Origin: Chthoniobacterales bacterium
GTDB taxonomy: Bacteria > Verrucomicrobiota > Verrucomicrobiia > Chthoniobacterales > Terrimicrobiaceae
Direction of reading: 5' to 3'
Assembly: GCA_014879575.1 (NCBI GenBank)
Contig: JACSRU010000081.1
Location: 1 to 38,855, forward strand
DNA length: 38,855 nt
The position numbers were made by a program, and so were the translations under genes. The notes under the pieces are model-generated. The model ran no database searches. It was given only the letters and a program-made list of their open reading frames with translations, and was not told where the DNA came from. This document shows, piece after piece, positions 1 through 38,855 of the stretch. Position 1 is the first letter of the stretch. Each line of letters starts with the position of its first letter.

Positions 1-126
1 CTGGGCTATTGAATCATGCGCCTTTGGCGCAGGGCATCTCGTTTTTGCACTTATTGGAGATGCGCCCATTCGACGGACATATCGGCGAACGCCGCAGAAA
101 TCGCTGTTCGTGTCTTTTTTTCCGGC

Positions 127-1974
127 CTATTCCACCGTCACGCTCTTTGCGAGGTTCCTGGGTTTGTCCACATCGCATCCGAGGGCGACGGCAATATGGT
201 AGGCGAGGAGCTGGAGGGGGATCACGGAGAGGATCGGGGTCAGGTAGTCCGGAGACTCCGGGATGAGGATCACATCGTCGCAGATTTTTGCGAGCGAGGT
301 GTCGCCCTCGGTGCCCACCGCGATGACCGGGCCCTTGCGGGCCTTGACCTCTTCAATGTTGCTGATGCTTTTGTCGAAGACGGCATCCTGGGGGGCGATG
401 AACAGGGAAGGGGTCTCTTCCGTGATCAAGGCGATGACGCCGTGCTTGAGCTCGGCACTGGGGTATCCGGAGGAGGAAATGTAGCTGATCTCCTTGAGTT
501 TGAGGGCCCCCTCGAGGGCGACGGGGTAATTGGCCTGCCTGCCCAGGAAGAGGAAATTTTTCGATCGGGCATACTTTTGGGCGATCTTTTTGATCGGGGC
601 ATCCAATTCGAGGGTCTTGGCGACCAGGTCGGGAAGCTTTTCCATTTCGGCGATGATCGTCCGCCCCTCCGCATGGCTTAAGTGACGGATTCGGCCGAGA
701 AGGAGTCCAAGAAGGGCCATGATCGTAAGCTGGGAGGTAAAGGATTTCGTGGCGGCGACCCCGATCTCCGGCCCGGCATGCATATAGACTCCCCCATCGC
801 TCTCCCGGGCGATCGTGCTGGCCACGTTGTTACAGATGCCCAGCGTGCGGTGCCCCTTTCTCTGGCTCTCGCGCATGGCGGCCAGCGTGTCGGCCGTTTC
901 TCCGCTCTGGCTGATCACAAAGGCAAGGGTGTCCCGTTCGAGGGGGAGATTCCGGTAGCGGAATTCGCTGGCAAATTCGCATTCGACCGGCACGTGCGCC
1001 AGGGACTCGATGAGATACTCGCCGGCAAGCGCCGCATGGAAGGCGGTGCCGCAGCCAATGAGCACGATGCGATCCACCGACCGCAGCTCGCCATTCGTCA
1101 TTTCCAACCCTCCCAGCTTCGCTGTGGCCTCCGTGGCGGAGAGGCGCCCGCGCATCGCATCCCGCACCGTGTTCGGCTGCTCGTAAATTTCCTTGAGCAT
1201 GAAGTGCGGGAAACTTCCCTTGTCGGCGGCTTCCGCGCTAAACTCGACCTTGCTGATTTGGAAGTTGGCGCCCGACCCCGAGACCGTGGAGATTTCAAAT
1301 TGGTCGGACTGAAGGACGACGATTTCGTAATCGTTCAGATAGACGACCTCCCGTGTGTGGGCCGCGATCGCACTCACGTCGCTGGCCAGAAAGTGTTCGT
1401 GGGAGCCGATCCCGAGCACGAGGGGACTGCCCCTGCGGGCTCCGACAATCACACCGGGGACGTCCGCGTGCAGCACGGCGATCCCATAGGTGCCGATCAC
1501 CTGCCCGAGCGCCTTGCGGATGGCCTCGACCAACCCGGCCTTGTCCCGCTGCCCCGCCCGGTCAAATTCGCCGCCGATCAAATGGGCGAGAACTTCGGTG
1601 TCCGTCTGCGAAACAAACGTGTGGCCGTGGTTGCTCATCTGTTCACGAAGCTTCTGGTAGTTCTCAATCACGCCATTGTGAACGAGTGAGAGTCGTCCGC
1701 TCTGGTCGCTGTGCGGATGGGCGTTTTCCTGGGTGACCTTCCCGTGGGTGGCCCAACGGGTGTGGCTGATTCCGGTTTGCCCATGGACCGGATGCGCCTC
1801 AACGCAGTCTGCAAGATTCGCGATGCGTCCGACGGACTTGCGGATCTCGATGGTCCCTCCGTTGAGAATTGCCACTCCTGCGGAGTCGTAGCCCCGGTAT
1901 TCCAAGCGACGCAATCCGTCGAGAAGCACAGGGACTGCCTCCGAACGGCCAATATAACCGACAATTCCACACAT
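127..1974 (-). CDS. glmS: Glutamine--fructose-6-phosphate aminotransferase (isomerizing)
   Basis: Makes glucosamine-6-phosphate from fructose-6-phosphate and glutamine, the first step of UDP-GlcNAc synthesis for peptidoglycan; cytoplasmic. The 615-residue product has the standard GlmS length and layout: an N-terminal class II glutaminase domain beginning MCGIVGYIG, where Cys2 becomes the nucleophile after Met removal, then two SIS sugar-phosphate isomerase domains, ending in the conserved KSVTVE tail. The start at 1974 is set by the need for Cys at position 2; an upstream in-frame extension to 2187 runs antisense into glgC and is rejected. The gene is divergent from glgC with only 55 bp between them, so there is no room for a glmS ribozyme leader. 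Confidence 0.97.
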   Translation of the reverse strand: MCGIVGYIGRSEAVPVLLDGLRRLEYRGYDSAGVAILNGGTIEIRKSVGRIANLADCVEAHPVHGQTGISHTRWATHGKVTQENAHPHSDQSGRLSLVHNGVIENYQKLREQMSNHGHTFVSQTDTEVLAHLIGGEFDRAGQRDKAGLVEAIRKALGQVIGTYGIAVLHADVPGVIVGARRGSPLVLGIGSHEHFLASDVSAIAAHTREVVYLNDYEIVVLQSDQFEISTVSGSGANFQISKVEFSAEAADKGSFPHFMLKEIYEQPNTVRDAMRGRLSATEATAKLGGLEMTNGELRSVDRIVLIGCGTAFHAALAGEYLIESLAHVPVECEFASEFRYRNLPLERDTLAFVISQSGETADTLAAMRESQRKGHRTLGICNNVASTIARESDGGVYMHAGPEIGVAATKSFTSQLTIMALLGLLLGRIRHLSHAEGRTIIAEMEKLPDLVAKTLELDAPIKKIAQKYARSKNFLFLGRQANYPVALEGALKLKEISYISSSGYPSAELKHGVIALITEETPSLFIAPQDAVFDKSISNIEEVKARKGPVIAVGTEGDTSLAKICDDVILIPESPDYLTPILSVIPLQLLAYHIAVALGCDVDKPRNLAKSVTVE

Positions 1975-2029
1975 AAAGATTTTGAACCGTGACAATTTGT
2001 GTTCCTCTGGGCAAGATGGATTTCCAGAT

Positions 2030-3325
2030 ATGAGCCTCCCATTGAACGCCCTGCCAACCTCCAAGACACTTGCCATCATCATGGGCGGCGGAGCGGGAAC
2101 CCGGCTCTTTCCCCTGACGAAGGAACGCTCCAAGCCAGCGGTTCCCCTCGGAGGAAAATACCGGCTCGTGGATATCCCGATCAGCAATTGCCTGAATTCC
2201 GGACTCCGCGGAATCTACATCCTTACGCAATTCAACAGCACGTCGCTGCACCGCCATATCAATGCGAGCTACAAGTTCGATGACTTCACGCCAAGCTTCG
2301 TCGAAATCCTGGCCGCGCAGCAAACCCCGGAGGGCTCCCGTTGGTATCAGGGAACCGCCGACGCCGTGCGGCAGAACATGCGGTATTTTCTTGAGCACCC
2401 CTACGAGTATTACGTGATTCTCAGCGGAGATCAGCTCTACCGCATGGATTACCGGGACATGCTCCGCCAGCATGTGGAAACCGGCGCCGACCTGACGATT
2501 GCCACCATCCCGGTCTCTCGGGAGCCGGCCACCGACTTCGGAATCATGCTCACCGATGAAAACCGGCGCATCGAGAAGTTCGTGGAAAAGCCGAAGGATC
2601 CCGCCCTCCTCGACACCCTGCGGATTCCGCCAGACCTTTTGAAAACAATCGGACATCCTGCGGACGCCGACCTCTACCAGGCGTCCATGGGCATCTATAT
2701 TTTCAAGCGCTCGGTCCTTGAAGCCTGCCTCGACAATGATTATGTCGATTTCGGAAAAAACATCATCCCCTCGGCGATCAGCCAATACCAGGTGATGGCC
2801 TACATTTTTCAGGGCTATTGGGAGGACATCGGAACGATCGATGCCTTTTTTGAGGCCAATCTCAACCTGGTGGATGCCAATCCCCAATACAGTTTTTTTG
2901 TTCCGGGCTCGCCGGTTTTTACGCAGCCTCTCTTCCTGCCGGCCAGCACGCTGAGTTCCGCAAAAGTCACCAAGGCCATGATCTCGGACGGTTGCATCAT
3001 CGGGGATGCCACGATCGAGCGGTGCGTGCTGGGGATCCGGAGCATCATCCAGTCGGGCTCGACCTTGAAGAACACGATCATGATGGGGGCGGACTTCTAT
3101 GAGTCGGAAGTTCACAAACCGAATGTGGAGATTCCTCCCATCGGGATCGGACGGGATTGCATGATCAATGGCGCCATCATTGATAAGAATGCCCGGATCG
3201 GAAACCATGTCGTGATCACCCCCGAGGGGAAATCCCAGGATCTCGATGGCGATGGTTACTACATCCGCGATGGGATTGTCGTCGTGCCGAAAAACAGTGT
3301 CATTAAGGACGGAACTTGGATATAG
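2030..3325 (+). CDS. glgC: Glucose-1-phosphate adenylyltransferase (ADP-glucose pyrophosphorylase)
   Basis: Forms ADP-glucose from ATP and glucose-1-phosphate for glycogen synthesis. The 431-residue protein has the nucleotidyltransferase signature GGGAGTRLFPLT near residue 20, followed by KPAVPLGGKYRLVDIPISNC, the GTADAVRQN segment and the YWEDIGTIDAFFEANL block that introduces the C-terminal left-handed beta-helix. These motifs and the length match bacterial and plant GlgC. The ATG at 2030 gives the usual short N-terminal lead before the first strand; an in-frame TTG at 1982 would add 16 unconserved residues. It is divergent from glmS and followed 7 bp later by a lipoprotein gene on the same strand. 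Confidence 0.94.
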   Translation: MSLPLNALPTSKTLAIIMGGGAGTRLFPLTKERSKPAVPLGGKYRLVDIPISNCLNSGLRGIYILTQFNSTSLHRHINASYKFDDFTPSFVEILAAQQTPEGSRWYQGTADAVRQNMRYFLEHPYEYYVILSGDQLYRMDYRDMLRQHVETGADLTIATIPVSREPATDFGIMLTDENRRIEKFVEKPKDPALLDTLRIPPDLLKTIGHPADADLYQASMGIYIFKRSVLEACLDNDYVDFGKNIIPSAISQYQVMAYIFQGYWEDIGTIDAFFEANLNLVDANPQYSFFVPGSPVFTQPLFLPASTLSSAKVTKAMISDGCIIGDATIERCVLGIRSIIQSGSTLKNTIMMGADFYESEVHKPNVEIPPIGIGRDCMINGAIIDKNARIGNHVVITPEGKSQDLDGDGYYIRDGIVVVPKNSVIKDGTWI

Positions 3326-3332
3326 CGGGGAC

Positions 3333-3965
3333 ATGAAATTTTTCGTTCGTCTGGTTCCGGTTGTCCTTTTGCTTCTCACGCTTGCCGGATGTTACTTTGA
3401 TCACCCGCTCACCGGAGGCCCAAGCAAGGGGGTGAATACCTGGCTGCTGGGGGTCTGGGAGTCGAAGGATGAAAAAGGTCGCGTCTCGCGTCTCCTCGTA
3501 ACGCCTCTCAAATCTGATCGCTATTCCCTCCGGCTGGCCGTGCCGGGAAAATTGCCGCGGGAGATCAAGCGGTATGAGTTCGAGGCCTGGTCTTCCCGGG
3601 TCGGGGAATCGGTGTTTCTGACCCTGCGTTGCCTGACAAGTCCCGGCGACATTCCCACGGGTGCCCATGTTTTTGCACATGTCCAGTTGTTGGATCAGAA
3701 CCACGCCCGCACCCGTGGGCTCAAACTCGACGCGGCACCTTCCGCGACCAGCTTTGAACTCCGCAGGGAAGTCCGGAGGAAACTCAAGGACCGCACGCTT
3801 TTTGAAGGTGCCCCAAGTGCGGCATGGACGCGTGTCGAGGAGGTCTTCTTCAGCACCGGTGGCGCGGATCCGACATTTACCCCGCTTCGCAATCCGATGG
3901 GCATCGTGCGCGATCCCACGGATAAAGATCCGGATAAAAAATTGTTCGGCGATCTTGCCAACTGA
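3333..3965 (+). CDS. Predicted lipoprotein of unknown function
   Basis: A 210-residue protein that I do not recognise. It opens with a lipoprotein signal peptide: positive MKFFVR, a hydrophobic core, and lipobox LAGC with the lipidated Cys at position 20, so it should be membrane-anchored outside the cytoplasm. The mature part carries a lipocalin-like pattern (WLLGVWES, then alternating strands, YSLRLAV, FLTLRCL), consistent with a small beta-barrel, but this is only inferred. It starts 7 bp after glgC and ends 15 bp before the phosphoesterase gene, so the three may be co-transcribed. The start at 3333 was chosen because it places the signal peptide correctly; upstream in-frame sequence belongs to glgC. 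Confidence 0.75.
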   Translation: MKFFVRLVPVVLLLLTLAGCYFDHPLTGGPSKGVNTWLLGVWESKDEKGRVSRLLVTPLKSDRYSLRLAVPGKLPREIKRYEFEAWSSRVGESVFLTLRCLTSPGDIPTGAHVFAHVQLLDQNHARTRGLKLDAAPSATSFELRREVRRKLKDRTLFEGAPSAAWTRVEEVFFSTGGADPTFTPLRNPMGIVRDPTDKDPDKKLFGDLAN

Positions 3966-3980
3966 CCTGTCTTTTCTCGG

Positions 3981-4961
3981 ATGGAGAGCCCGGATTATTC
4001 CGTCCTCGCGGCGAGGATCGGACGCGAAGTGCTGGCGGCGCGCTTGTTGCGCCAGGCCAAAAAGACCGCGAAGTTGCTCCATCAGGGGGAGGGGATCTTT
4101 CGCATCGAGAGATTTTTTCCATTCGACCGGATTGTTGCGTTCGGTCTGAATCTCGTCGGTCTCCGCAAGCGGGCATGGAGGAACTATCTGGACGTCCGTC
4201 TCACAACCTGTGAGTGGGAACTCCCGCGCCTGTCGCAGGAATTCGAGGGGTTCCGGCTCCTCCACCTTTCGGATCTGCACATTGACCTGGATGTCGCCCT
4301 GACTCCCGTGCTTGAACGACTGATTCGTTCCGTGCCGCATGATGCGGCGGTGATCACCGGCGACTACCGAAATACGACCGATGGGGACTATCTGCCCTGC
4401 GTGCGGGAGATGGAAAAAATCATCGGAGCCCTTGCGCCGCAACGGTGGGGGATTCTTGGGAATCACGACTTTATCGAGATGGTTCCCGCCCTCGAAGACG
4501 CCGGTCTTCCCATCCTCCTCAACGAGGTTGTGCCGGTGGAGCGCAGCGGTCAAAAACTTTGGATCGCAGGCGTTGATGATCCGCACTTCTACAAAACCCA
4601 TGACCTTGCGAGGGCGCGTTCCCGCGTTCCCGAGGGGGATTGTGTCATCCTGCTTTCGCACACCCCGGAACCCTACGCCGAGGCGGAAGCCCTGGGATTT
4701 GATCTTCAGTTGAGCGGCCACACGCATGGCGGGCAGATCTGTCTGCCGGGAGGGATCCCGGTGGTTCTCCCCTGCGGCCTGGACAGAAAATTTGTCCGTG
4801 GCGTCTGGCGGCATGGAAACCTGCAGGGCTACACCTCCCCTGGTGCCGGCGGCTGCGGCGTCGCCGCGCGCCTGAACTGCCCGCCGGAAATCACGCTCCA
4901 CATTCTCAAAACATCGCCCGCTCACAGCCGGTTGGCTGCCCCGCATGGACTCGAACCATGA
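3981..4961 (+). CDS. Calcineurin-like metallophosphoesterase
   Basis: Dinuclear-metal phosphoesterase; the substrate is unknown. All family motifs are present in order: D98-L-H100, G-D128, G-N161-H162-D163, a His in LLSHTP and G-H247-T-H249-G-G, so the metal site looks complete. The sequence resembles the YkuE/YpbG-type membrane-associated branch, but no transmembrane helix is visible; residues 1-85 are basic and may bind the membrane peripherally. The last ten codons are antisense to the tRNA-Gln gene (4933-5006), so the natural C-terminus probably evolved by read-through into it. The frame has no disruption. Confidence 0.9.
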   Translation: MESPDYSVLAARIGREVLAARLLRQAKKTAKLLHQGEGIFRIERFFPFDRIVAFGLNLVGLRKRAWRNYLDVRLTTCEWELPRLSQEFEGFRLLHLSDLHIDLDVALTPVLERLIRSVPHDAAVITGDYRNTTDGDYLPCVREMEKIIGALAPQRWGILGNHDFIEMVPALEDAGLPILLNEVVPVERSGQKLWIAGVDDPHFYKTHDLARARSRVPEGDCVILLSHTPEPYAEAEALGFDLQLSGHTHGGQICLPGGIPVVLPCGLDRKFVRGVWRHGNLQGYTSPGAGGCGVAARLNCPPEITLHILKTSPAHSRLAAPHGLEP

Positions 4962-5006
4962 ATAATGCCTCCAAAGGGCACTGTGTTACCATTACACCAC
5001 AGGGCA
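4933..5006 (-). tRNA. tRNA-Gln (anticodon TTG)
   Basis: The reverse strand folds into a 74-nt cloverleaf including an encoded CCA. The acceptor stem is TGCCCTG/CGGGGCA with one G-U pair, the D-stem GTGT/ACAC, the anticodon stem GTGCC/GGCAT with loop CTTTGGA, and the T-stem CATGG/CCATG with loop TTCGAGT. The anticodon occupies 4972-4974. The CCA end (4933-4935) and the acceptor and part of the T-arm lie inside the 3' end of the convergent metallophosphoesterase gene. Confidence 0.93.
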
Positions 5007-5172
5007 GTGGATTTCTCCGGGCACCCAAGGCAGGCGGACCTGCCCGAAATCCCGCAGGGGATTCCTGATGCGCGTCCGGGGACTCTGACATACTGACTCG
5101 GGCGGGAGCAAGGGGAAATCCCGACCAGAAAATTCTGTTCCCCGCATCCGGCATCCGGCACAATGCCGACCC

Positions 5173-6411
5173 GTGAGTAAAAAATTGCGCAATCGTCTGC
5201 TGGCCCTCTTCTGTCTGCTGGTCTTCCTGGCTGGCGGCGTTCTTTATTATGTGAACTGGGTTGTCCAAAAACCGTTCGCAATCATCCTTTTTCTGTCCGA
5301 CAATTTGACTCCCTCGGTCCTTACGGCGGCAAGGCTTTATACGGGGGGGGCGGATTACCGGTTTGAATTGGAAAAATTCCCACACCTCGCGTTGCTCACG
5401 ACGCAGGCGAACGACTTTGCCGTTTCGGACTCCGCTGCCGCTGCCGGGGCGGTGGCCACCGGACAGAAGCCGAACAATCGGACGCTTCGTCTCGAATCCA
5501 GCCCAACCCCGCTTCCCACGCTCCTCGATCTCGCCCGCAAAAATGGACGCGCCACCGGCATCGTCTCGAATACCTCTCTCACCGATGCGACCTCCGCCGC
5601 CTTCTATGCCCGGACGGCCGACCCGCTGGACTTTCAGTCCATCGGACTCCAACTCGTGGAGTCCGCCGACATCAATGTCCTCCTCGGCGGAGGGGCGGCG
5701 GATTTTCTTCCGGAGACGAAGGACGGACGCCGCAAGGACGGGCGCGATTTGATGCTCGAAATGAGAAACAAGGGATACGACATCGTGCGCAACCAGCAGG
5801 AAATGGAGAGCACGCCGCTCTGGCGGGCCCCCAAGGTTCTTGGACTCTTCGACATGGGGCCGCTCGCTTTCGCGGATCAGGTCCAGATTTCCGCCTCGCA
5901 GCCCACCCTCGCGGATCTCGTCCTGCAGGCCATTCTTCTCCTCCAGTATAATCCGAAAGGTTACCTGCTCGTCGTGGATGCGGGCCTCGCCGGGAAAGCC
6001 GCCTTGCAAAACTCCGGCGAACGCACCTTGCGGGAAATCGCCTCACTCGACCAGGCGGTCGCTGTCGCAAAAAAATTTGCGGGAGAGGACGCCCTCATCA
6101 TTGTTTCCGGAAAGCAAAATACCGGCGGTCTGCGACTTAACGGGTATTCCTTCCGCAATGACAAGGGAGCCGCCATCCTCGGGATCAACGCGCAAGGCGT
6201 GCCTTCGCTCACATGGTCCACGGGACCCGGCTCCGGACAGACCTCCGCCCCTTCAGGAATCTCCCGCTCCGAACCCTCCGCATTTCCCACCGCTTCGGCA
6301 GTCGGTGTCGCCGAAGATTCTGTGGCCGTCAGCTTCGGCCCGGGATCCGAATCCCTCACCGGATTCCGCGACAATACCGACATCTTTCAGGTCATTAAAA
6401 AAGGACTTTAA
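5173..6411 (+). CDS. Alkaline-phosphatase family protein with degenerate metal site (probable pseudoenzyme)
   Basis: A 412-residue PhoA-superfamily protein with an N-terminal membrane anchor or signal (hydrophobic residues about 8-26) after a GTG start; no Shine-Dalgarno is evident. It keeps the first metal Asp (D43 in LSDN), the nucleophile motif SDSAAA (S87), the TDATSAAF block and the closing FGPGSE...DNTDI segment. It has lost most zinc ligands: the usual TADH before TGG reads SGKQ (312-315), the Glu/Asp/His block reads VDAGLAGKAAL (Glu to Asp at 269, Asp to Gly, His to Leu), and the late His before the FGPG strand is Ala or Glu. Hydrolysis is therefore doubtful, and a binding or regulatory role is possible. 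It lies between two tRNA genes. Confidence 0.82.
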   Translation: MSKKLRNRLLALFCLLVFLAGGVLYYVNWVVQKPFAIILFLSDNLTPSVLTAARLYTGGADYRFELEKFPHLALLTTQANDFAVSDSAAAAGAVATGQKPNNRTLRLESSPTPLPTLLDLARKNGRATGIVSNTSLTDATSAAFYARTADPLDFQSIGLQLVESADINVLLGGGAADFLPETKDGRRKDGRDLMLEMRNKGYDIVRNQQEMESTPLWRAPKVLGLFDMGPLAFADQVQISASQPTLADLVLQAILLLQYNPKGYLLVVDAGLAGKAALQNSGERTLREIASLDQAVAVAKKFAGEDALIIVSGKQNTGGLRLNGYSFRNDKGAAILGINAQGVPSLTWSTGPGSGQTSAPSGISRSEPSAFPTASAVGVAEDSVAVSFGPGSESLTGFRDNTDIFQVIKKGL

Positions 6412-6423
6412 AGAAACAAATGC

Positions 6424-6451
6424 TTGCCCGAAATTCTGGCGACAGTATTCT
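6424..6451 (+). promoter_or_regulatory. Possible sigma70-type promoter of tRNA-Phe
   Basis: TTGCCC (6424-6429) and TATTCT (6446-6451) are separated by 16 bp and end 18 bp before the mature tRNA 5' end. Each hexamer matches 4 of 6 consensus positions, so this is only a plausible candidate. Confidence 0.35.
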
Positions 6452-6469
6452 CCCCTCCTCACCGCTTAC

Positions 6470-6545
6470 GGCTGGGTAGCTCAGTTGGCAGAGCAGAGGA
6501 CTGAAAATCCTCGTGTCGGGGGTTCGATTCCCTCTCCAGCCACCA
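6470..6545 (+). tRNA. tRNA-Phe (anticodon GAA), island integration target
   Basis: A 76-nt cloverleaf with encoded CCA: acceptor GGCTGGG/TCCAGCC with a G7-U66 wobble, D-stem GCTC/GAGC, anticodon stem GAGGA/TCCTC with loop CTGAAAA (anticodon at 6503-6505), T-stem GGGGG/CCCTC and discriminator A. Its 3' half, from the anticodon stem on, recurs at 24340-24387, which makes it the left attachment site of the island. The distal copy has C where this gene has T at 6535; the distal version would restore a G7-C66 pair, so the present gene is a host/element hybrid that remains functional in appearance. Confidence 0.97.
6496..6543 (+). repeat. attL: tRNA-Phe 3'-half direct repeat
   Basis: Thirty-nine identical bases (6496-6534), one mismatch at 6535, then eight more identical bases, compared with 24340-24387. 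It starts in the anticodon stem and extends past the discriminator base. This is the core crossover region expected for a tRNA-targeting tyrosine integrase. Confidence 0.88.
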
Positions 6546-6550
6546 CTTTC

Positions 6551-6600
6551 AAAAGCTCGCAGAGTCGCTTGAATAAAGCCTCTACGAGCTTTTTGAGTTT
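6551..6600 (+). terminator. Probable intrinsic terminator of tRNA-Phe
   Basis: AAAAGCTCG (6551-6559) pairs with CGAGCTTTT (6585-6593); four further pairs AGAG/CTCT lie inside after one mismatch, with a 15-nt loop. A T-rich tail (to 6600) follows. It lies just inside the island, so the element supplies the terminator for the reconstituted tRNA gene. Confidence 0.5.
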
Positions 6601-6651
6601 TGGGAGCATTCCGACAGGAAACGTATGGAAACGACGGGAAGTGATCTAAAT

Positions 6652-6671
6652 TTATACGCCACTTCTACGCC
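6652..6671 (+). repeat. Left copy of end-proximal 20-bp repeat (possible integrase arm site)
   Basis: Starts TTATACGCCA and ends ACGCC. It matches 24295-24314 at 17 of 20 positions in the same orientation. The two copies lie about 110 bp and 26 bp inside the respective att repeats, positions expected for arm-type integrase or excisionase sites. Confidence 0.4.
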
Positions 6672-6683
6672 GGAAAGCGGGGT

Positions 6684-7823
6684 TCACAGCCTCATTCGTA
6701 TTCCAGCACGCTGTTGCTGTCGCTGCTGTTCGATTTCGAGGGCTCGGATAACAATTCGTAGGGTTCGCAGGAGCCCGATAAGGAGTTGACCTCCCCGGAA
6801 GTGATGGCCTTGAGCAATTCGTCCGATTGAAGCTCCTCGGGCAAGGAGACCAACCAGCTCTCCTGCCGTGTTCGGACGTGCAGGCCGTGTCCAGGAACGA
6901 TTTCGAGCATGTCGATTTCCGTGATGGGCAACGCCCGGTTTTCCAGACACAGCCACCCGGTGGGTCTGGCGTTTGGGTTTGGATTGATGCAACTGGCGTG
7001 TTCCTGCCAGATCGGGCTTCTCCCCGGAGCGGATTTGCGGTTGAGCGGACTGTTTGCGGGACTTGCGATCATGGTTCTTGAGTTTGTTGAGTTGGAAGTT
7101 GATTTCCGCCAAACGGCGGGAGTCGGAGGAAATGAGCTGGTTGATTTCGTCCTTGCGGAGTCGGCAACCATTCCGGGTCATAGCGGAGGCTTTTGCACCA
7201 AGGTGCTTGGTGGCGGGGCGGTCAATGCCCTGGGCTTGGAGCGAACGGCGGTTGACCCCTTCCGATACTCCAGCTTTCCGCAGAGCACGGTTACAGCGGG
7301 TTTCCCACATCTCGCGGATTCGCTCAATTTCGAGGGGGCCGAGTTTCCGGTCGTCGAGGTTGCGGATTTTCGCTTTCGAGAAATTTCCCTCGGCATCCAC
7401 GGCGCGGGTCGTCATGAAAATATGTCCGTGGACATTGCGCTGGTCGCCCTTCGTGTTCGGGTGGTGCAGGCTTACGCACAGGGCAACTCCGTAGGTGTCG
7501 CGCAGTTGCAACCCGAATCCGCGCATAAGCTCCCATTGCGCCTTCGTATTCAACTCGTGCGGCACGGCAACATCCATCGCCCGACCCACGCGGGCATCCC
7601 AACGCTTTTCGGCCTGTTCCACTCGCGCCGCCAGTTCGTCGGGCTGCATGGGCGGGCCGATGATCTGCCAGTCGATGACATCGGCTTTGTGCTTGGACCA
7701 ATCGTGCTTCTCGCCAGTGCGCTCGTTGGTCAATTTGCTGCGGGTGTCGTAGGCGATCTGCGCGACGGCGCTGTGGCCTTTGGCACGGCTGATCGGGCGG
7801 ATGGACAGGTGGAAAATCGCCAT
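6684..7823 (-). CDS. mobA: MobA/MobL-family (MOBQ) relaxase, as sequenced
   Basis: DNA relaxase that nicks oriT and pilots the transferred strand. The N-terminal catalytic domain (about 1-200) is intact: MAIFHLSIRPISR opening, AQIAYDTRSK with candidate nucleophile Tyr25, and the metal-binding His triad H121 plus H132-G-H134 in the segment NVHGHIFMTTR. The basic, glutamine-rich tail after about residue 255 looks like out-of-frame translation, whereas a frame one base downstream reads as a sensible acidic C-terminus ending at 6692. The gene therefore probably carries a frameshift near 7000-7060, or a sequencing error. The relaxase domain alone may still work. It lies downstream of the TraD-like gene on the same strand, with the candidate oriT between them. 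Confidence 0.8.
   Translation of the reverse strand: MAIFHLSIRPISRAKGHSAVAQIAYDTRSKLTNERTGEKHDWSKHKADVIDWQIIGPPMQPDELAARVEQAEKRWDARVGRAMDVAVPHELNTKAQWELMRGFGLQLRDTYGVALCVSLHHPNTKGDQRNVHGHIFMTTRAVDAEGNFSKAKIRNLDDRKLGPLEIERIREMWETRCNRALRKAGVSEGVNRRSLQAQGIDRPATKHLGAKASAMTRNGCRLRKDEINQLISSDSRRLAEINFQLNKLKNHDRKSRKQSAQPQIRSGEKPDLAGTRQLHQSKPKRQTHRVAVSGKPGVAHHGNRHARNRSWTRPARPNTAGELVGLLARGASIGRIAQGHHFRGGQLLIGLLRTLRIVIRALEIEQQRQQQRAGIRMRL
6692..7060 (-). other. Likely true C-terminal coding segment of the relaxase in the shifted frame
   Basis: In the frame +1 relative to the relaxase start, the sequence is open and reads like real protein: WLCLENRALPITEID, then EIVPGHGLHVRTRQESWLV, then an acidic tail ending SVLEYE. 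The upstream limit is approximate because the two frames overlap openly; the shift may be at the G run near 7023-7026. Not an independent gene. Confidence 0.5.
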
Positions 7824-7870
7824 GTCAGCAACCGGGATGTTGGGCTTGTAGGAAAGAAAAACCGGTGTCC

Positions 7871-7970
7871 GGCACGCGGTAGCGTGCCCTCCCCGCCAAC
7901 GGCGGGGCGCACTCGCGTCGCGGGGTTCTCCCCGCGATGCGTAAGTGCGCTTCGGCTTTCAGGGAAAGCC
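7871..7970. repeat. Cluster of four perfect-stem hairpins
   Basis: Within 100 bp: GGCACGC/GCGTGCC with loop GGTA (7871-7888), CCCCGCC/GGCGGGG with loop AAC (7891-7907), TCGCGGGG/CCCCGCGA with loop TTCT (7918-7937) and GGCTTTC/GAAAGCC with loop AGG (7954-7970). No T-run follows on either strand. The cluster fills the spacer between the relaxase and TraD-like genes and includes the candidate oriT. Confidence 0.7.
7907..7950 (+). other. oriT: Candidate origin of transfer (oriT), RSF1010/R1162-like
   Basis: The TCGCGGGG/CCCCGCGA hairpin (7918-7937) is followed by TGCG and then TAAGTGCGC (7942-7950). In RSF1010/R1162, whose MobA is the MOBQ prototype, oriT is an inverted repeat followed directly by TAAGTGCG with the nick after the last G. 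By analogy the nick would fall between 7949 and 7950 on the plus strand. The whole segment can also form a longer stem, GCGCACT (7907-7913) with AGTGCGC (7944-7950). The relaxase gene starts 84 bp away. The match is by eye and by memory of the RSF1010 core. Confidence 0.55.
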
Positions 7971-8008
7971 TCCGGTGGCTCGGAAGTCTCGTGCGCATGG
8001 ATGGCCGG

Positions 8009-8290
8009 TTACTGGTGTGGAGCTGCCACTGTGGGCGCTTCCTTCGCGGCCTGGGGAAACACGGAGCGCAAAAGGTCGGCGTCCTGCGGCGATGCCCCGG
8101 TGATGAGCCGTGGCAAAAGCGGCTGGTGATCCCGGAGGATCAACGCGCCAATGATGATCTTGGCGCGAGTGAGCTTTTTTCGCTCGGCGGTCTGGGCGGA
8201 ACGCTTGAGCCTGCGGATACGATCCTCAAGCTGCCGCCGCTCGGCTTCCAGCCGCTCGATTTTCTGTTGGGGAGATATGGTGATTTTCAT
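8009..8290 (-). CDS. TraD/MobC-like mobilisation accessory protein
   Basis: A 93-residue protein: an N-terminal coiled coil (residues about 7-35, KIERLEAERRQLEDRIRRLK), a basic segment ERKKLTRAKIIIGALIL, and a proline/alanine-rich end. The RKxxTRxKIxxGAL pattern resembles the small TraD-type conjugal proteins found beside MobA/TraA relaxases, which probably help load the relaxase at oriT. The start at 8290 was chosen because the coding character begins there; in-frame sequence upstream to 8473 is low-complexity and unlike protein. It lies upstream of and co-directional with the relaxase, across the 185-bp oriT candidate region. Confidence 0.68.
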   Translation of the reverse strand: MKITISPQQKIERLEAERRQLEDRIRRLKRSAQTAERKKLTRAKIIIGALILRDHQPLLPRLITGASPQDADLLRSVFPQAAKEAPTVAAPHQ

Positions 8291-8494
8291 AGGTGGGTTT
8301 AGCGAGGTTGGGAAAACGAGGGAGAGACGAAGGCGGATGCCCGGTCGCAGGCCAGACAGGCGGGAGCGCACCACCGCAACGACAACGGGCACTAACGACA
8401 GACGCTTCTTTTTTCCTACAAGCCGAAGAAAGACGACGTGACTTTCCCCAAAACGCCCTTTCCCGGCAGTCATTCCGCTTCCCGGTAAAAATTC

Positions 8495-8782
8495 TCATCG
8501 CGCCACCCCGCTTTCCGCTGGCTTACGTTCACTGGGCATCAGCGGCGGCAACTCCCCTTCAATCAGTCGCACATAGGCCGATTCCACCGATTCCGTGGCG
8601 ACAAGAAGATCCCGCCCTTCCCGGATAATGAGAAACCATTTCCCCTCCGCGTGCCGCGTGGCCCAAAGCATCCGGTCCACGAGTTTGGCCGAGCCGAGCA
8701 CGGCGATGATCTGCTTTTTCGTCAACGCCAGCGGACGCATTCCGTCAATGGAAACTCGCTGGTGGGAACGTGCTGTTTTCAT
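8495..8782 (-). CDS. Small HTH-like DNA-binding protein (possible excisionase or regulator)
   Basis: A 95-residue protein not assigned to a named family. Residues about 18-40 (LTKKQIIAVLGSAKLVDRML) look like a helix-turn-helix, followed by W-F-L-I-I-REGRDLLV, which reads like the strand pair of a winged helix. Such small proteins are common in integrative elements as excisionases or mobilisation regulators. It is the first gene of the minus-strand mobilisation group, 204 bp upstream of the TraD-like gene. Start at 8782 chosen because the upstream in-frame sequence lacks protein-like character. Confidence 0.6.
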   Translation of the reverse strand: MKTARSHQRVSIDGMRPLALTKKQIIAVLGSAKLVDRMLWATRHAEGKWFLIIREGRDLLVATESVESAYVRLIEGELPPLMPSERKPAESGVAR

Positions 8783-9176
8783 TTCTGCTCTCCGGTTAGG
8801 CCCAGCGTGGCGGCAGTCGATTGGGCGCTGGGGTGAAAAATTCTGATCGCATTGGTCGTTCTGATTTCCTGCGACAATGGCGCGTTTCGACACGAGCACC
8901 TGCTCCCGTTTGGGTGCAACTTTTTGCCTCCCAGCCAAAAACGAGCTTCTGTGGATCGAAGTTTCCATCTCATGCAGAAACAGATAACTCCTTGCAACTG
9001 GCGAGGTGCCCCGAATTTGGGGCAAAATTCCGGCTGTTTCTGCGATGGGCAATATATCATCCGACCTACGCTAGAGCCGGATTCCGGGCAGGCAGTTCCC
9101 GACTCGGAACAACCTGAGATGACCCACTCGCAAGATCGCGCCGACGCTCTCACGTCCGCACCGTCGCCCGGATTTC
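8783..9176. other. Intergenic region with nested inverted repeats; no convincing gene
   Basis: About 390 bp between the HTH-like gene and the Fic terminator. Open frames here are cysteine/serine-rich and do not look coding. It contains nested inverted repeats: outer arms GCAGAAACAG (8974-8983) and CTGTTTCTGC (9034-9043), inner arms TGCCCC (9007-9012) and GGGGCA (9019-9024). It probably holds the promoter of the mobilisation genes; the structure could be an RNA, an operator or an origin-like element. Confidence 0.5.
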
Positions 9177-9207
9177 AAAAAAGATTGCTCGTCCGATGAG
9201 CAATCTT
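9177..9207 (-). terminator. Intrinsic terminator of the Fic gene
   Basis: On the minus strand, a perfect 10-bp stem AAGATTGCTC/GAGCAATCTT with a 7-nt loop (9181-9207), running into a T-run (complement of 9177-9182). It starts 7 bp after the Fic stop codon. Confidence 0.85.
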
Positions 9208-9214
9208 CGAAGAA

Positions 9215-10369
9215 TCAGACAGCCTCTTCGGCATTCAGAATTTCCATATACCGATCGTATGCGAACACATGTGTTTTCCCTCGGCTGGGCAATTCCCGCA
9301 GAATGCCAAGCTTCACAAGCTGCCTGGCCGACGCGTGCAAAGTCGGAATGGAAATCGGCAGACTCTTATGCGCCTCCCGGACAGAACTGACCGGATGCGC
9401 CTGAAAAAAGCGATGCACTTCGAGAGCGGAAGGAGCCGCGCGGCCGATACCGCTGATTCGCTCCCGGTCTTCCTTGAAAACTTCGAGAAGGCGAGTGGCC
9501 GTTTGAAAAGCCTGATTTCCCGTTACCGCCACTCCTTCAAAGAAAAATGCCAGCCACGCCTCCCAATCTCCTTTTTCCCGGATTTGATTGAGCAGGTCGT
9601 AATAGAGGTCGCGATGGCGTTTGAAAAACAAGCTCAGGTAAAGGAGCGGTTGACGGAGCATTCCATCCGCGCAGAGCAGCAAGGTAATGAGCAAGCGCCC
9701 AACGCGGCCATTTCCGTCCAGAAATGGATGGATGGTTTCGAACTGGACATGGGCCATGCCCGCTTTCAATAAGGTGGTGATTGCCTCGTCGTGCAGGAAT
9801 TTTTCCAGCCGGTCGAGACAGGGCATCACTTCCTCAGCCGGAGGCGGGACGAATCGGGCGTTGCCGGGACGGGTGCCGCCAATCCAATTCTGACTCGTCC
9901 GAAATTCGCCGGGCTGCTTCCGGCTGCCGCGGCCTTTGGAGAGCAGGATTTCATGGAGTTCACGAATCAGCCGCAATGAGATCGGAAATCCCTCGCGGAG
10001 GCGATTCATTCCATGCTCCAGCGCCGCCACGTAGTTGGAGACTTCCTGCACGTCATTGATGGGAACTCCCGGCGCTTCATCGTTCTCGAACAAGAGGAGA
10101 TCGGAAAGGGAGGATTGCGTGCCTTCGATCTGCGAGGAAAGGACTGCTTCCTTGCGGACATAGCTGTAGAGAAAGACACTGGTCTCGGGTAAAATCGTGG
10201 CGATACCATCCAGACGCCCCAGGGCGGAACTGGCTGCGGCAAACTGCGTTTCCAGTTCGGACGACCACACCAGTGACGGCACTGGCGGAAGCGGTTTCGG
10301 CACGAACGCGCGAGCTTTCTCGCCCACCGTGGAAATGGGGAGATATTGTCCTTGAATGCCCCGTTTCAT
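9215..10369 (-). CDS. fic: Fic-domain protein (class II, auto-inhibited AMP transferase)
   Basis: Fic enzymes transfer AMP or other phosphate-containing groups to target proteins. The 384-residue protein has the complete catalytic motif HPFLDGNGRVGR (214-225, His214 catalytic) and an N-terminal inhibitory motif S-S-Q-I-E-G (78-83) whose Glu blocks ATP binding in class II Fic proteins. So it is self-regulated and needs no separate antitoxin gene. An N-terminal Fic_N-like domain (about 20-105) and a C-terminal winged-helix-like domain (about 300-375) match the common three-part architecture. It is a single-gene transcript: its own terminator lies downstream and a palindromic operator candidate 44-71 bp upstream. 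It is divergent from the defence operon, as expected for island cargo or a guardian module. Confidence 0.93.
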   Translation of the reverse strand: MKRGIQGQYLPISTVGEKARAFVPKPLPPVPSLVWSSELETQFAAASSALGRLDGIATILPETSVFLYSYVRKEAVLSSQIEGTQSSLSDLLLFENDEAPGVPINDVQEVSNYVAALEHGMNRLREGFPISLRLIRELHEILLSKGRGSRKQPGEFRTSQNWIGGTRPGNARFVPPPAEEVMPCLDRLEKFLHDEAITTLLKAGMAHVQFETIHPFLDGNGRVGRLLITLLLCADGMLRQPLLYLSLFFKRHRDLYYDLLNQIREKGDWEAWLAFFFEGVAVTGNQAFQTATRLLEVFKEDRERISGIGRAAPSALEVHRFFQAHPVSSVREAHKSLPISIPTLHASARQLVKLGILRELPSRGKTHVFAYDRYMEILNAEEAV

Positions 10370-10412
10370 GGGGACAAATCTACAGGACCATCTTTAACAA
10401 CGCCAGCCTTTC

Positions 10413-10440
10413 CGTTAAAAATAATGCGTTATTCTTAACG
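10413..10440. promoter_or_regulatory. 28-bp palindrome, probable operator between Fic and defence operon
   Basis: Arms CGTTAAAAATAA (10413-10424) and TTATTCTTAACG (10429-10440) pair at 11 of 12 positions around TGCG. The site lies in the 204-bp divergent region, close to the Fic start. The A+T-rich dyad contrasts with the surrounding G+C-rich DNA and is typical of a dimeric repressor site; the Fic C-terminal winged helix is one candidate ligand. Confidence 0.5.
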
Positions 10441-10543
10441 ATGATTGGCTCTATGTGAAAGGTAAATCATCGAGAAGGACTTCCGAGGCTACCGTGATGA
10501 TCGCTCTTAATGCTTGTAATCAACCCGATGATTCCATCGAATC

Positions 10544-10572
10544 TCAGGCTTTCCGAAGCCTGATTTTCTTGG
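10544..10572 (+). promoter_or_regulatory. Terminator-like hairpin directly before the defence operon start
   Basis: TCAGGCTT (10544-10551) and AAGCCTGA (10556-10563) form a perfect 8-bp stem with a TCCG tetraloop, followed by TTTTCTTGG and the ATG at 10574. Either an attenuator in the operon leader, a terminator protecting against read-through, or a hairpin that occludes initiation. No Shine-Dalgarno precedes the ATG. Confidence 0.5.
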
Positions 10573-10573
10573 T

Positions 10574-13500
10574 ATGCAAACTGCTGTGAATCAAGCAGGC
10601 GACCTATTTATTGTCGATAACTCGGACTCGGAGTGGCGAGTCCGTTCCTATCTGCTTGAATGGTGCGACCTATCCCGTGCAATCGACATTGCCACCGGAT
10701 ATTTCGAAATAGGTGCACTTCTTGCGCTCGGCGACAAGTGGCAGTCTGTTGAAAAAATCCGCATCCTCATGGGTGATGAGGTTTCCATGCGGACCAAACG
10801 CGCCTTTGCCGATGGACTGAAAAGGATCAATGGTCGTCTGGATGACAGCGTGGAATCTGAAAAGACCAAAAACGATTTCCTTCAAGATGTTCCGGCGATT
10901 GTTGAGGCCATTCGGTCGGGGAAAATCGAATGCCGCGTTTATCGCCGCGACAAATTTCATGCCAAGGCATACCTCACGCACGGAAAGGCTGCCGTCGTTG
11001 GTTCGTTTGGGTTGGTCGGCTCCTCCAACTTTACCTTTCCGGGCCTCTCGGACAATGTGGAACTCAACGTCCAGATTCGTGGCAACGATGTCCGGCTGCT
11101 TCAGGAATGGTATGACCGGCATTGGAACGACGCGGAGGACATCACGCCGGATATTCTCCGCACGCTGGAACGGCACACCGATCCGCGCACTCCGTTCGAG
11201 ATTTATTTCAAATCTCTTTACGAATTCTTTCGCGGCGAGGCTCTGACTCCCGACCTCTGGGACAGTCGGCACTCGAAGCTGTTTCCCATTCTCGACAAGT
11301 ATCAACAGGACGCTTACCGCAACCTGCTCGCTATCGCTTCCCGATACGGTGGGGCCTTCCTCTGCGACGGCGTGGGCTTGGGCAAGACCTTTGCGGGCCT
11401 CATGCTGCTGGAACGTCTTGTCGCCAGGGAAGGAAAGCGCGTCGTGCTTTTCGCACCGAAGGCGGCGCGGGAAGACGTGTGGGAACCCGCCATCGCCCGC
11501 TACCTGCCTGACTTGAACAGCGGATTCGTCAATTTCGTTCTCCGCAACCATACCGATCTTCAACGAAAAGGAAAATTCCAGCGCGACCTTCAACTCACTC
11601 TGAAAGATGCGGATGTCGTCATCATTGACGAGGCCCACCATTTCCGCAATCCCGGCATCAAAGGTGAAGGGCTTCGCGAGCCATCGCGTTACCGGCGATT
11701 ACAGGATGCGTTGCATTCGAGCGACCGGAAGAAACAGTTGTTTTTCCTTACCGCCACTCCGGTGAACAATTCGGTTCACGATTTCCGACACATCATCGAA
11801 CTCTTTACGAACGGAGCCGAACAGTATTTCGCATCCAACCTCGGCATTCATAGTGTCCGTGCCCACTTCATTGCGCTGGAGCGTCAGATTCTTGGGAAAG
11901 TCCCAAAAGCTCAGGCTGACTTGGAATTCGGTTCGGAAATTCTTGAGGCGGAGCAAACCCTTCGTTCGGACTCTATTTTTGACGCGCTGGTCGTTCAGCG
12001 CAGCCGGGCCTACGTGAAGCGCAGCCAGCAACAGCAAGGTTCCAGCGCGGCTTTATTCCCTGAACGGTCAGCCCCCCAAGTCGTCGCCTATAACTTGAAG
12101 GCCACTTATGGCCGGTTACTTCAAAGTGTCGAAAAGGCTTTCAACAAACAACAACCTCTCTTCGTCCTGAGCATTTATTTTCCTCTGGCTTATTGGAAAG
12201 GCGACAAGGACAGCCCGGACTACCAAAAATGGGATGAGGGCCGTCAAAAGCAGGTCGTAACGTTGATTCGCACGCTCTTTTTGAAGCGGTTTGAAAGCTC
12301 GTCAAAAGCCTTCCAAGGTTCCTGTTGGCGACTGCTTCAGAAGATTCTGGCATGGGTAACGGTGCATACCGAGAGCGAGCACGATCAGGCCCGTTTGAAT
12401 CGTTGGAAACAAAAACATGGCGACTTGATCGGATATGTTCACAACCATCAACGGGAGCTTTGGCCGGAGGAGGCGGAAGAAGACGAGGCGGAGGAGTTTT
12501 TAGGCGAGGACATTCTGAATCAGGTCAAAAAACTGGATCGGGAAGAATTCGATGTGGATGCCATCCTCGATGATTGTTTCGAGGATTTGAACCAGCTCGC
12601 GGAATTCCTTGCGCTTCTCTCCGAAGTCAAGCCAGAACGTGACGACAAGCTCAAGGCACTTATCAAGCTGCTAAAGACGGACAAGGTTCTAAAAAACGAG
12701 AAAGTTCTCCTTTTCACCGAGTTCGCCGACACGGCGCGCTACCTTCAGCATGAATTAGAGGCGGCGGGCATTGCGGGCGTTCACCGCATTGATGGCGGGA
12801 GTTCGCAAAGGCAGCGGAGCGAGGTCATTCGCCGATTCGCTCCTTATTATAATAATACGACTCCGGCGGAAATTGCCGGGGAAGGCTTGGAGCCGATTCG
12901 CGTCCTGGTCAGCACGGACGTGCTTTCGGAAGGTCTGAACCTTCAGGACGCCACCCGTTTGATCAATTACGATCTCCATTGGAATCCCGTTCGGCTCATG
13001 CAACGCATCGGCCGCGTGGATCGCCGGATGAATCCGGAGATCGAAACGCGCATCATTGCCGATGATCCACGGCAGCAGAAGGTGCGCGGTAAAGTGGAAT
13101 TCTGGAATTTTCTTCCCCCGGAGGAATTGGACGAACTGCTTCGTCTGTTCCAGCGGGTCGCGGGCAAAACGCTCGTCATTTCCCGCACCCTTGGCATCGA
13201 GGGGAGAAAGCTCCTCACGCCGGATGACAATTTTGATCCCGTCAAGGAACTGAACGAGCAATGCGACGGCACGCTGAGCGACACCGAGCAGCTTCGCCTG
13301 GAATATGACGAGTTAGTCAAGGCGCACCCGGAACTAGCGAAGTCTTTACCCGATCTGCCGTTGAAGGTGTTTACCGGCAAGGCATCCCCGCCGCCCGACG
13401 TGAAAGCGGTCTTTTTCTGCCATCGCATTCCCCGGCCCGATCCCAATCTCATTGACGCGGAGTCCGGCGAACCTCGCTGGTCCGACTCCGCCGGACTTAC

Positions 13501-13732
13501 CGTCTGGACTTGCTGCGATCTGGAAACAAAAAAAGTGGCCGTGTCGCCCGGCGGCATTGCCGCCCTGATTCGTTCCATTCCGCAAACCCCGCGTCACTGC
13601 GCGCTAGATCGTGCCGCGCTCTCCGAACTTCGCAAGAAAGTCGAAAAACAACTCGTCGCCGACCATCTGCGCCCCTTGCAGGCCCCTGCGGGCGTTAGTC
13701 CGGTGCTCAAGTGCTGGATGGAGCTAAATTGA
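10574..13732 (+). CDS. PLD-nuclease/SNF2-type helicase fusion (defence)
   Basis: A 1052-residue protein with an N-terminal phospholipase-D-type domain (about 30-190; H129-x-K131 and GSSNFTFPGL form the HKD-like site) fused to a superfamily 2 Snf2/RapA-like motor. Helicase motifs: DGVGLGKT (265-272), DEAH (352-355), TATP (393-396), STDVLSEGLN near 780 and QRIGRVDR near 810. A helicase with a PLD domain is the expected translocase-nuclease of a restriction system. It is the first gene of a six-gene co-directional cluster, with 9 bp to the next gene. Together with the type-ISP-like methylase two genes on, it looks like the motor and nuclease half of a split ISP enzyme, with PLD replacing the usual Mrr nuclease. 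One HKD motif implies that it dimerises to cut. Confidence 0.92.
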   Translation: MQTAVNQAGDLFIVDNSDSEWRVRSYLLEWCDLSRAIDIATGYFEIGALLALGDKWQSVEKIRILMGDEVSMRTKRAFADGLKRINGRLDDSVESEKTKNDFLQDVPAIVEAIRSGKIECRVYRRDKFHAKAYLTHGKAAVVGSFGLVGSSNFTFPGLSDNVELNVQIRGNDVRLLQEWYDRHWNDAEDITPDILRTLERHTDPRTPFEIYFKSLYEFFRGEALTPDLWDSRHSKLFPILDKYQQDAYRNLLAIASRYGGAFLCDGVGLGKTFAGLMLLERLVAREGKRVVLFAPKAAREDVWEPAIARYLPDLNSGFVNFVLRNHTDLQRKGKFQRDLQLTLKDADVVIIDEAHHFRNPGIKGEGLREPSRYRRLQDALHSSDRKKQLFFLTATPVNNSVHDFRHIIELFTNGAEQYFASNLGIHSVRAHFIALERQILGKVPKAQADLEFGSEILEAEQTLRSDSIFDALVVQRSRAYVKRSQQQQGSSAALFPERSAPQVVAYNLKATYGRLLQSVEKAFNKQQPLFVLSIYFPLAYWKGDKDSPDYQKWDEGRQKQVVTLIRTLFLKRFESSSKAFQGSCWRLLQKILAWVTVHTESEHDQARLNRWKQKHGDLIGYVHNHQRELWPEEAEEDEAEEFLGEDILNQVKKLDREEFDVDAILDDCFEDLNQLAEFLALLSEVKPERDDKLKALIKLLKTDKVLKNEKVLLFTEFADTARYLQHELEAAGIAGVHRIDGGSSQRQRSEVIRRFAPYYNNTTPAEIAGEGLEPIRVLVSTDVLSEGLNLQDATRLINYDLHWNPVRLMQRIGRVDRRMNPEIETRIIADDPRQQKVRGKVEFWNFLPPEELDELLRLFQRVAGKTLVISRTLGIEGRKLLTPDDNFDPVKELNEQCDGTLSDTEQLRLEYDELVKAHPELAKSLPDLPLKVFTGKASPPPDVKAVFFCHRIPRPDPNLIDAESGEPRWSDSAGLTVWTCCDLETKKVAVSPGGIAALIRSIPQTPRHCALDRAALSELRKKVEKQLVADHLRPLQAPAGVSPVLKCWMELN

Positions 13733-13741
13733 TTCGCCGCG

Positions 13742-14305
13742 ATGGCCTACCGATCTAAACAAACGAAAAAAGAAAAACTGGAGGATTTAGCGGTTTATGA
13801 TCTTCCCGCTCCTTTGCAGGCCAAACTGGAAGTTGTTCGTCAGGCAATCAATTCCCTAAAAGCTGAGGCCGCAGATTGGGGAGTGAATCGTGAGTTTAGT
13901 CCCGACGGTCGTTTCCTTGGTGATGTCGGAGAACTTATTGCGAAACTATTCTTCGGAGTCGCGTTAAACGTGAAGCAACAAAAGGGCCACGACGCAATTG
14001 ATGCAGAGGCAGACGCAGAAGCAACCATCGCCGGTCGCACAGTAGAGGTGAAATTACGATCTCGAAGCACGAATATCCATTTCAGCGATATTCCAGATAT
14101 TGCCTTGGTCATTTACGTCTCGCCAGATCGTCTCAAATGGGGAGTGGTTTGCAATGGTCCTGGAGAAACCCTTTTAGCGAATGCGAAGCAACTACCCGAT
14201 GGAAAGATGAGCACGGACTGTCACAAGCTGCTCGAACGGCAGAAGCAAGTTCAATCTTCCGATCCGCAGTTGCGTCATTCATTGCCAGTCAAACCCGCCA
14301 ACTAA
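13742..14305 (+). CDS. Small PD-(D/E)XK-like nuclease-fold protein
   Basis: A 187-residue protein that I cannot place in a named family with certainty. The central region has the order of a PD-(D/E)XK active site: Glu64 in GDVGELIAKLFF, Asp84/Asp87 in GHDAID, and E102-V-K104 in TVEVKLRS, followed by a strand rich in hydrophobics (DIALVIYV). This resembles DUF6998-type restriction-associated proteins. It lies between the helicase (9 bp) and the methyltransferase (7 bp), so it is probably a third subunit of the same system, either the nuclease or a substrate-recognition factor. The N-terminus is basic (SKQTKKEKLE). Confidence 0.7.
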   Translation: MAYRSKQTKKEKLEDLAVYDLPAPLQAKLEVVRQAINSLKAEAADWGVNREFSPDGRFLGDVGELIAKLFFGVALNVKQQKGHDAIDAEADAEATIAGRTVEVKLRSRSTNIHFSDIPDIALVIYVSPDRLKWGVVCNGPGETLLANAKQLPDGKMSTDCHKLLERQKQVQSSDPQLRHSLPVKPAN

Positions 14306-14312
14306 CCTTTCC

Positions 14313-17300
14313 ATGCCCTCAGACCTTCGCTCCATCCGCACTTTCGATCAGCTTATCCGCTACCTCGGCGATGAACTCGACTGGCCCGTCGAGGACTACG
14401 AACTCGACGAACTCGCCTTCGACTACGACCCCGCCGATCTGGGCCTGAAGGACGAGGACGCCGCCGCCATCAAGCCCCCTATCCGCCAGCTTCGCCCGTT
14501 GCCCGGAGGCCAGCCGTGGGGAGTCTTCTTTGTCGAGTTTGAAAAGAAGCGCCTCCCCATCGTGGTTCTTCGCCGCATTCTTTCGCATCTCGTCGTGAAA
14601 AAACGGGAAGCCGCGAACAAAGGCGGCAACAAGCGGTGGAATGCCCAGGACCTTCTGTTCATTTCCGCCTTCGGCGATGAAGGCAGCATTGACCGGGAAA
14701 TCGCCTTCGCCCACTTCCATCAGGAATCCGGCGATCTCCCCACGCTTCGCGTCCTCGGCTGGGACGGGGGCAATACCGCGCTGACCCTTGCCGGAGTAGC
14801 ACACACGCTCCGCGAAAAACTCCACTGGCCGGAGAAGGGCGAACCCGCCGACAAATGGCGCGAACGCTGGAGCAGCGCCTTCCGCCATCGGATCGGACAT
14901 CGCGTTCGCACCGCCGACAATCTCGCTGAGGTTCTCGCGTCGCTTGCCCGTGGCATTCGCGACCGCTGCCGTGCGATGCTCGCCGCCGAGAGCGAGCGCG
15001 GCCAGCTTACTAAACTCTTCAAGGCATTTCAGACTGCACTCATCCACGATCTCACCCCGGAGACTTTCGCCGACACCTACGCGCAGACCATCACCTATGG
15101 CCTCCTCACCGCTGCCATTTCCCGCACGGAAATGAGCGAAGGCGCGCGCGGCACCGCCCTTATCGCCGAAAACGTCGCGGACATCGTTCCCGTCACCAAT
15201 CCCTTCCTCAAGGAAATGCTACAAACCTTCCTCAAGGTCGGCGGGCGAAAGGGCGGCATTGATTTCGACGAACTCGGCATTCAGGACGTGGTGGAACTCC
15301 TTCGCGGCGAGGAAACCGATCTTCCTGCCGTCATCAAAGATTTCGGCCACAAAAACCCCGAAAAAGATCCCGTCATTCACTTCTACGAGCATTTCCTCTC
15401 CGCCTATGATCACGCGCAAAAGGTGAAGCGCGGCGTCTTCTACACCCCGCCCGCCGTCGTTTCCTACATCGTGCGCAGCGTCCATGAACTCCTCCAGACC
15501 GAGTTTGGCCTCGAAGACGGTCTTGCCTCCACCGTCACCTGGGGTGAAATGCAAAGCCGCATCCCCGGCCTCGCGCTGCCCAAGGTGCGCGTGCGCAAAG
15601 CCGGTGATTCGCTCGGACAGGAAGTGGATATTCCTGCCGACACACCCTTTGTCCAAATCCTCGATCCTGCCACCGGCACCGCCACCTTTCTCGTCGAAGT
15701 CATTGACCTTATTCATCGAACCCTGGCCGCGAAATGGAAAAAGGAAGGCCGCAACGACGCTCAGCGGCGGGCCGCGTGGAATGAATACGTGCCGAAGCAC
15801 CTGCTCCCGCGCCTTCACGGCTACGAACTGATGATGGCGCCCTACGCCATCGCCCATATGAAAATCGGGCTGAAGCTCTACGAAACCGGCTACCGCTTCG
15901 GTACCGAGGAACGCGCCCGCGTCTATCTTACTAACGCACTCGAGCCGGCACACGAAGTTTCTGACCAACTTGAATCGCTTGCCCCGGCTCTTGCGCATGA
16001 GGCCAAGGAAGTGAACGCCATTAAGAGCAGTCAGCGTTTCACTATCGTCATCGGCAATCCGCCGTATTCAAAAATATCGTCTAACCTGACCCCTGAAATG
16101 CGAGCCACGGTCGAAAGGTATCGGTATCTTGATGGCATCAAAATTAAAGAGCGTGGTGCGCTCCAATTCGAGATTAATCTCCAAGACGACTACGTGAAAT
16201 TTTTCCGTCTGTGTGAAGAACGGGTGGCTGCATCGAATGTCGGAATACTTGGACTTATCACAAACAATGGTTATCTCAGCACGCCTACTCTTCGCGGAAT
16301 GCGCGATTCGTTACTTGAGACGTTTAAGTCAATATGGGTCGTTGACCTTCACGGGCACTTGGCAAAGGGAGAAACTGGCGCGACAGATGAACAAGAAGAA
16401 AATGTCTTCGACATTGTCCAGGGCGTATCGTTGTTTTTAGCCCATCGTATACTTCCTAAAACGGAAGATGCTGTAGTATTTCACGCAGAGCAGTATGGCG
16501 CACGGCGGAGTAAATACGCATTCCTGCAATCAAACACTCGTTCGTCAACGAATTGTATAAAGATTAGCCCATCCCCTGCTTTTTATCTCTTCATCCCGCA
16601 TAGTTCGGACTTAGCACAGGAATGGAAAGAATTCATCGGCCTTTCTGACATATTTCCGAAGAATAGCGCGGGGATTATTACGGCGCGTGATGGCCTTGTA
16701 ATTTCAGAGGATTCCGAAGGATTAGCTGACCGTCTTCAACGATTTAGTCGAGCCACCGAGGCGGATGCTTCGATATACGAACAGTTCAATTTCTCCGAGA
16801 GCAAACGCTTCGATTTGCGGGACGCCCAAGAGGATCTGCGTAAACTAAAGTCTTTCACTGAGCCGATTCGTCGGATGCTTCACCGCCCGTTCGATGCTCG
16901 TTTCGTTTTCTTTCATCCGAGCGTTGTCTGGAGCCTTTCGCGGCCAATGGCAGATTTGATGAAAGACGGAAAGAATTTAGCGTTGATTGCTACGCGTCAA
17001 GTGACGCGTGCTCAGTTCGAGCACGCCTTTGTCTCGCGGAACATCATCGAAATCAAAGCGTGCTCACACGACCGGAATACTCAGATATTCCCCCTCTTCC
17101 TCCGAATCTCGGATGGAGAACTTGCCCTGTCTAGGGGGGCCGCCGCAAATCTGAATTCGGCATTCTTTGCAAGCACCGCGAAGTCTCTTGGGCTGAAAGC
17201 GAACATGGCTACATATGAACTCGGCCACGATAAAGAACTCACGCCTGCTCGTTTATTTAATTACGCCTACGCAATCCTTTATTGCCCAAGCTACCGTGAG

Positions 17301-17819
17301 AGATATTTCGAGTTCTTGCGGAGCGATTTCCCGCGCCTGCCGCTGCCGGGAAACATCGAGCTTTTCCGCGCACTGGCCGCGCTCGGTGGCGAACTCGTCG
17401 CGCTTCACCTGCTCGAATCGCCCAAGCTCGCCAAGCCCATCACGCGCTTTTACGGCAGCGACCGCCAGCTCGTGCGCATCGGCGAGAAGGGAAAGAAACT
17501 TCTCGCCGTAAAGAACGGTGTGGGCCGTGTGCCAATCAACGCCACCAGCGGCTTCGAGGGGGTGTCGCCGGCCGTGTGGGACTTCCACATCGGCGGCTAC
17601 CAAGTCTGCCACAAATGGCTCGACGACCGCCGCAAAGCTGGACGTTCACTTTCCGACGACGACATCGCCCACTATCACAAAGTCGTTGTCGCCCTCTCCG
17701 AAACCATCCGCCTCATGGCCGAAGTAGATGCCGCCATCGAACAACACGGCGGCTGGCCGGGGGCGTTCGCCGGAGAGAAGGCAGAAAACCTCAATCCCGA
17801 AGCGGCTTCAGTGAAATGA
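14313..17819 (+). CDS. Type-ISP-like N6-adenine DNA methyltransferase with specificity region
   Basis: A 1168-residue modification and specificity subunit. Residues 1-365 form a helical N-terminal region; GVFYTP (374-379) opens the methylase, DPATGTATF (451-459) is the SAM-binding motif I, LHGYELMMAPYAIAHMKIGL is the signature block of single-chain type ISP enzymes, and NPPY (582-585) is the catalytic motif IV. The C-terminal part is the presumed target-recognition domain. Unlike LlaGI/LlaBIII, it has no Mrr or helicase part; those functions would come from the gene two upstream. The sequence composition shifts sharply just after NPPY: about 16060-17310 is visibly richer in A+T than either flank, suggesting that the specificity region was exchanged. 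It ends 10 bp before the SEFIR gene. Confidence 0.9.
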   Translation: MPSDLRSIRTFDQLIRYLGDELDWPVEDYELDELAFDYDPADLGLKDEDAAAIKPPIRQLRPLPGGQPWGVFFVEFEKKRLPIVVLRRILSHLVVKKREAANKGGNKRWNAQDLLFISAFGDEGSIDREIAFAHFHQESGDLPTLRVLGWDGGNTALTLAGVAHTLREKLHWPEKGEPADKWRERWSSAFRHRIGHRVRTADNLAEVLASLARGIRDRCRAMLAAESERGQLTKLFKAFQTALIHDLTPETFADTYAQTITYGLLTAAISRTEMSEGARGTALIAENVADIVPVTNPFLKEMLQTFLKVGGRKGGIDFDELGIQDVVELLRGEETDLPAVIKDFGHKNPEKDPVIHFYEHFLSAYDHAQKVKRGVFYTPPAVVSYIVRSVHELLQTEFGLEDGLASTVTWGEMQSRIPGLALPKVRVRKAGDSLGQEVDIPADTPFVQILDPATGTATFLVEVIDLIHRTLAAKWKKEGRNDAQRRAAWNEYVPKHLLPRLHGYELMMAPYAIAHMKIGLKLYETGYRFGTEERARVYLTNALEPAHEVSDQLESLAPALAHEAKEVNAIKSSQRFTIVIGNPPYSKISSNLTPEMRATVERYRYLDGIKIKERGALQFEINLQDDYVKFFRLCEERVAASNVGILGLITNNGYLSTPTLRGMRDSLLETFKSIWVVDLHGHLAKGETGATDEQEENVFDIVQGVSLFLAHRILPKTEDAVVFHAEQYGARRSKYAFLQSNTRSSTNCIKISPSPAFYLFIPHSSDLAQEWKEFIGLSDIFPKNSAGIITARDGLVISEDSEGLADRLQRFSRATEADASIYEQFNFSESKRFDLRDAQEDLRKLKSFTEPIRRMLHRPFDARFVFFHPSVVWSLSRPMADLMKDGKNLALIATRQVTRAQFEHAFVSRNIIEIKACSHDRNTQIFPLFLRISDGELALSRGAAANLNSAFFASTAKSLGLKANMATYELGHDKELTPARLFNYAYAILYCPSYRERYFEFLRSDFPRLPLPGNIELFRALAALGGELVALHLLESPKLAKPITRFYGSDRQLVRIGEKGKKLLAVKNGVGRVPINATSGFEGVSPAVWDFHIGGYQVCHKWLDDRRKAGRSLSDDDIAHYHKVVVALSETIRLMAEVDAAIEQHGGWPGAFAGEKAENLNPEAASVK

Positions 17820-17829
17820 ACTCCATGTC

Positions 17830-19305
17830 ATGACCAATGGGGACACAGCGGAGGCGACTGCAAAGGTATTCATTAGCTATACCCAAGAGTCCGACGAGCA
17901 CAGCCACCACGCCCTAGCTTTGTCAAACGCACTACGCGGGTTGGGTTTTGAGAGCGACATAGATCAATACCATGTCAACGAGCGTTGGCCGTCCTGGATG
18001 GAAGGACGGCTTGAATGGGCAGATTTTGTCCTGGTGATCTGCACCGAAACCTACCTCCGCAGATGGAAGAACGACGAAAAGGACGGGGTCGGCCTCGGAG
18101 CGCAGTGGGAAAGCCTTCTGACGAGGCAATACCTTTATGAATCCCCCCAGCGAAACGACAAATTCATTCCTGTTGTTTTCGAGAGCGCCGATCTGAAATT
18201 CATTCCCAAACCGCTGGCGGATGTGACTCGCGTGGTCGTTGGGCCGCAGTTGGAATTCCTCGACCGCCTTCGATCTCGTCTCCTGGGAATTCCTCCGGCT
18301 GAAATGCCGCCCATCCGAACGTCACTGGCTCCCATCGCCGTCGCGGAGGGCTTCTTTCAAAAATCATCACTCATCGGTGAAAATCAGTTTGATCCTCAGG
18401 ACATTGGACTTCACCACGAGCCGGAGAGCATCGCTTCCAATCTTTTTCCTGTCGTGTTTCCCGAGACGATTTACTCCGCCAAAATTGGTGTGAAGCGAGG
18501 CTCGAAAACGGAATTTTTCAGCCGCGTCAAAAAGGCTTGGGAAAAACTGGGAAATTCAGGAAAGCCGCCATCCGATTTCTTCGTGGATTATGGCATCGTT
18601 TATACTTTTCAAAACTTTGAGCAACCGCTCTGGAAGGAGCTTTTTGCCAACAAGACATTGATTAACCCCGGTCATTTCAAAGCCTCCAAATGGGCGGAGT
18701 CGGCAGTCATGGGCGACAGGAGCAAATTTATCAAGCTGCTGAACCGTTGTTTGCAGCATCTTTGCGAGCACAACAGCACGCCGTATCAGATGGCATACTC
18801 CAAGAAAATGAAGTGCCATTTATTTGCCGTCAAAGCAGGAACACGGGAAGGCACCTTGAAAGCTCTGGCGCTCAAGACATTCGGAGATAGGACGATTTAC
18901 AAAGCAATTCCCGATAAGAAATCGGACGATCCGAATGCAATTCAACACTGGAAGCATGAGGCGTTCCGGCACAAGTTCATGCGCTTCGGTCAAAAGTGGT
19001 ATTTTATATTGGTTCCATTCTGGGCTTTCACCTGCGACGGCGTAAACAGCCCGAGCAAATGGCAAAAGAAGTCGAGTTCCAACATGCGCAAACCGGAGAA
19101 GAATCGCGCCGTCCTGGGGCATGTTTTATTCTGGGCCAGCGTCTTGTGCCGGGAGCCTGATCTAATCGAGTCTGGAGAGGGATTTCGGATTCAAAGGCCA
19201 ATAGGGCTTTCTCTGTCTCCATCCATCAAGGACGCGGATTGGGTGAAGCTCGCAAAGTCTGACGAGCAGAAGGAAATGACCGCTGATATGGGGGTATTGC
19301 TGTGA
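17830..19305 (+). CDS. SEFIR-APAZ protein, effector partner of short Argonaute
   Basis: A 491-residue protein. Residues about 12-150 form a SEFIR (TIR-related) domain: KVFISYTQES, GLGFESDIDQY, W-P-S-W-M and ADFVLVICTETYLRR. The rest (about 200-485) has the position, size and context of an APAZ domain, which stands in for the missing N/PAZ parts of short Argonautes and docks on them. By analogy with TIR-APAZ/pAgo (SPARTA), guide-directed target recognition would trigger the SEFIR domain, possibly an NAD-consuming activity, causing abortive infection; this is inferred. The APAZ call rests mainly on the next gene, whose start overlaps this stop by 4 nt (GTGA), so the two are translationally coupled. 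SEFIR-APAZ versions are known from surveys of short pAgos. Confidence 0.85.
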   Translation: MTNGDTAEATAKVFISYTQESDEHSHHALALSNALRGLGFESDIDQYHVNERWPSWMEGRLEWADFVLVICTETYLRRWKNDEKDGVGLGAQWESLLTRQYLYESPQRNDKFIPVVFESADLKFIPKPLADVTRVVVGPQLEFLDRLRSRLLGIPPAEMPPIRTSLAPIAVAEGFFQKSSLIGENQFDPQDIGLHHEPESIASNLFPVVFPETIYSAKIGVKRGSKTEFFSRVKKAWEKLGNSGKPPSDFFVDYGIVYTFQNFEQPLWKELFANKTLINPGHFKASKWAESAVMGDRSKFIKLLNRCLQHLCEHNSTPYQMAYSKKMKCHLFAVKAGTREGTLKALALKTFGDRTIYKAIPDKKSDDPNAIQHWKHEAFRHKFMRFGQKWYFILVPFWAFTCDGVNSPSKWQKKSSSNMRKPEKNRAVLGHVLFWASVLCREPDLIESGEGFRIQRPIGLSLSPSIKDADWVKLAKSDEQKEMTADMGVLL

Positions 19306-20720
19306 TCAAGCTGGATAAAATCATCGGCGAACCGCTCTTGGAATTCGGCAGTGGCGGCCAGTCTTTCGATATACGGGAGGGAATCACGCGATATGGTCCC
19401 GTGGACGTAGCAACTCCACGCGCAAAAACGGAAGTTAAAATTGGGCTGGTAGGAACCGCGAAAAGCATTGAGGCATTTTCGGCGTGGATGCGGACTTGCG
19501 CCAATGGCATCAAGGGAGACAATCCGCTGAATCCAAATTTGAACCCGGATTTTCCGGGGTTGGCTCCGTCAGTCGGTTTTCGCGCCAAATTTGAAACTCA
19601 TGAAAGTTGGGTATCCGAGCTTTCAGAGCGGGAGTTGAAGGAGCTTTGTGAAAAGGATGGCGCTGTCAGCCTTCTGGCCGAGCTATTCCACGACAAAATC
19701 CGCTCACTTTTTGAACTGAGCGCGAGCAAGCCGGATGTCGTGATTTGCCTGCCTCCCGATATAGTGAGGAAGAGGGTAAAACCTCGGGCCTACGAAAACG
19801 AGGAGTTTGACGACCTCGACGACAGCGAGAAAGGCGTTGATTTTCACGATTATCTCAAGGGGCGTTGCCTTGTTTCCCGCTCCCTTTTCCAACTCGTGTG
19901 GCCTCGCACATACGGTGAGAGTGCGCGAGAAGTCCAAGACCCAGCCACTCGGGCATGGAATCTTTTTGGAGGTTTATTTTACAAAGCAGGCGGCATTCCT
20001 TGGAAGCTGCTTCGTCCGCCTTCCGGGAAAAGAACCTGCTATGTCGGCATCTCTTTCTCGGTGCGTGAGGAGGGCGGCTATATGCACTCAAGCCTTACCC
20101 AAGTTTTCAACGACAAAGGCGAAGGGACAATTCTCCGTGGAGGCATGGCGCATAAGTCAGAGGAAGATCACGAGGTGCATCTCTCGAAGGAGGCAGCGGA
20201 AAAGCTACTGGCTGACGCGATTCAAAACTACAAAAAGGCGAATGACGATCACCTGCCGGATCGCGTGGTGGTTCACAAGTCATCGGGATACGACCGGGCA
20301 GAATTGGACGGCTTCAACAAGGCAGCGGATGCTGTGGGCGTGAAATTCTGCGATCTTGTGGCGCTGAATCGTTCCGACATCCGGTTTTTCCGGCATGGAT
20401 CGTATCCGCCCCTGCGTGGCTCGCATATCCTTTTGGATGAGATGAATTCCGTTCTCTACACGCGGGGGAGTGTTCCATTTTACCGCAAGTATCCCGGCCC
20501 CTACGTGCCGCGCCCGCTTCATGTGCGCTATTTTCAAACCGAGCGAAGCCAAACGGAATTGGCGCTGGAAATTCTGGCGTTGACGAAATTGAACTGGAAC
20601 AAGACGCAATTTGATTCCCTCTATCCGATTACACTCGGTGGTTCGAGACGGATTGGAGAAATTTACAAATGGTGTCACGATCCTCCTTCTGATCCACTGA
20701 GTTACGCATTTTTTATGTAG
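19302..20720 (+). CDS. Short prokaryotic Argonaute (MID-PIWI, catalytically inactive)
   Basis: A 472-residue protein with only MID (about 90-240) and PIWI (about 240-472) domains, the layout of short pAgos. PIWI features: strand CYVGISF (246-252), in which Ser251 occupies the first catalytic Asp position; YDRAEL after VVVHKSSG; HGSYPPLRGSHIL; and a C-terminal hydrophobic end SYAFFM that normally reaches the guide 5' end pocket. The DEDX slicer residues are not evident, so it should bind a guide and target without cutting. GTG start at 19302, overlapping the SEFIR-APAZ stop by 4 nt. Recognition was from sequence patterns alone; the close neighbour makes the call strong. Confidence 0.9.
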   Translation: MIKLDKIIGEPLLEFGSGGQSFDIREGITRYGPVDVATPRAKTEVKIGLVGTAKSIEAFSAWMRTCANGIKGDNPLNPNLNPDFPGLAPSVGFRAKFETHESWVSELSERELKELCEKDGAVSLLAELFHDKIRSLFELSASKPDVVICLPPDIVRKRVKPRAYENEEFDDLDDSEKGVDFHDYLKGRCLVSRSLFQLVWPRTYGESAREVQDPATRAWNLFGGLFYKAGGIPWKLLRPPSGKRTCYVGISFSVREEGGYMHSSLTQVFNDKGEGTILRGGMAHKSEEDHEVHLSKEAAEKLLADAIQNYKKANDDHLPDRVVVHKSSGYDRAELDGFNKAADAVGVKFCDLVALNRSDIRFFRHGSYPPLRGSHILLDEMNSVLYTRGSVPFYRKYPGPYVPRPLHVRYFQTERSQTELALEILALTKLNWNKTQFDSLYPITLGGSRRIGEIYKWCHDPPSDPLSYAFFM

Positions 20721-20730
20721 TTTTTTTGCA

Positions 20731-21630
20731 ATGGAGGCCGAACCGGAAAAAACATCGGACATTTGCCGCCTTTTCGTGGATGAGGCGGGCGTCCCGGAAA
20801 TCTTCGACAAGAAGGGGCGTGTGATCGTCGGAAATGAAGGGTGCTCTCATTACTTCATGCTCGGAATGCTCGAAGTGGATGATCCAGAGAAGCTGGCTCT
20901 CGCCCTGAACGGCTTGCGTGAGGAGATGCGGAATGACCCCTATTTCTCCTCATCAGAATCCTTCGATCCCGCACGGAAAAGGACGGCGCTGCTCTTTCAC
21001 GCCAAGGATGATCTGCCGGAGGTCAGGGTGAAAGTTTTCGACCTCCTTCGGTCTTTTGGTTCTGAAATCCGCTTCCGGGCGGTGATCTGCGACAAGCAAA
21101 TCATCCGGGCACGCGAGGAAGCGCGCCGCAGTCAGCAACCGGGGTATCGCTACAATCCCGATCATCTTTACGACGAACTGGCCCGTGCGTTGTTCTCGAA
21201 ATTCAGCCGGATGGCGGATGTTTACCAGCTCTGGATTGCCAAGCGGGGAAACAAGGAACGCAACGCGGCGCTGCTTCAGGCGATAGACGACGCGGAGGGG
21301 GATTTTGCCCGCAGTTTCGGGTTTTCACGCGGCGGGGTGGATCGGTGGAAAGCCACCATCACGAACCCGAGGGTCACGGTTTGTTTGCAGGCCACCGACT
21401 ATTTCCTCTGGGCGCTTCAGCGGTTCTATGAGCCGCGTGAGCATCCCACAACCAAGGAAGTGATCCATGAGGATCGCTACCTCAACGCGATTTGGCCTCA
21501 AGTCAGCCAGATTCACGATCTGCATTTCGGCCCGACACAGGGCAGTTTCTTCACCGTGGGGAACCCGCTGACCGTGGAAACTCGGTTCGGCCCGAAGAAG
21601 ACCCGGAAAAAGAAAATGCCGCAAGTATAG
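20731..21630 (+). CDS. DUF3800 protein (RNase H-like fold)
   Basis: A 299-residue DUF3800 protein, recognised by the N-terminal LFVDEAG (Asp17, Glu18), a following YFMLGML strand, LLFHAKDDLPEVR and a second acidic patch near ATDYFLWAL. The family has a predicted RNase H-like fold and may act as a metal-dependent nuclease; no function is established that I can cite. The C-terminus is very basic (PKKTRKKKMPQV), suiting nucleic-acid binding. It begins 10 bp after the pAgo stop and closes the six-gene cluster, so it may be a third component or guide processor of the Argonaute module. A run of seven T lies just upstream of the ATG and no Shine-Dalgarno is seen. Confidence 0.85.
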   Translation: MEAEPEKTSDICRLFVDEAGVPEIFDKKGRVIVGNEGCSHYFMLGMLEVDDPEKLALALNGLREEMRNDPYFSSSESFDPARKRTALLFHAKDDLPEVRVKVFDLLRSFGSEIRFRAVICDKQIIRAREEARRSQQPGYRYNPDHLYDELARALFSKFSRMADVYQLWIAKRGNKERNAALLQAIDDAEGDFARSFGFSRGGVDRWKATITNPRVTVCLQATDYFLWALQRFYEPREHPTTKEVIHEDRYLNAIWPQVSQIHDLHFGPTQGSFFTVGNPLTVETRFGPKKTRKKKMPQV

Positions 21631-21807
21631 GAGCCTTGTGGGCCCTCACGGCGCGTGGCCGAGTTTCGCTTGCGGCACCATCAATCTTCTCGAACTTGTG
21701 TTCATTGTAAAGCTGGAATCTGATGGATTTTCTGAAGTCACGAGTCGTTTTCCTTCGTGAAAATTCGGGAAAGCTGGATTGGCTGGGCAACTGGAGCGGA
21801 TTTCACC

Positions 21808-22953
21808 TCATGAGCGTCGTTCCAGTTTTTCACGGACGGTGTCAATCTCGGCAGCCAGACGTTTTTCGTCAGGCAACGCGGTAAGATATTCGCGCACGAG
21901 AACCTTGTTTGGCAGGTTGTCCGTGGCATATCGCACGAGTGCCCCGCCTTTTCCGGCGCAAAGAATGATGCCCACAGGCGGGTTTTCTTCCGGGTGTGAC
22001 CAATGCTCGCGGGCATAGTTCAGGTAAACGTGCATTTGCCCGGCGTCTGCATGGGTGAACCGACCGAGCTTCAAGTCGATCACGACGAGGCAGCGCAATT
22101 TCCGATGAAACAGAAGCAGATCGACCCGATACCATCCATCATCGATGCGGAGTCGCCGCTGGCGGGCGATGAAAGCGAAGTCGTTGCCGAGTTCGAGCAA
22201 GAAGTGTTCGAGATGATGCACGAGGGCATCTTCCAACTCGGACTCGGAGTATTCGTCCTTCAAACCGAGAAATTCGAGCACAAGCGGGTCTTTGATTTCT
22301 TCGTCGGCGGTAAGCGCATCGCCGAGGCGGGCAACTGTCCCGTCTCGGAGCATTTTCGTTTTGTTTTTCGAGAGAGCCGTGCGCTCGTAGAATTGGCTAT
22401 CCATCTGTCGCCGTAACTGGCGGACAGACCATCCGCCGCGTATGGCTTCCGCTTGATAAAAGGCGAATGCCTCGGGCGAGCGGGAATGACCAATCAACTC
22501 GACGTAATGTGACCACGGCAAGGGGAAGGCGCGAGCGAGATCGGACAAGGCCAGAGGGGAAGATTTTGCAGACGCTGTCTGCAAAATGTTCGACGCTGTC
22601 GAACCAATCCCGCTCAATTTGTTCGACAGTGTCGAACGAATTGCGTCGGGCTGAAACATCAGATAAAATTGCCTAAATCGGATCAAATTTGGCCGTGCAA
22701 ATCCTCGGCCAAACCGCAGGGTCAAATCTTTCGACAGACGCTCCAATAATCCTTCTCCATACTCGGCTCGCTTTTTTCCGCCCTGCTCGAACTCCACGAT
22801 GCGCCGTCCGACCTCCCAATAGGTGGCCGTCATGATCGAATTAACCGCCCGCGCTGAAGTCCGACGCGCGGCGTCGAGCAATTCGACCACGCCGGAAAGA
22901 ACGGCATCGTAGCCTTGCAACGGTTTTGTTTTTGGGACTGGTTTCTTTTTCAC
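21808..22953 (-). CDS. YhcG/DUF1016-family PD-(D/E)XK nuclease
   Basis: A 381-residue protein with the family's N-terminal helical domain (MTATYWEVGRRIVEFEQGG; PNLIRFRQFYLMF; FPLPWSHYVELIG) and a C-terminal nuclease domain: WYRVDLLLFHRKLRCLVV then IDLKLG, with D-x-K in place of the common E-x-K, plus a late PPVGIILCAGK. Found in many mobile elements and thought to act on branched DNA or replication forks; exact role unproven. The GTG at 22953 is favoured because VKKKPVPKTKPLQGYDAVLSG matches the family's N-terminus; an ATG at 23064 would overlap the integrase by 74 nt. Gap to the upstream integrase is 37 nt on the same strand, so they are probably co-transcribed. The linker between the domains holds three palindromes. 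Confidence 0.85.
   Translation of the reverse strand: MKKKPVPKTKPLQGYDAVLSGVVELLDAARRTSARAVNSIMTATYWEVGRRIVEFEQGGKKRAEYGEGLLERLSKDLTLRFGRGFARPNLIRFRQFYLMFQPDAIRSTLSNKLSGIGSTASNILQTASAKSSPLALSDLARAFPLPWSHYVELIGHSRSPEAFAFYQAEAIRGGWSVRQLRRQMDSQFYERTALSKNKTKMLRDGTVARLGDALTADEEIKDPLVLEFLGLKDEYSESELEDALVHHLEHFLLELGNDFAFIARQRRLRIDDGWYRVDLLLFHRKLRCLVVIDLKLGRFTHADAGQMHVYLNYAREHWSHPEENPPVGIILCAGKGGALVRYATDNLPNKVLVREYLTALPDEKRLAAEIDTVREKLERRS
22564..22637. repeat. Three spaced palindromes inside the YhcG coding region
   Basis: TTTTGCAGAC/GTCTGCAAAA around GCT (22564-22586), GTTCGAC/GTCGAAC around GCT (22588-22604) and GTTCGAC/GTCGAAC around AGT (22621-22637). All have 3-bp centres and lie in the poorly conserved linker between the two domains. 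They encode SNILQTAS-like peptide repeats. Either the linker is a nucleic-acid-level insertion or it is a cluster of protein-binding sites. Confidence 0.75.
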
Positions 22954-22990
22954 AAGGAAGGCAACCGCATAAGGGTGGAAGGATTGTGAC

Positions 22991-24286
22991 CTATGCCGCG
23001 AATTTGACAATCTCGCCTGTGCTGGAAGGTAACAGATTCCAATAGGCGGTGATGTCGTCGGCATCCTTCACCACCTCCCGATAATGGGCATAGAGCATCC
23101 GGGCGTTTTTATGGCCCATCTGTTCCGCAGTAAGGGCGGCATTGCGATGTTTCGCAAGGTGATAGGAGCCGTAGGAATGGCGCAGAATGTCGTCGGGCCA
23201 TTCCTGCCACCCCATCGTCCGGCACAGCGCCCACCGCTTCCTGCGGAAATTAACGGGTAGGAGAGGGCCGGACTCCTTGCGGCAGGCCAGCAGCCATTCA
23301 ATGAGGTTGTCCGGCATGTCCACGATGCGCCGGTCGCCGTCCTTGGTAATTTCCGCCGGAAGGTCGATGTGCTTCCGCTTGAAATCCACCATGTCCCATG
23401 TCATCCGGGCGGATTCCTCGGGGCGCACTCCCCCGAAGCAACCAACGGTGACAATGGGAATCATGTCCATCGGAGGAACGGTGAGAGACACCGCGCCGAA
23501 TTTCTCCCGCCATGATTTTTTCTCCTGCTCCTCAGCCTCAACCTTGAAGCCTGTCGCCGCCAGATGAAGAAGCTTGCGGGCCTCCTCAATCGAGAGAATC
23601 CGCACGGCAGATTTCTTTACGGTGGATTCTTCCACGGTCATACCCAAGCAAGGATTCTCCGCCATGTGGTGCTGATTGACGGCCCATGTGAATAGCACGG
23701 AAAGATTGCGGAGCATGTTTCGCTCTCCCACCGGTTTCAATTTGCATTCGTTCAGGAATTTCCGAACGTCCACCCCGGTGATGCCATTGATCGCCTTCCG
23801 TTTTTCTGGCGGAAGCCAACGCTCAAAACGCCGCCAGCGTTTCCCCAAATCCGCAAGATAGGCAGGGCGTTTGCTCCGGCTCTTTTCCGCCAAGGCTTCT
23901 TCGATGGCTTGGGCTACCGTGAGAATGCCTGCGGGCGGCTTGGCATGTCGAATCGCAAACCGGATGGCCTCGGTGAGTGTCATTCCGGCCTTTTCAAGTT
24001 CCTTCAATGCGCCTGCCGATTCATGGAGTTGGCTCGCGGAAAGCTCGAAGGCCACCATGCCCGCTTTCTCCTTGAGGTCGATGATCGCGCCCGGCGTCGC
24101 CTTCTCATTCTGCGCATCGCCGAAAATCCATTTTCTGGCTTCCTCCAGTTTGCTGAAATCCTTGAGAATGACAGGGCCGCCCGTAAACCGTTTTCCCAAC
24201 CGCACCCGCCAGTATTCTTTTCCGCGTCCGCTGGTCGCTTTGCCCACACCCACGCCAGGGGGCAAATCCTTGATTTTCGCTTTCAT
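22991..24286 (-). CDS. int: Tyrosine-family site-specific recombinase (island integrase)
   Basis: A 431-residue phage-type integrase that would recombine tRNA-Phe attB with the element. It has an N-terminal arm-binding part (MKAKIKDLPPGVGVGK ... KEYWRVRLGKRF), a SAM-like core-binding domain, and a C-terminal catalytic domain: Arg I in GGVRPEESARM, a box DDILRHSYGSY containing Arg II (the usual His three residues before it is Asp), GHK, and the nucleophile in LYAHYREVV. The start at 24286 was chosen because in-frame sequence upstream is only antisense tRNA repeat. The gene ends 54 bp inside the right attachment repeat and is transcribed into the island, upstream of yhcG. Confidence 0.93.
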   Translation of the reverse strand: MKAKIKDLPPGVGVGKATSGRGKEYWRVRLGKRFTGGPVILKDFSKLEEARKWIFGDAQNEKATPGAIIDLKEKAGMVAFELSASQLHESAGALKELEKAGMTLTEAIRFAIRHAKPPAGILTVAQAIEEALAEKSRSKRPAYLADLGKRWRRFERWLPPEKRKAINGITGVDVRKFLNECKLKPVGERNMLRNLSVLFTWAVNQHHMAENPCLGMTVEESTVKKSAVRILSIEEARKLLHLAATGFKVEAEEQEKKSWREKFGAVSLTVPPMDMIPIVTVGCFGGVRPEESARMTWDMVDFKRKHIDLPAEITKDGDRRIVDMPDNLIEWLLACRKESGPLLPVNFRRKRWALCRTMGWQEWPDDILRHSYGSYHLAKHRNAALTAEQMGHKNARMLYAHYREVVKDADDITAYWNLLPSSTGEIVKFAA

Positions 24287-24294
24287 GGCAAAGC

Positions 24295-24314
24295 TTATAC
24301 GCCATTTTAACGCC
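24295..24314 (+). repeat. Right copy of end-proximal 20-bp repeat (possible integrase arm site)
   Basis: Starts TTATACGCCA and ends ACGCC; 17 of 20 identical to 6652-6671. A further partial copy, AATTTATAC, lies at 24321-24329. It sits between the integrase start and attR, overlapping where the integrase promoter must be, so binding here could autoregulate int. Confidence 0.4.
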
Positions 24315-24339
24315 AACGTCAATTTATACTGTAAAATCG

Positions 24340-24387
24340 GAGGACTGAAAATCCTCGTGTCGGGGGTTCGATTCCCTCCCCAGCCAC
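24340..24387 (+). repeat. attR: distal copy of tRNA-Phe 3' half
   Basis: Matches 6496-6543 at 47 of 48 positions (C at 24379 versus T at 6535). It lacks the tRNA 5' half, so it is not a gene. It carries the C that would pair with G7 and may be the ancestral host 3' end displaced by integration. Confidence 0.88.
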
Positions 24388-24406
24388 TCCTTTTCATAAG
24401 TAGATG

Positions 24407-24559
24407 TCAGGGAATGTCAAATTCCTGCGCTGCCGCCTCGAATGCTTCACCCTTGGAAAGCGGGAGTTTGCCTGCCACTTCGCGCGCCTTGGCGTGCAGT
24501 TCGATGAGTGCCGCGATTTCTATTCCCGAAGTCGGCTCTGAAAAACTTCGTAAACCCAC
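24407..24559 (-). CDS. Small unknown ORF following the RelE-like toxin gene
   Basis: A 50-residue frame beginning at a GTG inside the end of the toxin gene and ending 20 bp from attR. The residues after about 13 (IEIAALIELHAKAREVAGK, then LPLSKGEAFEAAAQEFDIP) have the regular helical, protein-like composition of a real coding sequence, unlike other frames here. It overlaps the toxin by 40 nt in another frame. I do not recognise it; it may be a third TA component or the remnant of a longer gene interrupted by island insertion. The start is uncertain. Confidence 0.4.
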   Translation of the reverse strand: MGLRSFSEPTSGIEIAALIELHAKAREVAGKLPLSKGEAFEAAAQEFDIP

Positions 24560-24804
24560 CTGCGGGTCCCTGCGAATACGCAGGTGATGACGCGAAGACC
24601 GTCGAGCATTTCGTATTCAAAAATGACGCGGTGAGAGCCGACCCGCAAGCGGTGGAATCCCTCCAGATCTTCAACGAGTGGCCGGATGTCCCCGCGCTCC
24701 CTCGCCAAATTCTTGATCGCAAGGCGAAGCGCATGGCGGGGCTGCGGAGGGAGCTTCCGCAGATAGTCCAGCACCTCCTGCTGAATCCTCACCGAGAGCA
24801 TCAT
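24520..24804 (-). CDS. RelE/ParE-superfamily toxin
   Basis: A 94-residue RelE-fold protein: VRIQQEVLDYLRKLPPQPRHALRLAI, then LEGFHRLRVGSHRVIFEYE and the final strand WVYEVFQSR. RelE-type members cut mRNA in the ribosome; ParE-type members poison gyrase. The short sequence does not say which. Its ATG overlaps the antitoxin stop by 4 nt (ATGA), the classic arrangement that couples antitoxin and toxin synthesis. Located outside the island, 133 bp beyond attR. Confidence 0.88.
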   Translation of the reverse strand: MMLSVRIQQEVLDYLRKLPPQPRHALRLAIKNLARERGDIRPLVEDLEGFHRLRVGSHRVIFEYEMLDGLRVITCVFAGTRRWVYEVFQSRLRE

Positions 24805-25046
24805 TCCTCCAAGACGGAAACATCGTGATAGGTCGCCCGGCCATTCCGATGTTTGCGAATCGCTGCCATCGCCTTCGGGTCGGCCAAAATCTCCATCGTC
24901 TCCGCAATCGCTTCCACCCGTTCCATCGACATCAAAACCGCAACCGCCTTCCCCTGCTTCGTAATCGTCACGGGATGGTCCGTCGCTTCCTGGACCACGG
25001 CGGAGAATCTCTGCTGCGCCGTTTTGATGGTGTAGGCGTCGGACAT
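24801..25046 (-). CDS. Phd/YefM-family antitoxin
   Basis: An 81-residue antitoxin: SDAYTIKTAQQRFSAVVQEA and PVTITKQGKAVAVLMSMERVE form the Phd/YefM DNA-binding fold; the C-terminal half is the toxin-binding part. It should repress its own promoter and neutralise the RelE-like toxin downstream. First gene of the pair; 40 bp separate its start from the end of the next gene upstream, which leaves room for a short promoter. Confidence 0.9.
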   Translation of the reverse strand: MSDAYTIKTAQQRFSAVVQEATDHPVTITKQGKAVAVLMSMERVEAIAETMEILADPKAMAAIRKHRNGRATYHDVSVLEE

Positions 25047-25086
25047 GGAGAAAAGGTATGCCGAAAATGGGAAAAAAGGAAGACCT

Positions 25087-25782
25087 TTATTCTCTCCCGA
25101 TCTCCTCGTGCTGCTGATGGGCGTGGACCCGGCTATCGCGGGGAATCACCGGAAGCGAGACCCGCGATGGATATTCTTCCGTGTGATGGATCGTCTGGCG
25201 GGCGATAGCGGACGTCGTCTCGTCGGCAGGAGACGCGCCGGTGTTCAGGTTTCTGGCGAAGACGGGGAAATTGCTGCTGGAAATCTCAATGCGGAGGCGG
25301 TGGCCGGGTTGGAATTCATACGCGGTGGGCGGGCAAGCAATCGGCACACGATAGACCTTATCCGGTTCGAGAAGTTCTCCCTCGGGAACCTGATTCCGAT
25401 AACGGGCGCGGACGATGCCATCCGTGACGCCCAACGCCCGGCCATCCGGCGCGACGTCAACGAGCTTGACCGTGAAGTCGGTGTCCGGCGCGGATGAGGA
25501 GATATACAGCTCCGCCGTCACCACGCCGGTGACCTCCATCGCCTCCTCCAGCGGTTCGGAGGTATAGACAAGGACATCCGCCCGTTTCTCAATCTCGCGC
25601 TGATCCCTAAGTCCCAGATTTTCAAAACACCAGGCACCGCCCTGTGTGGGGACGGGATTGGCGGGATCGTACACGAAATGATCCGCCGGACCGGAAGGCA
25701 ACACAGCAAGCCTTCCATCGCCGCCGGAGGTGTTTGCCCGGCCGCCGCTTGCCATCAAAGCAGCGAAAATCGCGGAAGTCAT
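25087..25782 (-). pseudogene. C-terminal fragment of a CocE/NonD-type X-Pro dipeptidyl-peptidase-like hydrolase
   Basis: A 231-residue fragment that matches only the C-terminal jelly-roll domain of CocE/NonD hydrolases: ASGGRANTSGGDGRL, FVYDPANPVPTQGG, TGVVTAELYISSSAPDTDF, RIEISSSNFPVFARN and the closing QTIHHTEEYPS. The alpha/beta-hydrolase domain with the catalytic triad (normally over 300 residues) is absent, so it cannot be an active esterase. Yet its ATG overlaps the preceding gene's stop by 4 nt (ATGA), so it may be translated. It probably arose by a deletion that fused the tail of the operon to this fragment. Confidence 0.75.
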
Positions 25783-27809
25783 CGCGAACCGAAGAGCTTT
25801 CCCGTCAAATACCGCGTGCGTTGATCGGCCACCCAGTAACCAAATTCCATCCACGTGGGAACCGCTTCCTGAAAGAGCTTCCGGGAGTCCGCTTCCGACA
25901 TCGCGGGCTTGGCCAACTGGCCGAGTTCTTCCAGACGTTTCATTTCCGGCACCAGGATGGTTCGGTAAAATTCCGGGTCGCCCGTTTCGGGATCATCCCA
26001 GGCCACCTTCGCGGCCTTGGCGGCCTTCTGATAGTTTCCATAGGCCTTCAGGGCGATCCCGCGCTGAATGGCAGGGAGGACCTTGGCGATGTCGGGGAAT
26101 TGGACCTTGCCGAACCGGCTGAGTTCATGGACCTGTCCACTGCCCCAGGTGAAGGCGCCGCTCCGCCCGAAGTCCACCACGCCGAACGGCCAGAGGTCGC
26201 CGGCCTTGGGGAGTTTGTCATAGACCAATTCCCATGGAATGCTGAGGGCAATTCCAAAGCCGCCGTCAATGGGAGCGACTTCGGAAACGAGATAGTCGTC
26301 CATCTTCCGATAATGCTCATACGGCGAATCCCAGGCCATGAACGTACGCTTCCCCGAGGGCACGCCGATCATGAATTGATAATAACACTCCCCCTTGCCC
26401 GGCTGCATATACATCTCGAGTTCGCCGCCATCGACCAACCCGGCCAGCACTTCCTCGGCCCGGTCGTCCTTGTATTGCAGATAGACATGCCAACCGAAGG
26501 CATCGGCGGCCATGTAGAAGGCGACGGGTGCTTTCTTTGTGGCGTCCTGTTCGACCACCGTGCGGGCGGTGTTGACATCGTTGATGAGAAGGGCGGCGGC
26601 CTGCTTGTTGTATTCCTCGAAACGGGCCTCCCGGCGGGCCGGGTCCTTCAGGAGCGGGGACGCCTCCCATCCCGAGACGCCCCGGGGCGCCTTCTCCAGA
26701 AAGGGAACGTCATACACGCGGTCCACGCTCTTTGGGAACATTCCCTCGCCTTTCTCCGCGAGAAAGCGCGCGGCCTCATGGTCATTCAGCGCCATCATCA
26801 CTTTGCCGACTCCGAAGAGCGTGGCCGCCTGTTGTTCGGCATCGAGCGGTTCGAGCGAAGGAAGTGGGAATTTGCTCCAGTCGTTTCCGGTCCGGGCCAG
26901 AACTGCGGTCAAAAGCGTGACCAGACCGCGTTGCGCGGGAGTTAGGGTACGACCGTCGAGTTCGGCGAGAAATTTCCTGAGTCCGGCGGCATCGTGTCGT
27001 GCGGCGAGGAGGTCGATCACGCTGGAAACGGGTTTCACGAGCGCGTGCGGAGGAAGGTCCTTGATCGCGATCATCTCCCGCCAGGCCTTTTCCTCCGCGT
27101 CATGGTCGCCATTCTGGGCCGCGATGATCGCATAGTTGCGGAGCACCGAAAGGTCGGCCTTGCCGCCCCCCGCCTCAATCGCAGCGAGGGTCTCCCGGAA
27201 GGCGGGCAGGTCGTTGCGATCCTTATGAAAGGCCGCGAGCCCGTCGAGAACAGTCATCCGTCCCCCCGGCGGAAGGTTTTCGATTTTCAGAGCGTTCTGA
27301 AGCGTCTCCTTCGCCTTGGCAAAGTCCCCTTCTTCTTCATACGCCTTGGCCACATTGAGGAGGGCCTTTGCCTTCTCCACGGGAGTGAGGTCCGGGATCT
27401 CGGAAACCCTGGCGAACTGGGTCCGTGCCTCGGCGAACTTGTTTTGGGAAATGAGCGCGCTCCCGAGACCGCCAAGCGCCGCAAACCGATTGGGCCGGGT
27501 GGTCTGCGCGAAGTCGAACGCCTCGGCATAGCGTTCGCCCGCCTTGACGAAACTCCGGTTGGTCTCATGCACCCGGGCCAGCGCGATGAGGAGATCGGCG
27601 CGCTCCGGGACGGACTGGAACTCCGGGCTTTCCAATGCCGCGCGATACAGCGGCAGGATTTCGGTGAGCTTTTTTTCCGTCTTCAAAAGTGCCGCCTGCT
27701 TCGCGATGGCGGTAACAGTGTCCTTGGCGGAACCTTCGGCGTGGGAATTCAGTGCCAGTCCTATCGTCAGGAACAGCACTCCGGCAATACGGGGCAAAGT
27801 CATTTTCAT
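25779..27809 (-). CDS. Secreted TPR protein with CBM9-like C-terminal domain
   Basis: A 676-residue protein with a signal peptide (MKMTLPRIAGVLFLTIGLALNSHA). Residues about 25-310 are tetratricopeptide-like helical repeats (ERYAEAFDFAQ, EKAKALLNVAKAYEEEGDFAKAKETLQNAL). From about 385 a carbohydrate-binding-like beta domain of the CBM9/DOMON type appears (VAFYMAADAFGWHVYLQYKDD, CYYQFMIG, GFGIALSIPWELV, WPFGVVDFGRSGAFTW). Such proteins are frequent in sugar-degradation loci of Verrucomicrobiota and Lentisphaerota; the ligand is unknown. The ATG at 27809 is preferred over a TTG at 27818. It lies 18 bp after the DUF4091 gene. Confidence 0.8.
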   Translation of the reverse strand: MKMTLPRIAGVLFLTIGLALNSHAEGSAKDTVTAIAKQAALLKTEKKLTEILPLYRAALESPEFQSVPERADLLIALARVHETNRSFVKAGERYAEAFDFAQTTRPNRFAALGGLGSALISQNKFAEARTQFARVSEIPDLTPVEKAKALLNVAKAYEEEGDFAKAKETLQNALKIENLPPGGRMTVLDGLAAFHKDRNDLPAFRETLAAIEAGGGKADLSVLRNYAIIAAQNGDHDAEEKAWREMIAIKDLPPHALVKPVSSVIDLLAARHDAAGLRKFLAELDGRTLTPAQRGLVTLLTAVLARTGNDWSKFPLPSLEPLDAEQQAATLFGVGKVMMALNDHEAARFLAEKGEGMFPKSVDRVYDVPFLEKAPRGVSGWEASPLLKDPARREARFEEYNKQAAALLINDVNTARTVVEQDATKKAPVAFYMAADAFGWHVYLQYKDDRAEEVLAGLVDGGELEMYMQPGKGECYYQFMIGVPSGKRTFMAWDSPYEHYRKMDDYLVSEVAPIDGGFGIALSIPWELVYDKLPKAGDLWPFGVVDFGRSGAFTWGSGQVHELSRFGKVQFPDIAKVLPAIQRGIALKAYGNYQKAAKAAKVAWDDPETGDPEFYRTILVPEMKRLEELGQLAKPAMSEADSRKLFQEAVPTWMEFGYWVADQRTRYLTGKLFGSR

Positions 27810-27827
27810 GATTAGCAATTTCTCGAA

Positions 27828-29687
27828 TTAAAGAATTTCCTTCAGTTTCAGAATTCGCGCGATCAACTCGAGGCGCAGCGTGTTGAGGTCGCAGGTTTTC
27901 GCATTCTGCGTGGCCAGCCACAGGAGTGCCTTCCGGCCCTCATAGACGGTTTCGGTTTTTCCGGTGGCCACGGCCTTGTTGGCGAGTTGTTTGAGCAGGG
28001 TGGCATAGCGGACATCATCAATGCCTTCGCGGAAGCCCTCCCATTGCAGGGTGTCAATCGGTCCGTCTTTTGTGGGATAGACCATGTTGAACGCCCGGAA
28101 GTTGTATTCGGCGCCGGCAAAGTCATTCCATGGAGATTCATTGAGAATGTAGTTGTGCGTGCCGTCGGTGTTGGCCATGTAGGAATCGAAGCCGTGGGTG
28201 CGGCGCGCGAAATCGGGATTCTCCGCGCCCGTGTGCGGCGCGGCATAGCTGGAGACACGACCATCAAAGTCGTGCCAGGTGTCGGAGATCTCGCGGCCGT
28301 ATTTTCCTCCGTAGTTAAGGAAGTCCTCGTTGTATCCGGCATAGTCCAGATGCGAGGAATGTCCCGTGCTGAGCACCTTCAGCCCCTTGTCATGGACGTA
28401 TTTCCATGCCAGTCGCTGAGCGCGGAGCAGGCGAATGGCGGGTTCATCCCACGAAAAACAGTAGATGTTCTTGTGGCCGAGGGCACCTGTGACCACATCC
28501 GCTGCGAAGTCCACTCTTCGCATCAAATAGTAAGGCAGCGGTTGTTCCTCCATCGGTTGATTCTGCACCTCGGGCGACACCATCCAGTCGTAACGCGCAA
28601 TGGCCGGGACGCCGCCAAAGATCGTGTCCGTGCGAAGACCGGCTTTTTTGTAGGCATCGAGTTGGGCAAGAAAGGCCTCCTTCTCATCCGGAGAGGTGAG
28701 GTCCGACAGGATCGGATAGAGAAGGTTGTGTTTCCGCATGTTCACATACTCGTTGAGAATCCGCTTGTATGCCTGTTCCTTGTCCCCTCCCATGCGCTTA
28801 AGGTATCGCGCCATGTGGGTGGCGTTATACATGGAGACATAATAGGGACGCTCGATGTCGTAATTCGTCATCGGGTCCGGGAGGTCGAACGGGAGCACGC
28901 GGACTTCCAGCGGGATGTTGCCCTGGGGTATTCCATCAACGCTGACAGCGAGGGAGCCCGTGTAGATTCCCTCGGCATCCTTCGGCGCCTCGAAGGTGAG
29001 CCAGAGTTGTTTGAACTCCCCGGCCTGGAATGCAAACGGCTGGAGGGTCTTTGCGTCGGCAACCGGCTCCACGAGATCGTTGAAGGGAATCTGGATTTGA
29101 TAAGGATTGCTGATCCAGAAATATTCGGATTTTCCCGGAGCGGGATAATCAACCCGGAGGTAGTTGTCCTGGGTCTGCCGGTCCACTTTGATCAATGTCT
29201 CATCATTGAGCAACAACTCGGGGGTCAGTTCCCGCCCCTTGGTGTCGGCGAAGTAGCTGTACCACGCGAGCCCGGTCTGATACCAAATCTTCACGATCTT
29301 CACATCCACGGCGGACGCGGGGATTTTGCCTTTCTTTCCGGTGAGATCGGACACTTTGATCTCCACCTTCTTCGCATCGGCAAAGGGGAAGAAGACCACC
29401 GAGGCGGGTTCGAACTCCCCCCGCGCGGCGATGATCCGCACGGTTCCTCCGAGAACACCATCCTCCGGGAATGTCGTCTCCGTTCGTTTGACATTGCTCA
29501 TCGGCGGCACCACGAAGTAGGCAAAAAGCGGGGACATCTTTGCGCCCGGCTCGGGGCTTGCGGCGACGGCCTCACGGACCCTTGTGGTGAGGGCGGCGTC
29601 TGTGGCCTGGGGAGCCGCCGGAAGGGAAGCGGATGCGGCGAGGAGGCCTCCGGCGAGGAGGGCGAAGAACGGGACGGGACGTTTCAT
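27828..29687 (-). CDS. Secreted DUF4091 glycoside-hydrolase-like protein
   Basis: A 619-residue exported protein (signal peptide about 1-26, MKRPVPFFALLAGGLLAASASLPAA). The closing motif WEGFREGIDDVRY (549-561) marks DUF4091, a domain found at the end of TIM-barrel proteins related to GH123-type hydrolases. Upstream, YCFSWDEPA places an acidic pair (Asp-Glu) where a barrel's catalytic acid would lie, and the N-terminal 250 residues look like beta-sandwich (GEFEPASVVFFPF). Substrate unknown. The start at 29687 gives a proper signal peptide. Internal gene of the minus-strand operon, 31 bp after the hydrolase gene. Confidence 0.85.
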   Translation of the reverse strand: MKRPVPFFALLAGGLLAASASLPAAPQATDAALTTRVREAVAASPEPGAKMSPLFAYFVVPPMSNVKRTETTFPEDGVLGGTVRIIAARGEFEPASVVFFPFADAKKVEIKVSDLTGKKGKIPASAVDVKIVKIWYQTGLAWYSYFADTKGRELTPELLLNDETLIKVDRQTQDNYLRVDYPAPGKSEYFWISNPYQIQIPFNDLVEPVADAKTLQPFAFQAGEFKQLWLTFEAPKDAEGIYTGSLAVSVDGIPQGNIPLEVRVLPFDLPDPMTNYDIERPYYVSMYNATHMARYLKRMGGDKEQAYKRILNEYVNMRKHNLLYPILSDLTSPDEKEAFLAQLDAYKKAGLRTDTIFGGVPAIARYDWMVSPEVQNQPMEEQPLPYYLMRRVDFAADVVTGALGHKNIYCFSWDEPAIRLLRAQRLAWKYVHDKGLKVLSTGHSSHLDYAGYNEDFLNYGGKYGREISDTWHDFDGRVSSYAAPHTGAENPDFARRTHGFDSYMANTDGTHNYILNESPWNDFAGAEYNFRAFNMVYPTKDGPIDTLQWEGFREGIDDVRYATLLKQLANKAVATGKTETVYEGRKALLWLATQNAKTCDLNTLRLELIARILKLKEIL

Positions 29688-29718
29688 GATCAAGGAAGGT
29701 GAGGAGAGTGGAGGGGAT

Positions 29719-30630
29719 TCAGCGGGGAAGCAGATGGCTCTCGATGAACCCATAGGCTTTTCGGCGCATCGTGGCGGAGAACGAATGTCCGCCCCGGAAA
29801 ATCAGAGGAAGGAGTTTGTCCGGTGCAAAGGTGGCTTTGGCTCGACGATGAATTTCCCGCACGCCGGAAAGAGGAAACATGAGGTCGCGGGTTCCGTGGC
29901 TCATTCCCAGGGCCCGTGGCGCGATGGCGGCCACCACGTCATCCATGTCGCCGACCTCGAGGAAGCCGGGCAGATACATCGCCCGGTTGTGGAGGAAGGC
30001 CTTTTCCTGAATGCTCCGAATCTGACTGAATCCGCAGGACGAAAAGACCGCCTTCATGCGCGGATCGGCTGCCGCCAGCCACAGAATGGTCTGCCCGCCA
30101 AGCGAATGCCCGATCCCCCCAAGACGGGAGGCATCCACGCAATCCAAGGCCGCCAGCACATCCACCGCCTGCTGCAAATCAAAGAGGTATTTTGCCGCGA
30201 GGCTCCTTCCGCGCAAAAGGGCGTCCAGAAAGAGAAAGTGCTCGTAGCTCGCTCCCTGCAGGTTCTGCTGTCCGCGAAGCCTCCGCTGTCGCCGATCCTC
30301 GAATCCCAGGTGGTCGGGGCACAGGACGACGAATCCGCGCTGGAAAAGTTCCAGTCCATACGCCATCTCCCGGTCGCCGGCCAAGCCCACCGGCTCCGAC
30401 TTGCCGAGGTGATGTTGCCCGGCATGTTGGTGGGAGGCAAGGATGCCGGGCCTGCGGCCCGTCCCGTCCGGCACCAAAAGATAAGCGCGGACGCGCTCCC
30501 CCTTTTCGACGGCATACTCGATCTCCCGACGCTCCCCCCCCTTGATGCGGGTTCGACGCAGAACGCGCAGGGCAGGTGCCACCTTCGGGCGCGGAGGAAA
30601 CAGGTTTTTGATTTTTGCCGGGAGGCTCAT
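29719..30630 (-). CDS. Alpha/beta hydrolase (dienelactone/acetyl-esterase type)
   Basis: A 303-residue serine hydrolase: nucleophile elbow G-H-S176-L-G-G, probable acid D249 in SHGTRDLMFP and catalytic His282 in RGGHSF. The order and spacing fit acyl esterases of the abhydrolase_7/acetyl-xylan-esterase group. No signal peptide is visible (MSLPAKIKNLFPPRP is not hydrophobic), so it may act inside the cell on imported, acylated sugar; this is an inference. The ATG overlaps the stop of the beta-helix gene by 4 nt, implying translational coupling. Confidence 0.85.
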   Translation of the reverse strand: MSLPAKIKNLFPPRPKVAPALRVLRRTRIKGGERREIEYAVEKGERVRAYLLVPDGTGRRPGILASHQHAGQHHLGKSEPVGLAGDREMAYGLELFQRGFVVLCPDHLGFEDRRQRRLRGQQNLQGASYEHFLFLDALLRGRSLAAKYLFDLQQAVDVLAALDCVDASRLGGIGHSLGGQTILWLAAADPRMKAVFSSCGFSQIRSIQEKAFLHNRAMYLPGFLEVGDMDDVVAAIAPRALGMSHGTRDLMFPLSGVREIHRRAKATFAPDKLLPLIFRGGHSFSATMRRKAYGFIESHLLPR

Positions 30631-32495
30631 GGCTTGGCGGCTTGGTTCTCGGTGATCATGCGGGTCTCGCCGGTTCCGGTGATGGCAAGCTCTCCCGTGT
30701 TGTTTTTCTCGATGAAGCGAAAATCCGGCCCCTTGTTCGGGATGTCGAGAGTGGCATTGTCAAAGGTGCAATTCACGAGCGAAACCAGCCGCGTGGTGTC
30801 TCCGGCAAGCAGCTTGGTGTTGGTGAAGCGCGAGTCGCGATAGTTGACATACGTTCCCTTGACCTCATCGACATCCAGGAAGGTTTCGTTGGTGGAAAGC
30901 AGGGGCGGCGTGCCCACGGTTTCGCCTTTTTTGCGGACAAGACCGTCGGCCACACCCTTGCCATCGAAATTCACCTCGAGGCGTTTGACGTTCCGATAGG
31001 TGTTTCCGGTGATGGTGGCCACTCCGGACCGGGTCGTGTAGAAAACGAATCCGCCATTCATGCGGTTGCCGCGCACGGTGTAATTGTAGGCGCGTCCGTG
31101 GAAGACGACTTTGTTATCAAAATCATTGTCCTCGACCAAAATTTCGCTTCCGGCACAAATCACGATGTCGCCGATCTGATTGCCCTTGAAGGTGTTCTTG
31201 CGAAAGACAACATCCTGCATCATCTCCCACCCGTCCTCGAGATCGACTCCATACGCGGGCGCGGTGCCGCCGTTGTTTTCAAAGCGGTTGTTTTCAATCA
31301 GCCAACGAACGCCCGCTCCGCAAAAACCAAGACGGCGGTTGAAGTCCATCAGGTTGTCGTGGAAATGCACATCCGTTGACGGCGTGAAGTTGTTGATGCG
31401 CACCATCCAATCATGGGCGGCGGAATGCGCGGGTTCGTCGGAAATGGCAGGCTGGTTGAATTCCACATGCATGAACCGGGCCTTCTCCGGCACCTGAACC
31501 TTGCGGTATTGGAGGCAGTCCTGTTTTTCGAGAAAGCCGTTGTCCGCATCGAAAAAATATACCTGGTAGGCGCGGCCCAGAATCCAGGGAAAGCCCATGT
31601 AGCCGCCAAGGAAGCCGAGCTCAAATTGCTTGCGTTCCCCGCCGATCGCATAGGGCTTGATCGAGCGGATTTTTTCCGTGTCGGCGACCTTTTCCCCCCG
31701 ATCTGAAAAGCCCCCCGACTCGAGGTTGGCGCGCGAGACATCGTGATAGATGCGGGTCAGGAGTTCGTTCCGGTTCCGGGCTCCGGTGGAACTGACCTGT
31801 GCGCCGTCGCCGGTGGCCTTGGTGAGATGGAGATGGTCGAACTCCAGATTGTCGCCGCCGACAATGCTCAGGCAGGAGGCGCCTTCGTGGGTGCCGGGCG
31901 CAGTCTTGAAATCGTGCTCATCGCGGTCACCCCGGATCGTGCCATTGGTGAGGCGAAAGTTCTTCGTGCCGGGAAGGACTTCGACCACGGCATACATGGG
32001 CTTGCCATTGGTGCGAACCTGAAGCGTGGCCCCGTTGAGGTCCACGATGGTGTCCTGATGGTCGAAAATCACGGGGTCCGTCTCGCTGATCAGATACGTT
32101 CCGGCGGGAAAGACGATCTTGTTGGCGCCCACGGTTTTTGCGTGTTGGAGCGCGGCGTTCAGTCCCTTCGAGGTGGCGTCCGCATCGGTGCCGTCATTGC
32201 GGATGCCGAATTTGTCGAGTTCCAGGGTGTAAACCTTGGTGAACTTCGAGACATCGGCTGTGGGCTTGGGCACGGACACTTCGGAAAGCGGCCGCAGCGG
32301 GGCGGCATCCTGTGCGGGGGCGCCGGCATGTTCCGCTTCCGCCGGCATCCATTCGTAGCCGGAGGACTCTGCGAAACACTCTCCCATGGGAAGGGCGGCG
32401 ATCAATAGGAGTTCCGTTGCATGGAGACAAACTCTCCAAACAATGTTGGCTGAAGATGAATTGAGAAAGGAATGCATGGCAGGATAAGGTTTCAT
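30627..32495 (-). CDS. Secreted pectate-lyase-type right-handed beta-helix protein
   Basis: A 622-residue exported protein. After a signal peptide (about 1-43) comes the Pectate_lyase_3 opening: KFGIRNDGTDADATSKGLNAAL with KIVFPAGTYLIS. Then about 20 solenoid rungs with N-x-F/N-N repeats (WLIENNRFENN, VVFRKNTFKGN, ILVEDNDFDN, YTVRGNRMNG). These folds cleave or bind uronate and other polysaccharides. Substrate unknown; the catalytic residues are not assignable by eye. Neither possible start (32495 or 32477) has a Shine-Dalgarno sequence; the longer one is given. It is 6 bp from the preceding gene. Confidence 0.85.
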   Translation of the reverse strand: MKPYPAMHSFLNSSSANIVWRVCLHATELLLIAALPMGECFAESSGYEWMPAEAEHAGAPAQDAAPLRPLSEVSVPKPTADVSKFTKVYTLELDKFGIRNDGTDADATSKGLNAALQHAKTVGANKIVFPAGTYLISETDPVIFDHQDTIVDLNGATLQVRTNGKPMYAVVEVLPGTKNFRLTNGTIRGDRDEHDFKTAPGTHEGASCLSIVGGDNLEFDHLHLTKATGDGAQVSSTGARNRNELLTRIYHDVSRANLESGGFSDRGEKVADTEKIRSIKPYAIGGERKQFELGFLGGYMGFPWILGRAYQVYFFDADNGFLEKQDCLQYRKVQVPEKARFMHVEFNQPAISDEPAHSAAHDWMVRINNFTPSTDVHFHDNLMDFNRRLGFCGAGVRWLIENNRFENNGGTAPAYGVDLEDGWEMMQDVVFRKNTFKGNQIGDIVICAGSEILVEDNDFDNKVVFHGRAYNYTVRGNRMNGGFVFYTTRSGVATITGNTYRNVKRLEVNFDGKGVADGLVRKKGETVGTPPLLSTNETFLDVDEVKGTYVNYRDSRFTNTKLLAGDTTRLVSLVNCTFDNATLDIPNKGPDFRFIEKNNTGELAITGTGETRMITENQAAKP

Positions 32496-32501
32496 GGGTT
32501 G

Positions 32502-34475
32502 TTATTGATTCTCCGACATCCACTGCTCGACGCGTTCCTTCAGTCCCTGCGGCAGGGTCGAAAAATTGAGGACCACGTTTGCGGCTTCGTGTTTTTCTTC
32601 CTTCGTCGAGGACGGAAGGGCAACGATGGCATCAAAGTAGTCCCCGGTCATGGTTCCCAGGAAAATGCTTTTTCCCTGGGGCGCCGGGAGGATCTGCCCC
32701 TTCAGGAGTGCTACGACTTCCTTGCGGCGTTCCATGGCCTCCGCGCCCTTGTTCATGGTGTCGAGGATGGCCGCCTCCTGCAGAAGCGTTCCGCTCTTCT
32801 CCCAGTTCGCGCAGAACTCCCTCCGCTTGTGAAGGTATTCGATCGCCTTCGCGAAGTTCTGATGTTCCGTGTAATACTTCGCCGCCTCCCTGTAGGCCTC
32901 CGCACGGTGGCTTCGCGCGGCAAAGGAAAACGCCTCGACATCGGCCACCGCCTTGTCCATGGCCTCCGGGGTCGTCTCCGTGTCCCCGCTCAGGATCGCG
33001 GTCACGAGCACCAGGGCGGATGCCTTCTGGCTGGCTGTGGCACCGGGTTCGGACAGGGCTGCTTTCGCAAATTCCACCGCCTCCTGGGGTTGCTTCGCCC
33101 GCTGACGAACAACCGCCATGGCAAGGTCCGCCTGCGCCTTGTAAAGGGATGGTGTGCCGGGGTTGTCCAAGGATTCCCTGGCCCTCGCCTCTGCCTCACC
33201 GGGACTCCTCTTGGCAAGAGAGTCCAAATTTGTCCGATACTCCGCAAATTTCTTGAACGCGCCCTCGCCGCGATCGTCTGTCGAGTCCGCCCCGATCAAC
33301 CGGGTGTGGACCAAAGCGCGGAGGAGTCCCCGTCCATAGGCGCGGGCCTCATCCACGGTTTCCGCCTGGGCGTATGGTGACTCGAGGGTGACGCCGAGCA
33401 GGGAGTCCGGTTTTGAGGCAAAGTAGAAGGAGAACGCGGTCTTCGGTGTCTTTTCCGGAGCGGCCAGGAAGTTGATGGCGGTGTTGGCATAGAGCGGACG
33501 TTCCTCCGCGAGCCAGGCATCCAGCTCGTTGATGTTGTTGTCCACATGGGGAAACCTTGGTCCGAGCCAATGATAGGCTTCATGGGCATCCCCCCGCAGG
33601 TAGGGACAGTGGAAATCAATGGCCACCCGGACCCCGTTCTTCGCCGCGAGTTCCTGAACGGCCTTGACCTCCGGATAAATGCTTGCGTCCCCGTAGTCGC
33701 GGTTGTGATCGTGCGGCGCGCGGTTCTTGCCCTGATCCCCCTTTTCGACCCCGTCCTTGTCAAAGAACGGAACCGCATACAAAACATACTTTTTCCGGAA
33801 GGCCACACCCGCCGCGGAATCGGACATCGCCTCGTCCAGGAATCCCTCCAGCACATAGCTGGCGAGCGCCTCGCAGGCGTGATTCCGCGCCCCGACCAGC
33901 AGCGGCAGGATTCCCTCCCCCGGCTTCCCGATCTGGAGGAGTTCCACCGGGCGACCGTCATTGGACTTCGTCAGAACGCTCTTCACGAGATTCGGGTTGG
34001 ACGCGTTCTTTTTCAGGAACTCCTCGAGGTTCGTCTGGACATAGGGAAAGCCGGTCGAAAACCGCACCTTCTCCCCGGCCTTGGTGAAGGTGTAGGTGAA
34101 CGATTCATCAGGATTCTTTCCCCGTTCGAAAAACGTGACCGCATCCGCGCCCAGCCACTTCCAGGTCTTCCCCTCGTCCAGACTGACGGCCGGACCGCGC
34201 TGCGTGACCCTCGCCCCCTCAAAAACAAACCGCACCGATCCCGGCTGGACAGCCTCCGCCTCGAAGTTCCAGTAAAACCAATCCTTCTCGTTGTCGCGCA
34301 GGTCCGGCGCCAGATGCACCGTCCCCTCCTCGTTGTCCTTCTCGATGATGTTGCCGCCGGGATAATCCGAGCGAATGGTGACTTTGCCCTCCGCAGCACG
34401 GAGCGATGCGGTCAGCCACAGGCAGCACATAAGCGCGGCGAGGAGACCGGAGAGGGAGCAGGCTTGAATTCTCAT
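32502..34475 (-). CDS. Secreted M14-family metallocarboxypeptidase-like protein with TPR tail
   Basis: A 657-residue exported protein (signal peptide about 1-28). Residues 30-140 form a beta-sandwich domain seen in AGTPBP/Nna1-like M14 enzymes. Zinc ligands H199-x-x-E202 and H289, the substrate-binding N258-R259 in DHNRDYGD, and the catalytic E365 in TLESPYA are all present, so the active site looks complete. About 400-640 is helical and TPR-like (EHQNFAKAIEYLHKRREF). It is paralogous to the M14 gene at 35240-36457 (shared PGGN, WFYWNF, TWKWLG, YPEV blocks), suggesting duplication within the operon. Probably acts on peptide-linked polymers; substrate unknown. Confidence 0.88.
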   Translation of the reverse strand: MRIQACSLSGLLAALMCCLWLTASLRAAEGKVTIRSDYPGGNIIEKDNEEGTVHLAPDLRDNEKDWFYWNFEAEAVQPGSVRFVFEGARVTQRGPAVSLDEGKTWKWLGADAVTFFERGKNPDESFTYTFTKAGEKVRFSTGFPYVQTNLEEFLKKNASNPNLVKSVLTKSNDGRPVELLQIGKPGEGILPLLVGARNHACEALASYVLEGFLDEAMSDSAAGVAFRKKYVLYAVPFFDKDGVEKGDQGKNRAPHDHNRDYGDASIYPEVKAVQELAAKNGVRVAIDFHCPYLRGDAHEAYHWLGPRFPHVDNNINELDAWLAEERPLYANTAINFLAAPEKTPKTAFSFYFASKPDSLLGVTLESPYAQAETVDEARAYGRGLLRALVHTRLIGADSTDDRGEGAFKKFAEYRTNLDSLAKRSPGEAEARARESLDNPGTPSLYKAQADLAMAVVRQRAKQPQEAVEFAKAALSEPGATASQKASALVLVTAILSGDTETTPEAMDKAVADVEAFSFAARSHRAEAYREAAKYYTEHQNFAKAIEYLHKRREFCANWEKSGTLLQEAAILDTMNKGAEAMERRKEVVALLKGQILPAPQGKSIFLGTMTGDYFDAIVALPSSTKEEKHEAANVVLNFSTLPQGLKERVEQWMSENQ

Positions 34476-34571
34476 AAAAAGGAAGGTTGTTTCGGCAAGG
34501 CTGTGTGGGAAGGTGCTGCCTGCCGGTCCACCATCACGAAAATGTGTTCGGGAGGGCGGGGAACCATTTCG

Positions 34572-35243
34572 TTAGAGCGATTCGATGCGCAGTTGTTGAA
34601 TATACGTGCGTGCCGAGGATGCGGTGATGAGGTCAAGGCCCTTCAACGCTCCCCCCTTTGTCTCGAAGGCGATGCCCTTTTCCTCGACCGACAGCGGGGA
34701 ACCGTCCCGCTTCAAGCCGGTGACCGCAACGTCATAGGTGGCGGCATCATAATCCACGTCGATGGTGAGCGTGTAGTAGGCATTGATCCGCACCTGCTCG
34801 ATTGGCACGAGGATTTTTTTCAGTTGGGGTGTGCCGTCACCAAACCCGAGTCCGCCGCCCGGATGGCACTTGAAGGCGATCTCTCCAAAGGGTGCGTTCT
34901 GAATGAGAATGCGGGTCTGCAGCAGGTGCGGACCCGGCGTCGGGAAGGTGAAGGCGATGCGCACCGTCACCCGAACCTTCGAGCTTGTGGTGGAAGGAAA
35001 ATCGTTCCTGATCGAGGCACCGTAGAGGAGCAAGGCCGGACGATACTCATCCCATCGCACCGCCACCAGGCGGGCGGAGGTCCCGTCGTCTGAAAAAGTT
35101 TTCAGACGCGATTCCCACCCTTCGAGCCCGATGATCGAGGCATCGAGCGTGTAGGGAGGCGAAGCAAAGGGAGTGGTGAAATCCGCGAGGAGTGCGGAGC
35201 TTGAGAGAACCGCCGCAACCAGGGCAAACAGCGTCGGCTTCAT
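34572..35243 (-). CDS. Exported beta-rich protein of unknown function
   Basis: A 223-residue protein with a signal peptide (MKPTLFALVAAVLSSSALLADF). The mature part is beta-rich, with strands such as VRVTVRIAFTF, LLQTRILIQ and AYYTLTIDVDYDAATYDVAVTG, suggesting a concanavalin-like sandwich of the LamG/DUF1080 sort, but no family is recognised. This gene has one of the few strong Shine-Dalgarno sequences in the window (AGGAGG, 8 nt before ATG), even though its ATG also overlaps the upstream M14 stop by 4 nt, so it may be translated at a higher rate than its neighbours. Confidence 0.8.
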   Translation of the reverse strand: MKPTLFALVAAVLSSSALLADFTTPFASPPYTLDASIIGLEGWESRLKTFSDDGTSARLVAVRWDEYRPALLLYGASIRNDFPSTTSSKVRVTVRIAFTFPTPGPHLLQTRILIQNAPFGEIAFKCHPGGGLGFGDGTPQLKKILVPIEQVRINAYYTLTIDVDYDAATYDVAVTGLKRDGSPLSVEEKGIAFETKGGALKGLDLITASSARTYIQQLRIESL

Positions 35244-36457
35244 TTTTTTTCCTCCTGGGATTTTTTCTGAAGGAATCCCGCGAGCGCCCACGCCATGTCC
35301 CGACCGAAACTCCGGGTGGATTCCGCGTTGACTTCCATGTTTCCCGCAGTGGCGTAGGGGAACTCGATCGTGGCGCCCAGGATGCAATTGGGCAGCGTGC
35401 GCGCCCAGCCCGAGGCAATGGGCGGCGGACCCTCCACATCGATCTTGTTGTAGCCGGTGCCGAATTTCATGATCATGTTCTTGCGATAGAGGAACTCTCC
35501 CTGCTGGTCGCGTTCGAGGAGGGTTGCGTAGTCCACCAAGGCCGCCTCCTGCCCGGGCGTTTCTCCGGAAAGGAGCTGAATCACCTCAAAGACATCGCCC
35601 TTCAATGCCGGATCATGAATGTCGAAAAACACCAGCGGACGCCCGCTGGCCCAGGCGGGAAGCCGGTCTTTGATGGCAATCACTTCAGGGTAGATTGATC
35701 CATCGCCAAAATCCCGGTTGTGATCGTGCGGCGAGCGCCCCTTGCCCTGGTCGCCCTCCTCGACCCCATCGAAGTCGGCGAAGGGAACGATGAAAAATTC
35801 CACGTTTTTGCGGAGCCATTTTCCCCGCTCGTCGTCTGCAAGCACGCCCTGAATGAGCCCCTCCAGCAAGTAACTTCCCATCATCTCGCTGCTGTGCATG
35901 CGCGCGGTGAGACCGACGGCATAGGGGGCCTTTTGCTTCGGATCTCCAAGTCGCAAAAGCGGCGCAGGTCGTCCCTTGCCGGTATTTGTCAGGACCTCCT
36001 GATGCACAAAGGGATGGTCCTGATACGACGCAAGAAACCTGTCGAAGTTCGATTTCACATACGGCATCCCCACGGAAAATCGGATGTCGTCCGCCTCTGG
36101 TGGAAACGCGTAGGAAAATGTGCCGTCCTTGACCGCGTCAACTCCCAACCACTTCCATGTCACCCCTCCATCCGTGCTCACTCCAGGACCTCGCGTCCCG
36201 ATGTGCATGGGATTCATCACAAAGGTCACCGTGCGCCCCGCAGCTCCCTTCACCGCAAAATTCCAATAGAACCACGGTTTGCTGTCCCGATTGTCCGGAC
36301 CAATCGTCACCGTGTCCCCATCCACACTCTCCACTCGCGCGTTGCCTCCGGGGAAGTTGGTTTCAATGGCTAGTTCCGAAAAGGCAGTCGCGACGGAGAG
36401 CAGGGACATGATAAAAAATGGTTTCCAGTGAGGGAGAGGGGAGGGAAGTAATAGCAT
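35240..36457 (-). CDS. Secreted M14-family metallocarboxypeptidase-like protein
   Basis: A 405-residue exported protein, the first gene of the operon. Zinc motif H188-x-x-E191 (in ARMHSSEMM), the DHNRDFGD segment, FFDIHDP (third zinc His) and the catalytic Glu in ATIEFPYA are intact. It lacks the TPR tail of the paralogue at 32502-34475. Possible starts are 36457 (given) and 36409. The first supplies charged residues for a signal peptide but lies directly against operator site 1, which leaves no room for a ribosome-binding site; a leaderless or 36409 start is possible. Confidence 0.85.
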   Translation of the reverse strand: MLLLPSPLPHWKPFFIMSLLSVATAFSELAIETNFPGGNARVESVDGDTVTIGPDNRDSKPWFYWNFAVKGAAGRTVTFVMNPMHIGTRGPGVSTDGGVTWKWLGVDAVKDGTFSYAFPPEADDIRFSVGMPYVKSNFDRFLASYQDHPFVHQEVLTNTGKGRPAPLLRLGDPKQKAPYAVGLTARMHSSEMMGSYLLEGLIQGVLADDERGKWLRKNVEFFIVPFADFDGVEEGDQGKGRSPHDHNRDFGDGSIYPEVIAIKDRLPAWASGRPLVFFDIHDPALKGDVFEVIQLLSGETPGQEAALVDYATLLERDQQGEFLYRKNMIMKFGTGYNKIDVEGPPPIASGWARTLPNCILGATIEFPYATAGNMEVNAESTRSFGRDMAWALAGFLQKKSQEEKK

Positions 36458-36475
36458 ACTCACAACGATGTGAGT
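36458..36475. promoter_or_regulatory. Operator site 1 (LacI-type palindrome)
   Basis: ACTCACAACGATGTGAGT: seven-base arms around ACGA, with a central CG as in LacI/GalR-family operators. It sits right against the start of the M14 operon, a position that would block initiation. It is an inverted-orientation match of site 2. Confidence 0.65.
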
Positions 36476-36569
36476 TACGCGATAACCTCCTTTCCAGCAC
36501 GACGCAAGGGAAATTTTCCTCCCGGACTATTTTTGGTCTTGGGTCTGATTGCAAATCATAACCCCAGAA

Positions 36570-36587
36570 TCTCACATCGTTGTGAAT
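36570..36587. promoter_or_regulatory. Operator site 2 (LacI-type palindrome)
   Basis: TCTCACATCGTTGTGAAT lies 43 bp before the FAD oxidoreductase start and shares the core CTCACATCGTTGTGA with the reverse complement of site 1. The two centres are about 112 bp apart, which would allow one regulator to control both divergent units, possibly by looping. Confidence 0.65.
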
Positions 36588-36630
36588 CTTGATCTTTACG
36601 TGCCCGGCCGATTGTGAAAGATTGGGTTTC

Positions 36631-38475
36631 ATGAATCATTATACGAGGCAGCATTTGGAATCCGACATTCTGGTGGCCGGAGGAGGGATGTCCGGGGTGT
36701 GTTGCGCCTTGGCGGCGGCGCGGCAGGGGGCGCGCGTGATTTTGTGTCAGGACCGTCCGGTGCTGGGCGGCAATGCGAGCAGCGAGATTCGGATGCACAT
36801 TGTGGGGGCCAATACGAACCGTCCCTGCGCGGACCTCGTCAACGAGCCGCGTGAGAGCGGGCTCATCGAGGAAATCCGCCTGGAGAATGCGATCCGCAAT
36901 CCGCAACGCTCGGCCTCGATGTTTGACGAAATTCTGCGGGAAAAATGCCTGGCGGAGAAAAGTCTTACCCTCCTGCTGAATACGACCGTGGTCGGGGCGG
37001 ATGTGAAGGGGAGGGGAATCCGCCAGGTGCGGGCGGTGCGGGCTTCGACGGAGGATGTCTTTGAGATTGGTGCGCGGATTTTTGTGGATTGCACGGGGGA
37101 TGGCGGACTGGGGGCGGCGGCCGGTGCGGCCTACACGCACGGACGCGAGGCGGCAGCGACCCACGGGGAAACGCTGGCTCCGACGGCGGCTGACACGAAA
37201 ACCCTGGGCTCGACGCTGCTCTTTGCCGCGCGAAAATGGGACCGCCCCATGCCCTTCACACCGCCGCCCTGGGCGCGCAAGGTGACGGCTGAGGATTTTG
37301 TCCTCCGTGACTGGGCGCATCCCGGGCAGGAATTCACCTATGAATACGGGTTTTGGTGGCTGGAATGGGGCGGACACCTCGACACCATCAAGGACAACGA
37401 AGCCATTCGCGACGAGCTGTTGGCTTTGCTTTTTGGCATTTGGGACTACGTGAAAAAGGGCGACTTTGGCGCGGAAAACTGGTCGCTCGATTGGTTCGGC
37501 GTGATTCCGGGCAAACGCGAGAGCCGGAGGTTTCATGGATTGCACACGCTCACCGAGGCCGACGTGCTGACCTCCCGCCCGCAGCCGGACGCCATCGCCT
37601 ACGGCGGATGGCCAATCGACCTGCATCCCGTGCATGGGTTTGACCAACGCGACCAACCGCCCTGCGTCTGGACTCCGGTGCCCCTGCTCTACGACATCCC
37701 TCTGCGGAGCTGCGTGGCGGCGGGTCTCGATAATCTCATGTTTGCGGGACGCAACATTTCCGCGAGCCACGTCGCCTTTGCCTCCACTCGGGTGATGGCC
37801 ACATGCTCGGCCATCGGCGAAGGCGTGGGCATTGCCGCCGCATTTGCCATTCGGGAAAATCGCAGCCCCGCCAGCCTGCCGGACGATGCCGTCGCGATGA
37901 CGGCCATCCAGGAAACCATACTGTGCGAGGACGGATTCCTCATCGGAAAGACGTTCCGCGACAGGACGAACCTCCTGCACACGGCCCGACTTTCGGCCTC
38001 CGGCGCGGCCCCGGAATGTCCGGTGACGCACGTCCTTTCCGGCGTCAATCGCACCCTGTCCCCGGACGGCGGCGTGGCGGCCGATCGCCTGATCCCCAGC
38101 ACCCACCGTTGGATCAGCGACAAGGTGGCCCCGGCATGGATCCTTGCCGAATGGGACACGCCCGTTGAGATCGCCCGCATCGAAGTGATTTTCGACACCG
38201 GTCTCCACCGTCTGCTCACCCTCACGCACTCCGACAACTATGCGAGTCGGATGGTCTGGGGTCCGCAACCCGAAATGGCCCGCGATTTCCTCGTCGAAGT
38301 CCTCGGGGAGGACGGATGGACACCTCTGGCCGACGTGCGCGACAACCCGCTCCGCCGCTGGCACCACCATTTGGCCACCCCCCGTGTGTGCCGCGCGCTG
38401 CGCCTGACGGTCATGCGTTCCTGGGAAGCCGAAACCGCAGCCCGCATCGTCCGTCTGGCGGTTTACCCGGAATAA
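36631..38475 (+). CDS. FAD-dependent oxidoreductase (FAD_oxidored family)
   Basis: A 614-residue flavoprotein. The N-terminal Rossmann signature DILVAGGGMSGVCCAL (G17-x-G19-x-x-G22) binds FAD; RPVLGGNASSEIR, IFVDCTGDG and NLMFAGRNISASHVAF are family hallmarks, and a C-terminal discoidin-like beta domain (about 510-614) follows. Relatives, often annotated as xanthan-lyase-like, are greatly expanded in Verrucomicrobiota, Planctomycetota and Lentisphaerota sugar loci and may oxidise or modify sugars; no activity is established here. No signal peptide, so cytoplasmic. Start 36631 was chosen over an upstream in-frame ATG at 36589, which would lie within the operator region. Confidence 0.9.
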   Translation: MNHYTRQHLESDILVAGGGMSGVCCALAAARQGARVILCQDRPVLGGNASSEIRMHIVGANTNRPCADLVNEPRESGLIEEIRLENAIRNPQRSASMFDEILREKCLAEKSLTLLLNTTVVGADVKGRGIRQVRAVRASTEDVFEIGARIFVDCTGDGGLGAAAGAAYTHGREAAATHGETLAPTAADTKTLGSTLLFAARKWDRPMPFTPPPWARKVTAEDFVLRDWAHPGQEFTYEYGFWWLEWGGHLDTIKDNEAIRDELLALLFGIWDYVKKGDFGAENWSLDWFGVIPGKRESRRFHGLHTLTEADVLTSRPQPDAIAYGGWPIDLHPVHGFDQRDQPPCVWTPVPLLYDIPLRSCVAAGLDNLMFAGRNISASHVAFASTRVMATCSAIGEGVGIAAAFAIRENRSPASLPDDAVAMTAIQETILCEDGFLIGKTFRDRTNLLHTARLSASGAAPECPVTHVLSGVNRTLSPDGGVAADRLIPSTHRWISDKVAPAWILAEWDTPVEIARIEVIFDTGLHRLLTLTHSDNYASRMVWGPQPEMARDFLVEVLGEDGWTPLADVRDNPLRRWHHHLATPRVCRALRLTVMRSWEAETAARIVRLAVYPE

Positions 38476-38496
38476 CAAAATGCGCCGCCAAGCTCG

Positions 38497-38581
38497 TGGA
38501 GGGACCAGCTCCGTCTGGTCCGCGGGCGGTTGGGCGGGGATGGCACGGAGCGAGGTGGACGACACGGAGGTCATCCCTCCA
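38497..38581 (+). repeat. REP-like two-hairpin element, copy A
   Basis: An 85-bp unit flanked by TGGAGGGA and its inverse TCCCTCCA. Hairpin 1 is GGACCAG/CTGGTCC around CTCCGT (38502-38521); hairpin 2 is GGACGAC around ACGGAG (38557-38576) with one mismatch. The loops are reverse complements. It lies 21 bp after the oxidoreductase stop. Confidence 0.85.
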
Positions 38582-38643
38582 GAAGTGACGCTTCGCGCTT
38601 GGTGTGGGCAACAAGTCGCCCTTTCCGAAATCACGGCGTGCCC

Positions 38644-38728
38644 TGGAGGGACCAGCTCCGTCTGGTCCGTGGACGGTTGGGCGGGGATGGCACGGCCCGA
38701 GCCGGACGACACGGAGGTCGTCCCTCCA
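38644..38728 (+). repeat. REP-like two-hairpin element, copy B
   Basis: Same 85-bp unit with both hairpins perfect: 38649-38668 and 38704-38723. The same short sequence, AGTGGCGCTTCGCGCTTGG (with two substitutions in copy A), follows copies A and B, so the repeated unit extends past the 85 bp. Confidence 0.85.
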
Positions 38729-38746
38729 GGAGTGGCGCTTCGCGCT

Positions 38747-38814
38747 TGGAGGGACCAGCTCCGTCTGGTCCGCTCGCGGTTGGCGTGGATGGCACGGCCC
38801 GAGGCGGACGACAC
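38747..38814 (+). repeat. REP-like element, copy C (right half lost)
   Basis: Shares the left half and hairpin 1 (38752-38771) and continues to GGACGAC, then diverges before the second hairpin's 3' arm. Truncated or recombined. Confidence 0.75.
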
Positions 38815-38855
38815 AGCCGAGCGAAGCGAGACAGCTTGTTCGAAAGAACAACCCG

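Follow-up and report, generated by a model that had tools for sequence, protein, structure and literature searches.

Does the hairpin upstream of a relaxase gene in this Chthoniobacterales contig act as an oriT, and if so, what would it mobilise? The window (the whole stretch of 38,855 nucleotides that was analysed) carries on its plus strand, at 7907-7950, a structure which the first-pass annotation described as an RSF1010/R1162-like oriT core beside a MOBQ relaxase. Read directly from the sequence, the structure is real: a 5' outer arm GCGCACT (7907-7913), an inner stem of 12 bp (arms 7914-7925 and 7930-7941) with a 4-nt loop TTCT (7926-7929), the dinucleotide TA (7942-7943) and an outer, or nick, arm AGTGCGC (7944-7950), such that the 9-mer TAAGTGCGC lies directly 3' of the hairpin on the plus strand (7942-7950). 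The site, identified from sequence, DNA fold and conservation, is located 118 nt upstream of the relaxase gene, on the opposite strand. DNA folding also predicts two flanking hairpins on the plus strand (7871-7888 and 7892-7906) and a further one (7954-7970) just 3' of the predicted nick.

TAAGTGCGC has a single match across the window at one mismatch or fewer, whereas chance alone would give about 4.7; thus the 9-mer is not significant by itself. As single-stranded DNA, the 141 nt from 7860 to 8000 fold at -50.5 kcal/mol, against a mean of -31.7 kcal/mol for shuffled sequences (z = -6.7), and none of the 200 shuffles folds as well. It is the combination of fold, genome distribution and conservation, rather than the 9-mer alone, that exceeds chance.

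The gene downstream of the site (6684-7823, minus strand) encodes a 379-aa MOBQ-type (MobA_MobL) relaxase, as assigned by PF03389, NF041496, PDB 4HT4 and individual residues. The match to PF03389 is strong (E = 1.6e-38; 133 bits, cut-off 26.7). NF041496 (MobQ) is the best NCBIfam match (E = 2.1e-49), and its 168 bits are below the 200-bit cut-off, which makes this relaxase a divergent member. The sole solved relative found by sequence, at low identity, is the staphylococcal NES nicking enzyme (PDB 4HT4; E = 4.8e-11), the enzyme of a staphylococcal plasmid (PMC4814116). Y25 aligns with its catalytic position and H132/H134 with its His cluster; the roles of the catalytic Tyr (motif I) and the His cluster (motif III) follow PMC6856555. 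In motif II the relaxase has A82 and D84 and so keeps one acid, D84; Ala82 stands opposite a Glu of 4HT4, and RSF1010 is reported with two Glu in this motif (PMC6856555). The family match and the catalytic residues support the assignment of the adjacent relaxase to the MOBQ class; the NF041496 score and Ala82 speak against it.

When the window is compared with G067, another genome of the order, the codon phase of the substitutions indicates that the relaxase frame is under purifying selection between 7172 and 7823. At the 3' end of the gene they reveal an overlapping ORF in another frame (6692-7171, minus strand): between 6850 and 7000 the substitutions switch to its codon phase, so that its middle part is selected as coding. 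Homologues of this ORF occur in loci L021, L023, L024 and L028, and it persists in relics in genome G029 from which the relaxase N-terminus is missing. It has no Pfam match; we considered and rejected an RSF1010-type MobB, to which it shows no similarity.

How closely does the site resemble the textbook one? In RSF1010/R1162 (IncQ1, MOBQ), as here, a hairpin is followed by TAAGTGCG/C, with / marking the nick, and the nicked strand is opposite to the downstream relaxase gene (L051; PMC4814116). By analogy with that nick, the cut is predicted at 7949/7950 on the plus strand, and the position given by the first-pass annotation is therefore probable. The stem sequence differs from that of RSF1010/R1162, and the oriT here is carried by a chromosomal island. 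The published MOBQ consensus, as quoted in PMC3832669, has ACC before and CCCT after the core; here the 9-nt core matches and both flanks differ, so the full consensus NWACCNNTAAGTGCGCCCTYNN is absent. Furthermore, RSF1010-type geometry places a single-stranded nick arm outside the inverted repeat, whereas here AGTGCGC pairs in the predicted fold with the upstream GCGCACT at 7907-7913, an outer arm that is absent from both IncQ1 records examined, and the predicted nick lies inside a stem. The proposed RSF1010/R1162 architecture thus holds in part: the hairpin and the 9-nt core stand, while the flanks are missing and the nick arm is paired in an extended stem. With the hairpin and the adjoining TAAGTGCGC 5' of the relaxase gene and on the opposite strand, the site is very probably an oriT of a known, ordinary kind, although its cut position lies within a hairpin that is longer than that of the textbook plasmid.

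We examined whether the site is conserved within the order. Among 197 genomes searched with the relaxase, 12 match; a repeat survey by Pfam family returned the known genomes again and added a single locus, L138 (G426:C58). By the relaxase, the closest named relatives are contigs of a Terrimicrobiaceae MAG, so that a verrucomicrobial host is probable. In G067 the close relaxase (69% identity) is intact, and a site lies at the same -118 distance. Between the two genomes the inner stem is altered with compensation, from TCGCGGGG/CCCCGCGA in the window to TCGTGGGG/CCCCACGA. In the intergenic region (7824-8008), 13-21% of sites differ per codon phase from the G067 copy, and third positions of the relaxase frame lie far above this (43-54%). 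The gapped hairpin-nick pattern was found in two of the 213 genomes of the order, those of the window and G067, in both cases beside the relaxase; the control, the same pattern read backwards, was present in one of 213.

G029 has four partial relaxase copies, all without the relaxase N-terminus and without the site. One of them, L023, has the highest relaxase identity (88%) and yet lacks both, which counts against the oriT reading; there, one deletion takes out the equivalent of window positions 7600-8956, covering the site and the N-terminus. As these two are contiguous, their joint losses in G029 are not independent evidence. Conservation in related elements is seen in the G067 copy and not in the four partial copies.

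A wider comparison covered 44 MOBQ loci: 17 genome loci (L020 and 16 relaxase matches, one of them the window) and 27 plasmid records, taken from 40 listed of 3885 matching records. The truncated loci L023, L024 and L028 and short partial matches were excluded beforehand. The scan covered the orientation opposite to the relaxase, where two-orientation scans had put the best sites; a site was accepted at a score cut-off of 2.7, and L033, which has three mismatches, was removed by hand. A like-oriented hairpin and TAAGTGCGC-like motif were accepted upstream of 34 of the 44 relaxases (9/17 genome loci and 25/27 plasmids), and the remaining ten loci (L020, L030, L031, L033, L035, L036, L039, L040, L053 and L062) gave no accepted site. 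Position, orientation, conservation and compensatory changes all point to a MOBQ-type oriT beside a MOBQ-type relaxase.

On the other side of the site is a gene for a small coiled-coil protein of 93 aa (8009-8290, minus strand). Its third codon positions have more substitutions (0.40) than the others (0.14 and 0.17), and its homologue in L021 is 77% identical; it has no Pfam match above cut-off, and its position suggests that it is probably a MobC-type relaxosome accessory protein. A small accessory gene, an intergenic oriT region of about 180 nt and a relaxase also make up the loci of MOBQ4 plasmids (PMC6856555) and of small E. coli MOBQ plasmids such as pLAO75, and the outer arm is common to the site and plasmid loci L046 and L054. 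In MOBQ4 and small E. coli MOBQ plasmids, however, mobC is divergent (PMC6856555), whereas the small gene here is co-directional with the relaxase; it runs towards the oriT instead of away from it, and this counts against the oriT reading. A second small conserved protein (8495-8770, minus strand), recognised by third-position bias, shares 87.5% identity with its counterpart in L021 and 83% with that in L107. An inverted repeat (7840-7864 and 8403-8427) flanks the oriT and the 8009-8290 gene; it was dropped as a feature, as G067 keeps it in part, namely the copy that adjoins the relaxase start.

What, then, would the oriT mobilise? The site lies within an island of 17.9 kb bounded by 54-nt direct repeats of the tRNA-Phe 3' end that are 94% identical: attL (6496-6549, plus strand), which forms the 3' part of the tRNA-Phe gene (6470-6545), and attR (24340-24393, plus strand). 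From left to right the island comprises the relaxase, the oriT, the two small genes, a Fic-domain protein (9215-10369, minus strand; PF13784 and PF02661; 96% identical in L023), the defence cargo, a YhcG-family nuclease (21808-23064, minus strand; PF06250, PF17761 and PDC-S02) and a leftward tyrosine integrase (22991-24397, minus strand; PF00589 at its cut-off, phrog_1 integrase E = 1.6e-29), the true start of which is uncertain as the ORF runs into attR. The cargo (10574-21630, plus strand; Pfam and PADLOC) encodes a PLD-helicase, DUF6998, type IIG/ISP restriction-modification, a SEFIR protein, a short pAgo and DUF3800. The first three, in a row at 10574-17819 (plus strand), may form one system. 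At 17830-20720 (plus strand) a SEFIR protein with a short-pAgo partner domain is followed by the short pAgo, probably an abortive-infection pair. Directly right of attR is a possible toxin-antitoxin pair (24520-25046, minus strand); its ParE match is weak (E = 0.011) and falls short of the cut-off.

Among the island ORFs that were scanned, none was found to encode a type IV channel component. The assembly (3.6 Mb, 178 contigs) has no match to the VirB4 family PF03135, three weak matches to PF02534 and one MobA_MobL relaxase gene. Att repeats at a tRNA gene with an integrase, a relaxase and oriT of its own and no channel genes are the features of an integrative and mobilizable element, and we are highly confident that the site is the oriT of such an element, 17.9 kb long and inserted in tRNA-Phe. 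A clean empty attachment site was sought in relatives and not found. In G101 the alkaline phosphatase still adjoins tRNA-Phe, and the sequence right after this tRNA gene has no match to the window proteins searched, save a segment covering the tRNA; but the window's right flank is found at another place in G117, where there is no tRNA.

Other readings of the locus need to be weighed. The hairpin array could be a regulatory site, or a transcript structure, of the relaxase operon instead of an oriT. It is probably transcribed, as it lies between two co-directional minus-strand genes, and a TTTCCTACAAGC motif just upstream of the relaxase start is conserved in both close copies. Nevertheless, the nick-like motif has the side and orientation found in MOBQ plasmids, whose upstream small gene is mostly divergent, and it is the nick core, rather than the inner stem, that hardly varies across the accepted sites; we consider a regulatory role in place of transfer very improbable. 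A chance hairpin beside a chance 9-mer might be entertained on the grounds that TAAGTGCGC alone is expected at one mismatch, but it is strongly disfavoured by conservation and has almost no weight against the fold (z = -6.7), a pattern confined to two of 213 genomes and there at the relaxase, and the 34 of 44 loci in the survey.

It is also unlikely, in our view, that the element is a defective relic, with an oriT and a relaxase that are recognisable and immobile, so that only the integrase and the cargo matter. N-terminally truncated relaxase relics do lie beside tRNA genes in G029, and the few weak PF02534 matches and missing PF03135 match in the assembly would fit such a relic; on the other hand, the relaxase frame in the window is intact, with a third-position bias that indicates purifying selection, and the att repeats are still 94% identical.

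Taking the site as an oriT, the one lead beyond routine annotation is the covariation of its outer arm with the nick arm. In the published model the relaxase binds the proximal arm, and nic is in single-stranded DNA past a U-turn (PMC4814116). We compared the nick hexamer with the 6 nt adjoining the inner stem, counting wobble pairs as half, and found at least five of six positions paired in 20 of 34 sites; in the control, with the left arm shifted 8-30 nt further upstream, this was so in just 0-2 of 33-34. Variant nick arms have matching outer arms: GTGGGC is accompanied by GACCAC, ACCCAC or GCCCAC, ATGGGC by GCCCAT, CTGGGC by TCCCAG, TTGCGC by GCAA and CTGCGC by GCAG. When nick arms were randomly reassigned among sites, the observed mean pairing was reached in none of 5000 trials; this control ignores relatedness, although most nick variants come from distant hosts. 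The IncQ1 (RSF1010-type) records L051 and L068 score low (2.5 and 3.0), making the textbook site an exception within this sample of 34; other low or near-low scorers include L050, L057, L066 and L069. A fold-based count (nick-arm mean pairing above 0.5 in 33/34) was rejected as not discriminating, as the IncQ1 sites pass too, through pairing elsewhere.

Viral contigs (479 listed loci) gave a relaxase test in the same direction that is not significant and does not confirm the outer arm: among the matches listed, a relaxase was found within 500 nt of the site at 3/240 loci with matched arms and 0/239 with mismatched arms (P = 0.25, by Fisher's exact test). Short-loop inner stems, again among the matches listed, were present at 7/240 and 4/239 (P = 0.54), and a first pass without loop limit gave 13/247 and 10/239 among the matches listed.

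We tentatively suggest, giving it somewhat less than an even chance, that MOBQ origins are generally two-state: in addition to the known short hairpin, in which the nick arm is free, most would have an outer arm able to pair with the nick sequence itself and kept so as the nick changes, the closed form would be a lock, RSF1010 would be the exception that lost the arm, and the site in the window would be among the most complete. In the closed form the nick would be hidden, or the rejoining 3' end kept base-paired, so that the lock might act on cutting or on rejoining. The pMV158 MOBV oriT, in which the nick is concealed or exposed by alternative hairpins (PMC5863519), is a mechanistic analogue only, as relaxase class and sequence differ. 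No description of outer-arm/nick-arm covariation was found in the open-licence literature searched; inverted sequences containing the nick site are mentioned for Gram-positive origins (PMC10333310), so the pairing itself may be known already.

There are signs that such islands have moved. Two stretches of G029, a genome from a different family, closely resemble the window: a relaxase fragment (90.0% identity over 1105 nt) and the Fic region (91.1% over 1485 nt); rpoB, at 78.6% identity between the two genomes, is below the island DNA. The sequences are evidence that a related island has, in part, crossed from one family to another. In G029, tRNA-Phe is followed by an element with an integrase, by another att core and then by the relaxase and Fic pieces (L023:10557-14567, L064:12372-12447), an arrangement which looks like a tandem insertion of two elements. 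The module is found beside other tRNA genes in relatives: tRNA-Met (L021), tRNA-Leu (L024) and tRNA-Arg (L028). G067 also has a second island end (L107:5585-10138), where an att core is accompanied by a homologue of the 8495-8770 gene and by an integrase of 77% identity.

In the route that we propose, the integrase would excise the element between the 54-nt repeats, and the MOBQ-type relaxase, probably aided by the 8009-8290 protein, would bind the hairpin and, through Y25, cut the plus strand at 7949/7950. The coupling protein and type IV channel of a helper would export the cut strand 5'-first, from 7950 rightwards to 24393, through the att junction and with the relaxase gene last. The earlier expectation that the defence cargo enters the recipient before the relaxase gene agrees with this predicted nick. 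The returning site would rejoin the strand ends, and the integrase would insert the element at the recipient's tRNA-Phe. If the covariation holds, it would provide a structural rule for recognising MOBQ origins, by the sequence complementary to the nick arm that precedes the stem; it would also add a regulatory step, open to experiment, that the RSF1010 model would have hidden. Given a suitable helper, the oriT and its relaxase would offer a concrete route by which an island with several defence systems, from a bacterial group that has been little studied, could be moved.

Follow-up and report, generated by a model that had tools for sequence, protein, structure and literature searches.

A PLD–SNF2 motor gene linked to an adaptor-bearing N6-adenine methylase gene in a Chthoniobacterales bacterium: a probable two-subunit restriction-modification system with a candidate plug-in architecture

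Introduction

It is believed that restriction enzymes evolve by trading nuclease, motor and specificity parts (compare the deconstruction of Type I enzymes by engineering; PMC6158711). Type ISP enzymes, such as LlaGI and LlaBIII, are single chains that comprise nuclease, motor, methylase and specificity functions, with an N-terminal nuclease domain of the Mrr-type PD-(D/E)XK kind. Type IIG/IIL enzymes, such as DrdV, also have a PD-(D/E)XK nuclease at the N terminus of the methylase chain, and have no helicase partner. The Type IV enzyme SauUSI (PLD-SF2-SRA) begins with a single-HKD PLD domain that is followed by an SF2 motor; it reads modified DNA through its own SRA domain, has no methylase partner and dimerises via its PLD domains (PMC7913695). 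In the CglI/NgoAVII-type systems (CglI: PMC5737866), the PLD nuclease bears a DNA-binding B3 domain, the SF2 ATPase is separate and cleavage is ATP-dependent. Finally, HKD/PLD nucleases, SNF2 helicases and methylases are found together in one operon in the Type-2 BR, PbeABCD (PMC10853773) and DISARM (PMC9142583) systems.

Here we describe a locus of a Chthoniobacterales bacterium (GCA_014879575.1, JACSRU010000081.1:1-38855), located at positions 10574-17819 of the 38,855-nt stretch of DNA that was analysed, which we call the window. It encodes a PLD-SNF2 protein, HEL, and, in a separate gene, a methylase-specificity protein, MT, whose N-terminal ~190 residues we term the adaptor. HEL and MT share with the Type ISP enzymes an N6-methylase core, a Type_ISP_C domain (232 bits) and an SF2 motor and would be expected to share an asymmetric site and ATP dependence. 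However, they are two chains, with a PLD domain in HEL in place of the Mrr-type nuclease and with the adaptor at the N terminus of MT. The methylase-specificity half of MT finds its best match in Type IIG/IIL enzymes (DrdV and relatives detected here, such as L053 and L078), but combines with an adaptor and a separate HEL, rather than with a nuclease in cis. HEL has the same N-terminal order of single-HKD PLD domain and SF2 motor as SauUSI, but recognition is placed in a separate methylase. The likeness to the CglI/NgoAVII-type systems extends to a PLD nuclease and an SF2 ATPase that would cooperate in ATP-dependent cleavage; here, in contrast, motor and PLD domain form one protein and the methylase provides specificity. 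Unlike the Type-2 BR, PbeABCD and DISARM systems, the locus has two core genes only and contains no DUF499, DUF3780, CxC ATPase/DndE, DrmA or DrmB. No description of the HEL-MT pair was found in a search of open-access literature.

Results

The genes for HEL (10574-13732) and MT (14313-17819) flank a DUF6998 gene (13742-14305). All three are open and intact on the plus strand, to which coordinates refer unless stated otherwise, with intergenic gaps of 9 and 7 bp, and they are located in a defence-rich region (Pfam, PADLOC). The original prediction, made from the DNA alone, had claimed such a trio of genes; the ORFs were confirmed at these coordinates and the domain assignments upheld by Pfam and motif inspection. 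Its two-gene division, with nuclease and motor in HEL and methylase and specificity in MT, also stands, as these are separate ORFs in the window and in relatives too. The core of the operon is the two-gene pair of HEL and MT, rather than the trio.

HEL, a protein of 1052 aa, combines a PLD nuclease domain with a SNF2-like SF2 motor (Pfam PLDc_2, SNF2-rel and Helicase_C). The PLD domain (residues 36-184; 10679-11125) scores 39.6 bits against PLDc_2 (cut-off 27) and contains a single HKD, with residues H129, K131, S150, N152 and E163 invariant in 42 of 42 HEL homologues. The motor core (residues 240-818; 11291-13027) harbors GVGLGKT at 266, DEAH at 352, LTATP at 392 and QRIGRVDR at 810. Within these, GxGK271T, H355 of the DEAH box, TATP and RIGRxDRR are again invariant in 42/42 homologues. 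Helicase_C matches at 76.8 bits and SNF2-rel/ResIII over cut-off, and PADLOC places HEL in its C3a139 HKD+Snf2 group (177.6 bits). A PDB search relates the motor to SNF2/RapA-type proteins and detects no similarity to LlaGI, LlaBIII or HsdR.

MT, of 1168 aa, joins the adaptor to an N6-adenine methylase and an ISP-type specificity domain, the latter being the Type_ISP_C target recognition domain at residues 779-1136 (16647-17720; PF18135, 232.2 bits). Eco57I and N6_Mtase also score over their Pfam cut-offs, and the methylase motifs D451PAxG and N582PPY are intact. The methylase half resembles LlaBIII (E 8.9e-24), LlaGI (E 1.7e-19) and DrdV (108 bits) in a PDB search, and the PADLOC match of MT is to REase_MTase_IIG (594 bits). 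The locus had been interpreted as an ISP enzyme split into parts. That interpretation fails on the motor: because the MT half is of the IIG/ISP kind but the motor of HEL is a different one, the pair does not appear to be a cut ISP enzyme. We regard "split ISP" as a fair analogy for a pair in which such an MT half seems to have been combined with another motor.

The adaptor domain of MT (residues 1-192; 14313-14888) is conserved only with HEL and belongs to no recognised family. Residues 1-190, which had been overlooked in the original prediction, are neither methylase nor specificity domain, and no nuclease domain was recognised in MT by Pfam or by residue conservation and profile comparison of its N terminus. 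An AlphaFold2 model of the adaptor is moderately confident (mean pLDDT 80.1) and yielded no Foldseek match at E 0.001 or better. Its best VIA-align match, to 3n2q (Z 6.3, rmsd 4.2 over 128), is not significant, and several cap-snatching and other nuclease-like chains align at Z ~4, which is compatible with, but not evidence for, a degenerate nuclease fold. A longer model, of MT residues 1-385, aligns with the connector region of DrdV over its residues 196-380 (Z 7.4, rmsd 4.1 over 150), which is below the firm level. The stretch WGVFFVEFEKK (residues 69-80) was considered as an ExK nuclease motif and rejected, because residue 75 varies, being a glutamic acid in 16 and a lysine in 11 of 30 homologues.

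With MT as the query, 80 loci were obtained from 84,980 species genomes; the relatives with the full protein come from many phyla and from one archaeal lineage. The relatives fall in two classes, those aligning from MT residue 1-40 (class A) and those aligning only from residue ~177-204 onward (class B). When only loci found by MT alone and with more than 2.5 kb of upstream sequence are counted, HEL lies directly upstream of MT in 43 of the 44 class A loci and in none of the 15 class B loci. The class A figure becomes 54/55 when later loci are included, some of which were found via HEL and one contig of which is counted twice. A single class A fragment, L058, lacks an upstream HEL. As an independent test of the linkage, separate searches for HEL, the adaptor and the MTase core were made across the window's phylum (289 genomes). 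Close HELs (at least 55% identity) occur in six of these genomes; the adaptor, though the count is small, was found in exactly these six, on the contigs that carry HEL, and in no others. The MTase core was found in 20 of the 289. Were MT a type IIG-like methylase that merely adjoins an independent PLD-SNF2 system in a defence island, the many stand-alone relatives of its core (class B) and the defence-rich surroundings would be expected. Such a chance association is very improbable, however, given a linkage of 43/44 over many phyla and a genome match of 6/6, and given that the nuclease which its stand-alone relatives have is missing from MT. In two loci, L003 and L006 (also recovered as L147), the methylase gene is split over more than one ORF by a frameshift or internal stop and HEL is open; decay, phase variation and assembly error are each possible.

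The same six genomes bear on the relation of the pair to larger defence systems. HEL falls in a broad HKD+Snf2/DrmD-like class, and Type-2 BR systems combine an HKD-Snf2 helicase with an N6-MTase, besides which they include DUF499 and DUF3780 (PMC12839542). Both points would suit a reduced BREX-related (Type-2 BR), DISARM or ARMADA locus with a BREX/DISARM-like, possibly non-cleaving, mechanism. We consider this unlikely, as a DUF499 gene is absent from the HEL contig in 6/6 genomes, the operon is without DrmA and DrmB, MT has no DrmMI match in PADLOC, and the score of HEL against NCBIfam DrmD, 152.5 bits, is far below the cut-off of 610. The invariant catalytic PLD residues also argue against such a reading, and DUF3780 has no Pfam match among the operon proteins. 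Two further loci contain a Type_ISP_C methylase of 1325-1372 aa, with a long N terminus unlike that of MT, and a SNF2 helicase with no PLD by Pfam. The helicase is 1507 aa long in L081 (4269-12760), and in L055 (2210-12829) it is 2159 aa long and fused to a second DEAD helicase.

Comparison of the two MT classes bears on the place that the adaptor occupies. The N terminus of class B proteins, before the shared connector, contains a conserved E..(x)PD..ExK, the signature of PD-(D/E)XK nucleases, and by PADLOC the class B proteins are single-chain type IIG enzymes (REase_MTase_IIG, 1018.8 bits for L053). The N-terminal domain of class A (~190 residues) has no conserved D..ExK set in the homologue alignment, and profile comparison found no homology between the N-terminal domains of the two classes. 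The class A adaptor occupies the place of the type IIG PD-(D/E)XK nuclease, with the PLD domain of HEL as the predicted nuclease of the pair. Its location where type IIG relatives keep their nuclease suggests that a separate motor-nuclease has taken over the nuclease function of the methylase chain. The proposal that a PLD domain replaces an Mrr nuclease is supported comparatively, as the closest helicase-less relatives of the methylase half carry PD-(D/E)XK at this position, but not with regard to descent from an ISP enzyme. Homologues with a fused Mrr domain had been named as evidence against the proposal; fused PD-(D/E)XK homologues do exist, in class B, but without a helicase, which fits the swap.

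Two of the six phylum genomes, L149 and L150, carry the adaptor on an unrelated methylase core. L149 combines a HEL of 55% identity to that of the window with an adaptor of 42% identity and an Eco57I core with TaqI_C. In L150 the corresponding identities are 70% and 36%, and the core is Eco57I with DUF7008. In the HEL tree both nest among ISP-type HELs, L149 as sister to L148 (support 1.0) and L150 inside the window's clade (support 1.0); in the adaptor tree, unlike their HELs, L149 and L150 group together. This disagreement between the trees suggests that the adaptor moves together with its methylase, not in strict co-evolution with HEL; in these two loci the modification gene was probably exchanged as a whole, with its adaptor. 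The name adaptor was chosen for residues 1-190 because the domain is constant while the methylase core varies. As HEL and the adaptor are used with at least three methylase cores, the motor would be a restriction module shared by specificity subunits that can be exchanged, with the adaptor plugging methylase-specificity subunits into the PLD-SNF2 restriction motor. That the adaptor physically docks on HEL we infer from their co-occurrence only.

The DUF6998 gene (13742-14305; PF22522, 77.4 bits, cut-off 27) encodes a PD-(D/E)XK-type protein of 187 aa that appears to be an optional accessory. E102 and K104, which the original prediction had correctly singled out, are invariant, along with D84, in three core members. 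A six-member profile matches restriction endonucleases of solved structure (Eco15I, E 6.7e-11; NhoI, E 1.3e-6), and a profile of the three core members matches more weakly (E 0.011), making a nuclease plausible. The tight gaps of 9 and 7 bp and the intact D84/E102/K104 signature would be consistent with a three-part HEL-DUF6998-MT machine in which DUF6998 serves constitutively as a second nuclease or as a sensor. DUF6998 also has some affinity for such loci, being located between a SNF2 helicase and a DrmMI-type methylase in L096, beside hsdM of a Type I system in L097 and near HKD+Snf2 in L098. Yet the other HEL-MT pairs examined include none with DUF6998, and a constitutive role for DUF6998 is improbable. 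In 44 of 57 pairs (with one contig entering the count twice) HEL and MT are at most 178 bp apart, which leaves the slot empty. In the remaining pairs it contains other cargo: DUF3800, AAA+subtilase, a 23S intervening-sequence protein, a transposase, Fic (in L041), toxin-antitoxin genes with SecB, a Schlafen AlbA_2 protein or a YhcG PDDEXK nuclease. In addition, the GC content of the DUF6998 gene, 0.486, stands against 0.546 in HEL and 0.562 in MT. The L096 locus is unrelated to HEL-MT and is an independent helicase-DUF6998-methylase arrangement; at 5220-13067 it has a DpdE/DrmD-like SNF2 helicase, DUF6998, a DrmMI-type methylase and an LmuB-like ATPase in one run, with a DruE-like helicase just upstream. 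DUF6998 relatives were found neither in viral contigs (three queries) nor on plasmids, and a diverse alignment of the family contained no sufficiently conserved segment. DUF6998 is a roaming defence accessory, inserted in the operon as optional cargo.

A second slot is located between MT and a DUF3800 gene (20731-21630; PF12686, 24.1 bits). In L002, L003 and L011, the order is HEL-MT-DUF3800, with nothing between MT and DUF3800. The window contains in this slot a SEFIR-APAZ protein (17830-19305; PF08357, 48.1 bits), with PADLOC Aga APAZ-type models matching its residues 196-486 at up to 167.6 bits, and its partner, a short prokaryotic Argonaute (MID-PIWI) whose ORF (19302-20720; PADLOC pAgo_I, 495.7 bits) overlaps the SEFIR-APAZ ORF by 4 bp. 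Together (17830-20720) they provide the MID-PIWI Argonaute and the APAZ protein with an effector domain by which short pAgo-APAZ modules are recognised, and the SEFIR-APAZ gene is the first of the module; SEFIR-APAZ proteins adjoining pAgo have been known since 2009 (PMC2743648). In L007 the slot contains a Septu-like AAA_21 ATPase with HNH, and L006 has an AAA ATPase there. The GC contents of the SEFIR and Argonaute genes (0.513 and 0.524) are below those of MT and DUF3800 (0.567 for the latter), which fits insertion. The SEFIR-APAZ/pAgo pair and DUF6998 thus appear as independent accessory defence modules inserted in the operon.

Several other features surround the operon. Divergent to HEL and directly upstream of it, a SoFic-like protein adenylyltransferase is encoded on the minus strand (9215-10369; PADLOC SoFic, 393.8 bits). 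On the other side, the minus strand at 21808-24397 contains a YhcG/DUF1016 PDDEXK nuclease gene and a borderline tyrosine-recombinase-like ORF. The window also has tRNA-Phe (6470-6545) and tRNA-Gln (4933-5006). With the recombinase-like ORF and the tRNAs, the region is possibly an integrated island.

Discussion

The gene content, the intact motifs, the linkage of HEL to MT, the swapped domain and the exchanged cores are all observed in these genomes, and we consider it likely that HEL and MT form a two-subunit ATP-dependent restriction-modification system, with adaptor docking, a shared motor and accessory cargo as proposed. MT would recognise an asymmetric site via Type_ISP_C and methylate adenine at that site in self DNA, and HEL would dock on the N-terminal ~190-residue adaptor of MT. 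Where the site is unmethylated, HEL would hydrolyse ATP and translocate along the DNA, and the PLD domains of two HEL molecules would together cut it. Methylation, translocation, cleavage and dimerisation are predicted here from the families to which the proteins belong. As each HEL PLD domain has one HKD, a dimer would be needed, and cleavage most likely proceeds via PLD dimerisation, by analogy with SauUSI.

We judge it somewhat more probable than otherwise that the family represents an undescribed plug-in architecture, in which a universal PLD-SNF2 motor and a ~190-residue adaptor serve several unrelated kinds of methylase, the adaptor supplanting the type IIG cis nuclease. The slots with Argonaute, Septu-like, Fic and nuclease genes illustrate how operons gather added layers of defence. 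The HEL-MT family itself seems to show both moves in the trading of parts occurring naturally, the replacement of a type IIG nuclease by an adaptor and the swapping of the methylase core behind a constant adaptor. If the plug-in reading is true, a new specificity could be recruited by fusion of the adaptor to another methylase and, if the adaptor indeed docks the motor, its fusion to other methylases could yield programmable ATP-dependent restriction.
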